NCBI GenBank assembly: GCA_002256995.1 | Contig: NCGX01000002.1 | Span: 124,001-188,000 of the forward strand | Length of the DNA: 64,000 nt | Origin: Hydrogenophilales bacterium 16-64-40 | GTDB taxonomy: Bacteria > Pseudomonadota > Gammaproteobacteria > Burkholderiales > Thiobacillaceae | Direction of reading: 5' to 3' | Part shown: in pieces, positions 1 through 64,000 of the stretch | How the letters are laid out: each line of letters begins with the position of its first letter | Position numbering within the stretch: the first letter of the stretch is position 1 | Program-made: the position numbers and the translations under genes | Notes under the pieces: generated by a model | Databases searched by the model: none | The model's input: the letters and a program-made list of their open reading frames with translations, nothing else | What the model was told of the DNA's origin: nothing

Positions 1-1
1 A

Positions 2-3000
2 GCGCCCTTGGATAATGTGGGTTGGGTTCGAATCGATGGTGACAGCATGTTCGTCGCCGCCGCACATACCACCGCCAGCCGTGATGACCTTGAGGGAAAA
101 TGGCTGCACGACCCGGCAACCGTTGCACCGCGCAAGGGGAGAGGGACACCGACGCAGCCCGCAGGCGACTTGCTCAAGGCGATCGGTGAGCTGCAAAAGT
201 TGAGGGTGGCTAGTCCCGGTCTCAAAGCCTCGATTGCTCTGACATGCAATCGGGAAGAGCCTGCGGACGTTCGAGTCAAGGCAGAAGCTCTCGCTGCGAC
301 TGCAGGTGTGAGCCTCGACGTCTGGTCCGTCTCCCGCATCGCGCAATACCTTGATACGACCGCCGACGGTCAAGCCATTCGTCACGCCTATCTTGGAATG
401 CCTGCAGTCTTGCTCTCGAAGGCCGAACTGCTTCGAGCGGGGCAACTGAGCTTGGACGCCAGGACGCAGCCGACCGATCCAGCATCGATTGTTGACCGAG
501 CCATCCAGCTTGGTGGAACGGGCCACGTGATCCTTTCGGGCGCCTCTGGCATGGGAAAGACAACGCTCTGCCTGGAGTTGCTGCGAACTTCGCTTGCCAA
601 TGGCCAAGCCGGCTTGGTACTTAGTGAACAGACGGTTTCGGTTGCAACCTCGATCGAAGAAGCCATCGACATGGAATTGCGACGCTATATTCCTCACCTT
701 GATCCGTTTGCAGGGTCTAAGGCGTTGGAGCTGTGTGGAGAGCTGACGCCACTTGTTATCGTCATTGAGGACATCAACCGCGCGGAGAACACTGTTGGCT
801 TACTGAACAAGGTTGTGGGGTGGGCGTTGCGCAGCATCTCGAAGGAAGCGACCCGTTTCCGAAGCCACTGGCGCTTGCTGTGTCCGGTCTGGCCCAGGTT
901 TCTGCCAGCAATCGAGAAGAGCAAAGATGCCTATTCCGCAGGCATCATTCAAACAATTGGGCTGTACTCTGACAAAGAGGCGTCGGAGGCTGTAAAGCGC
1001 CACGGCGAAGCGCTCGGAAAGCCGCAGGGTGACATGTCTGCGACAGCCATAGCGCGGGCGCTCAGCCGAGACCCATTGCTGATCGGTCTATACGACTTCA
1101 AGGGTACTGGGCTAGCACAGGACGTGATCGCGGAATATGTAGCGCGCGAGTTCGCCGGTGCTGCATTGTCCGCGGGCCTGACGGAAAGTGATGTCGACGG
1201 AGCGGTCGGACGGTTAGCGATTCAGATGCTGGAAAACAAGTGCCTCGACCCGACTTGGAATGATGCACTGGGCTGGCTTAACAACGAAGATGACAAGAAG
1301 GCGTTGCGTGCCTTGGTGAGTAAAGGCAGTCTTTTACGCCTTACCCGAGTTAACGGGAAGGAAACAATAGAGACACGGCACGATCGCGTTCTTCATTCAC
1401 TCCTCGCGGCCGAAATCGCCACTCGGCTTGCTACCGGTACAGAGGACGCCTACCTGTCAGATCCGTATTTCGCGGAGTTCGCCGGCACCGGTGCGGTGCT
1501 GGCGGAGTTGGCTGATTCTGATCTGCAGCGATTGATGCAGGAGAGTCCGCTGACTGCATTCTTTGCACTCAAGGACGCCGTTTCTCGGAATAGCGACTAT
1601 ACGCGCGTTGCCGCTGACGTCATTGAGAACTGGCTCGCATTGGAAGAAACACTGTCTCCGGCGTTCTTCTCACGCAGATGGCGGGCCTTGGGCATCCTGG
1701 CCGAAATCGACTCGCCAGTCGTCTTGGACCTTACAGAAAAATTTCCACCTGTTGACCGGCATCAGCCACTCTTTGAAGCCCGCTTCCGAAATGGCGACTT
1801 GGGTGCTGCACTCAATTGGTTGACTGAGTATCCATTCGAGGTCAGCGTAGGCGGTCGACAAGAACTGGTGGACTACGTGCGCAGCCGATCCGGGGTGGGG
1901 CTCATACGCGGCGTCGCGGCTGTATTGGCGTCGAGGGATTCGCAGCCGAGGGCGGTGCTCGGCGCTTTGTATCTGGCGGGGTATCTTGCGGATCCAGCCC
2001 TTGCGCAGTCGGTGAGAACCGCATGGAATGGCACCAATCCAGACGAGCGAAACCTGGAGGCGTTCCTGTGGGCGGCTGCTCGCGTATGCGGAGACGAGGC
2101 GGCCATCACGCTCGGGCCGGTCTGCGACGCATGGGCGGCGTTGCCTGAGCCGGACGATCATGCTCTTGCGGTCCTGTCCAGATCGTCTTTGGCAGCTTAC
2201 GGCGTATCGTGGAAGTTTCGCGATCATCTGCCGTGTGCTGCCGTACCGTATTTTGTGGAACGGGCGGCGAATGAGGAACTTAGGTGGCCCATTACTTATA
2301 TGCTGCGCGGCATCGACGACCCGATCGCAGTTCAGCATATGGCTGAATACCTCGCGGACCTCAGTCGGCAGACCGAAGGCAAAGGTGGATTCATCGACAG
2401 TTTTGTCAAGGATGAATGGAGACGCCTGTCGGACGAACAGGGGCGTCCGATGAGCACGGCGAGCAAGTCGCGCCTGCTCGATCTTGCGACTGATACGCGC
2501 AACGACAAACACATCCGTAAACAGGCCTTCGCAATTTGGGAAGTCAGTGTTGGGCCTGACGATGTAGCTATCGCCCGGGCGATCCCACACGGGGATCTTC
2601 TTCACGATACCGCGGTGTGGGCGCGTGCCCGGCGTCAGGACTTCTCCGTCATTCCTGAACTCGTCGAGAAGATCAAGACGAAGTCCCCCGCTTACTGGTG
2701 GCAAGCCGGTAGGTACATCTGGACAGATACGCTGACGGCGTTACTTGACGAGTCAATCCAGAAGCTTGGCAGAGCGCCATTGGATCAACATGAAAACCTC
2801 GGTGAATGGATCTTTCCAGAGCACTTGCTCAGGTTAGAAATCCCAACTGCACAGCAGATTCTCATCAAGCATTGGGACCAAGTGCGAGGTCTGCCCAGAT
2901 TCGTACAAGTCGCCCTGTTCTTGGCCACGCCAGAGTTGGTAAGTCTCGCCAATGAAGCCATAGCCGCAACTGCGAACAAGAAGGCAATCTTTGAGCACTT

Positions 3001-3520
3001 CTCATTCACCACGGGCCTTAGGACATTGGGGCGCACGGGCGTGACGCGCGAGGCTCAACTCGAGGTCTTGCAGCCCTATCTGGGCCTGCTCTCGGAACAC
3101 GACCTCTTCGCTCTCTGGGAAACATGCAACAGGGGGAAATGGAAGCGATACCGTCGAGAGCATCTTGACCCACTGCTCATAGCATCGGAGTCGAAAATAA
3201 CGAGTCGGCTACGTTCGGATCCGCCATTCGATATGTCTGATTTGGACAAGGAGCTTAGCGGCGAGCCCTCGTTCGCCTACCTTTGGCTGGATATGCGCCA
3301 GCGAGATGGAGCCGAGCGCGAAGCACTGCTGGATGCGCTACTTACTTGGGTAAGGGAAAAGAGCAACGTGGCGGCTTTGGAAGTAGCTGGCGGGGTCTAC
3401 TCAAGAGAAGCTAGTCGCGCCGAATTTCACGCGTTCGAGCAGCTTGCTTCCACACTTGTAGGAAGCGAACATGTCCTGAAACAGGTGCACTTTGACATAT
3501 TCAATCGAACACTCAGTTGA
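2..3520 (+). CDS. Large P-loop (STAND-like) NTPase, probably with an N-terminal nuclease domain; 5' end outside the window
   Basis: The frame is open from the window's left edge, so the gene very likely starts upstream; the first possible start inside is a TTG at 8. Numbered from there, residues 1-130 look like the end of a restriction-endonuclease-like domain (the IALTCN strand, then a VSLDVWSV segment and a QAIRHAYLG end). A Walker A motif GASGMGKTT lies at 178-186 and a Walker B-like LVIVIEDINR at about 248. The remaining 850 residues are helical and repeat-like, as in the sensor part of STAND proteins. That architecture is common in anti-phage proteins; the function here is inferred from it and from the island setting. 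It converges on the next gene, which is on the other strand. Confidence 0.6.
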   Translation, partial: APLDNVGWVRIDGDSMFVAAAHTTASRDDLEGKWLHDPATVAPRKGRGTPTQPAGDLLKAIGELQKLRVASPGLKASIALTCNREEPADVRVKAEALAATAGVSLDVWSVSRIAQYLDTTADGQAIRHAYLGMPAVLLSKAELLRAGQLSLDARTQPTDPASIVDRAIQLGGTGHVILSGASGMGKTTLCLELLRTSLANGQAGLVLSEQTVSVATSIEEAIDMELRRYIPHLDPFAGSKALELCGELTPLVIVIEDINRAENTVGLLNKVVGWALRSISKEATRFRSHWRLLCPVWPRFLPAIEKSKDAYSAGIIQTIGLYSDKEASEAVKRHGEALGKPQGDMSATAIARALSRDPLLIGLYDFKGTGLAQDVIAEYVAREFAGAALSAGLTESDVDGAVGRLAIQMLENKCLDPTWNDALGWLNNEDDKKALRALVSKGSLLRLTRVNGKETIETRHDRVLHSLLAAEIATRLATGTEDAYLSDPYFAEFAGTGAVLAELADSDLQRLMQESPLTAFFALKDAVSRNSDYTRVAADVIENWLALEETLSPAFFSRRWRALGILAEIDSPVVLDLTEKFPPVDRHQPLFEARFRNGDLGAALNWLTEYPFEVSVGGRQELVDYVRSRSGVGLIRGVAAVLASRDSQPRAVLGALYLAGYLADPALAQSVRTAWNGTNPDERNLEAFLWAAARVCGDEAAITLGPVCDAWAALPEPDDHALAVLSRSSLAAYGVSWKFRDHLPCAAVPYFVERAANEELRWPITYMLRGIDDPIAVQHMAEYLADLSRQTEGKGGFIDSFVKDEWRRLSDEQGRPMSTASKSRLLDLATDTRNDKHIRKQAFAIWEVSVGPDDVAIARAIPHGDLLHDTAVWARARRQDFSVIPELVEKIKTKSPAYWWQAGRYIWTDTLTALLDESIQKLGRAPLDQHENLGEWIFPEHLLRLEIPTAQQILIKHWDQVRGLPRFVQVALFLATPELVSLANEAIAATANKKAIFEHFSFTTGLRTLGRTGVTREAQLEVLQPYLGLLSEHDLFALWETCNRGKWKRYRREHLDPLLIASESKITSRLRSDPPFDMSDLDKELSGEPSFAYLWLDMRQRDGAEREALLDALLTWVREKSNVAALEVAGGVYSREASRAEFHAFEQLASTLVGSEHVLKQVHFDIFNRTLS

Positions 3521-3782
3521 TGGTCAAGTTCGTCGTCGGAAACAGACGATTGACGGGCTCGAAAGTCACAAGGCGGCTGTCGGATACATTGCTGACGTAT
3601 TGGTCAGTCCTATGGTCAGCTATGGCCGATGATCAGCGCTGTGGCTGAATTGTTGAATGCCGCGTTCTCGGCCTAAGTGGTCGGCCATAGATGTGACCGA
3701 GGATGTCCGCTCAAGGCTGATTGCCGCCGCTCATTGCCGATCTGCCGATTGGCAGCGATTGGGCTGTCCGACAGCGAACGGC

Positions 3783-5549
3783 TTATCCCTCGCTCTTCTC
3801 GTGGTCTCCGAAGATGAGACTCCCGATGCACCAAACGGCGTGGCCGAAGTTGCTAATCAGCTGCTCGCCCTGTCGCAGATACGATGCCGCGTCGTCGATG
3901 CCGGCGAGCTTGAGGGCTTCGCCGATCTTCGAGCTAGTCGGGTGGGCGTCGCCAAGGCGCATGTCGTAGGCGCCGGCGATGACAGCGAAGACCTCTCGTG
4001 CGCGCTCCTCCCCGGCCTTCTGGGCAAGGATGTTTTGCAGCAACTTGTTGGAGCCCCGCTTGTCCTTGTCGGGGTGGTTGGACAGCTTTCGAAGAGAGCG
4101 CACGTCGAGTCGGTCGGAGAAGACGCGAACGAGCTCCTTGGCCAGCCGCAAGAGTGACGCTTGGTCCTTGCTCGAAAAGCGAGAGACGTGCTGCATCGTG
4201 GCCGCATCATCAATGTCATGTGAAAAGAGCGACACACCAAATGTCTTGCGAAAGTCGGCCTCCAGCAACCGCATGCACCCAAACAGCATCTCCTCCACGG
4301 CGTTTGTGTCCGCTGGCCGCGCCTTAACCTGCGAGGCGAGGAGCTCGGCGCTGACCTTCCCCTCAGGGGCGACATTGCTTGCGGCCCAGAGGAACTGCTC
4401 CCAGGCGGGCAGCTTGGCGATGTCGTAGGCATAGACGGTGATGAGTTCGGAGGCGTTGATACCGAAATGGGTTGAGTACCCCGAAGTGGATTTGATTGCG
4501 CCGGTCTCAGCCGTGTACCACTCTAGGGAGAAGCCTCGATGGCTCAGGAGTTCATTGACTACGGACGGGCGGAACCAGAGCCACCGTCCGATGTCTTCGT
4601 TGTTGAGTTCCGCCGAGAACTTGCGCGAACCGTCCGTGTCGACGATGAAGTGCGGCAGATTCTGATCCTCGTCCCCGCGCACACGCACGCTATTTCCCTG
4701 GTGTTCGATCCACTCGTCTCGCCAGAACTCGCCTTCGACCCGCACACCGGGGTAGCCGCTTCGATGGCCCTTGCTGCTCTCTGAGGCGGTGTTGTCGTCT
4801 GTCTCAGGCCCCATGACCGGAGCGTCTTCCGCCGCGTCGACGTCGGTGCGCCAAATGCGAAACGATGCCCAGCTCCCGCCGAACACGCTGTTCAGCTCCT
4901 TGATGCGCAGCTCGTACCTTCCACCTTCACGCTGCTCCTGGATCTCGTTTAGGCCGGCATAGGGGCTGTTCGTGACGTCGGCCACGTTCTCGACGCGCTG
5001 GCGGTAGTAGGACAGACGAAGGGACAGGCCGCGCGCGGCCAGATAGTCCATCAGGAACTCGCGCTTGATCTCCATCAGGCGTTGGCTGCCATCGCTGTCC
5101 ACTGTCTCCCTGGCGACCACGACAAAGTCCTCTTCCGGCCTGACCCAGTTCGGCCCCTCCTTAATCAGGCGAAGCGCGACCACCAAGTCAGGATTCAGGA
5201 TCCACTGCCGGCCGCCCACCACAGGCTGTGGGTGCTCGAAAACAAGGTTGGTCCCGATGGGCTCCTTGTCGTTGTACTGGTATTCATCGATCGGCGAGTA
5301 ATGTCCATCCGAGTATGCATACGGTGCCACCGTGTGCCCGATGCCGATGTCGCTCCAGCTCAAGCGCTCGGCGAGTTCGAGATGTTTGTTTGGAAAGGCG
5401 ACGGAGCCGCAAGCGAATATGTCGCCGATATACCCAACTTCCTTCACGTTGCACTTCTCGTCATTGAGCGACGCCCGGAGTGGGACCCAGGTCGCCCGAG
5501 AGAACGGACGCCGAATTTCGGAGGTTTGAAGAATCCAAGCTTTGTTCAT
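3783..5549 (-). CDS. Unrecognised 588-residue protein of the accessory island
   Basis: I do not recognise this family. The ATG at 5549 begins MNKAWILQTS and is the first start in a frame that stays open to 3783. The protein is soluble-looking, with no signal peptide or membrane segment. The N-terminal half is rich in beta-type hydrophobic and aromatic patterns (for example GRQWILNPDLVVALRL). The C-terminal 200 residues are helical, with an HPDKDKRGSNK stretch and a LGDAHPTSSKIG segment that loosely recalls the end of HEPN-type domains; that likeness is too weak to assign. It is convergent with the STAND-like gene, 262 bases away, and stands alone on its strand. A defence role is only suggested by location. 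Confidence 0.55.
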   Translation of the reverse strand: MNKAWILQTSEIRRPFSRATWVPLRASLNDEKCNVKEVGYIGDIFACGSVAFPNKHLELAERLSWSDIGIGHTVAPYAYSDGHYSPIDEYQYNDKEPIGTNLVFEHPQPVVGGRQWILNPDLVVALRLIKEGPNWVRPEEDFVVVARETVDSDGSQRLMEIKREFLMDYLAARGLSLRLSYYRQRVENVADVTNSPYAGLNEIQEQREGGRYELRIKELNSVFGGSWASFRIWRTDVDAAEDAPVMGPETDDNTASESSKGHRSGYPGVRVEGEFWRDEWIEHQGNSVRVRGDEDQNLPHFIVDTDGSRKFSAELNNEDIGRWLWFRPSVVNELLSHRGFSLEWYTAETGAIKSTSGYSTHFGINASELITVYAYDIAKLPAWEQFLWAASNVAPEGKVSAELLASQVKARPADTNAVEEMLFGCMRLLEADFRKTFGVSLFSHDIDDAATMQHVSRFSSKDQASLLRLAKELVRVFSDRLDVRSLRKLSNHPDKDKRGSNKLLQNILAQKAGEERAREVFAVIAGAYDMRLGDAHPTSSKIGEALKLAGIDDAASYLRQGEQLISNFGHAVWCIGSLIFGDHEKSEG

Positions 5550-5930
5550 GGATCGATTCTCTAGGTGATGTTAGCAACTGCTACTTTAATCCAGCAGCCC
5601 GCGCCTGAGTAACGTAGGACCTGTTCGCTGATCGCAGGGGGAGGTCAGCGCTGCATTGGTACAAGTTGGACGGGGAGCGAGTACCAGAGAGCAGTCGCGG
5701 ACGAGCGCCAGCCTTTGGCAGGCAGCGGCTCACGGGTCGTCTTATGGGAGAGACCGCTATGCGCTGCTCAGCGGTCGTTCGCGGATATGCAGCTCACCGT
5801 CCGCTTCGGCCGACGACCTGCCCGTTATGCATGAATTGCCGACCGTCGCGTCCCTGGCCAATCCGGTCAGACAGCCAAGGTTGAATAAACAAAAAGCGTC
5901 CGCCACTCACCACCCGGCCGACAGCCTGGG
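5550..5930. other. Gene-poor stretch of 381 bases
   Basis: No convincing gene, RNA or repeat is seen between the start of the 588-residue gene and the end of the DUF2442 gene. Short open frames here have no ribosome binding site and no recognisable product. Confidence 0.5.
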
Positions 5931-6356
5931 TCAGCCTGCCAGTAATTCCTTGGATTTTTTCGGCCTGCCGCCGAGCTTCCCGTTCTTGCGCGCAGCTTCC
6001 GCTTTGGCGGCGCTGGAGGATGCGCCACCAATCTTACCCATCTCCGCTGCCATCCATCGTTTCGAGCCAAGGAAGCCCTCCAGAAGCGCCGGGATGTAGA
6101 GATCGGCATCCAGTTGGGGGAAGTGGATTCCGAGGCCGGACGGGGTGATTTCGGCGTCTGCAAGATCGGCAGAGTGGGCGTGTTCCAGCCCTTGCGCCTG
6201 CTTGGGCGAAAAGGCGAGATCCAGGCCAGATGCAAGGGTGATGACGACGCGGGAAATGCGACGGTCATACCGCACCGAGACGACGGTGGGAAAGGCCGCT
6301 TTCTTTGCGGCCGCCCGCCCGCTGGCGGCGTCGAATGCTTCGTCAGTAATCTTCAT
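5931..6356 (-). CDS. DUF2442 family protein
   Basis: The 141-residue product has the DUF2442 pattern: a short beta-rich domain with VVSVRYDRRISRVVITLASG, then AFSPKQAQGLEHA, and PSGLGIHFPQLDADLYIPALLEGFLG. After it come a MGKIGGASSSAAKAEAARKNG segment and a basic GGRPKKSKE end, likely a nucleic-acid-contacting tail. The start is the ATG at 6356, just after GGAGG in the transcript; the frame continues 48 bases upstream but those residues look like the end of a neighbouring gene. DUF2442 proteins are commonly encoded next to DUF4160 proteins, a pair often listed as a putative toxin-antitoxin module. Here the partner survives only as a scrap upstream. Function is unproven. Confidence 0.75.
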   Translation of the reverse strand: MKITDEAFDAASGRAAAKKAAFPTVVSVRYDRRISRVVITLASGLDLAFSPKQAQGLEHAHSADLADAEITPSGLGIHFPQLDADLYIPALLEGFLGSKRWMAAEMGKIGGASSSAAKAEAARKNGKLGGRPKKSKELLAG

Positions 6357-6374
6357 GTATTGGCCTCCATTCAT

Positions 6375-6439
6375 GGGCCCATGGTCGTTGCCGTAGACGC
6401 CCACGGCAAGCCCTGGATGCTCAGAATTGTTGGCATCAT
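6375..6439 (-). pseudogene. Remnant of a DUF4160 gene upstream of the DUF2442 gene
   Basis: Reading leftward from ATG at 6436 gives MPTILSIQGL, the usual opening of DUF4160 proteins. After a one-base change of frame the sequence gives LAVGVYGNDHGP, which fits the next conserved block, where VxxYxNDHxPxH is expected. The remainder (about 60 residues) is absent and the DUF2442 start follows almost at once. I read this as a frameshifted gene with a large internal deletion. It is a short match made by eye. Confidence 0.4.
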
Positions 6440-6685
6440 AGCAATAAACCTAAGCTGTTTGGGTTTTGGTGGTTAGCCCATATCTTCGCCAGACTTGACT
6501 TGACTTGGCTCACGTCGCTGTCAAGTGCGAAAGCGGTGAGTACACCTCCGACGGTCCGAACTCAGCGCTTCTGGAGGCACTCTCGAGTTGTCCGTTATGA
6601 GCAAATGAGCTCTTTCACGGCGGCGACAGGCTGCAGCCCCCCCTGCGATTAATGGTGTTGTACGCATCAGAATCCAGGAACGCGA
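6440..6685. other. Short intergenic stretch without recognised features
   Basis: Together with the DUF4160 remnant this leaves about 330 bases without an intact gene between the DUF2442 gene and the small membrane-protein gene. I see an imperfect short direct repeat (ACTTG units near 6492-6510) and nothing else I can support. Confidence 0.4.
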
Positions 6686-7027
6686 TCACGATCCCGCCCT
6701 AGCCTCTTGAGAGGGGCCATCTTGTGATTCCTTGCCACCTCCCATTTTCCGGTATGTGATCCTGCTGATATGCCACACCGCCACCCCCGTAAGTCCGATG
6801 GACGGAATCATCAGGAAGTTGCCGACCAACTCACTGACAAACAAATAGATGACCAGCGTTACGCCCCAGATAGCAACTGGGCCGATGATCGATGCCAAGA
6901 TGGTCAATCTTCGCGCTCGCCGCTCGATCGGGCTGTAATCTCGGGTCATCAGCAGAATGACGTAAATGGCTGCCGCGATCATCGTAATGATCAGGCCGGC
7001 GAACCAGGCGATATTGTTATCGGTCAC
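6686..7027 (-). CDS. Small membrane protein, three predicted transmembrane helices
   Basis: A 113-residue protein beginning MTDNNIAWFAG at an ATG preceded by AAGGAG-like sequence (CGCAAGGAGAAAAACGTG in the transcript). Three hydrophobic stretches (about residues 7-28, 43-68 and 71-88) are separated by a basic RRARR loop, and the C-terminus is charged and soluble. I recognise no family. It lies just past the end of tniQ in the same direction and may be cargo of the Tn7-like element or unrelated. Confidence 0.55.
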   Translation of the reverse strand: MTDNNIAWFAGLIITMIAAAIYVILLMTRDYSPIERRARRLTILASIIGPVAIWGVTLVIYLFVSELVGNFLMIPSIGLTGVAVWHISRITYRKMGGGKESQDGPSQEARAGS

Positions 7028-7175
7028 GTTTTTCTCCTTGCGTTTCTTTGGTCAAAATCCCGTTGCTAACATGTTTGCAATCCTGGCGAGGAAACAATGA
7101 GCACATCAGCTGGGCAGGCCTAGTCGTACTTCTGGTGCTAGTTGCCGGCATCGGCTTGGGCATTATCTTGATCGA

Positions 7176-9074
7176 TCACTTGTTGGGCCGAGACCGGTCC
7201 ATAACTCCGCCGAACTCCATCTGCCCTCCCTTGCTGTGACGCAGGTTTTCCAGCACGGCCATCAGCTGCTCTGTTCGTTCAAAAAAGGCCTTATGACAGC
7301 AGCCAGGGCCGGTGCCCGACAGTGACAAGAATCCTTGCGCTTCCACTAGCCGTCGCGCGTTCGCGCTGGACATCCCTAGAAGCTCGGCTATTTCCGCCAC
7401 AAAAATGTACCTCTGGAGAAATCGATCGATCTCAGTTCTGTGAACCCGGCTGCCGATGCGTTGGTGAACACGAAGGCGCGACGCCTCAAGGAAGTGATTG
7501 CTCACCAGCCAGTACGCATCAGTCTTACGACATTCAAAGCGCCGGGCGATGTCTTCATTGGCCAGCCAGTCCCGTAACGGGTTCTTGACACCACGTTGCC
7601 ACGATTTGAGCTGGTTCGCGTCGAATACCCAACGGGCGATGCCGCGGGCAGAGTTGAGGAGGGCCGCCGGCACCAGTTTTTCCGACTTCACCGCACGGAC
7701 CAACTCGACGACTTCGTCACTGCTGAAGCTCCAATACCGAAGCGCATGCGCGACCGACACCTGGTTCTCCTCTGGAACCGACAGAACAGGCAACGCCGAA
7801 CCAATGGCCAACAGCGCTTCAACTTCATCCCTAGGAATGATCCAGGGTGCGCGAGGGTGCGCCCCAAGACGGCGCGCATTGGGAAAGAGCAGCCGCACCA
7901 ATTGCTGCATCCTGACCTTGCATAGTCCGAGCGCCTTCATCGCCGTTGCGAAATCCATTTCAGCAGCTAGATGAAGCTCCAACTGATCCAGACCGTCGTT
8001 TCGAACGACCAGAAACCGCCGCCCGGTCGAACTGATGGTTTCCTGTGCTTCAATCAATCCCTCTTGTATGAGGCTTCTTAGTCGCTTTGTGGAGATCCTC
8101 AGTTTGTCGGCAGCGACCTTCCCCGGTATCCATACGACGCGATCAAGAAGCGCCGCAGCGAGACGCCGGTTGCGCTTCGCGACGCCGCCCTTCCAGAATT
8201 CGGCAACCCATTCTTGAAAGGCCTGGTGTACCGGGGCAAATGCCTTATCGTGGAGGCCGCGGTACAGGTACAAGTGGGCTTGCCCCAACATGCCGTTCAA
8301 GCCAGTCTTCACCCCAACGGAGAACTCCTGGATAGTGCTGAAGGCTGCCTTGAAGCTCAATGGCCACTGAAAGAGGATTTCGGCTGCCAGCGAGGAAACA
8401 GGCCAGGACGCGTTCATCCTCCCCGCGTTTCTGAGCTTCAACGGCTTCGCTCCTGCGGCAGGGTCGAGGTAGCTCCCGACATAGCGAATCAAACGCTGTG
8501 TTTGCTCGAGATCCAGCCCGGCCAGCGGCTCCGAAAGATCCGCCGATTCTTCGGTCCCGAGCAGGCGCAACTCCAACAACTCTGACAAGCGGCGAGCATT
8601 TTCGGGGGCGAGGCCCGGCTGCTCTTGCCTGAGATCCGACCCGCACTGGCACCGCAGCAAGTATTCACGGCCCCACTTGATTGGCTTGCCGCAGGAGTTG
8701 CACTGATCGACGAGCCACACACCATGTTCCGGACAGACGTCATGAAACAGGATCTCCCAGGCAGCGCGCCATCGCGGGTCCTCGGCCAGACAATGGGGAC
8801 AGAAACGCGCAAACTTGCTGTTCCAGATGCGCCCTTTGGCAAGTAAAGACTCCATCCGCGCCACGTGCTGATGCAAATCCGGATAAAGCTTGGGATCGGG
8901 AAGCAGTACGTGGCGCTGAAAACTGGCCACACCGAAACGGAGCCCCGTGGCCTCCAGGTCCTGCACCGATGTGCAGTTGGCTTCGGCCAAACGCAGTAGG
9001 TAGCCGCGCGGCCCCTCGTGCCGCCCGGGGGCAGGTCGCACGAGAAGCGACGGCTCAATAGGGAAGTCGTTCAT
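7176..9074 (-). CDS. tniQ: TniQ/TnsD-family target-selection protein of a Tn7-like transposon
   Basis: The protein has the TniQ N-terminal block followed by a zinc-binding cluster (FCPHC, VCPEHG, QCNSCG, RCQCG) at about residues 90-155. TniQ family proteins read the target site and recruit the AAA+ regulator and transposase. At 632 residues it is much longer than stand-alone Tn5053 TniQ (about 400), closer to TnsD, and its C-terminal half has several helical DNA-binding-like modules (for example KLRISTKRLRSLIQEG and ELLGMSSANARRLVEAQG), as expected for a sequence-specific target reader. The ATG at 9074 follows the stop of the upstream ATPase gene by one base; a GTG at 9086 that overlaps it is an alternative start. 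Which chromosomal site it recognises cannot be told from here. Confidence 0.88.
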   Translation of the reverse strand: MNDFPIEPSLLVRPAPGRHEGPRGYLLRLAEANCTSVQDLEATGLRFGVASFQRHVLLPDPKLYPDLHQHVARMESLLAKGRIWNSKFARFCPHCLAEDPRWRAAWEILFHDVCPEHGVWLVDQCNSCGKPIKWGREYLLRCQCGSDLRQEQPGLAPENARRLSELLELRLLGTEESADLSEPLAGLDLEQTQRLIRYVGSYLDPAAGAKPLKLRNAGRMNASWPVSSLAAEILFQWPLSFKAAFSTIQEFSVGVKTGLNGMLGQAHLYLYRGLHDKAFAPVHQAFQEWVAEFWKGGVAKRNRRLAAALLDRVVWIPGKVAADKLRISTKRLRSLIQEGLIEAQETISSTGRRFLVVRNDGLDQLELHLAAEMDFATAMKALGLCKVRMQQLVRLLFPNARRLGAHPRAPWIIPRDEVEALLAIGSALPVLSVPEENQVSVAHALRYWSFSSDEVVELVRAVKSEKLVPAALLNSARGIARWVFDANQLKSWQRGVKNPLRDWLANEDIARRFECRKTDAYWLVSNHFLEASRLRVHQRIGSRVHRTEIDRFLQRYIFVAEIAELLGMSSANARRLVEAQGFLSLSGTGPGCCHKAFFERTEQLMAVLENLRHSKGGQMEFGGVMDRSRPNK

Positions 9075-9075
9075 C

Positions 9076-10116
9076 TCAACGCCCACCCATAGTCATGCTC
9101 AGGCCCAGACGCTTCGCGACGGGTGAACCAATCGGGTCTTCGCGCGTATGAAGATGGAATACTTCCCCGGGGCGATCCAGCGGTCGCAAGGGGGATTCGG
9201 GATGAAACGGATTCAGGCGTTCCGGCACATCTCGCCAGACACGATCCCGGAAGGCCGCCGCAAGCACGTCCAAATCGATGGTCTGCAGGCCCGCCGTAGA
9301 TGCGGCTGAAACGGCGCCTTCGAGCACCTTCACCACATAGTCCATCAGGCCGTAGCTCGCTATGAGCAGTCGGCGCGCGAGGTTCGCTTCGTACAACGGC
9401 GTTTCGGATCTCAGGGGTAGTCGCTCGCCCAGCGCCTTCAGGATTCCCCGGAATTCGTGGAAATCTGCCGGATCCTCGAGTGAGAAAGGCGAAACCCGGA
9501 TCCGCTCGGAAAATCGACGCGCCAACTGCTCGTTACTGTTAACCACGAATTCAGCAGCGGGCAAGCCGCATCCCACCATACCGACACGCGTGTCCTCCAG
9601 GAAATTCTTCAGCCAGTCCGTGACATCGCGGAAGCTGGATAGCGTTGGCGCATAAAGGAGGTGATGGAACTCGTCCAGCAACAGCATCTCGACGCCACAG
9701 CGCGTGAAAAACTCATGAAGCCACGTCGTTTTCTCGGGCGCTGTCCCGCGGTGCGCATTCTTGCGCCCAAGCGCCTCCAGGATCGCTCCAGCCAGGCTTT
9801 TAGATGTCGGCGAGGAGGGTACCGTCACGAGCAATACGGGAATGTGCGTTCGTTCCGCTTCGTGCACGCGCGGGAATGCAGCGCTATATGCACGAACGAT
9901 CGTGCTTTTGCCCGCGCCCGACGGCCCGGAGATCAGGAGGCCACCACCCATGCCATGCGTGCGGCGCCGTTGGTGCAGGTCGGCTATCCGATACATCGCA
10001 GTGCTGAACCGCACGTGAGGTAGCGGGTCCATGACCAGCTTGTATCCGGGACAGATGCCGGGCGTGCTGGAGGCACTTCGGGCCGAGTAGCGCGTCATCA
10101 AGTTAACGGGATCCAT
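9076..10116 (-). CDS. tniB: TniB/TnsC-type AAA+ transposition regulator
   Basis: A 346-residue AAA+ ATPase with Walker A GPSGAGKS at residues 64-71 and Walker B MLLLDEFHHLL at about 140. It fits the TniB family, which assembles on target DNA and links the target-selection protein to the transposase. The start is the ATG at 10116, preceded by AAGGGG; it lies inside the end of tnsB, so the two reading frames overlap by 14 bases and are probably translationally coupled. In Tn7 the same role belongs to TnsC. Confidence 0.9.
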   Translation of the reverse strand: MDPVNLMTRYSARSASSTPGICPGYKLVMDPLPHVRFSTAMYRIADLHQRRRTHGMGGGLLISGPSGAGKSTIVRAYSAAFPRVHEAERTHIPVLLVTVPSSPTSKSLAGAILEALGRKNAHRGTAPEKTTWLHEFFTRCGVEMLLLDEFHHLLYAPTLSSFRDVTDWLKNFLEDTRVGMVGCGLPAAEFVVNSNEQLARRFSERIRVSPFSLEDPADFHEFRGILKALGERLPLRSETPLYEANLARRLLIASYGLMDYVVKVLEGAVSAASTAGLQTIDLDVLAAAFRDRVWRDVPERLNPFHPESPLRPLDRPGEVFHLHTREDPIGSPVAKRLGLSMTMGGR

Positions 10117-12076
10117 CGTTCGCCCCTTCTGCAAATGGGACGAATTGGGGCAGCTTGTCGTCGAGGCCTGATTCGAGTTCTGGTGGCGGCGAATCCGCCA
10201 CTTTGCGAAGTGGGCGCCTCGCTTTCGCCAAGGGATTGGTACCGTGCAGAATGGCTTCGCTATCGTGCTGCAACGTGGCTGCGCCCGTTTTCCGATAGCC
10301 CATTTTTTTGTCCTTCAGCGCCTCTTGAACCAGCGCCTCGATCTCGGCACGCGCTTCAAGCAGTTGGGCTGATACACAATGCTCCCCATGGCGCCGCCTC
10401 GCTTGTTCTCGCACCAGGCGATGGATGTCTCGGGGCAAACCATCGGCATACTCGCGGTTCTTCGCGAATACCTGGATGTATTCCTTGTTGAACGGATCGT
10501 AGACATGGATGTGGGCGACCGTGTCCTCGTAGAACTTCAAATCGACCTTCTTGTTCTCGCCCACGCGCCTCCGGATCGTCTGGAGCAGTTCCGAGTTGTA
10601 CTGCAGTCCCTCAAGCTCGATGCCGTAGTGGAACAGGGTGCGCCCGGCCGGAATGCCGCTGATGACCTCAAGCTGTTGCGGATAAACGGGCAACTCGATA
10701 ATTCGTTTATCGGCCGATTCCCGCCAACGCTCGATTGGCCGCGCGCCAATGCCCCGGTTGAGGCTCATGTTGTAGATTTCTACGATCCACTTCGTCAGCA
10801 GGTGCGTCAGGGCCTCCATGTCCAGAACAGCCTTTTCCTCAGCCGGGTAGTCCCCTCGCTGGTCGACGCAGGAAAAGACCGTACCGGGCAACCGATGGAT
10901 CAGGCCCATGTTCATGGTCCTGAAGAACCGTTCGATCGAGCCCTTGTGCTGAGGCGTCTTTGAGCCGCAGAAAAGAATCTGGACGCCCATCTCAAGACAT
11001 GACTTTTCGAGGGCGTCGGAATGCAGATCCATCCCATTGTCGACTGCAAGCAGCTCCGGAATTCCATGAGCCGGCCATTCCCCTTTTATCCCAGGAAACC
11101 GGGCCAACCACGCATCCTTGGGCAGGATCGCGCTGCGCAAACACTGCAGGACGCCATGAGCTGATGGCGCGTTAAAGCTGATGTAAAAGCCCGTCACCAT
11201 CTTCGAATAGGCGTCGAGGGCAAGCGACAGCCACGGGCGGCCCAAGGGGAGTTTTGTCAGCGGATCAATGACGATGACGTCGAGGGGCGTGTGGTCGATC
11301 TCGACACGCTCCAACACGCTGCCTACCTTCACGGTGCTCAAGGAAGGGCGATACTTCACGCGAGCAACCTCCGCTCCAAGACGCGCAACGTCAACCAGGT
11401 CAGCCTGCAAGTCGTCGATCCAGCGATAGATCGTTGAACGCCCCGGGGCCCGGATCCTCTCTTCGGGCGGCAGACCGTTGTTAATCGCCTGGACCCGTCG
11501 AACGAGTTCTTCGTGTACCGCGAGTTTGGGGAGTTTCTGCGCTGTGAGGTAGACGCTTCCGATAACGTCCTCGAACATCTGGCGCAGTTCTCGACGCCGC
11601 GGCCCCACGCCAGCAGTGCTATGGGGAACCAGACTATTGATGCTTTTCGTGTGACGGTACCTCGTCCACCAGTTATATACGGTGGACGGACTGGGGCGCT
11701 TGCTGTCCCCTTTCGCAGCCGCCACTTCAGCGATACGCGCTCGCCAAGTCGCCGGCCTATACGGGATCGCTCCCGGGTCGATCGCCAGGAGATAATCCAG
11801 CCGTCGTCTTGCCTCCTGCTGCTGGACTTCCCTAAAGGTTGACAGGTCTCGCGGAGCAGCCAAATACACAGCGTCCTTCATGCTTCCCAAGCTGGTCTCA
11901 TCGATCAGCCAGGCATGGGATTGCCAGCGCGCATGCACCTCCGCATCAGTCAGCTTCAGCAACTCTCCACCTTCGGATTCGAATTGGAGTTTTCCAGTTA
12001 CCAGCCTGCGGCGCAGTTCCCAACGCGTTTGGCCCTCGACAAACACGAGCCCGCGCTTAAAAGAGAAGCGTTGCAT
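10103..12076 (-). CDS. tnsB: TnsB/TniA-type DDE transposase
   Basis: A 657-residue Mu/TniA-type integrase. N-terminal helix-turn-helix regions (about 100-230) precede an RNase H-fold core in which the catalytic triad can be read as D261 (VEIDHTPLD), D346 (LAVDNG) and E382 (GSIERFF), with the usual 35-residue D-to-E spacing. It would cut the 3' ends of the element and join them to target DNA. The ATG at 12076 has a strong AAGGAGG site; longer in-frame starts upstream lie within tnsA and lack one. It overlaps tnsA by 20 bases and tniB by 14. The C-terminal tail, basic and proline-rich, would contact the AAA+ regulator, by analogy with TnsB. Confidence 0.92.
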   Translation of the reverse strand: MQRFSFKRGLVFVEGQTRWELRRRLVTGKLQFESEGGELLKLTDAEVHARWQSHAWLIDETSLGSMKDAVYLAAPRDLSTFREVQQQEARRRLDYLLAIDPGAIPYRPATWRARIAEVAAAKGDSKRPSPSTVYNWWTRYRHTKSINSLVPHSTAGVGPRRRELRQMFEDVIGSVYLTAQKLPKLAVHEELVRRVQAINNGLPPEERIRAPGRSTIYRWIDDLQADLVDVARLGAEVARVKYRPSLSTVKVGSVLERVEIDHTPLDVIVIDPLTKLPLGRPWLSLALDAYSKMVTGFYISFNAPSAHGVLQCLRSAILPKDAWLARFPGIKGEWPAHGIPELLAVDNGMDLHSDALEKSCLEMGVQILFCGSKTPQHKGSIERFFRTMNMGLIHRLPGTVFSCVDQRGDYPAEEKAVLDMEALTHLLTKWIVEIYNMSLNRGIGARPIERWRESADKRIIELPVYPQQLEVISGIPAGRTLFHYGIELEGLQYNSELLQTIRRRVGENKKVDLKFYEDTVAHIHVYDPFNKEYIQVFAKNREYADGLPRDIHRLVREQARRRHGEHCVSAQLLEARAEIEALVQEALKDKKMGYRKTGAATLQHDSEAILHGTNPLAKARRPLRKVADSPPPELESGLDDKLPQFVPFAEGANDGSR

Positions 12077-12692
12077 CTTCGCCCTCCTTGCCAACGAATA
12101 CGGGGGTGTCGCCCGACATTGGCAGGCGCAAGTCCATCTTGAGCATGCCCCCGGCAATGAGCCTGGGTGTCATCCCGCGGCCAAGTATAGAATCGCAGAG
12201 ACGAAAGGGGATCGGGCTGTCCCCCAGCATCTGTAACAATCGCCGTTCGGTCCAATCGCCAGCTTCAATGTGATGAACGAGATAGGACAGCGTGCGCAGG
12301 TTCGTCTGCAGGGCCTCTGGACGAACGTCCTCGTTGGTGATGAACCGCAGATCCAATTTGATCCGCAGGTAGTGCTCAGCGATTGCTGTGAATTTAGCTA
12401 CGACCTCTGGCCTGGACAGTTTGGCAGCTGTCTTCACTTCCACATGGACTCGCTTCCCGTTCACGAGCACGACTTCGAAGTCCGGGTAATACGTGCGAGT
12501 GGTCGTGCCAAACGCATAGTGGATTTCCGCCGGTTGTTCTCTGTAAGTCAAAACTCCCGGGGAGAACTCCAAAAGGAGGATTGCGTCCCGTTCGAGCAGC
12601 GACTCCCATGCGACCATGCGGCCAAGTTTTGCTGATGGGTAATAACCGCGGAATCGCCGTCCGCGGCGAGTTACAACCTTTCTAGCAAGCAT
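12057..12692 (-). CDS. tnsA: TnsA-type endonuclease subunit of a heteromeric transposase
   Basis: A 211-residue protein with the TnsA nuclease signature: a Glu in WESLLERDAI, then YYPDFEVVL (Asp) and HVEVKTA (Glu-x-Lys), matching the catalytic E, D and ExK of Tn7 TnsA. TnsA cuts the 5' strands at the element ends, so transposition is expected to be cut-and-paste. The domain order ends with a winged-helix-like region around RRLLQMLG. The ATG at 12692 follows GGAGAAAACG. It is the first gene of the tnsA-tnsB-tniB-tniQ set, all overlapping or nearly so. Confidence 0.9.
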   Translation of the reverse strand: MLARKVVTRRGRRFRGYYPSAKLGRMVAWESLLERDAILLLEFSPGVLTYREQPAEIHYAFGTTTRTYYPDFEVVLVNGKRVHVEVKTAAKLSRPEVVAKFTAIAEHYLRIKLDLRFITNEDVRPEALQTNLRTLSYLVHHIEAGDWTERRLLQMLGDSPIPFRLCDSILGRGMTPRLIAGGMLKMDLRLPMSGDTPVFVGKEGEDATLLF

Positions 12693-12757
12693 CGTTTTCT
12701 CCTTTTTTCAGGGCAAAGAAAGCCCCTGCGCTGCTGCGCATCCAAAAAACCGAGTGA

Positions 12758-12823
12758 ATTCACCAAATCGAAGGCGCGAAAACGCCTACGGCCGAGTTAA
12801 ATTTCGGCCTTCAGTCGGTGAAT
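12758..12823. repeat. Nested inverted repeats upstream of tnsA
   Basis: Outer arms ATTCACC-N5-GAAGG (12758-12774) and CCTTC-N4-GGTGAAT (12808-12823) are complementary and enclose two smaller hairpins: AGGCG/CGCCT (12772-12787) and GGCCGA/TCGGCC (12790-12809). The whole can fold as a branched structure. It could be a leader RNA of tnsA, a transposase-binding region or a transposon end; the sequence alone does not decide. Confidence 0.5.
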
Positions 12824-12904
12824 CAAGGATTTAGAGGCTTGACGTGCTTCGGCGAGATAACGATACTGAGCTTGTTGATGGCGGTAGCGTTAGCTGCTGC
12901 GAAG

Positions 12905-12929
12905 GGGCAAGCCGATGGCTTGCCCTTTT
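12905..12929. terminator. Strong hairpin just after the XRE regulator gene
   Basis: GGGCAAGCC (12905-12913) and GGCTTGCCC (12917-12925) form a perfect 9-bp stem with a 3-base loop. A T-run follows only on the plus strand (12926-12929), so it is a canonical terminator for rightward transcription. For the leftward XRE gene, whose stop is at 12928, it is at best a weak terminator or an RNA-stabilising end. Confidence 0.5.
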
Positions 12930-13356
12930 ACATTTTGGGTACCTCCGCTTTCGCAGAATGGCCGCTGTCGCTGGGAAGACGCTTGGAAAAAGCCGCGCCC
13001 ATCTCTTCCGGGATTCGCAAGGCGATATCGAGCAATTCGAGCTGGAGGGGATGCAGGCTTCCCAGTTGCGGTCGCAGGCGTTTCAGGAATTCGTACTCCA
13101 GGAGGCTCGACCGAGCCGGAAGCGAGACTTGCCGGCACGAATCACGCAGCGCTCCTGCAAGTCTGTTCTGCTCATCGTCGTTGAGCTGAAGCCCGCGAAT
13201 TAGGCGACGTATGAAATCTTGGCGGGGTGGTCCCTTTTCGCTTCGCTCAAGCGCAGAAAGGTAGCTCGGCTCATAGCCGAGACGCTCTGCCAACTCGATT
13301 TGCTTCAAACCGCGCGAGACGCGGAATTCCTTAAGTAATAACGAAAATGGGCTCAT
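12928..13356 (-). CDS. XRE-family helix-turn-helix regulator
   Basis: A 142-residue protein with a Cro/C1-type HTH at residues 8-62 (KQIELAERLGYEPSYLSALERSEKG) and a helical C-terminal part of unknown role. I take the ATG at 13356 (MSPFSLLLKEF); the frame runs 84 bases further but those codons look like promoter sequence. Only 235 bases and a hairpin separate it from tnsA, in the same direction. XRE repressors often accompany Tn7-like elements and restriction systems; it could control tnsABC or the flanking operon. Repeated AT-rich motifs upstream of its start are candidate operators. Confidence 0.8.
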   Translation of the reverse strand: MSPFSLLLKEFRVSRGLKQIELAERLGYEPSYLSALERSEKGPPRQDFIRRLIRGLQLNDDEQNRLAGALRDSCRQVSLPARSSLLEYEFLKRLRPQLGSLHPLQLELLDIALRIPEEMGAAFSKRLPSDSGHSAKAEVPKM

Positions 13357-13385
13357 GCTCACTCCCCGATCCGCGAAGGAGTGTA

Positions 13386-13462
13386 CAGTTAAATGCGAAT
13401 GCGGTAAACGTAACTTATTGTTTACTAAGCGAAAATACAAATAGTCGCAACGGTAAATTGCG
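13386..13462. promoter_or_regulatory. Candidate operator or transposase-binding repeats upstream of the XRE gene
   Basis: Three related motifs lie in tandem: CAGTTAAATGCG (13386-13397), CGGTAAACGTAAC (from 13402) and CGGTAAATTGCG (13451-13462). The second is part of a dyad GTAAAC-N10-GTTTAC (13404-13425), the third of CGCAA-N7-TTGCG (13446-13462). Their position suits autoregulation by the XRE protein; iterated sites are also what a Tn7-type end would carry. Confidence 0.4.
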
Positions 13463-13719
13463 TTTGAATGCCGTGAAGGACCGCGTGCTTTAGATAGCTG
13501 TGCTAAGCGCGTACGTCATGAAGAGCGCACGCTCCCACTTCTGCGACCTGATCATGTCGAAAAGCGATATCGACTGCATGGGCTCTTGCCGCCCCCCGAA
13601 TTTTTATACTTGGATGGGTAAAAGCCGATGCAATTGACGTAACACACGCCAAACATCTACCAGCTTCGTATGGGCGCGCGGATTTAGCACGCGCTGTAAC
13701 CAAGACAAGTTGGGCATAA
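13463..13719. other. Intergenic stretch between the XRE gene and the restriction operon
   Basis: Apart from the repeats near 13386-13462, the 363 bases between the XRE start and the end of the PLD-like gene contain no gene I can support. The stretch 13597-13730 is AT-richer than its surroundings. No clear terminator follows the operon. Confidence 0.4.
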
Positions 13720-14736
13720 TCAATCGCCAGCTATGGTCTCTGGGTCGATAACCGCACGCCCCTTTACTGACTCGACATACTGGGCCCACCGCTCGTCGTA
13801 AATGCCTCGCGACATCGGAATTATGTCATCCACAGCAAAGTGATCTTCTTCTCGATCATAATCATCCACACCGTATGGCAGGATTACGCCGCCCACATCG
13901 GTCAGTACAAAGCGATTGTGGAGCGGATCCTCTCGCACCGCTTTTTTGAGGACTACAAGCCGGACCGTTACGCCTGCTGGAATAAGGGCAGGCAGATCAG
14001 AACGGGCCTTGTGCAGAATATCCGCGGCAACATTTCGTTCCTGTTTTAGACGCTCTCTCTCTTCGTGCTCATTGCTCGGCCGTTCATGCTCCTTGAACTC
14101 GCGATCGACACCCGTCACAAGAGTAATGAGAGGGTGCGGAGAAACCGCCCTTGGAAGTGCGGCGGATTGGCGAACGATTTCAGCGAAAGTGTCCTGAAAC
14201 CGTTTCTTCCCTGGATCGAAGTACGGATCAATGATGTGGATTTCGCTCGCCACCTGCAAAATTGGACGGAGAGCGGCACCAATTTCCGCTGCCGATTTCC
14301 TTGTTGTTTTTACCGTTGGCAACCACCAGTGCTTCTCCCGAATGTCGTCGACACTCTTCTCGGTGATGATGTCTGGATGGGGTGGGGCCGATTGTTTGGA
14401 CGCGAATATCGCGTGAAACGGCCGGGCCGTGTGCTCCTTTATTGCTTCATCCAGCCACGCCACGCTGTACGTCAAGTCGATCCGGCGTGGGACCATGCAA
14501 TCGGTCAAAAGCTGAAGATACGCGTCAAGAATGGGTTGGCTACTTACCACGTCCGGATGACCATCGTCATAATCGAAGCGTGCGAGGAATTCACCATAGA
14601 CTTGGCCCTTCCAATCTTTGGGAAAATCAGAAACCAACCGGCGGTGGTCCAACCCAAATTGCCCAACGCAACGTCCGAGACCGGCAAGCGCCCAATCCAC
14701 AACAAGAGCAGGCTCCAGCGCATATTCATAGATCAT
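13720..14736 (-). CDS. Protein of unknown family with a weak PLD-like motif, partner of the DUF3696 ATPase
   Basis: A 338-residue soluble protein, last gene of the operon. The C-terminal half has a strand IHIIDPYFDPG (about residue 188) and HNRFVLTD followed by a glycine-rich turn (about 280). This resembles one half-site of a phospholipase-D-type nuclease (HxKx4D), but with Arg in place of Lys, so the assignment is tentative. The N-terminal 170 residues match nothing I know. Its start overlaps the stop of the ATPase gene by four bases (ATGA), which implies co-translation and probably a complex. ATPase-plus-nuclease pairs are a common anti-phage layout. Confidence 0.6.
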   Translation of the reverse strand: MIYEYALEPALVVDWALAGLGRCVGQFGLDHRRLVSDFPKDWKGQVYGEFLARFDYDDGHPDVVSSQPILDAYLQLLTDCMVPRRIDLTYSVAWLDEAIKEHTARPFHAIFASKQSAPPHPDIITEKSVDDIREKHWWLPTVKTTRKSAAEIGAALRPILQVASEIHIIDPYFDPGKKRFQDTFAEIVRQSAALPRAVSPHPLITLVTGVDREFKEHERPSNEHEERERLKQERNVAADILHKARSDLPALIPAGVTVRLVVLKKAVREDPLHNRFVLTDVGGVILPYGVDDYDREEDHFAVDDIIPMSRGIYDERWAQYVESVKGRAVIDPETIAGD

Positions 14737-16973
14737 TCGTCACCTCGCCGCTTAGCGTCAACGCGAGCCCGAATCTCTTTCGGCAATGCCTCATACATCC
14801 GTTCCGGGAAAAAGCCACGTGGCCAACGCCCCACAAACTTGCCACTCTCGTCGATGGCGATTGGATGAATTACCACTTGCTCAGCGTCCGATCGCTCAAC
14901 GTAGAGGACATTTATGTCCTCTGGGGAGACCCCGGCGATGCCTGGCGGCAATTCGCCTTCCGAGGTTTCTCGGATTCTTCGTAACAGACGCAGGATCAGG
15001 TGCTCGCTGTGGGTTTCGATCAAGAAACTAATGCCATTCTCTTTAGAACCCTTTATCAGCAGGTCACCAAGCCCGACCTGAACAGCAGGATGGATATGCA
15101 GCTCAGGCTGTTCTATCGCCACCAGTGAGGCCGAAGGCTCAAGTGCGGCAACCACTACAGGCAGCACCTGCGAAATACCGATGCCCACGTCACGCGGCTG
15201 AACGCGCATGCCGGTGTCGGCCTCGATGAGATCAAGCCTGAGTTTTTCCGGGGTATCCGCCAGTTTGCGCAGTAGCTTGGGATCGCTGCGAACACCCGCA
15301 TCCGGGTCTGCTGCGCGGAGCAGCCAGTTCAGCATCCCGACATCAACCTCCTTGAATGCGCGTCGCTCCAGTTCATATCCGGTGGCAAGCTTGTCTTTGT
15401 GGGCCATCCACTCACTCACCTGGTCGACCAAACTCGCTTCACCGGTTAGCAAGCTTTCCCAGGCAGCCGTGCCATCTGCCCAGCGTGCTTCATCAGGGGT
15501 CAGTGCAGCCTCGAATCCCCGCTGGGGCACGTTACGAATCGGGCCAAGGTAGCGCAGTTTGCGCAACTGGTCGCGAATCACCATGGCCGGACCGACAACC
15601 ATGGACGACAGGAAGGCAGTGAATTCGCGCGTGATGTAGATGTTTGCCGCACCGCCCTTGGAGGAGCCTGGAATAGCCAGCAGCTGTCCGAGGTGCGGAA
15701 GCGCGCTGTCAAAGCCCGTCAGCCATTGGCGCAAGCCCTGACCCGGACTCTCCATGCCGGCCTCTCGCACGTTATAGAGCATCGTGCCCAGCACGGAGTA
15801 GGCCATTGAGTTCTCTGGCTCGTCATCCCCGTCGAACTGTTCGCTTGAATCAGTTACCTCTGTGGGGTCTTCCGGACTTGCGCTCCGCAGAAAGTCTGTA
15901 GCGAAAAACGCTTTTTTACTTGCGGGCGCGTCTTCAATATCACCTCGATCCACCCAGCCATCCAGATCGCCTAATGCGTAGAGATCCTCCACAATCGTGT
16001 AACGCAGAAATATGGGATTGTCTTTGTTCAGGCGAATGGCCACATCGCGTCCGTCTTCCGATGCGGTGATGCGCGCAAGCCACTCGCCATTCGCCCCCGC
16101 CTCGTAGCCGACCACCACTGCAGCCTGCTTCACGTCACTCCAGCCCACCTCTAGCTGAATGCTTACCGTCTCGGTCCGGTCACGCGTTTCCTGAACCAAA
16201 TTGTGGAAATCCCAGATTCCCTGTTCGTCGAAGGTTTGGCCTGCCTGCCACTCCTCCCACGGCTCAGGCACCAAATCCGGCAGGCTGGCACGGTTAAGCT
16301 CGAGCTCAAGCTTGATACTGATACGGCGTGACAGGTCGCGCTGATGCACCAGATTACGGAACCCGCCCAGGTCAACGAAGTCGCCGCCATACAGCGTCCG
16401 ATCCGGATTGGCGTTTCGGCGCTCAAGGATCTCACGCACGTACTGCATTGCTTGCAGGATGGTGCTTTTGCCGGCGCTGTTGGCGCCGAAGAGCAGGGTG
16501 ACGGGTGCCAGCTCGATGCGAATGCGTTCGCCCACCCCCTTGAAGTTTTCCAGCTCGATGGCTTTGAGGCGCGGCGGCAGTTCGGACCCCTCGCGCTCGC
16601 TGCCGGCCGGAGAGTCGAAGAACTGGAGAAAACGCTCCAACGCCTCCTTGGAATCGATCTCCAGCGCCCGTCCATATTCGATTTCGTTCTCGCCCCGATT
16701 CTTGCGCTTGGGGAACTGGCGCATGTTGCTGCCGTGGCGGAACTGTTCCGGCTTCGGGCAGGATACGCCGGGCAGAGCAAGAAACGGCTCGAACCTCACG
16801 TCGGGATGAATGATGACCTGAAGAGGAAACTTCACGCCCTCTGGCTTTTTGTAAATATAGAGGTACTGCCCGGTGGTCGGGGCTTGGTATTCGTCCAGTT
16901 TGGCCGTCTCGTGAGTCCGGGCATAGCCCTGATTGGAGAAAGTCACCCTGATCGGATTAACGCCTATCGCCAT
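14733..16973 (-). CDS. AAA ATPase of the DUF3696/OLD-like group with an extra N-terminal domain
   Basis: A 746-residue ABC-type ATPase. Walker A GANSAGKST is at 163-171, a signature-like GIGISQVLP near 590, Walker B LVAIEQPELHIHP near 612 and the H-loop ETHSEHL near 646; the end FFPERMYE fits DUF3696. The middle holds a long insertion, as in SMC-like proteins. Unusually, about 135 residues precede the ATPase fold, which in this group normally begins within the first few residues. The gene starts 12 bases after hsdS and overlaps its downstream partner. Related ATPases work with nucleases in Septu, retron and OLD-type defence; no nuclease (TOPRIM) domain is seen in this one. Confidence 0.8.
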   Translation of the reverse strand: MAIGVNPIRVTFSNQGYARTHETAKLDEYQAPTTGQYLYIYKKPEGVKFPLQVIIHPDVRFEPFLALPGVSCPKPEQFRHGSNMRQFPKRKNRGENEIEYGRALEIDSKEALERFLQFFDSPAGSEREGSELPPRLKAIELENFKGVGERIRIELAPVTLLFGANSAGKSTILQAMQYVREILERRNANPDRTLYGGDFVDLGGFRNLVHQRDLSRRISIKLELELNRASLPDLVPEPWEEWQAGQTFDEQGIWDFHNLVQETRDRTETVSIQLEVGWSDVKQAAVVVGYEAGANGEWLARITASEDGRDVAIRLNKDNPIFLRYTIVEDLYALGDLDGWVDRGDIEDAPASKKAFFATDFLRSASPEDPTEVTDSSEQFDGDDEPENSMAYSVLGTMLYNVREAGMESPGQGLRQWLTGFDSALPHLGQLLAIPGSSKGGAANIYITREFTAFLSSMVVGPAMVIRDQLRKLRYLGPIRNVPQRGFEAALTPDEARWADGTAAWESLLTGEASLVDQVSEWMAHKDKLATGYELERRAFKEVDVGMLNWLLRAADPDAGVRSDPKLLRKLADTPEKLRLDLIEADTGMRVQPRDVGIGISQVLPVVVAALEPSASLVAIEQPELHIHPAVQVGLGDLLIKGSKENGISFLIETHSEHLILRLLRRIRETSEGELPPGIAGVSPEDINVLYVERSDAEQVVIHPIAIDESGKFVGRWPRGFFPERMYEALPKEIRARVDAKRRGDE

Positions 16974-16984
16974 TGTTCTTGTCC

Positions 16985-18118
16985 TTATAACTGCCCTTGA
17001 AATGCCCGCTGTGCGAGAGAGCTGTATAGGGCATCGGCATCGCGGGCCGAGCTGTCCAGCCTCTTCCTCAAGGTCATTAGCTTGTGAAAAATGCCAATAA
17101 ACTTCTCACGCTGTTCGTGTGGTGGAAGGATAAAGCGAACCTGTTCCAAAGCCCCTTTACTTACCATCCCCTTCATACCGTTTGTGGAAGCAGATTGAAT
17201 TCGTGCCTTGGAGTACAGCGTCACCGCGTAAATAAACTCTGGCTCAATACCTGGCTTGGGTGTCAGGGCATTAATCTGCTGGTTGAATGACACTTTTCGG
17301 TCTGTAAACGCTGCGTTGCCGATACAAGATGGGCTTCCCGCGATGCAGGTGACAAGCGTGGAACCTGCAGGTGCCGATCGAGCAACACGGAGTCCCTCCA
17401 GGGATAACCCCTCCGAAGCCTCGGTCAAGAGGTGGGATGGTGTATTGATGTTGTCCGACTTGATCCACTCGATGTGCCCCCCGTAATAAGCGAGATTTTG
17501 GCGTGAAGGGGTGTTGCCTGTTGTTACTGTTGCAAGTTGTGCGACAGGTTTCTCCGGCTGCCCCTTTGAGTTTGTCACGGGGTCACCAAACGAATCATAA
17601 AAAACAGCCTGGAGATACTTGTCCGATTCTTTAATGGTCTCGTAGCGTTTAACACGGATGGCATCAGCCTTGTCGAGGATGGCAGCGATGCGACACTGCT
17701 CATCGTATCCAGGAAGAATCAGCGACAAACCCATCAGTTTGTCACGGCTGACATGCGGAATAGTTGCTCCTGTTGTCGATTGATTGAGTACGCTGAATTG
17801 GTTCTGTAAAAATCTCGCCACGTAGGGTGTAAAGATGCTTCGTTCATCAACAGGCCGAAGGCGTGCGATGGTGCTGCCAATCAACCCCGACAACCCATAC
17901 CCCACTGTCCCCGCGTTAGCACCATCCCATGCAATACAGATGTCGGTTGATTCAACAATTGTGCCCTTTGGATCGTTGGCGTATTTCAACTCGTCGTCGG
18001 AACGCAGGTCTTCAATCTGAATGTAGCGTTCAACGCCTGGTACACTTTCTAAAAAGACTTCTGGCGCTTTTCGTCCTTTTGCCAGGGTGAATAGATCACC
18101 TATTGCTTGGCGCATCAT
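16985..18118 (-). CDS. hsdS: Type I restriction-modification specificity subunit
   Basis: A 377-residue HsdS with two target-recognition domains (about 1-150 and 190-350), each followed by a conserved helical spacer. [19 protein letters not shown] and [16 protein letters not shown] show the half-repeat organisation that lets one subunit bind both halves of a bipartite site. It directs the methylase and nuclease to the recognition sequence, which cannot be predicted from the protein here. It overlaps the hsdM stop by four bases. HsdS usually starts a little longer than here, but no better upstream start is available. Confidence 0.92.
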
Positions 18119-19629
18119 GACAGAAGCCCTTCCAACTCAGTCATATCCGCCTCGATCTCAGACTCCAGCTTTTTCATGCGTGCAAGAATCACTGAGGGCG
18201 GGTCAAATTTCACGTCCTCCTGTACCGACTCCTTGTAGCGGCTGGGCGACAGGTCGTATTTATTGGCACGGATATCGGCTACTGAAACGGCAAACGCCTT
18301 AGCAGTGCGGTTGCTGAAGTCGCCCTTCCTGGCACGCCATTTCTGAAACTGAGCCAGCGCATCGGGCAAGTCGTTTCCCGTTACTGGTTGACGTCTATCG
18401 TCGAGCGAAAGACCGTCGGCTTTGACGCCGTATAACAGCACTTCATCCGTCCGTCCGCCCTTGGTAAAGACCAGGATCGCGGTCGAGACACCGGCATACG
18501 GCTTGAAGACCCCAGACGGCAGCGAAATCACTGCTTCGAGCTGGTTCTCGTCGATCAGGTGCTGGCGCAGCGCGACGTGTGCCTTGCTCGAGCCGAACAG
18601 CACGCCATCCGGAATGATGGTGGCGGAGCGGCCGCCGTTCTTTAGCATGCGCAGGATAAGCGCGACGAAGAGCAGCTCGGTCTTCTTGGTCTTCACCTTC
18701 CTCAACAGCGATGGATGCACGCTTTCTTCGTCCAGGGTTCCCTTGAACGGCGGATTGGCAAGGATGACGTCGAAGCCATCCTCGGCCTGCTTGCCAAATC
18801 TTTCCGGGAAATTCTTGGAGAGGGTGTCCTGGTAGTGGATATCTGGATTCTCGACGCCGTGCAGCATCAAGTTCATGGCCGCAATACGCAGCATGGTCAC
18901 GTCGAAATCGAAGCCGTGGAACAGGCCGTTCTGGATATGCTCGCGATAGGGCTCCAGCAAGTCACCCGGGTAACCCTTGCTACCATCCTCGAAGGTCTCG
19001 ACCAACTCAGGGGAAGAGTACTTCTGACGGAGGTATTCCATGGTGCCAACGAGGAAGCCTGCTGTGCCGCAAGCAGGGTCGCCCACTACTTCGTTGGGTT
19101 TGGGGTCGAGCAGTTCGACCATCAGCCGGATGATGTGGCGGGGGGTACGGAACTGGCCGTTGATACCAGCCGTGCTGAGCTTGCTCAACATGTACTCATA
19201 GAGATCCCCCTTCATGTCGCTGTTTCCCAATGGCAGCAAGCCTATTTTGATGACCGCTGAATTAAGCAGGCTGGCCTTGGGAATCAGGCAGGTGGCATCC
19301 TTCATGTACTCGCCAAAGGTGGTGTCCTTGCCGCCCAGATCGCGCAAGTGAGGAAAAACCAGGTCACGAACATGACGCAGCATTTCTTCGCCGCCGTACT
19401 CGCTCCAGTTCTTCCAGCGCAGACTCTGTTGGTCGGGGGAAAAGTATTTATGCGGCGCCTTTCCGGTGCGTCCAGCCAGCTTCTCGAAGCGGGTTTCTTC
19501 GATGTCCAGCAGGCGGGCAAACATCAGGAAGGAAATCTGCTCGATGACGGTAAGCGGATTGGTGATGCCGCCCGTATGGAACTCGAGCCACAAGCTGTCG
19601 ATGTCGTTTTTAAGTTGGTTGGTAATCAC
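18115..19629 (-). CDS. hsdM: Type I restriction-modification DNA methyltransferase
   Basis: A 504-residue N6-adenine methyltransferase. The N-terminal helical HsdM domain (1-140) is followed by the SAM-binding motif [10 protein letters not shown] (about 184) and catalytic NPPF (about 292); the C-terminal part carries the coiled-coil that meets HsdS. It modifies the host's own recognition sites and forms the M2S core of the restriction complex. It lies 11 bases after the glycosylase gene and overlaps hsdS. Nothing suggests it is broken. Confidence 0.95.
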
Positions 19630-19640
19630 GAAGCGTGTCC

Positions 19641-20318
19641 TTAGGTGATAGTGATGCCGCGTTCGATCAACTCGGAGCGCAGCAGTGCTTTGGCCTGCTG
19701 AAACAGGCGGCGGTTGTCAGGTTCATTAAGCCAGCGCGAAGCACCGGAAGTATGGGGAAAGAAAACGACGGTGCGACCGTTCCAGTCTTCCTTCTGGCCG
19801 ACGAAGCGCTCCAGTCGTGCCTCGCTCGCCTTGCGCCCGGTCAGCTTGAGATAGGCTTTGAGCGGCAGGCCACCGAGCGTGACCAGAACCTGCGGGGCAG
19901 CCAAGCGAATCTGTCCCTCGAAAAACGGCTGGCAGTTGCGGATCATTTCGGCAGACGGCAATACGTCCTCGCGGACTTTACCTGATCGGAGCATCGGCTT
20001 GCTGCCCGGAAAGCACTTGATCACAGCTGACGAGTAAACCAGTTCATCGAAACGTGAACGGGGCACGCCGAGTTCGGCGAAGATCCCCCGAATACCTTGC
20101 CCGGCATCGCCTTGAAATGGCTTCCCCGTCTCATACTCCGTCAGCCCAGGCGCCTGGCCAACTAGCATGACAGGCATGGGACGAACCCCGGAAACGATCG
20201 GGCGCGGCTCCACAGGGGTGGAGCTGCTGCGAGGGTCAACCGGATATTGCGCGAACAAGCCCGCGCATTTGCGGCAGTCGCGCATCCCGGCATCGAAGGT
20301 TTGGTACTGATCAAGCAA
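19641..20318 (-). CDS. Uracil-DNA glycosylase-superfamily protein, family 4-like with an iron-sulphur cluster
   Basis: The 225-residue protein has motif 1 [18 protein letters not shown] (about residues 52-69), close to family-4 GEAPG..E...G.PF.G, and a C-terminal [10 protein letters not shown] in the place of the HPS motif. Cysteines at DCRKC, VIKCFPG and RNCQPF have the spacing of the four [4Fe-4S] ligands. It would remove uracil or another damaged base from DNA. It is encoded inside a type I restriction operon, between rmuC and hsdM, with 11 and 20 bases to its neighbours. The start is the ATG at 20318. Whether it repairs host DNA or acts on modified phage DNA is open. Confidence 0.82.
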
Positions 20319-20338
20319 GATTATTTTTCTCGTATGGG

Positions 20339-22192
20339 TTACGTCAATGCGGGAAGCACTTCGTCATCCGCCGCAACTTCGGTCAGCGCAGTCGGTAACG
20401 TCTTAGTGGGCTTAACGCCCAGTTGCTTGAGCATTTCGGCCTGACGGATCACGTTCCCGCGTCCTCCGGTCAACTTGCTGTGGGCGGAATCGTATTTTTC
20501 CTGGGCCTGCTTGAGCCGGGTGCCGACCGATTCCAGGTCTTCAACGAAACCCACTAGTTTGTCGTAAAGTTCAGCGCCGCGTTTGGCGATGTCCTGCGCA
20601 TTGCGGTTCTGCGCCTCCTGACGCCACAGGTGGGCCACGGTCCGCACGACAAAGAGCAACGTGGAAGGACTGACCAGCAGCACATTTTTCTGCCAAGCGT
20701 CCATAAACATCTCGCGATCATGGGTAACGGCGAGCATGAAAGCTGGTTCGATCGGCACGAACATAAGCACGAAATCGAGCGATTTAAGGCCGTAAAGCGC
20801 TTGGTAGTTCTTGTCCGATAGCCCCTTGATGTGTACACGAACTGAATCAAGGTGACGCTTGGTCGCCCCTTGGCGATCTCCATCTTCTTCCGCCGAAGCA
20901 AAATCCTCGTAGGCGATCAAAGATACCTTGGCATCCACTACAAGGTGCCGCTCTTCAGGCAAGTGGATGACCACGTCAGGCTGGGCGCGGGAGCCATCCT
21001 CGCGGGTATGGCTTTCCTGAACGTCATATTCCTCACCCTTGCGCAGGCCAGAGGCCTCCAGAACGCGCTCCAGCACCAGTTCACCCCAGTTGCCCTGGGT
21101 CTTACTGGAGCCCTTGAGAGCGCGGGTCAGGTTCTTCGCATCCTGGCTCAGGGACTGGTTGAGATCCATAAGCTGGCGTACTTGCTCAGCCAGTGCGGTG
21201 CGATCCTTGCCCTCCTGCACATAGACCTCTTCAACCTTGCCCTGGAATTCCTGCAACTTGGTCTTGAGTGGCTCCAGCAACTGGCCAATATTGGTTTGGT
21301 TCTGTTCAGTGAAGCGCTTGGCCTTCTCTTCAAGAATGTCGTTGGCGAGGCTCTTAAACTGGTTGGATAAGGCCTCCTTGGCTTCCAGCAACAAGGTGAG
21401 TTTTTCCTCAGACTGACTGCGCTCAGCATCGAAACGTGCGTTAAGTTCTGCCAATTCAGTGGTCAGTTTATTAACCTGTGTTTCTGCAGCCTCACGTTGA
21501 GCCTTCTCAACCTGAAATTCGCTGCGCACGGTGGTGAGTGCCTCGCGCTCGCCCTTAAGCTCCGCGTTGACGCGACCCGAGGCTTCGCGAAGATCGGCAG
21601 CCTGCTGCTGGGTCTGTGCCAATAGCTGTTCTGTCTCTGCGAGCTTTTTCTCGAGTACCGAAATGCGGGGCACTTCCGCTTCAAGCGCTGAGCGGCGCTC
21701 ATTGGATTGTTGCAGCTGACCCGATATCGAAGCCAGGGTTTGTTGGGCGCTTGCCAATTCCTGCTCAACCTCAGTAAGACGGGAGGCTGTCGATTGCAGA
21801 GATTGAGATTTTTCAGCCTCGCTCTTCGCCAAGCGGAGAATCTCCTGCTGACTGGTCTGCTGCTGGTCCGAAAGGCTGGCGACCTGCACCTCCAATACCG
21901 GCACCCGAGCGGCACGCTCCGTGAGCTGGGCGCGCTCATCACGAGCGCTGTCCAACGCCTCCCGCCACTCTGCGGCCTGCGCTTTTAAGGCTTCGTGCGC
22001 GCTGTTGAGCTGCACGCGCTCGACCTCGAGGGCACGCACCCTCTCGTTGACTGTCGCGAGCTCAACTGCTGCTTCCGCCCGGCCTCGCGCGGCAGCGGAC
22101 TCAATTTTTCCTCGGATCAGCAGCCAAGTAACCGCCACACCGAAGGCAAGGCCGATCGCAGCACCGACTAGGGTAATGAATTGATTGTCCAT
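20339..22192 (-). CDS. rmuC: RmuC-family DNA recombination protein
   Basis: A 617-residue protein: one N-terminal membrane helix (residues 2-24, FITLVGAAIGLAFGVAVTWLL), a long coiled coil to about 290, and a PD-(D/E)XK-type nuclease fold with TQGNWGELVLERVLEASG, QPDVVIHLPEE and VVDAKVSL. RmuC restrains rearrangements at inverted repeats in E. coli. I choose the ATG at 22192 because it opens the membrane helix; the upstream extension overlaps hsdR. It is 19 bases after hsdR. RmuC genes are sometimes found in type I loci, which suggests processing of cut DNA. Confidence 0.9.
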   Translation of the reverse strand: MDNQFITLVGAAIGLAFGVAVTWLLIRGKIESAAARGRAEAAVELATVNERVRALEVERVQLNSAHEALKAQAAEWREALDSARDERAQLTERAARVPVLEVQVASLSDQQQTSQQEILRLAKSEAEKSQSLQSTASRLTEVEQELASAQQTLASISGQLQQSNERRSALEAEVPRISVLEKKLAETEQLLAQTQQQAADLREASGRVNAELKGEREALTTVRSEFQVEKAQREAAETQVNKLTTELAELNARFDAERSQSEEKLTLLLEAKEALSNQFKSLANDILEEKAKRFTEQNQTNIGQLLEPLKTKLQEFQGKVEEVYVQEGKDRTALAEQVRQLMDLNQSLSQDAKNLTRALKGSSKTQGNWGELVLERVLEASGLRKGEEYDVQESHTREDGSRAQPDVVIHLPEERHLVVDAKVSLIAYEDFASAEEDGDRQGATKRHLDSVRVHIKGLSDKNYQALYGLKSLDFVLMFVPIEPAFMLAVTHDREMFMDAWQKNVLLVSPSTLLFVVRTVAHLWRQEAQNRNAQDIAKRGAELYDKLVGFVEDLESVGTRLKQAQEKYDSAHSKLTGGRGNVIRQAEMLKQLGVKPTKTLPTALTEVAADDEVLPALT

Positions 22193-22211
22193 GATTTTCT
22201 TCCTGTTTTTG

Positions 22212-25200
22212 TTATGGGTTGGCCGGTTGTTCGCTGCCTGGACGGAAGCGGTCAATAACCGTGATCAGTTCTTCCACTGCTGCGTCATCGAATACCCCGT
22301 CGGGTCCATCCGGACTCACTTGGGTGAAAGGCGCTTCATAAAGCTTGTCGAGGGTTACAGCGCCAAATTTCGCAATATGGTTTTGCAACAAGGCCATAAA
22401 TCTCTGCTGTTTTGCCGAAAGTTGCGGATGCCGAGTGAAAAACTCACCAAAACGTTCAGCCACGATCTCAGGCTCCATGCCGACGATCGTTCGGATCGCT
22501 GCCGCCAGATCACCGGCGGTATCCGGATAAAACTCGGTCAGCCAGGCCAGATTGACGTCCGGATGTTGGGTGAGCACCAAGCTGACGAGCGCCGTGAGAT
22601 CGGATTCAGCTACAGGCTCCCGGCGCCGAATCTTGCGCAATATCGGATTGGTTTCGAAGAGGCCCGTAAGTACTTGCTCGACGCGTTGGCGATAGGTCAC
22701 CAATTCCGTCCCTTCAAGTTTTGGAATGTAGCGTCCGAACTCGAATTTGCTGGCATCTTCCCTAACGTCGAGAACACGGGGCTTGCCGCCGACCGTCGGT
22801 CCCACCACACGATGGCGCATAATTCCGCGCAACTCTTCACGCACCGTTTCAAGCGCAGCGACATCGGTTTGCTCAGAAATCAGCTTCCAGAATTCACCAC
22901 TGCGAACCTTCTCAATGGTGGCCAGCTTGTCGCGAACAGCGTTGACGTTAATAGGCAACTGAGCCACGAGGGCGATGAGATCGTCCCGCAGATCGTTGAA
23001 CACAGCGGATTTCTTGAGCAACTCGCCCTCCATCCTGGCAACCAGCAGGTCGAGTTGGTAGGCATGTTCCCAACCGCGCGTGTCGCGCCATTGCATGAGC
23101 GGTGCAATGTCCTTGAGCAGTGAAGCACGCGTCGCAGCACTCAGAGCAGGCAGCACGTCAGGGCGCTGGACATCACGCACCTCGCGCCACTTCTCACGAA
23201 CGGCGATTGTGGTTTCAGGCAGCGCGGCAATGTCAGCCTGCATGAGATTGATGGCGAGATCGAAGGCATCCGGTTTCGCCTTTGTAAGCGCAGCATCGGC
23301 CAGTAGAAGGCGGGTCTCGAAAAGCTTCTGCAGGAGCGATTTGCTGGCCGTTGGATTGGCCTCGCGGTAGCTCTCTTCGAAATAGGCAAAGTTACCCCAG
23401 TGGTCGAAGATGTAAAACTTGCTCTTGTCCTGGCCTAGACCATTCAGGTCAGAGCACAATCGCGTTCCACGCCCGACCATCTGCCAGAATTTCACATAGG
23501 ATTTGACTGGCTTGGCGAACACCAGATTGACGACCTCGGGCACATCGATTCCAGTATCCAGCATGTCTACCGAGATCGCGATGGTGAGCGCGCTCTTCGG
23601 CTCTTTAAAGTCATCGATGAGCTGTTCGGCCCGGGGATCATAGTTGTCAATCACGCGGCAGAACTGGCCGCCGTACTGGGGGTACATCTCGTCGTACAGT
23701 TCGGCCAGCAAGACTGCGTGATTATGATTACGGGCAAAGATGATTGTTTTGCCTGGATGTGAGCCGCTCGCGTCTCGCAGACCGTTCTCCATCAAATTTC
23801 GCAAAATGGCGCGGTTGGTATCCTTGTTAAATACGGTGCGATCCACGTCGGTATCGTCGTAGTCGATGGTTTCCGCGTCCTGCTCGTCTTCTTCGAGTTG
23901 CTCCCGTTGCTCCTTGGAGAGCTGGCTGTACTTGATGCCACGACGCAGGAACTCTGTGGTGTGCGTATAGACTTCGAAGGGCACGAGGTAGGGCGGAACG
24001 TGATTGATCGCTTCCTGGTAGCCGAAATACGACGTCGGGTCGCCGTCTTCACAGCCAAAGAGCTTGAAAGTATTGCGAGCAATGAACTTGACCGGCGTAG
24101 CCGTCAGCCCGACCTGCAAGGCGTCGAAATAGACAAACAGATCGCGGTAACGGTTGTAGATGCTGCGATGCGATTCGTCGGCAATGATGAGGTCGAAATA
24201 GCCGACATCGAACATTTCATAACACTGCATCATCGCCGGGTAGGTGGCGAGATAGATGCGATTGGTCACATCGCCAGCCGTGTTGGTATTGATGTGGATG
24301 CGTGGCTCGCCGGGCAGATACTCCTTGAATACGTCATCTGCTTGCTTACGCAGTTCGCGCCGGTCACAAAGAAAAAGGATGCGCTTGGCCCAGCGCGCGC
24401 GCGAAAGCACATCGCAGAGCGATACAGCTACTCGAGTCTTGCCCGTACCTGTTGCCAATACGATCAGTGTTTTACGGTAACCCAGGCTGAAACGCTCGCC
24501 AATTCGCTTGATCGTCTCGATTTGATACATGCGCCCTGCAATCTCAGGCTTCGGCGCGATTGTGTTGAGTGCCAGCTTTTCGCGGCGCTGGAATATCAAG
24601 TAGTTCAGGCTTTCCTTTGAGTAGAAGCCAAACAGCTTGCGTGGTGTCTGCTTCTGGGTATCGTCCCAGATATGGATGTCAAAGCCATTGGTGTAAAAGA
24701 TGACGGGACGCTGGCCGTGCTTTTGCTCGAGGCCATCGGCGTACAGCTTGGCCTGCGTACGCCCCGCCTCGGCGTCCTTGGCCGTACGTTTGGCCTCTAC
24801 GACGGCAAGTGGCTTGCCATCATCTCCCCATAGCACATAGTCAGCGTAGCCGATGCCTGTCTTGTTGTGGGCCTGGGTAATCTCAATTTCCTGCCCAACC
24901 TGATCGGTCGATTTTCCGTCTGGGGCAACCTTCCAATTCGCCGAGATGAGCATCGCGTCGATCAGTCGTTTGCGGGTTGTGGCCTCGTCAAAGGACAGCT
25001 GCGCTACCGCTGCAGAACCCGCAGACACGAGGTGCTGAAGCTCTTCATCCGTCCGCTTAAATTCGGTTTTCTGCTTTTTGGCTTCTTCGAGCTGCTGCAG
25101 AAGCGCCTGCATTAGCTCCTCCTGCTCGGCGACTTGGGCCAACAGACGTTGCCTGTCACGCTCGAGCTTCTTTGAATCTTCTGGCGGCTCAGGCGCCACA

Positions 25201-25661
25201 TACGTCGCCACGGCCGTTGCTTGACCGGCATCGAACGTGACATAGATCCACCTGGCGATATCAAACGCCTCCCGCACCATCGCGAGGGCGGTTGGTGTGG
25301 TGCCCTGGTTAGCGTGAACCGCTTTGTTGCCGTGCATGCGCAATGCATGCAGCTTGGTCTGAACGACTGGCGGGACACGGGAGCGGAAAGCATCCTCGTT
25401 CAGCAGATCATTCAGATTGGGCTGATAGGGCTTGGGAAGCCTGAACGTGTCATAGACCATATCGACAACCCGCTCTGAAAAAAGCCTGAGCTTTGCGAGG
25501 GCGCTCGCAGGGTCATTGAACGCGTAGTGTTCGGAGAAACCACCCAAGGCAGCGAGATCAGGGCGGCTGTCACGCAGGAATTCGAAATTCCTAGATTGCA
25601 CGACGCCCCCCTCGGCCGAGGTGGCCAAATTTTCCAGCGAGGATGCGGGGGACAGATGCAT
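22212..25661 (-). CDS. hsdR: Type I restriction enzyme, nuclease/translocase subunit
   Basis: An 1149-residue HsdR of the EcoEI-like type. Residues 20-150 form a DUF4145 helical domain, followed by a coiled coil (about 165-210). The nuclease core reads YADYVLWGDDGKPLAVVEAK (about 271-290), the SF2 motor has Walker A LATGTGKT (about 401-408) and DESHRSIYNRY, and a helical EcoEI-type C-terminus follows. It translocates DNA and cuts far from unmodified sites. It is the first gene of the operon and starts 54 bases from the activator gene. A canonical sigma-54 promoter lies in that gap, with a purine-rich AGAAGAAA before the ATG. Confidence 0.95.
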   Translation of the reverse strand: MHLSPASSLENLATSAEGGVVQSRNFEFLRDSRPDLAALGGFSEHYAFNDPASALAKLRLFSERVVDMVYDTFRLPKPYQPNLNDLLNEDAFRSRVPPVVQTKLHALRMHGNKAVHANQGTTPTALAMVREAFDIARWIYVTFDAGQATAVATYVAPEPPEDSKKLERDRQRLLAQVAEQEELMQALLQQLEEAKKQKTEFKRTDEELQHLVSAGSAAVAQLSFDEATTRKRLIDAMLISANWKVAPDGKSTDQVGQEIEITQAHNKTGIGYADYVLWGDDGKPLAVVEAKRTAKDAEAGRTQAKLYADGLEQKHGQRPVIFYTNGFDIHIWDDTQKQTPRKLFGFYSKESLNYLIFQRREKLALNTIAPKPEIAGRMYQIETIKRIGERFSLGYRKTLIVLATGTGKTRVAVSLCDVLSRARWAKRILFLCDRRELRKQADDVFKEYLPGEPRIHINTNTAGDVTNRIYLATYPAMMQCYEMFDVGYFDLIIADESHRSIYNRYRDLFVYFDALQVGLTATPVKFIARNTFKLFGCEDGDPTSYFGYQEAINHVPPYLVPFEVYTHTTEFLRRGIKYSQLSKEQREQLEEDEQDAETIDYDDTDVDRTVFNKDTNRAILRNLMENGLRDASGSHPGKTIIFARNHNHAVLLAELYDEMYPQYGGQFCRVIDNYDPRAEQLIDDFKEPKSALTIAISVDMLDTGIDVPEVVNLVFAKPVKSYVKFWQMVGRGTRLCSDLNGLGQDKSKFYIFDHWGNFAYFEESYREANPTASKSLLQKLFETRLLLADAALTKAKPDAFDLAINLMQADIAALPETTIAVREKWREVRDVQRPDVLPALSAATRASLLKDIAPLMQWRDTRGWEHAYQLDLLVARMEGELLKKSAVFNDLRDDLIALVAQLPINVNAVRDKLATIEKVRSGEFWKLISEQTDVAALETVREELRGIMRHRVVGPTVGGKPRVLDVREDASKFEFGRYIPKLEGTELVTYRQRVEQVLTGLFETNPILRKIRRREPVAESDLTALVSLVLTQHPDVNLAWLTEFYPDTAGDLAAAIRTIVGMEPEIVAERFGEFFTRHPQLSAKQQRFMALLQNHIAKFGAVTLDKLYEAPFTQVSPDGPDGVFDDAAVEELITVIDRFRPGSEQPANP

Positions 25662-25699
25662 AACGTTTCTTCTGCGAATTAATCGAATGCAACACTGTA

Positions 25700-25715
25700 A
25701 GCAATCGCTGTGCCA
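25700..25715 (-). promoter_or_regulatory. Sigma-54 (-24/-12) promoter of the hsdR operon
   Basis: Read leftward the bases are TGGCACAGCGATTGCT: GG and GC are separated by exactly 10 bases and every invariant position of the consensus TGGCAC-N5-TTGCW is present. It ends immediately beside the stop codon of the CARF-sigma-54 activator gene and about 39 bases before the hsdR ATG, with transcription expected to begin near 25689. The match is by eye but complete. Confidence 0.88.
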
Positions 25716-27215
25716 TTACATCCCCACCCCATATTTTTCGAGCCAGTTGGTCAGCGTCTGATAGCTGCCCAGCCCCAGTAACCGCGCCGCTTCCGTCTTG
25801 TTCCCGTGGGCTTGTGACATGGCACGTTCCAGGTAGTGACGGGCGACATCTCCCATTAAATCAGGCAGCAGGAAGCCATCTCCCAACTGCCTACCCAACA
25901 CAGCGTCAGACTTAGGCGGAATACTCACGGCTAGCGCCTCTGTCACATCCTGAGCCGATATCTCACCGCCAGGTGCCCAAATCGACGCCCGTAGAAGGGT
26001 GTTGTTCAGTTCACGTATGTTGCCCGGCCACGAGTGACCAACTAGAAGCTTTCTTGCGGTAACAGAAAGTTTTTTATTCTGATAGCCGGGCTGATTTGCC
26101 GCCTCCAGATTAATTTTGTCCATCAAGGCGTCGATCAGTAGGGAGATGTCCCCCTCGCGCTCCCGCAGCGATGGAAGAAGCAGCACGCCAACTGCAAGCC
26201 GATGAAACAAGTCCTCACGGAAACGCCCTTGCTGTACTTCAACAGACAGCACTCGATTGGTCGCCGCGACGATGCGCACATTGATTTTTCTTGCCCGAGT
26301 CGCGCCTACCCTCGTTACTTCTTGTTCCTGCAAGACGCGGAGCAATCTTACTTGCGATTGCAGAGGAAGCTCGCCGATCTCATCAAGGAATAATGTTCCG
26401 CCGTCCGCCGACTCGAAATAGCCAGCGCGCGCCCCGGTAGCCCCGGTGAAGGCGCCCTTTTCGTGGCCGAACAACTCGGCATCGACCAGTTCACTGGGGA
26501 TGGCACCGCAGTTCACCGTAATAAACGGACCAACAAGGCGCTGGCTAGCCCCATGGATGGCGCGGGCGAAAAGTTCTTTGCCTGTCCCGGATTCGCCCTG
26601 GATGAGAACCGGTACATCTCGCAGGGCCAAGCGATGCGCCATTGCGACAACACGCTTCATCGCAGTGCAACGGTGAATGATGCTCGAGAACTCGGGAGAT
26701 TCTGGTGGCAAGCCTTGAGCCAGCCTTGCGAGTGCGTCATCCACGGATTTTGTGGCTGCCGGCATGAACTCTGCTGCCAGATCAAACGGCACGGCCACGG
26801 TCTTGACGCCCTGCTCACGGGATGACTCGATCAATTCCGCACCGTATTTTGCCTTGGCCAGCAAAATCCAGACTGCGGCCATCGCAGGCGTGCCCGGGCT
26901 CAGGTGGAATACTAAAGACTCTCCGGAGGCAGCCTCCTTAATGCTTCCAACCAGCTTGTCTGCCTCCCTGTAGATATCTTCAAAACTGGTCGGGCTGCTC
27001 AACTTAACTGTATGAGTCGAAACCTCACCGCTGAAACCGTCCGCAAGCCAATCCGCGAATTGCTGTGTCTTAGCCTTGCCGTGATCCGAGAGGATTTCGA
27101 TGCGCCCAAAATCGCGCGCCTGAAGTGCATTGAGGATAGGCCCAGCCTCAGCCGTGGGATCACCTTCTGCAGCGCGAAGGTCTGTGTTTCCTAACCAAGC
27201 GAACAAGATCGGCAT
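25716..27215 (-). CDS. Sigma-54-dependent activator with an N-terminal CARF-like sensor domain
   Basis: A 499-residue three-part activator. Residues 1-165 look like a CARF domain: strand ILFAWLGNTD at the start and HLSPGTPAMAAVWILLA (104-120), the ligand-pocket motif of Csm6/Csx1-type CARF domains. The AAA+ domain has Walker A GESGTGKE (207-214), the sigma-54 contact loop GAFTGA (254-259) and Walker B LFLDEI (275-280). A Fis-type HTH closes the protein (455-495, ARLLGLGSYQTLTNWLEKYG). The plan is that of RtcR, but the neighbours are hsdR rather than rtcBA. Its natural ligand is unknown; cyclic or cyclic-phosphate-ended nucleotides are the known CARF ligands. No strong ribosome site precedes the ATG at 27215. 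Confidence 0.85.
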   Translation of the reverse strand: MPILFAWLGNTDLRAAEGDPTAEAGPILNALQARDFGRIEILSDHGKAKTQQFADWLADGFSGEVSTHTVKLSSPTSFEDIYREADKLVGSIKEAASGESLVFHLSPGTPAMAAVWILLAKAKYGAELIESSREQGVKTVAVPFDLAAEFMPAATKSVDDALARLAQGLPPESPEFSSIIHRCTAMKRVVAMAHRLALRDVPVLIQGESGTGKELFARAIHGASQRLVGPFITVNCGAIPSELVDAELFGHEKGAFTGATGARAGYFESADGGTLFLDEIGELPLQSQVRLLRVLQEQEVTRVGATRARKINVRIVAATNRVLSVEVQQGRFREDLFHRLAVGVLLLPSLREREGDISLLIDALMDKINLEAANQPGYQNKKLSVTARKLLVGHSWPGNIRELNNTLLRASIWAPGGEISAQDVTEALAVSIPPKSDAVLGRQLGDGFLLPDLMGDVARHYLERAMSQAHGNKTEAARLLGLGSYQTLTNWLEKYGVGM

Positions 27216-27334
27216 ATTGGATAAGAAATCGTATTTTTAGATAAAAAATATTGTACGCAAATACCCCGCCATCGTTCGGGTTTCTATAAGCGAATTTTCA
27301 CCCCGTCCTTTCCGAGGACAAGTTGCATCATCCA

Positions 27335-27366
27335 GAAAAGAAAAGGCCAACCTACCTGGTTGGCCT
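27335..27366 (-). terminator. Rho-independent terminator after gyrB
   Basis: AGGCCAACC (27344-27352) and GGTTGGCCT (27358-27366) form a perfect 9-bp stem with a 5-base loop. On the minus strand it is followed by TTTTCTTTTCT, as expected for a terminator of leftward gyrB transcription. It marks the border between core chromosome and the accessory island. Confidence 0.85.
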
Positions 27367-27432
27367 CCCTTTCAATTCTCACGAAATCTAAAGTTTTGGG
27401 AAAAATCTAGATTTCAATGGGATCCTACAAGC

Positions 27433-29946
<2,514 letters not shown>

Positions 29947-31053
29947 TTAGATTCTCATCGGCATCACGACATATTTGAAGCCGGGTTCGCCTTCACTGGT
30001 CAGCAGCATGCTGCTGTTGGCATCGCCCAAGGACAGGGTGATTTCCTCGCTATTGAGTGCGCCCAGGCCATCGAGCAGATAGGTCACGTTGAAGCCGACG
30101 TCCAATGGCTCGCCATCGTAGCTGACTTCGATTTCGTCGGCCGCCTCTTCCTGCTCGTTGTTGTTGCAGACGATGCCCAGGGTGTTTTCGCTCATCACCA
30201 GGCGCACGCCGCGGAATTTTTCGTTCGACAGGATTGCCGCGCGCTGCAGGGCCTGGATCACGCTCTGGCGGTTGGCCTTGAGGTGGCGCGGCTGGCTGGC
30301 CGGGATGACGCGATGGTAATCGGGGAATTTGCCGTCCACCACCTTGGTGACGAGTTCGGTGCCGGACAGTGTGATGGTGACCTGATTGGCGCCAATGCGC
30401 AGCTCGACGGGGTCGTCCACGTCGCTCAACAACTTGGAGAGTTCGACCACGGTCTTGCGCGGAATGATGACCTCGCGCGCCTCGGCACTGGTTTCCAGCG
30501 GGGTTTCGGCATAGCTCAGACGATGGCCGTCGGTGGCCACCACGCGTAGCTGCGTGCCGTCCAGCACCAACAGCATGCCGTTGAGATAATACCGGATGTC
30601 CTGGCTGGCCATGGCGAACTGCACCAGCTGCAGCAGACGTTTCAGCGTTTTTTGCGGCAGGCGGATCGCCTCCCCCAGGCCGGCGCCGGTTTCTACCCGC
30701 GGAAAATCGGCGGCGGGCAGGGTTTGCAGGGTGAAGCGCGACTTGCCCGCGCTCACCACCACCTGGCTGTCACGGGTGTCGAGCTTGATTTTGGCAGTGT
30801 CCGGCAACGCGCGAACAATGTCGAACAGCTTGCGAGCCGCAATGGTGATGGCGAAGTCGTCGCCCGCTTCTGCGCAGTCCACTTGCGTGCTGACCTGCAG
30901 TTCGAGATCGGTCGCCAGCACGGTGAGCGTGCCGTTTTTCTTCTCCAGCAGCAGGTTGGACAGGATGGGCAGGGTGTGGCGACGTTCGACTACCCCGACC
31001 ACTGCCGAGAGGGAAGCCAGGAGTGCGTTGCGTTCGCTTTGTACTAATAGCAT
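29947..31053 (-). CDS. dnaN: DNA polymerase III beta sliding clamp
   Basis: A 368-residue clamp with three repeats of the DNA-clamp fold and the typical end LTSEGEPGFKYVVMPMRI. Two copies form the ring that tethers the replicative polymerase and serves as a docking platform for Hda and repair polymerases. The ATG at 31053 is the only start at the expected N-terminus (MLLVQSERNALLASL). It is separated from dnaA by 180 bases that carry DnaA boxes. Confidence 0.98.
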   Translation of the reverse strand: MLLVQSERNALLASLSAVVGVVERRHTLPILSNLLLEKKNGTLTVLATDLELQVSTQVDCAEAGDDFAITIAARKLFDIVRALPDTAKIKLDTRDSQVVVSAGKSRFTLQTLPAADFPRVETGAGLGEAIRLPQKTLKRLLQLVQFAMASQDIRYYLNGMLLVLDGTQLRVVATDGHRLSYAETPLETSAEAREVIIPRKTVVELSKLLSDVDDPVELRIGANQVTITLSGTELVTKVVDGKFPDYHRVIPASQPRHLKANRQSVIQALQRAAILSNEKFRGVRLVMSENTLGIVCNNNEQEEAADEIEVSYDGEPLDVGFNVTYLLDGLGALNSEEITLSLGDANSSMLLTSEGEPGFKYVVMPMRI

Positions 31054-31233
31054 TTGTATATATACCTAAAAGTCATAATAAAGGCGGCCAAAAACTGGGG
31101 ATAAGCTTTTTTACCTAATTAAAATAACCGCTTGTGTCGAATTTTGGGTGTGGGTAACACCTTGGCCGTGTGGGAGAGGTGGGGATAGTTTTTCTCCATT
31201 CGCCGCACGACCTGACTTATCCACATTTCATCC
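31054..31233. other. Probable oriC: DnaA boxes and an AT-rich stretch between dnaA and dnaN
   Basis: A perfect DnaA box TTATCCACA lies at 31217-31225. Near matches on the other strand are TTACCCACA (31157-31149), TTATCCCCA (31104-31096) and CTATCCCCA (31188-31180). An AT-rich run at 31104-31127 lies beside them and could be the unwinding element. Four boxes in 180 bases next to dnaA is the usual origin layout; the dnaA upstream region with one more perfect box is the alternative. Confidence 0.65.
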
Positions 31234-32607
31234 TCAGCCTGTCAGGCTTTGTAACAACACCAGATAGTCACGTCCGATGTCGGCTTGCGTCTCGCGTAAT
31301 TCGGCAACCTTGCGGCAGGCGTGTATGACCGTGGTGTGGTCGCGCCCGCCGAACGATTCGCCAATTTCGGGCAGGCTCTGGTTGGTCAGTTCCTTCGCGA
31401 GCGCCATCGCGATCTGGCGGGGGCGCGCCAGGTTGCGGGTGCGCTTCTTGGAAAACATGTCGGCGACCTTGATCTTGTAAAAGTCGGCGACGGTTTTCTG
31501 GATATTTTCGATCGAGACGATGCGCGAAGTCGACGCGATGAGGTCGCGCAGCGCTTCCTTCACCAGTTCCAGCGTGATCGGTTTTTCGTGGAAGCGCGAA
31601 AACGCGATCACGCGCTTCAGGGCGCCTTCCAGTTCGCGCACGTTGGAGCGCACCTGCTTGGCGATGAAGAAGGCAACGTTCTCGTCGAGCTTGAGGTTTT
31701 CCGCCTGCGCTTTGGCCAGCAGGATGGCGACCCGCATTTCCAGTTCAGGCGGCTCGACAGCCACCGTCAAGCCCCAGGCAAATCGCGATTTCAGCCGGTC
31801 GTCGAGGCCGCTGATTTCCTTGGGGAAAGTGTCGCAGGTAATGACGATCTGCTTCTTGTTTTCGATCAGCGAATTGAAAACATAGAAAAACTCTTCCTGG
31901 GTGCGGTCTTTCTTGGCCAGGAACTGAATGTCGTCGATCAGCAGCAGGTCCAGCGACATGTAGCGCCGCTTCAGGTCGTCGAACTGCTTGTTCAGATAGG
32001 CCTTGACCACATCGTCCACATAATCGTTGGCGTGGATATAGCTGATGCGCGCGTCGGGGTTGGCCTGGCGCACCGTGTTGCCGATCGCCTGCAGCAGGTG
32101 GGTCTTGCCCAGGCCCACTCCGCCGTATACGAACAGCGGGTTGTAGGCCACCCCGGGGTTGTTGGAAATCTGCAGGGCGGCCGCGCGGGCCAGCTGGTTG
32201 GCTCGGCCGGAGACGAAGTTGTCGAAATTGAAGCCTGGATTGATGCGCAGGCCCACCTGGGCCGGTGCTATGGCAGCGACCGGCGCGGGTGCGGCGTAGG
32301 GTGCCGTCGACTGGGGCGCGGGCGCGCGCGGCGTGCTGCTTTTCTTGCCCAACGCGTAGGTGATGGCGACCGGATGCGGGTAATACTCCTGCGCCCACCC
32401 CTCGATGTGCTCGGCAAACTTTTCGCGCACCCAGTCCATCACGAAATGGTTGGGCGCCAGAATCCGCACGTCACCCCCCGTGTCGTCGAAGACCAGGGGT
32501 TTGATCCATGTGCTAAATTGCTGCTGGGTCAGATTGGCGCGGAAGCGCTCTTGGCAAAGGTCCCAGAAGGAATCCATAGTCGAGGGGTGGGGGGCGGTAA
32601 GCTGCAT
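31234..32607 (-). CDS. dnaA: Chromosomal replication initiator DnaA
   Basis: A protein of about 457 residues: N-terminal DnaB/DiaA-binding domain ([19 protein letters not shown]), a proline/alanine-rich linker, AAA+ domain with Walker [10 protein letters not shown] and Walker [10 protein letters not shown], and the DnaA-box-reading domain with [15 protein letters not shown]. The start is uncertain: ATG at 32607 is chosen; a TTG at 32616 would add three residues and an ATG at 32577 would remove ten. A GGAG site lies about 20 bases before the ATG. A DnaA box upstream suggests autoregulation. Confidence 0.96.
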
Positions 32608-32644
32608 GGGATTCAAACACGAATCTTACTCTCCTTTGACCGGG

Positions 32645-32653
32645 TTATCCACA
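32645..32653 (+). promoter_or_regulatory. DnaA box in the dnaA-rpmH divergent region
   Basis: TTATCCACA, a perfect box, about 40 bases upstream of the dnaA start. It suits DnaA autorepression and could also be part of the origin. Confidence 0.75.
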
Positions 32654-32694
32654 GGCCAGATGGAGCGGGAACCGACGGGTCTGCCCACATCAAC

Positions 32695-32724
32695 TTGACA
32701 TCCTCCCGGCCGGGAGGGTTTAAT
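32695..32724 (+). promoter_or_regulatory. Probable rpmH promoter with a perfect palindrome as spacer
   Basis: TTGACA (32695-32700) and TTTAAT (32719-32724) are 18 bases apart, a good sigma-70 promoter 80 bases before rpmH. Almost the entire spacer is the perfect 16-bp palindrome CCTCCCGGCCGGGAGG (32702-32717). A repressor or activator could bind there, but no protein can be named. Confidence 0.6.
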
Positions 32725-32803
32725 ACGCGGTTTTTCAACAGATTTTTTGTGTTCGACCGCCCTGCTCGCAGGAACCGGCCGGACCCCGCCAGAAAGGATA
32801 GTC

Positions 32804-32938
32804 ATGAAACGCACTTATCAACCCTCTACCGTCCGTCGCAAGCGCACCCACGGTTTCCGCGCCCGCATGAAAACCAAGGCAGGCCGCGCCATCATCAACG
32901 CACGCCGCGCCAAGGGCCGCGAGCGTCTGGCAGTCTGA
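32804..32938 (+). CDS. rpmH: Ribosomal protein bL34
   Basis: The 44-residue product [19 protein letters not shown]... is an unmistakable full-length bL34 of the large ribosomal subunit, very rich in Arg and Lys. The ATG at 32804 follows AAAGGA. Too short for many gene callers, but it is in its conserved place between dnaA and rnpA and opens the rightward operon. Confidence 0.98.
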
Positions 32939-33354
32939 CCGACACGCATCCCGATACGTCTCGCGGCGTTCGTCTGCGCGACGCGCGGCTGGTCGCCAAG
33001 GCCGATTTCGATCGGGTGTTTGCCGACAACCAGCGCGCCAGGACCGACTATGTGGTGGTCATGGCGCGTCCCAACCAGGTGGGTTATCCGCGCCTGGGCA
33101 TGGTGATTGCCAAACGCCTGCTTGCACGGGCGGTTGATCGCAACCGTGTCAAGCGCTGTGTGCGGGAAAGCTTCCGGCAGGTACTGCCGGAGCTTCCTGC
33201 ATGCGATTTCGTCGTTCGCCTGATCGCCAAGCCGGTTCGCGGCGACGAGGCACGCGATTTGTCACGCACCTTTAAACGTGCCGGCAACCGTGCCATGGCA
33301 AAATGGCCAACGGCTCCGGTGAGCGAAATCGCGCCGGAATTCTCTTCCACCTAA
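32935..33354 (+). CDS. rnpA: Ribonuclease P protein component
   Basis: The product has the RnpA fold and signature: [20 protein letters not shown] at the front, then [29 protein letters not shown], containing the RNR box. It joins RNase P RNA to mature tRNA 5' ends. No ATG, GTG or TTG lies in frame at the expected N-terminus; the likeliest start is CTG at 32935, which overlaps the rpmH stop (CTGA) and would couple the two genes, giving 139 residues. CTG at 32974 is the other option. The frame also stays open through the whole of rpmH, but without a start codon there. Confidence 0.9.
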
Positions 33355-33368
33355 ACGCGTCCCGTCTC

Positions 33369-35009
33369 ATGGATAACCAGCGGCTGATCCTTTTTATTGT
33401 CTTCTCCTTTTCGCTGCTTTTGCTGTGGGAAGCCTGGCAGGACAAAAACGCGCCGGTGCCGGTCGCGCCCTCCGCGACGACGGCCCCGGCAACAGGCGCG
33501 CCAACGCCCAGTGAGGCCCTGAAAGCGACCGCGCCACCCGCTACGCCATCAACTGGTTTTGGCCGGGGCCCGCGTGCCATTGTGGAAACCGACGTATTGC
33601 GCGCCACCATCGATGGCAATGGCGGTGACCTGCGCGAGCTGCAATTGCTGCCGTATCGCGGAACCGAAGACAAGAACCAGGTTTTCACCCTGTTCGAGGA
33701 CAGCCAAACGCAAGCCTATCTGGCGCAAAGCGGCCTAGTTGGGGAAGGCCTGCCGACGCACCGCAGCGAATTCCAGCTCAATCCAGGCACCTATCGCCTG
33801 ACCGGCGGTGCGGCGCAGCTGGAAGTACCGCTGGTATGGAGCGACCCCGCCACCGGCGTGCGCGTCGAAAAAACCTATATTTTCAAGCGCGGCAGCTATC
33901 AGATCGCTGTCAGAACCCGAGTCATCAACGGCGGCACCAAGCCCATTGATCTGACCCCTTATTACCAGTTCACCCGTCATGGCGAAGCGCCACGCGGCGA
34001 ATCCTTCTTCATCCACTCTTATACGGGCCCGGCTTTCTACACCGACGCTGAGAAATTTCAGAAGGTCGCGTTCAAGGACATTCAGGAAGGCAAGGCCGAT
34101 TTTCAGAAAACCGCCGACAATGGCTGGGTCGGGATGGTGCAACACCACTTCGTGTCGGCCTGGCTGCCCGAGGGCAGCGTCAAGCGCGAGTATTACACCC
34201 GCGCATTGGGCGACGGCTTGTATTCAGCCGGGGTGATCGTGGCCGAAGGCACGCTCGAGCCCGGCCAGCAAAAGACGTTTACCGTCCCGCTATATGCCGG
34301 GCCGCAAACCCAGACCGTGCTGGAAAAAACCGCACCCGGGCTGGACTTGGTGCGCGACTACGGCTGGCTCACGCCGCTGGCGTACCCAATATACTGGTCG
34401 CTGGAAAAAATCGAGCGTCTGGTCGGCAACTGGGGCTGGGCCATCATCATCCTGACCTTTCTCCTCAAGCTGGCGCTGTACCCGCTGTCGGCGGCCGGCT
34501 ACAGGTCGATGGCCAAGATGAAGAAGCTGACGCCGCGCCTGCAGAAGCTGAAAGAAACCTACGGCGACGACCGTGCTAAATTGCATCAGTCGATGGCAGA
34601 GATGTACAAGACCGAGAAAATCAATCCGCTCGGTGGCTGTCTGCCCATCCTGATCCAGATCCCGGTGTTCATCGCACTGTACTGGGTGTTGCTTGCGGCG
34701 GTCGAAATGCGTGGTGCGCCCTGGCTGGGCTGGATCACCGACCTGACCGCGCCTGATCCGTGGTACATCCTGCCCGTAATCATGGGCATCACCTCGATCC
34801 TGCAGGTCAAGCTGAACCCGCAGCCGATGGATCCGATGCAGGCCAAGATCATGATGATCATGCCGGTGGCGTTTACCGTGATGTTCATCTTTTTCCCGGC
34901 TGGCCTGGTGCTCTACTGGGTCGTCAACAACATCCTGTCCATCGCGCAGCAGTGGATGATCAACAGGCAGGTTGTGGGCGGTGACAAACCTGCCACCGCC
35001 AAGACCTGA
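33369..35009 (+). CDS. yidC: Membrane protein insertase YidC
   Basis: A 546-residue YidC: N-terminal signal anchor ([18 protein letters not shown]), a large periplasmic beta domain (about 60-345), and the conserved five-helix insertase core from [18 protein letters not shown] with the coiled hairpin [19 protein letters not shown] and [16 protein letters not shown]. It inserts proteins such as AtpE into the inner membrane. The ATG at 33369 opens the signal anchor; it is 14 bases after rnpA. The small gene yidD, often between rnpA and yidC, is not here. Confidence 0.97.
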
Positions 35010-36321
35010 GCTGATTGCCGCCATCGCAACCGCCCCCGGGCGTGGTGGGGTGGGGGTGGTTCGGGTGTCGGGCGCGGAAATGGCCCCGCTTGCCGCAGCA
35101 ATACTCGGACGCGTACCTGAGCCGCGCCATGCCACCTTTGCACGTTTTCTCGATGACGATGGCGAGGTGATCGACGAGGGCATCGCGCTCTATTTTGCCG
35201 CGCCGCACTCATTCACCGGCGAAAACGTGCTGGAGCTGCAGGGGCATGGCGGGCCGGTGGTGCTCAATCTGATCCTGCAGCGCTGTCTCGAGCTTGGCGC
35301 GCGGCTGGCCGAGCCGGGCGAGTTTTCCCGACGCGCGTTTCTCAACGGCAAGCTCGATCTGGCGCAGGCCGAGGCGGTGGCTGATCTGATCGACGCCGTG
35401 TCCACCGAGGCCGCACGCTCGGCGGTGCGCTCGCTGTCGGGCGCCTTCTCGGCGCGGATTGCCGAGCTGGTCGAGGCGCTGACCCGCCTGCGCATGCTGG
35501 TCGAAGCCACGCTGGATTTTCCTGAAGAAGAAATCGATTTCCTGCGCGACGCCGATGCGTTTGGCCGGCTCGATGCCATCGATGCCCGCCTGCAGGCGGT
35601 GCGTTCTCAGGCCAGGCAGGGCGCGTTGCTGCGTGAAGGCCTGACCGTGGTGCTGATCGGCCAGCCGAACGTCGGCAAGTCGAGCCTGATGAACCGGCTG
35701 GCCGGATATGAGGCGGCGATCGTCACCGAAATCGCGGGCACCACGCGCGACACCGTGCGCGAGGCGATCCAGATCCAGGGCGTGCCGCTGCATCTCATCG
35801 ACACCGCCGGCCTGCGCGACACCGACGACCCGGTGGAGCAGCTCGGCATCGCCCGCACCTGGGCGGCGGTGGAAAAAGCCGATGTGGCATTGCTGCTGGT
35901 GGATGCCGCGCACGGCGTCGGCGAACGCGAGGCGGCGATCCTGCAGCGCCTGCCGAAAGCGGCGCGGCTGACGCTCCACAACAAGATCGACGTCAGCTTC
36001 GATGCGCCGCGCGCGGCGGGTGACGAAGTCTGGCTGTCCGCCAAAACCGGTGCCGGGATCGAGCTGCTGCGCGAAAAGCTGCTTGAAGCGGCGGGCTGGC
36101 AGGCCGCGGGCGAGGGCGCTTTCATGGCGCGCGCGCGCCATCTCGACGCGCTCGAGCGTGCCGCTCGCCACCTTGCCGCCGCGCGCGCCACGGCCGCACA
36201 ACTCGAGCTGTTTGCCGAGGAACTCCGGCTGGCGCAGGCCGCCCTGTCGGAGATCGTCGGCGAATTCACTGCCGACGACCTGCTGGGCGAAATCTTCAGC
36301 AAGTTCTGCATCGGCAAGTGA
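34981..36321 (+). CDS. mnmE: tRNA-modifying GTPase MnmE (TrmE)
   Basis: A 446-residue GTPase: N-terminal folate-binding domain beginning [20 protein letters not shown], helical domain, G domain with [12 protein letters not shown] and the switch TTRD, and the invariant C-terminus CIGK. With MnmG, encoded in this window at 45.7 kb, it installs the 5-carboxymethylaminomethyl group on wobble uridines. The GTG at 34981 gives the usual N-terminus and overlaps the end of yidC by 29 bases; a TTG at 34972 is an alternative. Confidence 0.96.
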
Positions 36322-36397
36322 TCGGCAGTCCTGGCTTTTTCCCGGGTGCGCCAGCGCTTATGCTTGAAGCGTGTTTTTCCCCTCAGGATTGTCAGTC

Positions 36398-38164
36398 ATG
36401 CTGACCTGGCGCGGCATCGCCGACGAGCTCAAGATCCATCGGGTGCGCCTGCTGCAGGCCAACCTGATTGCATTGCTGGCCGTTATGGCAGCGGTGCCGG
36501 TGCCGCTCTTGCTGCCGCTGATGGTCGACGAGGTGCTGCTGCAGCACCCGGGCAAAATGGTCGCCGCCATCGGGGCCTGGTTTCCGGCCGCGTGGCATGG
36601 GCCGCTGCTGTTCATCGGCGCGGCGCTGCTGCTGACCGTGGCCCTGCGGCTGACCGCCATCCTGCTCAACGTGTGGCAGGGGCGGACGTTCTCGCTGCTG
36701 GCGAAGGAGGTGGTGTACCGCATTCGGGTGCGTATGCTGAACCGTCTGTCGCGCATCGCGCTGTCGCAGTTCGAGACGGTGGGCGCCGGGCGGGTGACGT
36801 CGCATTTCGTGACGGATCTGAATGCCATCGACAGCTTCCTTGGCGCCTCGGTGTCGGGCCTGGTGGTGTCGGTGCTGACCCTGGTCGGCGTCGCCGCCGT
36901 GCTGTTCTGGATGCATTGGCAGCTGGCGCTGTTCATCCTGCTGTTGAATCCCGTCGTCATCCTGTTTTCGACCCGGCTCGGCAAGCGGGTGAAGGACCTG
37001 AAAAAATTCGAGAACCGCGCGTTTGAAGTGTTTCAGGATGCGCTTTCCGAAACGCTGGATGCCTTGACCCAGATCCGCGCGATGAATCGCGAGAAGCATT
37101 ATCTGGCGCGGGTAAGCGAGCGCGCCGCCGATATCCGCCAGCATGCGGCGGCGTTCGCCTGGAAGTCGGACGCGATGAGCCGGTTTTCCTTCTTCGTCTT
37201 TCTCGCAGGCTTCGACGCCTTTCGCGCCGGCGCGATGCTGATGGTCGTGTTTTCCGACCTTTCCATCGGCGAGATGCTGGCGGTGTTCGGCTACCTGTGG
37301 TTCATGATGACGCCGGTGCAGGAACTGGTGAACATGCAGTACGCCTGGTACGCCGCTAACGCCGCGCTGGGGCGCATCAACGCGCTGCTCGGCCTTGCCA
37401 GCGAGCCGCAACATCCGGCGCTGCGCGACCCCTTTGCCGGCCAGCCCACCGTCGGCATTGCGCTCGACCACGTGAGCTTTGCCTACGACGAGGGCGAGAC
37501 CGTGCTCGACGACGTCAGCCTGACGGTGGCGGCGGGCGAGAAGGTGGCGCTGGTGGGCGCCTCGGGCGGCGGCAAGTCGACCCTGGTGCAGGCGCTGCTG
37601 GGGCTGTATCCGGTGAAGTCGGGCCAGATCTTGTATGGCGGCGTGCCGGTGACCGAGATCGGCTGGGAAACGGTGCGCGAGCACGTCGGCGTTGTGCTGC
37701 AGCACCCGGTGCTGTTCAACGACAGCGTACGCGCCAACCTGACGCTGGGGCGCGAGGCCGACGATGCCGTGCTGTGGCAGGCGCTGGAGATCGCCCAGCT
37801 GAAGGACTACATCGCTGCGCTGCCGCACGGGCTGGATACGGTCGTGGGGCGCCAGGGCGTGCGCATGTCGGGCGGCCAGCGCCAACGGCTGGCGATCGCG
37901 CGCATGATCGTCGCCGACCCGGAAATCGTCATCCTCGACGAGGCCACCTCGGCGCTCGACAGCGACACCGAACGACGCCTGCATCAAGCGCTCAGCGGGT
38001 TTCTGGGCGGGCGCACCACGCTCATCATCGCCCACCGCCTGTCGGCGGTGAAACAGGCCGACCGCATCCTGGTGTTCGAGAACGGCCGGGTGGTGGAAGC
38101 GGGCGGCCACGACGAGCTGATCGGCCGCGGCGGCTTGTATCACAAGCTGTATCACCCCGCCTGA
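36398..38164 (+). CDS. ABC exporter, fused permease and ATPase
   Basis: A 588-residue half-transporter: six membrane helices (about residues 20-300, beginning LIALLAVMAAVPVPLLLPLMV) and a nucleotide-binding domain with Walker A GASGGGKST, signature MSGGQRQRLAIARM and Walker B VILDEATSALD. The exporter architecture (as in MsbA) works as a homodimer; substrate is unknown. The ATG at 36398, after AGGA, begins MLTWRGIADEL and is preferred to an upstream GTG. It stands alone between mnmE and the helicase gene. Confidence 0.9.
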   Translation: MLTWRGIADELKIHRVRLLQANLIALLAVMAAVPVPLLLPLMVDEVLLQHPGKMVAAIGAWFPAAWHGPLLFIGAALLLTVALRLTAILLNVWQGRTFSLLAKEVVYRIRVRMLNRLSRIALSQFETVGAGRVTSHFVTDLNAIDSFLGASVSGLVVSVLTLVGVAAVLFWMHWQLALFILLLNPVVILFSTRLGKRVKDLKKFENRAFEVFQDALSETLDALTQIRAMNREKHYLARVSERAADIRQHAAAFAWKSDAMSRFSFFVFLAGFDAFRAGAMLMVVFSDLSIGEMLAVFGYLWFMMTPVQELVNMQYAWYAANAALGRINALLGLASEPQHPALRDPFAGQPTVGIALDHVSFAYDEGETVLDDVSLTVAAGEKVALVGASGGGKSTLVQALLGLYPVKSGQILYGGVPVTEIGWETVREHVGVVLQHPVLFNDSVRANLTLGREADDAVLWQALEIAQLKDYIAALPHGLDTVVGRQGVRMSGGQRQRLAIARMIVADPEIVILDEATSALDSDTERRLHQALSGFLGGRTTLIIAHRLSAVKQADRILVFENGRVVEAGGHDELIGRGGLYHKLYHPA

Positions 38165-38509
38165 GATCATTTCAAAACCAGGGCTACCTATTACAGCGTT
38201 TTCTGATATACTCCGTTGAGTTGTGCATACAGCAGTGGGCAGGTCAGGCTTTTGCCGCCGTGCCTCGGGACTGTTCTCACAGCCCCATCGTCTTCGACCT
38301 CTCTTTTGTGCTCCGGTGTTTTCTGACAGCCGGCAGTGACAAGTCTTGTGGTTGGCGCCGATGTGATCGACGCGACCCGTTGGGCGGGCTGGCATGTATC
38401 CATTCCAGACGCCGCTTATATTCCGGTTCGTATATTTTATGACCTGTTCGGTATTGAACCGGGCGCAGGTCTGTTTTGCGCGTTTGAGCGCACTCAAAAG
38501 GTATTTGTC
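38165..38509. other. Long leader between the ABC exporter and the RNA helicase gene
   Basis: 345 bases with no gene. A possible -10 TGATATACT near 38204 points rightward, which would leave a long untranslated leader before the helicase start at 38510. RNA-helicase genes often have long autoregulated leaders; no known RNA family is recognised here. Confidence 0.4.
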
Positions 38510-40168
<1,659 letters not shown>

Positions 40169-40190
40169 TCGCTCGCACGATCAAGGGCGA

Positions 40191-40226
40191 TAAAAAGGGG
40201 GGTTTCACGTGAAACCCCCTTTTTTT
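40191..40226 (+). terminator. Rho-independent terminator of the helicase gene, with a parS core as its stem
   Basis: After a run of A, GGGGGTTTCACGTGAAACCC is followed by CC and at least seven T. It is a near-perfect inverted repeat that also contains the parS core (40202-40215). Confidence 0.85.
40202..40215. promoter_or_regulatory. parS: parS-like ParB-binding site 1
   Basis: GTTTCACGTGAAAC, identical to the 14-bp core of the universal parS palindrome TGTTTCACGTGAAACA. It lies within the helicase terminator, 9 kb from the origin candidate and 8 kb from parAB. Confidence 0.8.
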
Positions 40227-40294
40227 GTTCGCTTTTTTTGCCGATGCTCGTTTGAGCGCGCGGAGGTCTGCGCGCCCCTTTCTGAAGGCCGCGG

Positions 40295-41245
40295 TTATTG
40301 GAGGAAGTCGGCTTGCGCCAGGCCGTTGGCGTGGCAGACTTGGTTTCTGCCGTTGTGCTTGGCGGCATAAAGCGCGCGATCGGCCTGCGTGAGCAATTCC
40401 TCCAGGATCAGCGAAACCTCGCGTTTCTGCATTTGGGGCGTGCAGGTGTTGACGCCGATGCTGGCGGTGATGGTGCTTTTGGTGTTCCTGATGGCCGCAA
40501 TGGCCAGCCGTAGCCGCTCGGCCGCCGCGATGCTTTCGGCCTCGTTCGCGCCGAGGACGGCAACGACAAATTCCTCGCCGCCCAGACGCGCCACAATGTC
40601 GTTTTCCCGGGCGGTGGTCTTGAGGGCGGTTGCAACCATTTACAGGACATGATCGCCTTCGGCGTGGCCGAAGCGGTCGTTCACCGCCTTGAAGTGGTCC
40701 AGATCGATCATCAACAGGGCGGTGCTTTCCTTTCTGCGGCGGGCGGTCCTGAGCATTTGCGCCGCGTGTTCTTGAAAAGCGCGCCGGTTAAGCAGGCCGG
40801 TCAGGCTGTCCCGGTTGGCGAGTTCCTTCAATTCCGCGTGCAGTTTCTGGAGTTCCGCGGTCTGGTGCCGGAGCTTGTCTTCCGCCACCTTGCGTTCGGT
40901 GATGTCGCGCGCGATGCAGAGGGTTGAGTGGCGGCCGTCAATGAGCATCGGGCTCAGCATGATGTCGACCGGCAACTCGCTGCCGTCCTTGCGGCGGGCA
41001 AACAATTCGACGGCCGCGCCCATCTGCCGGCTGTGCGCTTCGGCCATGAACTCGGCACGGTGCCCGACGTGGCGTGCCGCGACACGGGACGGGACCAGCA
41101 TTTCGACCGGCTGGCCGATCAACTCGCGGCGGTCGTAGCCGAACAGGGACTCGGCCTGGGCGTTCGCCAGCGTGATGCGCCCCGCCTGATCGATCAGGAG
41201 CAGGGCGTCCGGCGTGTATTCAAAAATGCGTTGAAAGACTTTCAT
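40295..41245 (-). pseudogene. PAS-GGDEF diguanylate cyclase interrupted by one in-frame TAA
   Basis: The first part (from ATG 41245, MKVFQRIFEYTPDALLLI) is a PAS domain with an ITERK PAC end, then a short coiled coil and the first half of a GGDEF domain (DSLTGLLNRRAF, LLMIDLDHFKAVND). A TAA at 40642-40640 interrupts it after GHAEGDHVL. The same frame continues at once with MVATALK, the I-site REND, active-site GGEEF and the usual C-terminus. Only one codon is changed, so it is either recent inactivation, a sequencing error or a read-through. If intact it would make cyclic di-GMP. The alternative TTG start is 41263. Confidence 0.8.
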
Positions 41246-41461
41246 CAAGGGGCTCGGGCGCAAAAAATGCTTTTAATTTGAGCGATCGGCATGCAATACG
41301 ACCGCCCTCCACGGGCGAAGTCTCATTTTTGAGACAATACCGGATTGGCCGTATCCACGGTGTTGTCATTACACTCGTTGCCACCCGCATCGTTGCACCG
41401 TTCACCTGCGGCATCTTGTCAACTTCCTGGAAGGAAGCTTTACCCTATGGGAAAGGACACT

Positions 41462-42091
41462 ATGGGTCAATCACACATTCCACCCGTCTGGCGCTGGGTC
41501 GGCGAACGCGGGCTTCGGATCGTGACGGGCGAAGCCACACTCGCCTACTATGCAGCGCTGATTTCGCAAGGCCTGCCCGAAATTGAAGACCTGGTCCCGG
41601 CAGACGGCAGCCTGTTGCTGATTTTGCGGCGCGGCACAGGGGTGTCGGCGGAATTGCGGGCAGCGCTGACTGCGTTACCGGTTGACGAGCCGATGAAGCA
41701 GGGCGCGCTGCATGAAATTGCGGTTGAATACGGGGGGATCGCCGGGCCGGATTTGCCGGGGCTGGCAGAACAGGCGGGGATGGACGCGGCAAGCTATATC
41801 AATCGCCACACGGCAGCGGAATATTCAGTCGCTTTCCTGGGGTTCCAGCCGGGATTCCCGTACTTGCAAGGCTTGCCTCGCGCCCTCCACGCGCGCCGTC
41901 GGGCCTCGCCACGGGTCCGGGTGGCGGCAGGCAGCGTGGCGATAGGTGGCACGTACACCGGGATTTATCCCGCCAGCGGCCCCGGTGGCTGGCACATCAT
42001 CGGGCGCACGACGGTAGCCCTGTTCGACCCGCAGCGCGAGGCGCCGGCCTTGCTGGCGGCGGGCGACCGCGTGCGCTTTGTGCCGATATGA
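41462..42091 (+). CDS. pxpB: 5-oxoprolinase subunit B (PxpB)
   Basis: A 209-residue PxpB with the KipI-type C-terminal cyclophilin-like fold (VAFLGFQPGFPYLQGLP and GSVAIGGTYTGIYPASGPGGW). With PxpA and PxpC it forms the ATP-dependent enzyme that opens 5-oxoproline to glutamate. The ATG at 41462 has AAGGA five bases upstream; an ATG at 41447 is the alternative. It overlaps pxpC by four bases. Confidence 0.93.
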   Translation: MGQSHIPPVWRWVGERGLRIVTGEATLAYYAALISQGLPEIEDLVPADGSLLLILRRGTGVSAELRAALTALPVDEPMKQGALHEIAVEYGGIAGPDLPGLAEQAGMDAASYINRHTAAEYSVAFLGFQPGFPYLQGLPRALHARRRASPRVRVAAGSVAIGGTYTGIYPASGPGGWHIIGRTTVALFDPQREAPALLAAGDRVRFVPI

Positions 42092-42999
42092 TCGAGGTGC
42101 TGCGCGCCGGTCTGTGCGACCTGGTGATGGATCTGGGCTGGCCCGGCTGGGGAGCGCTCGGCGTGCCCGCGGGCGGCGCGGGCGATCCGGCGGCGCTGGC
42201 GGCGGCCAATGCGCTGGTGGGCAACAACGAGATGGCGGCGGGACTTGAAGTCACGCTGTTGGGGCCCTTGTTGCGGTTTCCGCTGGGGGGCGTAGTGGCG
42301 CTCACCGGCGCGCCGTTTGCGGCAACGCGCAGCAGCGGCGCGGCGCTGGCGTGGAACCAGACCCTGGTGCTGGCCGCGGGCGAGACGCTGAGCCTGGAGC
42401 GGGCGGAAACGGGGTGCCGCTGTTGGCTGGCGGTGCGGGGCGGGCTGGCGGTGCCGCCCGTGATGGGCAGTCGCAGCACCTTTCTGCCGGCCGGGTTCGG
42501 CGGCCACCTGGGCCGTGCGTTGCAAGGGGGGGACGTGCTGCCATGCGGGACACCCGCGGGTGCGGTCCGCTTGCTGCGCGCCCGCACGCCGTCGAACGCG
42601 CAGGCTGCGCCGTTGCGTGTGGTGGCGGGCCCCCAGCTCGGCCAGTTCGACGATGCCGGCCTGGCCGCATTCTTTGCTGGAACCTATCGGGTGAACGCGG
42701 CGTCAGACCGTCGCGGTCTGCGGCTGCGCGGCCCGGCCGTGACGCATGCGCAGTCAGCGTTGCCATCGCAGGGCGTGCTGCCCGGCGCGGTGCAGGTGCC
42801 GCCCGACGGCCAGCCCATCATCCTGGGCTGGGACGGGCCGGTGACAGGCGGTTATCCGGTGATCGCCGCGATCATCAGCGCCGACCTGCCCAGGCTTGCG
42901 CAGTTGCGAGCGGGGGACGCGGTCCGGTTTGTGACGATGGAGCTTGAACGAGCCCGGGCGCTGGCCGAGGCTGCGTGGGAAATTGAGGAACTGGCATGA
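42088..42999 (+). CDS. pxpC: 5-oxoprolinase subunit C (PxpC)
   Basis: A 303-residue protein with the PxpC/KipA-type biotin-dependent-carboxylase-like fold: DLGWPGWGALGVPAGGAGDP near the start and ILGWDGPVTGGYPVIA near the end. It works with PxpB and PxpA in 5-oxoproline cleavage. It overlaps pxpB and pxpA by four bases each, so the three are translated together. Confidence 0.93.
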   Translation: MIEVLRAGLCDLVMDLGWPGWGALGVPAGGAGDPAALAAANALVGNNEMAAGLEVTLLGPLLRFPLGGVVALTGAPFAATRSSGAALAWNQTLVLAAGETLSLERAETGCRCWLAVRGGLAVPPVMGSRSTFLPAGFGGHLGRALQGGDVLPCGTPAGAVRLLRARTPSNAQAAPLRVVAGPQLGQFDDAGLAAFFAGTYRVNAASDRRGLRLRGPAVTHAQSALPSQGVLPGAVQVPPDGQPIILGWDGPVTGGYPVIAAIISADLPRLAQLRAGDAVRFVTMELERARALAEAAWEIEELA

Positions 43000-43706
43000 T
43001 CGAACTCAATGCCGACATCGGCGAAGGCTGCGACGACGCCAGCCTGATGCCTTATCTGGCGCGGGTGTCGATTGCCTGCGGCGGCCATGCCGGCGATGCT
43101 GTCAGCATGACGGCCGCGCTGCGCCTGGCGGCGGAGCATGGCGTGGCGGCGGGCGCCCATCCGAGCTACCCAGACCGCGCGCAGTTCGGCCGCCAGGCAC
43201 TGGCGGCCTCGGAGGACGAAATTGCCGCGTGGGTGATGCAGCAGACCGAGGTGTTGGCTGAACAGGCGGCGCGATTGGGCCTCCGGCTGGCGCATGTCAA
43301 GCCGCATGGTGCGCTGTACGACGTGGCGGCGCGCGATGCCGGCGTGGCCCGGGCGATCGCGCGCGCGGTGGCGGCACTCGATCCGGCGCTGGCCCTGGTG
43401 GGCTTGTCCGGGTCGCAGCTGATCGCGGCCGGGCAGGGCGCTGGCTTGGCTGTGCTGCACGAGGCGTTTGCCGATCGCCGTTATCAGTCCGATGGCCAAC
43501 TTGTTTCACGTGAAACCGCCGGCGCGCTGATCGTCGATTCGCGGGCAGCGTCCGAGCAGGCTCGGGCGCTGGCACACGGCGTGCCGGTCGGCACAGCGGG
43601 CGGCGGCGCGATTCGCGTTAAGGCGGACACGATCTGTCTGCACAGCGACACCCCCAATGCATTAAATATTGCCCGGGCCGTCCATGCGGCCCTCAATCAC
43701 GGATAA
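42996..43706 (+). CDS. pxpA: 5-oxoprolinase subunit A (PxpA, LamB/YcsF family)
   Basis: A 236-residue PxpA beginning MIELNADIGEGCDDA, with SIACGGHAGD and LAHVKPHGALYD, all family signatures. It carries the 5-oxoproline-binding part of the enzyme. A parS-like palindrome lies inside the coding sequence (codons for VSRETAG), and the heptamer array begins five bases after its stop. Confidence 0.94.
   Translation: MIELNADIGEGCDDASLMPYLARVSIACGGHAGDAVSMTAALRLAAEHGVAAGAHPSYPDRAQFGRQALAASEDEIAAWVMQQTEVLAEQAARLGLRLAHVKPHGALYDVAARDAGVARAIARAVAALDPALALVGLSGSQLIAAGQGAGLAVLHEAFADRRYQSDGQLVSRETAGALIVDSRAASEQARALAHGVPVGTAGGGAIRVKADTICLHSDTPNALNIARAVHAALNHG
43502..43517. promoter_or_regulatory. parS: parS-like ParB-binding site 2, inside pxpA
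   Basis: TGTTTCACGTGAAACC matches 15 of 16 bases of the consensus parS. It encodes part of PxpA (VSRET). Confidence 0.85.
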
Positions 43707-43711
43707 TCCCG

Positions 43712-43795
43712 CCCCTAACCCCTAACCCCTAACCCCTAACCCCTAACCCCTAACCCCTAACCCCTAACCCCTAACCCCTAACCCCTAACCCCTAC
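43712..43795 (+). repeat. Tandem heptanucleotide array, CCCCTAA x 11 plus an imperfect copy
   Basis: Eleven exact units CCCCTAA occupy 43712-43788, followed by CCCCTAC. The array fills nearly the whole gap between the pxpA stop and the ATG of the ABC-F gene, leaving no room for a Shine-Dalgarno sequence there. Tandem repeats of this kind vary in number by strand slippage. Confidence 0.95.
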
Positions 43796-43796
43796 T

Positions 43797-45692
<1,896 letters not shown>

Positions 45693-45698
45693 CGCGGA

Positions 45699-45714
45699 TG
45701 TTTCACGTGAAACG
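45699..45714. promoter_or_regulatory. parS: parS-like ParB-binding site 3, upstream of mnmG
   Basis: TGTTTCACGTGAAACG matches 15 of 16 bases of the consensus parS and lies between the ABC-F gene and mnmG, 2.6 kb from parA. Confidence 0.88.
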
Positions 45715-45741
45715 AAAGCCGGCAGCGGGTAAAATGCGCCC

Positions 45742-47661
45742 ATGAATTTTCCCGAGTCCTTCGATGTCATTGTCATCGGCGGCGGTCACGCCGGCACCGA
45801 AGCCGCGCTGGCTGCTGCGCGCTTGGGCGTGAAGACGCTGCTGCTGTCGCACAACATCGAAACCCTGGGCGCGATGTCGTGCAACCCGTCGATCGGTGGC
45901 ATCGGCAAGGGGCATCTGGTCAAGGAGGTCGACGCGCTGGGCGGCGCGATGGCGCTGGCCACCGACGAGGCGGGGATCCAGTTCCGCACGCTCAACGCAT
46001 CCAAGGGCCCCGCCGTACGGGCCACCCGGGCGCAGGCCGACCGCGTGCTGTACAAGGCGGCGATCCGCCAGCGTCTGGAAAACCAGCCCAATCTCACGTT
46101 GTTCCAGCAGGCGGTCGACGATCTGCTGCTCGACGGTGACCGCGTCGTCGGCGTGAAGACCCAGCTCGGGATTGTCTTCAGCGGCCGCGCGGTGGTGCTG
46201 ACCGCCGGCACCTTCCTGGGTGGCCTGGTGCACGTCGGGCTGGAGAATTTCCAGGCCGGGCGCATGGGCGACCCGCCCTCGGTGTCGCTGGCCGCGCGCC
46301 TGCGCGAGCTAAATCTGCCGGTGGGCCGCCTGAAAACCGGCACCCCGCCGCGCATCGACGGTCGCACCATCGACTTCAGCCAGACCCAGGCGCAGCCGGG
46401 CGACGACCCGGCGCCGGCGTTTTCCTTCATGGGCGACGCGGCGCGACATCCCCCCCAGCGCCCGTGCTGGATCACCCACACCACGGCGGAGACGCACGAG
46501 ATCATCCGCGGCGGCCTCGACCGCTCGCCGATGTACACCGGCGTCATCGAAGGGGTGGGGCCGCGCTATTGCCCGTCGATCGAGGACAAGATCACCCGCT
46601 TTGCCGACAAGACCAGCCACCAGATTTTCCTCGAACCCGAGGGGCTGACCACCCACGAGGTCTATCCCAACGGTATTTCGACCTCGCTGCCGTTCGACGT
46701 GCAGCTGGCGATCGTGCGTTCGATCCCCGGACTGGCGCGGGCGCATATCCTGCGCCCCGGCTACGCCATCGAATACGACTACTACGACCCGCGCAATCTC
46801 AAGGCTTCGCTCGAGACCAAGTCGATCGCAGGGCTGTTTTTCGCCGGACAGATCAACGGCACGACCGGTTATGAAGAGGCCGCGGCGCAGGGCTTGTTGG
46901 CGGGCACCAATGCCGGTTTGCAGGTGCTGGACAAGGACGCGTGGCACCCGGGGCGCCATGAGGCCTATCTCGGCGTGCTGGTCGACGACCTCATCACGCG
47001 TGGCGTCTCCGAGCCCTACCGCATGTTCACCAGCCGTGCCGAGTACCGCCTGCAGCTGCGCGAGGACAATGCCGACATGCGACTGTCCGAAATCGGGCGA
47101 GCCCTCGGTCTGGTCGACGACGCACGCTGGGACGCCTTCAGCCGCAAACGCGATGCGGTCGCGCGCGAGACCGAGCGTCTCAAGGCAAGCTGGGTCAACC
47201 CCACGCTCCTGCCGGCAGAGGCGGCCACCCGGCTCATTGGCCAGCCGATCGACCATGAATACAGCCTGTTCGAGTTGCTGCGCCGGCCCGACCTGAGCTA
47301 TGCGCAGGTGCTCGCACTGCCCGGCGGCGGGCCGGGGGAGGCCGACCCGCGCGTGACTGAGCAGGTCGAAATCGCCGCCAAATACCAGGGCTACATCGAT
47401 CGTCAGAATGACGAGGTCGAAAAGCAGCGCGGGCAGGAAGCCCTGCGGCTGCCGCCCGACCTCGATTACAGCCTGCTCACCGGGCTGTCGATGGAAGTGC
47501 GCCAGCGGCTGCAGAAGGCGCGTCCCGAAACGCTGGGGCAGGCGGCGCGGCTGCAAGGGATTACGCCAGCGGCCATTTCGGTGCTGCTGGTGTACGCCAA
47601 GCGCGGCTTCGCGCCAGACAAACCCCGCCTGAAGCCGGACGAACACAAGCAAAGCGCATGA
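45742..47661 (+). CDS. mnmG: tRNA U34 carboxymethylaminomethyl-modifying FAD enzyme
   Basis: A 639-residue MnmG (GidA): FAD-binding [21 protein letters not shown] at the N-terminus, family motif [22 protein letters not shown], and the helical C-terminal domain that binds MnmE. It makes the cmnm5 modification of wobble uridine in partnership with MnmE. It is the first gene of mnmG-rsmG-parA-parB and overlaps rsmG by four bases. Confidence 0.98.
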
Positions 47662-48295
47662 CGGTCGAACAACAACTGAAGGCGGGCATCGCCGCCTTGG
47701 GCCTCAGCTTGCCAGACGGCGCCGAGGCAAAGCTGCTGGCCTATCTGGCACTGCTGGAGAAGTGGAACCGTGTCCACAACCTGACCGCGGTGCGCGGCGC
47801 CGAGCGCATGGTCAGCCACCACCTGCTGGATTCGCTGGCGGCGGTTCCCTTCTTTCAGGGCGGCGGTTCTGATTCGATTCGTGTGCTCGACGTCGGCAGT
47901 GGCGGCGGCCTGCCGGGCATTCCGCTGGCGATCGCGCGGCCGGAATTGCAGGTGACGCTGATCGACAGCGTCGCCAAGAAGACCGCCTTTCTGCTGCAGG
48001 CCAAGGCCGAGCTGGGGCTGAACAATGTCAGGGTGGTCACCGGGCGGGTAGAGGATTTTCAGCTCGGGACGCATTTCGATGTCATCACGTCGCGCGCGTT
48101 TTCCGACCTCAAGGCGTTCGTCACACTGACCCGCCACCTGCTTGAGCCGGCCGGGCGCTGGCTCGCGATGAAGGGATTGATGCCGCACGAAGAGATCGCT
48201 TACATGCCGGATTGGGTGAAAGTGAGTGCCAACCACGCGCTTGTTGTCCCGGGCCTGGAGGCGAGCCGCCATTTGATTGTTCTGGAGCCTGTTGA

Positions 48296-48299
<4 letters not shown>
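47658..48299 (+). CDS. rsmG: 16S rRNA m7G527 methyltransferase
   Basis: A 213-residue RsmG: SAM-binding [20 protein letters not shown], preceded by [12 protein letters not shown] and followed by [11 protein letters not shown], all family features. It methylates G527 in the 530 loop. It overlaps mnmG by four bases and parA by four bases. Confidence 0.97.
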
Positions 48300-49080
<781 letters not shown>

Positions 49081-49081
<1 letters not shown>

Positions 49082-49932
49082 TGGCCAAACTCAAAGGACT
49101 CGGACGCGGGCTCGACGCGCTGCTGGGCGGCGAAGACAACGCGGCGCCGCCGCAGGGCGAGTTGCGCATGATGAGCGTGACGCAACTGGCGCCCGGCAAA
49201 TACCAGCCGCGCACCCAGATGGACAGCGAATCGCTGCAGGAGCTGGCCGATTCCATCCGCGCGCAGGGCCTGATGCAGCCGATTCTGGTGCGTGAAGTCG
49301 CGGGTGGCCACGAGATCATCGCCGGGGAACGCCGCTGGCGCGCCGCGCAAATGGTGGGGCTGGACGAAGTGCCGGTGCTGGTGCGCGAGGTCGGCGACGA
49401 CGCAGTGGCGGCGATGACGCTGATCGAAAACATCCAGCGCGAAGACCTCAACGCCATCGACGAGGCGCACGGCATGCAGCGCCTGATTCACGAATTCGGC
49501 ATGACGCACGATGCGGTGGCGCAGGCGCTCGGCAAGTCGCGCGCGGCGGTGTCCAACCTGCTGCGCCTGCTCAATCTGTCGCATCCGGTGCGGGACATGC
49601 TCACCGCAGGCCTTATCGAAATGGGCCACGCGCGTGCGCTGCTGCCGTTGCACGCGGCCGCGCAGCGCGAGCTGGCGCACGAAATCGAAACCCGCGGCCT
49701 GTCGGTGCGCGAAGTCGAGCGCCGGGTGGCGCGGCTGAAAGACGTCGTCGCCGCGCCGGCCAAACAGGCCGTCTCGCGTGATGTGATCCGCCTGGAAGAG
49801 GCGCTGTCGGATGCGCTAGGGATGACCGCCCACGTGCAGGCCAACAGCAAGGGCAGTGGCCGGCTGACGCTGCATTTCGCCAGCGCGGACGAGCTGCAGG
49901 GCTTGCTGCAGCGCCTGGGCATCCTGCTGTAA
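49081..49932 (+). CDS. parB: Chromosome partitioning protein ParB (Spo0J)
   Basis: A 283-residue ParB beginning MAKLKGLGRGLDALLGG, which contacts ParA. The CTPase/clamp domain has QPRTQMDSESLQELADSIR and GERRWRAAQ, the HTH reads HDAVAQALGKSRAAVSNLLRLL, and a short dimerisation domain ends it. It loads at the parS sites found at 40.2, 43.5 and 45.7 kb. The ATG overlaps the parA stop by one base; the longer frame upstream is inside parA. Confidence 0.97.
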
Positions 49933-50051
49933 GGCAAGTCTCCGTTGCGGGGGCGCGCCAACAAAAACAGAACATCACTATGTACCGAAATTCATCATCA
50001 AGCTGTTTGATGATTGCATAGGGCGCACTGATTCAGTATCATCCGCGGCTA

Positions 50052-51405
<1,354 letters not shown>

Positions 51406-51454
51406 TTTCGATTCTAGTTTCTTGTCTTCAACTTTATTTTTAACTCAGGAGTAA

Positions 51455-51700
<246 letters not shown>

Positions 51701-51752
51701 TTCTAGGGTTGATGCAGATCCTCTCTAACCCCCGTCATTAAAAGGTGCGGAT

Positions 51753-52223
51753 ATGAATTTCAACGCAACTTTGATCGGCCAGTCCGTCACGTTCATTTTC
51801 TTCGTGTGGTTCTCCATGAAGTTTGTGTGGCCGCCGATCATGAACGCGCTCGAGGCGCGCAAGAAGCAGATCGCCGACGGCCTGGCCGCGGGCGACCGCG
51901 GCAAGCACGAGCTGGAGCTGGCGGCCAAAAAAGCGGCTGACACGCTGCGCGAAGCCAAGGCGCAGGCTGCCGAAGTCATTGCCCAGGCAGACAAGCGCTC
52001 GGCTCAGATCATCGAGGAAGCGAAAATGGCTGCCAAGGAAGAAGGCGAGCGTCAGCTTGCCGCAGCCCAGGCCAATATTGGACAGGAAATGAACCGTGCG
52101 CGCGAAAGCCTGCGTGAACAGGTGGCGGCGCTGGCCGTGGCCGGTGCGGAAAAAATCCTGCGTCGCGAAGTCAATGCGCAAACGCATGCTGACCTCCTGG
52201 GCCAGCTGAAAGCCGAGCTTTAA
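51753..52223 (+). CDS. atpF: ATP synthase subunit b
   Basis: A 156-residue stator subunit: one N-terminal membrane helix ([22 protein letters not shown]) and a long charged coiled coil that reaches to delta. It lies 52 bases after atpE and three bases before atpH. Confidence 0.97.
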
Positions 52224-52226
52224 GTC

Positions 52227-52763
52227 ATGAGCGAACTGTCTACCCTGGCACGTCCCTACGCCGAGGCGGTATTCCGCATGGCGCAGGACGAAAACGACCT
52301 GGCTGGCTGGTCTTCGCGCATCGCCAGGCTCGCGGCCATTGTGTCCGATGCCCAGGTGGCGCGCTTGATCAGCGACCCCACGGTTTTGACCGAGCGTGTG
52401 GCTGGCCTCATCATCGACGTGGCCGGCAGTGATCTCGGCGAACGCGGCGCCAACTTCGTCAAGGTGCTGGCTGAAAACGACCGCTTGTCGCTGCTGCCGG
52501 AAATCGGTGTGCAGTTCGAGACCCTGAAGGCGAAAGCCGAAGGCATCCTCGAAGCGACCATCACCAGCGCGCAGGAACTGACGCAGACGCAGCTCGACGA
52601 TCTGGTTGCCGGGCTTAAGGCCCGGTTCAGCCGCTCGGTGAACGTGCAGGTGGCAGTTGACCCCGAACTGATCGGTGGGGCCATCATAGCCATCGGCGAC
52701 CAGGTGATAGACGGCTCGGTGAAAGGGCGGTTGCAGCGCATGTCCTTTGCCCTGCAGGCGTAA
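52227..52763 (+). CDS. atpH: ATP synthase subunit delta
   Basis: A 178-residue delta subunit beginning [16 protein letters not shown], with the C-terminal [26 protein letters not shown] signature. It joins the b stalk to the F1 head. It follows atpF closely. Confidence 0.97.
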
Positions 52764-52822
52764 GCCGCGGCCAGGCCCATCCAACTCATATTTATCGGAA
52801 CCTCACGGTTCGGAGAACACAC

Positions 52823-54364
<1,542 letters not shown>

Positions 54365-54391
54365 TATAGACCGCGCTGATTAGGAGCCATT

Positions 54392-55264
54392 ATGGCAGCC
54401 GGAAAAGAGATACGAACCAAGATCAAGAGCGTGGAAAACACGCGCAAGATCACCAAGGCGATGGAGATGGTCGCCGCGTCCAAGATGCGCAAGGCACAGG
54501 AGCGCATGCGGGCCGCGCGCCCGTATGCCGAGAAAATTGCAAATGTCGCCACTCACCTGGCATACGCGCACACGGAATACAAGCATCCCTTCGTGATCGC
54601 GCGTGACACCGTCAAGCGCGTCGGCGTCATCGTCATCACCTCCGACAAGGGCCTGTGCGGCGGCCTCAACACCAACGTCTTCCGTCTGGCGGTGAACCAG
54701 ATGAAGCAGTGGGAAACCGCCGGCATCGCCATCGACGTCACCGCGTTCGGCAACAAGGGGCTGGGGTTCATGCAGCGCCTGGGCTCGAACGTGGTGTCGC
54801 AGCTCACCGGCCTGGGCGATACCCCGCACATGGACAAGCTGATCGGCCCGGTCAAGGTCATGCTGGATGCCTATCTCGAAGGCAGGATCGATGCGCTGTA
54901 CATCGTCTACAACCGCTTCATCAACACCATGAAGCAGGAGCCCACGCTGACCCAGCTGCTGCCGCTGGCGCGACAGGAAGACGAAGCGGAAGCGAGCCTG
55001 AAAAAGCACTGGGATTATATCTACGAACCCGATGCCAAGCCGGTGGTCGACGAGATGCTGATGCGCTACATCGAGTCGCTGGTGTATCAGGGCGTTGCCG
55101 AGAACATCGCGTGTGAACAATCGGCGCGGATGGTGGCGATGAAATCCGCTTCCGACAACGCCAAGGACGTGATCGGCGAACTGAAGCTGGTCTACAACAA
55201 GACCCGCCAGGCTGCGATCACCAAGGAACTGTCGGAGATCGTCGCTGGTGCGGCTGCGGTTTGA
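54392..55264 (+). CDS. atpG: ATP synthase subunit gamma
   Basis: A 290-residue rotor subunit, [35 protein letters not shown] at the N-terminus and the C-terminal helix [31 protein letters not shown], both forming the central shaft. It lies 27 bases after atpA. Confidence 0.98.
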
Positions 55265-55313
55265 ACGTGCCCAATACACTGAATTGCGCGATCACAGAAT
55301 TTAATCTTCTTAG

Positions 55314-56702
<1,389 letters not shown>

Positions 56703-56710
56703 GCAAGGGA

Positions 56711-56795
56711 TCTGGGATCAGGATTCAGGTTCAGGGAAAAGCGCGGCGTAGCCGCACCACCCCTGATCCCTGACGCTTGATCCCTGACCCCTAAC
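56711..56795. repeat. Inverted heptamer repeats between atpD and atpC
   Basis: The right arm (56761-56795) is five consecutive heptamers, CCCTGAT, CCCTGAC, GCTTGAT, CCCTGAC, CCCTAAC. The left arm (56711-56736) is a degenerate series of the same units in the opposite orientation (TCAGGATTCAGG-like). A short GC-rich hairpin (GCGGC/GCCGC) lies between them. The whole can fold as an imperfect hairpin. Confidence 0.8.
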
Positions 56796-56806
56796 GAGGT
56801 TTTAAA

Positions 56807-57229
56807 ATGGCCATGACCCTACGCGTCGACATCGTTAGCGCAGAAAAACTACTTTACTCCGGCACCGCCGAAGTGGTGATTGCTCCCGGCATGCGGGGTG
56901 AGCTCGGTATCTACCCGCTCCACACCCCGTTGTTGACCACGCTCAAAGCCGGTTCGGTACGGATCAAAGTGCCGAACCAGGCTGAAGAAGAGCTGGTCTA
57001 CGTCTCCGGTGGCATTCTCGAAGTCCAGCCGCATGTCGTCACCATCCTGTCCGACACCGCCATTCGCGGCGCCGACCTCGACGAAGCCAAGGCCCTCGAG
57101 GCCAAGCGCGCCGCCGAGGACGCGATGAAAGACAAGGCCGCCACCATCGACTACGCGCAAGCGCAGGCCGAACTGGCCCAGGCGGTGGCCCAGTTGGCTG
57201 CGATCAAGAAGCTGCGCAAGCTGACCTGA
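56807..57229 (+). CDS. atpC: ATP synthase subunit epsilon
   Basis: A 140-residue epsilon subunit: N-terminal beta sandwich ([36 protein letters not shown]) and a C-terminal two-helix hairpin that can inhibit ATP hydrolysis. It is the last gene of the operon, cut off from atpD by a repeat. Confidence 0.97.
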
Positions 57230-57250
57230 CCCACGGCAGGCGCTAACAAA

Positions 57251-57276
57251 AAGGCAACCTTCGGGTTGCCTTTTTT
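57251..57276 (+). terminator. Rho-independent terminator of the ATP synthase operon
   Basis: AAGGCAACC (57251-57259), loop TTCG, GGTTGCCTT (57264-57272), then a T-run. A textbook UUCG terminator. Confidence 0.93.
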
Positions 57277-57527
57277 ATGGAAAAAAGGCGGCGGCGGCAA
57301 CCATTCGGGCGGACGGGTCACAATGCAAAAGGCGGAACAAGGGTTGACTGAACGGATTATTGGACTAGTTTTCAAGCAGTAGCGCTTGATAAAAGCAATG
57401 GATGTTCAATGTGGATCGCGGATGAACGACGACGATTGTCGCGGGTTATCGATTCGATACCTGGTGCCGCCTAGTATCTTGGGAACACCATGGCGCGCCC
57501 CATTTTCAATGTTTATAGGAGCGTAAA

Positions 57528-58184
57528 ATGCGTACAACACCTTTTCTTGTCAGTGTCCTAGGCGCAACCCTGATGTCGATTGGGGCTGCAGCGGCATATG
57601 CGGAAGATGCCCCTTTTTACAATCCGACCAATGCCGCCAGCCCGAGTGGCTATACCACCGGTTATGAGCTTTTCAGGACGATCGGCTGCCCGGGTCGTGA
57701 GCTTCTTGGCACGCCTTGTCCAGTGCCGCCGCCGCCTGCGCCGGTTGCCGAAGCGCCCGAACCCGAGCCTGCGGCTGCGCCGCCTGCACCAGAGGCAGCG
57801 CCTGAGCCCGCGCCGCTTGCGCCTGCGGCGGAACCCGTACCGGTCGCGACGCTGGTGCTGGAAGGCGTGAATTTTGATTTCGACAAGGCGGTCATCCGGC
57901 CGCAGGATTACCCCATCCTCGACCAGAATATCGTCGCCCTGAAAGAATGGGGGGATGTGGATGTGGAGGTTGCAGGCCACACGTGCAACATCGGCACCGA
58001 AGAATACAACCTGGGTTTGTCGCTGCGCCGGGCCGAGGCGGTTCGTAACTACCTGATCAGTAAGGGCGTCTCGGCAGATCGTCTGACCGTCAGGGGCTAC
58101 GGAGAGTCCCGGCCGGCGGTTAGCAACGATACGCGGGAGGGCCGCGCCCAGAACCGTCGTGTCGAACTGGTACGTTACAAATAG
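57528..58184 (+). CDS. OmpA-family envelope protein, first copy, with an altered peptidoglycan-binding residue
   Basis: A 218-residue exported protein: signal peptide (MRTTPFLVSVLGATLMSIG, cleavage after AYA), two cysteines about 14 residues apart (IGCPG and TPCPV), a Pro/Ala/Glu linker (about 70-105), and an OmpA C-terminal domain (VNFDFDKAVIRP, NLGLSLRRAEAVRNYL, NRRVELVRYK). In the motif GHTDxxG the Asp that contacts peptidoglycan is Cys here (GHTCNIGTEEYN). The tandem copy downstream keeps it. A strong TATAGGAGC site precedes the ATG. Confidence 0.88.
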   Translation: MRTTPFLVSVLGATLMSIGAAAAYAEDAPFYNPTNAASPSGYTTGYELFRTIGCPGRELLGTPCPVPPPPAPVAEAPEPEPAAAPPAPEAAPEPAPLAPAAEPVPVATLVLEGVNFDFDKAVIRPQDYPILDQNIVALKEWGDVDVEVAGHTCNIGTEEYNLGLSLRRAEAVRNYLISKGVSADRLTVRGYGESRPAVSNDTREGRAQNRRVELVRYK

Positions 58185-58205
58185 CCAAGTTCCTGTTTGA
58201 ACTGA

Positions 58206-58233
58206 ATACGGGGACTACGGTCCCCGTATTTTT
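58206..58233 (+). terminator. Rho-independent terminator after the first OmpA-domain gene
   Basis: ATACGGGGAC, loop TACG, GTCCCCGTAT, followed by TTTTT. A UNCG-type tetraloop terminator. Confidence 0.9.
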
Positions 58234-58475
58234 GATACGTAGTAGAATCGTTCTTGTGTCGTATTTTTGCGACACGCAAATCGCACTCCGGCATGTATTT
58301 TGCATGTCTTGAGCGACCGAGTTCGAAAATGCTGTGTTATGTTCGGTAACGCACAGAATCGGCGCGCGGTTTTAAGTATTCTCAATTGAACGTTATTACC
58401 CAACATCCTGTGAAACACCATCAGTGTTCAGGATGTCCCTTGAATTTTGCTTGAGTTTTTTATAGGAGCTTTAAT
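58234..58475. other. Leader of the second OmpA-domain gene
   Basis: With the terminator this makes a 291-base gap between the two OmpA genes. No further gene is visible; the sequence is AT-richer than its surroundings, suiting a separate promoter, but no clear -35/-10 pair can be fixed. Confidence 0.4.
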
Positions 58476-59123
58476 ATGCGTACAACCCCTTTTCTTTTCA
58501 GCATCCTTGGCGCAACCCTGATTTCTGCCGGCGCGATCAGCGCTCACGCGGCTGAAGGCGTTTATTACGACCCGTCCAATGCCGCCAGCGCGGACGGCAA
58601 AACCGTCGGTTACGAGCTTTACAGGACGATCGGCTGCCCGGGCAAACAGCTTCTTGACGCACCGTGCAAGGTGCCGGCGCCCGCGCCCGAGCCCGAGAAG
58701 GTTGTTGCTGCTGAGCCCGTGGCCGCACCTGCGCCCGCGCCCGCTTATGTCGCACCGGCGCCCGCGCCCGAACCCGCAGCGCCGCAAAAACTGGTGCTCG
58801 AGGGCGTGAACTTTGATTTCGACAAAGCCACGCTGCGTCAGGAAGACATCGGCAGCCTCGACAATGACGTCGCGACGCTGAAAACATGGGGTGATGTGGA
58901 CATCGAAGTTGCAGGCCACACAGACAGCATGGGCAGCGATGCATACAACATGAAATTGTCGCAGCAGCGCGCAGAAGCGGTCCGTAACTTCCTGATCAGC
59001 CGCGGTGTCGCTGCAGATCGCCTGACCGCCAAGGGCTATGGCGAATCGCAGCCGGTTGCGGATAACGCGACGGAAGAAGGTCGCTTCAAAAACCGTCGTG
59101 TCGAACTGGCACCGCTGAAGTAA
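58476..59123 (+). CDS. OmpA-family envelope protein, second copy
   Basis: A 215-residue paralogue of the preceding gene, sharing the signal peptide opening MRTTPFLFSILGATLISAG, the IGCPG...APCKV cysteine pair, a Pro/Ala linker and an OmpA domain (VNFDFDKATLR, GHTDSMGSDAYN, NRRVELAPLK). The peptidoglycan-binding Asp is present in this copy. A strong TATAGGAGC ribosome site precedes the ATG. Tandem duplication is clear from the shared leader-to-tail identity. Confidence 0.9.
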   Translation: MRTTPFLFSILGATLISAGAISAHAAEGVYYDPSNAASADGKTVGYELYRTIGCPGKQLLDAPCKVPAPAPEPEKVVAAEPVAAPAPAPAYVAPAPAPEPAAPQKLVLEGVNFDFDKATLRQEDIGSLDNDVATLKTWGDVDIEVAGHTDSMGSDAYNMKLSQQRAEAVRNFLISRGVAADRLTAKGYGESQPVADNATEEGRFKNRRVELAPLK

Positions 59124-59142
59124 TCGCGTTTCCACGCTAGCC

Positions 59143-59174
59143 AATTACGGGGACTTCGGTCCCCGTAATTGTTT
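59143..59174 (+). terminator. Terminator after the second OmpA-domain gene
   Basis: AATTACGGGGAC (59143-59154), loop TTCG, GTCCCCGTAATT (59159-59170): a perfect 12-bp stem with a UUCG loop and a short T-run. Confidence 0.88.
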
Positions 59175-59297
59175 GTGCGGCGGCCCAAGTGGTGGGCATG
59201 ACAACAAGACATGCTGCCGCGCGCAGGCTTTATACTTGGCGCGCGTTTTGCACACTGATATGGCTGATGCGGTTCATTTTCCTGACGACTGACATGT

Positions 59298-60674
59298 ATG
59301 CATTCCATGCTTGAAATCCTGATACTCGCTGCGGGCAAGGGCACCCGCATGCGCTCCGACCTGCCCAAGGTGCTGCACAAGCTGGCGGGCAAGCCCCTGC
59401 TCGGGCATGTGGTGGACACGGCCCACCAACTCGGCGCGGCGCAGGTTTGCGTGGTGTATGGGTTTGGTGGTGAGGCCGTGCCGCGGTCGATGGCTGACGA
59501 CAAGCTGACGTTTGTGCTTCAGGCCGAACAGCACGGCACCGGCCATGCGGTGAAACAGGCGCTGCCGCAGCTGGCAAACGACAGTGTGACGCTCGTGCTC
59601 TATGGCGACGTGCCGCTGACCCATGCGGCCACCCTGCAGCCGCTGGTGGCGGCCGCGCAGGCGGGCAAGCTGGGGCTGCTGACGGTGAGTCTGGCGCAGC
59701 CCGACGGCTACGGCCGCATCGTGCGCGAAAATGGCAAGGTCACCTGCATCGTCGAGCATAAGGATGCGTCGCCCGCCGAGCGCGCCATTCGTGAAGTCAA
59801 CACCGGCATCCTGGCGGTCGCGACCCGTCAACTTAAACGTTGGATAGACGAGCTGAAAAACGAGAACGCGCAGGGCGAGTACTACCTCACCGACATCATC
59901 GCGCTGGCAGTGCGCGACGGGGTCGAGGTGGACACTTACCAGCCGGCATTCGAGTGGGAAGTGCTGGGCATCAACAGCAAGGCGCAGCTCGCCCAGCTCG
60001 AGCGCGTCCATCAGGGCGAGATCGCGCAGGCGCTGCTCGACGCCGGCGTGACCCTGATGGATCCAGCACGGCTCGACGTGCGCGGCACGCTGACGTGTGG
60101 GCGCGACGTCGTCATCGACGTCAACTGCGTGTTCGAAGGCCGGGTTGAATTGGGCGATGACGTGCAAGTGGGCGCCAACTGCGTGCTGCGCAACGTGACC
60201 GTGGCGACGGGCACGCGCATCGACGCCTTCACCCTGATCGACGATGCGGCCATCGGCGAAGCCAACCGGCTCGGGCCGTTCTCGCGCATCCGCCCCGGGA
60301 CCACGCTGGCGCGACACGTGCATGTCGGCAACTTCGTCGAGATCAAGAACAGCCAGATCGACGACGGCTCCAAGATCAATCACCTGTCCTATGTCGGCGA
60401 CACCACCATGGGCAAGCAGGTCAACATCGGCGCCGGCACCATTACCTGCAATTACGATGGCGCCAACAAGCACCGCACGGTGATCGAGGACGACGTGTTC
60501 GTCGGCTCCGACACCCAGCTGGTGGCGCCGGTCACCGTCGGCCGCGGCGCCACCCTGGGCGCCGGCACCACGCTGACGAAAGATGCGCCCGCAGGCGAAC
60601 TCACCCTGTCGCGGGCGAAACAGCTCACCCTCAACGGCTGGAAGCGGCCGGTCAAACAGAAAAAGGAAGGCTAA
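59298..60674 (+). CDS. glmU: Bifunctional UDP-GlcNAc pyrophosphorylase / GlcN-1-P acetyltransferase
   Basis: A 458-residue GlmU: N-terminal uridylyltransferase domain ([34 protein letters not shown]) and C-terminal left-handed beta-helix of hexapeptide repeats carrying the acetyltransferase site ([20 protein letters not shown]). It makes UDP-GlcNAc for peptidoglycan and LPS. The ATG at 59298 or at 59307 could be the start. glmS follows two bases after the stop. Confidence 0.98.
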
Positions 60675-60676
60675 TC

Positions 60677-62506
60677 ATGTGCGGCATTGTCGGCGCGGTT
60701 GCGCAACGTAACGTCGTTCCCATTCTGCTCGAAGGACTGCGGCGCCTCGAATACCGCGGCTACGATTCGGCCGGGCTGGTCATCATCAACGGTGGTCTGC
60801 AGCGGGTGCGCAGCGTCGGCCGCGTCGCCGGGCTGGCGGAGGCGTGCGCGGCGCAGCAGGTGCACGGCAATCTCGGCATCGCGCACACGCGTTGGGCCAC
60901 CCACGGTGCGCCGTCGGAGGCCAACGCGCATCCGCACGTCAGCGGCAGGCTGGCGGTCGTGCATAACGGCATCATCGAAAACCACGAGGCGCTGCGCACC
61001 CGGCTCAAGGCGGCCGGATTTGTCTTCACCTCGGAAACCGATACCGAGGTGATCGCCCACCTGGTCGAACTGTATTACCGCCAATCGAAAGATCTGCTCG
61101 CCGCCACGCGCACGGCGGTGGCCGAGCTCGAAGGCGCCTACGCCATCGGGGTGGTGAGCGAAGACTCGCCCAATCGGTTGATCTGCGCGCGCAAGGGCAG
61201 TCCACTGCTGATCGGTCTGGGCATCGAGGAAAACTTCATTGCCTCCGACGTCTCGGCCCTGCTGCCGGTGACCCAGCGCGTGATGTACCTGGAAGAGGGC
61301 GACGTCGCCGACATCGGCCTGTTGGCGGTGTCGGTATACGACGCCGCGGGCAATCCGGTCGACCGCAGCGTGCACATTTCCGAGTTGTCAGCCGACATGG
61401 CCGAGCTCGGCAATTACCGCCATTTCATGCAGAAGGAAATCCACGAGCAGCCGCGCGCGCTGACCGATACGCTGCTGATCGCGGTGGCGCAGGAGCATGT
61501 TCAGCCCGAATGGTTCGGCTTCGACGCTGCCGCGGTGCTGGGCAAGGTGAACGCGGTGACCTTCCTCGCCTGCGGCACCAGCTACCATGCGGCGAAAGTG
61601 GCCACGTACTGGCTGGAAGCGATCGCGGGCATTCCGGCACGCGCCGAAATCGCCAGCGAATACCGCTACCGCACCTCGGTGCCCAACCCCGACGCGCTCA
61701 TCGTCACCATCTCGCAGTCGGGCGAGACGGCCGACACGCTGGCGGCGCTGAACCACGCCAAGGCGCTGGGCCAGGACAAGACGCTGACCATCTGCAACGT
61801 GCCGGAGTCGGCGCTCACCCGCGCCTCGCGCCTCAAATTCCTCACCCGCGCCGGGCCGGAAATCGGCGTCGCCTCGACCAAGGCCTTCACTACCCAACTC
61901 GCCGGCCTGTTCCTGCTGACGCTGGTGCTGGCCAAGCTGCGCGGGCGGCTCACCGCGGAGCAGGAAACCGCGTATCTGGCCGAACTGCGCAGCCTGCCGA
62001 GCAAGACGCAGCAGGTGCTGGCGCTGGAGCCGCAGGTCGAGGCCTGGTCGCAGCGCTTCGCCAACAAGCATCATGCGCTGTTCCTCGGGCGCGGCGTGCA
62101 TTACCCGATCGCGCTCGAAGGCGCGCTGAAGCTGAAAGAGATTTCCTACATCCACGCCGAGGCCTATCCGGCGGGCGAGCTCAAGCACGGCCCGCTGGCG
62201 CTGGTGGACGAGGACATGCCCGTCATCACGATCGCACCGAACGATCAGTTGATCGAAAAGCTGAAGTCGAACATGCAGGAAGTACGCGCGCGCGGCGGCG
62301 AGCTGTACGTGTTCGCCGACGGCGACGTGCACATCGAGGAATCGACGTTCGTGCACGTCATCAAGCTGCCCGGCGGCAGCAACGGCGCGCTGTCACCGAT
62401 CCTGCACACCGTGACGCTGCAGATGCTGTCGTATCACGCCGCCCTGCAAAAAGGGACCGACGTCGACAAACCCCGAAATCTGGCCAAGTCGGTCACGGTT
62501 GAGTGA
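60677..62506 (+). CDS. glmS: Glutamine-fructose-6-phosphate aminotransferase
   Basis: A 609-residue GlmS beginning MCGIVGA, Cys2 being the glutaminase nucleophile; two SIS sugar-isomerase domains follow ([25 protein letters not shown]) and the C-terminus ends [13 protein letters not shown]. It makes glucosamine-6-phosphate, the precursor used by GlmM and GlmU. The start is fixed by the catalytic Cys. It forms an operon with glmU. Confidence 0.99.
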
Positions 62507-62579
62507 TTTAGACGATTTCGGGGTTAGCGGCGGCGTCTGCGTTTCGATGCAGACTCATAAGCTTGATATGCAACTGTGT

Positions 62580-63923
62580 CTAGGAAACCAGGGGCGATCC
62601 ACGTTTCGCTCTCGGCAATGTCAAACTCGCCTCCAATCCGCCCGTGGGGCGCTGTACCAGAGCGAGCGATCCCCCGCAGCGCTCGGTAACGGCAACAACG
62701 ATAGCGAGCCCAAGCCCGCTGCCCCGGCCCGCGTCGCGCCGCCAGAAACGTTGCGTGACCCGGGTCAGTTCAGCCGGGGTGAGCCCCGGTCCGCTGTCGC
62801 ACACGCGGAAACAGACGGTATCGTGCGCGGATTGAATCTTCAGTTCGACGCTGTGGTGTGCCGGCGCGTGACGCAGCGCGTTGTCGAGCAGGTTGCGCAG
62901 CGCGGTGACGGCCAGCGCCTGCGGCAGCGCCAGTTCGACCGGGGGGTCGTCGCTTTCGAGCACGACGCGCTCGGGCGCATCGGGCGCTGCATCGCGCATG
63001 GCCAGACAGGCGACTTCGTCGGTATACGTGCGCTGCGACTCGTCCCAGGAAAAGGGCCCTTCCACCTGCGCCAGCGTCAGCAGTTGCTGCAAGGTGTACT
63101 GCAGCCGCGACGCGCCTTCTTCCGCGTAATCCAGTGCCGTCTCGGCGTCCTTGCCGTGGGTGATGCGGGCCACTTGCAAGTGGGTTTTGAGCGCAGTGAG
63201 CGGCGTGCGCAATTCATGCGCGGCATCGCTGGTAAAGCGGCGTTCGCGGCTGATGGTCACGCGCATCCGCTCCAGCAACTGGTTGAGCGTTCCGACCAGC
63301 GGCTGCAACTCGCGCGGCATCGGCGCATCGGGGATCGGCGTCAGCGCATCCGGCGCGCGGCGCGCGAGCGCCTGGCGCAGGCGTTCCAGCGGCACCAGAC
63401 CGCTTCTGACCCCGATCCACAGCATCATCAGGCTACCGATCAGGGCGACCACGAACGGCACGATCGCGGCCGCCATCACGTCGCGCAGCAAGGTGTTGCG
63501 CTCGGCCAGGCGATCCGCCGTGGTGATGCGCAAACCGTGCGCTTCAACGGTGTAGCTGCGCCAGCGCTCGCCGTCGATTTCGCGCTCGGCAAAACCGGGC
63601 GTGGTCGTTGCGATGGCGGCGGACGTTGCGCCCGGGGTGCGCGCGAGCACCTCGCCTCGCAGCGAGCTGACCTGGCAGGCAAGTCCTTTTGCCGTCGCCG
63701 GTACGGTCAGCGTGGAGGCGCCGGCTGTCCCGCTGCGCGTGTCCCACGCGGCAGGGTTCTGCGAGATCAGCCCGGCCACCATGCGCGCCGACATCGCGAG
63801 ACGCTGATCCAGCGTGCGGCGCATTTCATCGTCCAGATCGCGCAGCATCCAGACCGCGACCCCGCCCCACAGCAGACTCAGCGATACGCCGATCATCAGC
63901 AGCAAGCGTAATCGCAGGCTCAT
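62580..63923 (-). CDS. Sensor histidine kinase, QseC/PmrB-like
   Basis: A 447-residue two-membrane-helix kinase: helix 1 (about 5-28), a periplasmic domain of about 130 residues, helix 2 (FVVALIGSLMMLWIGV), HAMP, phosphoacceptor H-box DAAHELRTPLTALKTHLQVA and an ATPase domain with N and G boxes (LLDNALRHA, DSGPGLTP, GSGLGLAIV). It would phosphorylate the response regulator encoded just upstream, whose stop overlaps the kinase start. The signal it senses is unknown; the target genes are not in the window. It is convergent with glmS. Confidence 0.92.
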   Translation of the reverse strand: MSLRLRLLLMIGVSLSLLWGGVAVWMLRDLDDEMRRTLDQRLAMSARMVAGLISQNPAAWDTRSGTAGASTLTVPATAKGLACQVSSLRGEVLARTPGATSAAIATTTPGFAEREIDGERWRSYTVEAHGLRITTADRLAERNTLLRDVMAAAIVPFVVALIGSLMMLWIGVRSGLVPLERLRQALARRAPDALTPIPDAPMPRELQPLVGTLNQLLERMRVTISRERRFTSDAAHELRTPLTALKTHLQVARITHGKDAETALDYAEEGASRLQYTLQQLLTLAQVEGPFSWDESQRTYTDEVACLAMRDAAPDAPERVVLESDDPPVELALPQALAVTALRNLLDNALRHAPAHHSVELKIQSAHDTVCFRVCDSGPGLTPAELTRVTQRFWRRDAGRGSGLGLAIVVAVTERCGGSLALVQRPTGGLEASLTLPRAKRGSPLVS

Positions 63924-64000
63924 GCGTCCCCCATGTTGAAACGGTAGCCGACCCCGCGCACGGTCTCGATCAGGTCGGCGCCGAGCTTGCGCCGCAGATG
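63920..64000 (-). CDS. OmpR-family response regulator, C-terminal end only
   Basis: The frame reads HLRRKLGADLIETVRGVGYRF and ends NMGDA before its stop. This is the winged-helix end typical of OmpR/PhoB regulators (recognition helix flank, VRGVGYRF wing). The stop overlaps the kinase ATG by four bases. The rest lies outside the window. Confidence 0.9.
   Translation of the reverse strand, partial: HLRRKLGADLIETVRGVGYRFNMGDA

What the first reader, a model, noticed from the sequence alone, without database searches (positions are those of the whole stretch)
13720..27215. A CARF-type sigma-54 activator and a canonical sigma-54 promoter control a type I restriction operon
The 499-residue protein has a CARF-like pocket motif (HLSPGTPAMAAVW), the sigma-54 loop GAFTGA and a Fis HTH. 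The gap to hsdR holds TGGCAC-N5-TTGC with exact -24/-12 spacing, directed at hsdR. The following genes (hsdR, rmuC, UDG, hsdM, hsdS, ATPase, PLD-like) run without a visible terminator. Restriction would then be induced only after a nucleotide ligand is sensed, with nuclease and methylase on one switch. The RtcR-type architecture is established for RNA repair, not for restriction; the extension is inference.
Basis: partly seen in the sequence, partly recalled or inferred. Interest (0 to 1): 0.88.

Follow-up and report, generated by a model that had tools for sequence, protein, structure and literature searches.

The report
Defence switch hidden inside its gene
A bacterial regulator gene carries, inside its own coding sequence and at its stop codon, DNA control sites that appear to switch on the virus-defence genes behind it, most often a DNA-cutting (type I restriction) system.

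The parts
25716..27215 (-). CARF / sigma-54 AAA+ / Fis-HTH activator (RtcR_PspF2 type)
26784..27215 (-). CARF domain, residues 1-144; pocket motif HLSPGTPAMAAVW at 104-116
   Evidence: fold; invariant residues of 39 sequences
26190..26681 (-). sigma-54 interaction AAA+ domain, residues 179-342, with GAFTGA
25731..25841 (-). Fis-type HTH, residues 459-495
27240..27255 (-). Palindromic operator candidate TACAATATTTTTTATC starting 40 bp before the activator ATG; likely autoregulation (inferred)
   Evidence: motif in 44 of 48 loci
26043..26078 (-). Candidate intragenic enhancer: tandem palindromes AATAAAAAACTTTCTG and CGCAAGAAAGCTTCTA, 20 bp apart, codons about 380-391
25701..25715 (-). -24/-12 sigma-54 promoter TGGCACAGCGATTGC, starting on the base after the activator stop; expected start of transcription near 25689
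25659..25674 (-). Weak further palindrome over the hsdR ribosome site and ATG (CAGAAGAAACGTTATG, score 12.8); function uncertain
22212..25661 (-). hsdR, 1149 aa
20339..22255 (-). RmuC-domain protein with N-terminal hydrophobic helix and long coiled coil (read from the sequence, not predicted by a tool), ShdA-like; a second RmuC lies elsewhere in the genome
19641..20318 (-). Uracil-DNA glycosylase superfamily protein
18115..19629 (-). hsdM
16985..18118 (-). hsdS
14733..16973 (-). AAA_15/AAA_21 ATPase with DUF3696
   Evidence: recurrent gene behind the switch
13720..14736 (-). PLD-like protein with one HxR-x4-D motif, no Pfam match
   Evidence: weak fold match to phospholipase D
27341..27369 (-). 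Terminator-like stem-loop between gyrB and the activator

Best explanation
This is a self-contained, portable sigma-54 switch. A CARF-domain enhancer-binding protein is made from its own promoter, probably repressed by itself through a palindrome about 40 bp before its start codon (inferred). When its CARF domain senses a signal of infection or damage (ligand unknown), it assembles on two tandem palindromes that lie inside its own coding sequence, acts over about 343 bp and opens the sigma-54 promoter that begins directly after its own stop codon. That promoter drives hsdR, rmuC, UDG, hsdM, hsdS, an ATPase and a PLD-like gene. Shown by computation: the domains and CARF fold, the conserved promoter, selection on the DNA of the intragenic element beyond its coding role, and coupling of that element to the promoter. 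Inferred: that the activator itself binds the palindromes, the direction of control, inducibility and the ligand.
Against: No binding, transcript or phenotype data. The -24/-12 weights are my own, from the recalled consensus. Loci are related, so counts are not independent events; near-duplicates were dropped by eye. Set 1 is the best 80 of 268 relatives, so it leans towards window-like loci. Nine of 64 set-1 loci and 10 of 21 independent loci lack the stop-codon promoter; L061 and L086 show no alternative at score 13 or more, and five of the ten independent negatives were not searched for one. The upstream palindrome reaches score 10 in 41 of 47 set-1 loci but only 8 of 21 independent ones. 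Seven promoter-positive loci have only weak intragenic palindromes. Within set 1 co-occurrence is marginal (Fisher p 0.035; 0.053 at the stricter cut) and the two scores do not correlate (Spearman 0.02). The promoter keeps closer to the stop codon (MAD 1.5 bp) than to the enhancer (MAD 4 bp). The window's own palindromes are imperfect.
Confidence: 0.8

Rival explanations
1. The conserved stretch in the activator gene is an operator or other DNA/RNA element that controls the activator itself (roadblock, internal promoter, mRNA structure), not the enhancer of the downstream promoter.
For: The same palindrome lies upstream of the activator, so autoregulation is likely in any case; no -24/-12 site lies in the 150 bp upstream on the activator's strand (0 of 47). 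In set 1, 3 of 6 promoter-negative loci still carry the intragenic palindrome (L029, L056, L086).
Against: In the independent set the intragenic element is absent in all 10 loci without the stop-codon promoter and present in 8 of 11 with it, although some of the negatives keep an upstream palindrome (L110, L114, L121). In L091 and L125 the palindrome lies beside a promoter elsewhere.
Confidence: 0.12
2. The stop-codon promoter is real but adds only a boost; the type I system is expressed constitutively from other promoters and behaves as an ordinary RM system.
For: Ordinary RM needs standing methylation (recalled); a sigma-70-like site lies at 20347-20320(-) before UDG and hsdM.
Against: hsdR to hsdM gaps have a median of 0 bp in 27 loci, 11 of them with a 4-base overlap and 2 over 250 bp, so in most no separate hsdM promoter fits between them (one inside hsdR is not excluded); in the window the gap before hsdM is 11 bp. 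Sigma-70-like hits do not exceed chance (5 found, 6.4 expected).
Confidence: 0.35
3. The promoter is a chance match and the activator controls something else.
For: Matches with up to one mismatch occur at the chance rate in 64 kb.
Against: 55 of 64 against 1 of 494 at the same position; 11 of 21 in independent loci.
Confidence: 0.02

Closest known systems
RtcR (CARF sigma-54 activator of rtcBA RNA repair)
   Same: CARF-AAA+-HTH architecture; sigma-54 promoter; N-terminal CARF domain as control (PMC9650030, passages)
   Different: Target is a defence operon, not rtcBA; same-direction cassette with the promoter at the activator's stop and a candidate enhancer inside its gene
RtcR_PspF2 family of PADLOC, and the RtcR-like family linked to R-M systems in PMC4012209
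   Same: Match over residues 2-497, E 3.4e-198; association with R-M reported in 2014 (passages)
   Different: No promoter, enhancer or operator was described in the passages I saw
RtcR homologs in CoCoNuT superoperons with type I RM and ShdA (PMC11090510)
   Same: RtcR-like gene at the 5' end of mixed defence operons; L015-type loci and the Rhodoferax plasmid look like these
   Different: No McrBC/CoCoNuT gene was seen in the window's operon; the paper mentions an upstream activating sequence in general, none was located in the passages seen
PspF and its tandem upstream sites (recalled)
   Same: Tandem sites, autorepression, sigma-54 target
   Different: Sites lie between divergent genes; PspF has no CARF domain
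Shield ShdA (RmuC-domain defence protein, PMC10270631, passages)
   Same: RmuC domain with N-terminal membrane helix
   Different: Shield was reported only in Pseudomonas; here the gene lies inside a type I RM operon

Membership tests
CARF superfamily | Six-stranded Rossmann-like CARF fold | tested here: met
CARF superfamily | Positively charged residue after strand 4 (typical of most families; RtcR mostly lacks it, PMC4012209) | tested here: not met
   SPGTPAM with P110 invariant in 39 sequences; agrees with the RtcR type. Read from the alignment, not from a structure with ligand
RtcR_PspF2 (PADLOC) | Full-length profile match | tested here: met
   657.7 bits, residues 2-497 to positions 2-480 of 481
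RtcR proper | Pfam RtcR above its cut-off | tested here: not met
   18.6 bits against 23.1
RtcR proper | Adjacent rtcBA target | tested here: not met
   rtcB lies on contig C64, the activator on C60
sigma-54 enhancer-dependent system | GAFTGA activator, -24/-12 promoter, rpoN | tested here: met
sigma-54 enhancer-dependent system | Enhancer bound by the activator | tested here: inconclusive
   Palindromes conserved and coupled to the promoter; binding itself cannot be tested here
Type I restriction-modification | hsdR, hsdM, hsdS together | tested here: met
Shield (ShdA) | ShdA-type RmuC protein as core defence gene | tested here: inconclusive
   RmuC domain 1.6e-108; no ShdA sequence was compared

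The most novel reading that the evidence does not exclude
A laterally moving infection-alarm cassette, one gene long, whose enhancer is written into synonymous positions of its own activator and whose promoter starts at its own stop codon, is plugged in front of many unrelated defence systems. In front of type I RM it puts hsdR first, so that on alarm a restriction enzyme appears on a chromosome that is not yet methylated: induced self-restriction, i.e. abortive infection, rather than standing immunity.
Probability: 0.2. Interest if true: 0.9.

Novelty: new variant of a known kind. Interest (0 to 1): 0.74.

Why it matters
It turns a ten-year-old guess (CARF activators may control restriction) into a precise, testable circuit with base-pair coordinates. 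It gives an example, found by codon analysis, of a conserved candidate sigma-54 enhancer inside the gene of its own activator; the authors of PMC4641369 (passage) wrote that coding conservation precluded them from predicting such enhancers by computation. The palindrome and stop-codon promoter offer a handle for finding further defence genes under the same alarm. If hsdM is silent until induction, the usual picture of RM as standing immunity with methylation first would not hold for these loci.

Tried and rejected
Chance promoter: rejected. Cyclic oligoadenylate from the genome's own type III CRISPR as ligand: Cas10 models TIGR02578 and TIGR02577 find nothing in this genome, so unlikely; other Cas10 models and outside sources were not tested. 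Generic codon bias of the AAA+ region: six other sigma-54 activators of the same genome show no such palindrome (L002-L005, L007, L008; L006 gave no readable frame), and the promoter-negative independent relatives show no synonymous spike. A motif in the 3' part of the coding sequence looked like plain protein conservation (SYQTLTNW) and was set aside. Anchoring of the promoter to the enhancer rather than to the stop codon: tested and not supported. gyrB neighbourhood as part of the system: besides the window, gyrB was found only in L027 and L066 among the fetched loci. Phage or plasmid carriage: 2 relatives in viral contigs and 7 of 72,556 plasmid records, of which one was opened. The 2020 CARF classification paper (recalled) is not held.

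Rows dropped: of 80 loci, 63 were usable (activator of 480 aa or more, 200 bp or more downstream); with the window 64. For codon analyses 17 near-duplicates were dropped by eye, leaving 47; for motif discovery 16, leaving 48. The palindrome weights were built from 40 of the 44 sites (those of L032, L047, L068 and L082 were left out). Of 33 further loci considered, 9 were 90% or more identical to set 1 and 3 were partial or not read (L109, L111, L118), leaving 21. L012 among these was a seed of the search alignment; L110 and L121 come from one genome, and L114, L115, L116 from one genus. One search looked for displaced promoters in all 9 promoter-negative loci of set 1 and in 5 of the 10 negatives of the independent set.

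Full report
OBSERVATION. The activator (25716-27215, 499 aa) matches Pfam Sigma54_activat (2.5e-68), AAA_lid_14 and HTH_8, and the RtcR N-terminal family only below its cut-off (18.6 against 23.1 bits). PADLOC fits it over residues 2-497 to RtcR_PspF2--CARF_AAA_HTH (E 3.4e-198). The site TGGCACAGCGATTGC at 25701-25715(-) is exact, begins on the base after the activator's TAA, and ends 39 bp before the hsdR ATG. Taken alone it is not beyond chance in 64 kb (7 matches with up to one mismatch, 7.41 expected).

HOMOLOGS. A CARF alignment found 268 relatives in named genomes, of which only the best 80 were fetched. The family is patchy: 6 of 149 relatives' genomes at E 0.001, 22 of 398 genomes of the phylum and 6 of 369 of the class at E 1e-15; the own genome is counted in each. 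One genome of the same genus, G055, appears to be Thiobacillus sp. 65-1402 (contig of the same length, L011 and L034), so the window is probably from a Thiobacillus-like bacterium (inference).

PROMOTER. In 64 usable loci (window and 63 homologs), a -24/-12 site of score 11 or more lies within -25..+60 of the activator stop in 55; in 494 other gene ends of the same loci there is 1; in 6400 shuffles 29; on the reverse strand 0 of 64. In 41 of the 55 the first T lies 1-5 bases after the stop. In 21 independent loci (activators under 90% identical to set 1 and 480 aa or more), which are more distant relatives on the whole, 11 have it.

WHAT LIES BEHIND IT. In 61 loci with a readable next gene, that gene is hsdR in 34, a TerY-P VWA gene in 5, a minus-strand gene in 5, PcfJ in 3, the ATPase in 2, and others (family names on representatives, the rest by BLAST clusters). 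At most about 9 kb downstream was held for the homologs, so the following are lower bounds: hsdR, hsdM and hsdS together in 30, with the ATPase in 14, and with ATPase and PLD-like gene in 6, among them the window. RmuC occurs in 3 (L031, L070 and the window). hsdR to hsdM gaps have a median of 0 bp in 27 loci, two of them over 250 bp. Other genes behind the switch include CoCoNuT-like superoperons (the Rhodoferax plasmid), PcfJ plus reverse transcriptase, Schlafen-type proteins beside hsd genes, and ATPase plus PLD-like genes without hsd genes in the stretch held.

OPERATOR AND ENHANCER. De novo motif search in the 150 bp upstream of 48 activators gave a palindrome, cAcAAaAttTcTTGTa, in 44 of 48 (log-likelihood 219 against 20-25 in four shuffled sets). 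Scanning with weights from 40 of these upstream sites showed a second place, inside the activator's coding sequence about 340-365 bp before the stop: a score of 10 or more in 40 of 47 set-1 loci and 8 of 21 independent ones. 32 pairs spaced exactly 20 bp were found there among 47 loci; upstream, 28 pairs are spaced 19-21 bp. The pair region is the best of all 61-bp bins of the gene in 46 of 47 set-1 loci and 13 of 21 independent ones; the upstream palindrome reaches 10 in 41 of 47 and only 8 of 21. The distance from the proximal palindrome to the promoter is 338-370 bp in 52 promoter-positive loci (343 in the window); that range is partly set by the stretch scanned.

IS IT DNA OR PROTEIN CONSERVATION? 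Codon analysis of 47 activators: identical codons among identical residues exceed expectation most at codons 379-393 (z 7.2; next elsewhere 1.9). With codon usage taken outside this region and the rest of the gene as the yardstick, the spike has z 14.7, and z 15.0 with pairs under 60% identity, against 4.0 and 3.7 for the next best window. Rare codons are favoured there (Arg AGA in 33 of 47, Ala GCA in 43 of 47). In the independent set the 11 loci with the stop-codon promoter show z 9.4 (next best window 2.9), the 10 without show z -0.3, and Ala codon 387 is GCA in 11 of 11 against 1 of 10. This separates DNA-level selection from the protein's own constraint.

EXCEPTIONS. One search looked for a displaced promoter in the 9 promoter-negative loci of set 1 and in 5 of the 10 of the independent set. 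In four related Binatia loci a strong site (17.2-19.3) lies on the other strand 247-430 bp before the activator, facing a divergent operon of an ATPase and a PLD-like gene (in L029 a gene of the neighbouring cluster c18; in L046 the PLD-like gene is in two frames), with the palindrome (score about 23) between them; these loci keep the intragenic palindrome too. In L091 the palindrome (24.3) sits 162 bp before a -24/-12 site (16.1) in front of ATPase plus PLD genes, and the intragenic pair is weak. In L125 tandem palindromes lie at the stop and a site of 14.4 about 85 bp further on; L093 may have a weaker copy of that arrangement (palindromes 11.0 and 9.3, site 13.6 at about +103). L121 has tandem palindromes upstream and a divergent site (14.2). 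L114 has a divergent site (16.7), but its palindromes of 12 or more lie about 1050 bp upstream and 1970 bp downstream of the start. L110 and L126 have only weak sites (13.2, 13.3). L056 has a site just under the threshold at the stop (9.7). L061 and L086 have none of score 13 or more.

MECHANISM. The activator most likely represses its own promoter through the upstream palindrome (inferred; no -24/-12 site lies in the 150 bp upstream on its strand, 0 of 47), and, once its CARF domain is engaged, acts from the intragenic pair on the promoter at its own stop codon. A terminator-like stem separates it from gyrB. The RmuC protein of the operon is probably an accessory copy: a second RmuC lies on contig C43. 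The PLD-like protein has one conserved HxR-x4-D motif and a weak fold match to phospholipase D enzymes (Foldseek E 4.4e-4 and weaker, TM about 0.24-0.31; TrmBL2 ranks first).

PRIOR ART. PMC4012209 (2014; [quoted passage not shown] PMC11090510 (2024; passages) reports RtcR homologs ahead of CoCoNuT superoperons with type I RM and ShdA. PMC10270631 (passages) describes Shield. PMC4641369 (passages) says coding conservation precluded prediction of intragenic enhancers. PMC2725144 (12 of 23 passages shown): the hsdR shown there is in a strain genotype. The listings of searches showed no paper that I recognised as describing a sigma-54 promoter or enhancer for these loci; the library lacks most subscription journals.

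LIMITS. No experiment. Loci are related; weights for -24/-12 are hand-set; near-duplicates were removed by eye. Set-1 co-occurrence of promoter and intragenic palindrome is marginal (Fisher p 0.035), and their scores do not correlate there (Spearman 0.02). Whether RM is silent before induction, and the ligand, are unknown.

Noticed in passing
window 7176-12692 (-): Tn7-like transposition genes: TnsA-like (12057-12692), transposase with Mu-transpos_C just under its cut-off (10103-12157), TniB/TnsC-like (9076-10134) and TniQ (7176-9086) left of the operon; whether the operon is cargo was not tested.
   Followed up: partly
window 12928-13440 (-): XRE-type HTH regulator between the operon end and the tns genes.
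   Followed up: no
window 14733-16973 and 13720-14736 (-): ATPase plus PLD-like pair recurs as a two-gene module behind the same activator, with and without hsd genes in the stretch held (L050, L053 twice, L091, divergent in L044, L046, L055; L029 has the ATPase with a c18 gene); the PLD-like proteins tested have no Pfam match.
   Followed up: partly
L038:11555-18094, L087, L050: PcfJ-like gene behind the same CARF activator and promoter, followed in L038 (and by clustering in L087) by a defence-type reverse transcriptase.
   Followed up: no
L015, L017, L019, L021, L022, L127: VWA-PP2C-kinase-helicase (CoCoNuT-like) operons in which the -24/-12 site starts 18-21 bases before the end of the activator gene.
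   Followed up: partly
window 8-3520 (+): Large protein with weak STAND-type NTPase matches below the cut-offs (AAA_16, nSTAND3), possibly another defence gene.
   Followed up: no
L034 / L011: The activator frame of a same-genus relative ends after about 290 residues; longer copies exist elsewhere.
   Followed up: no
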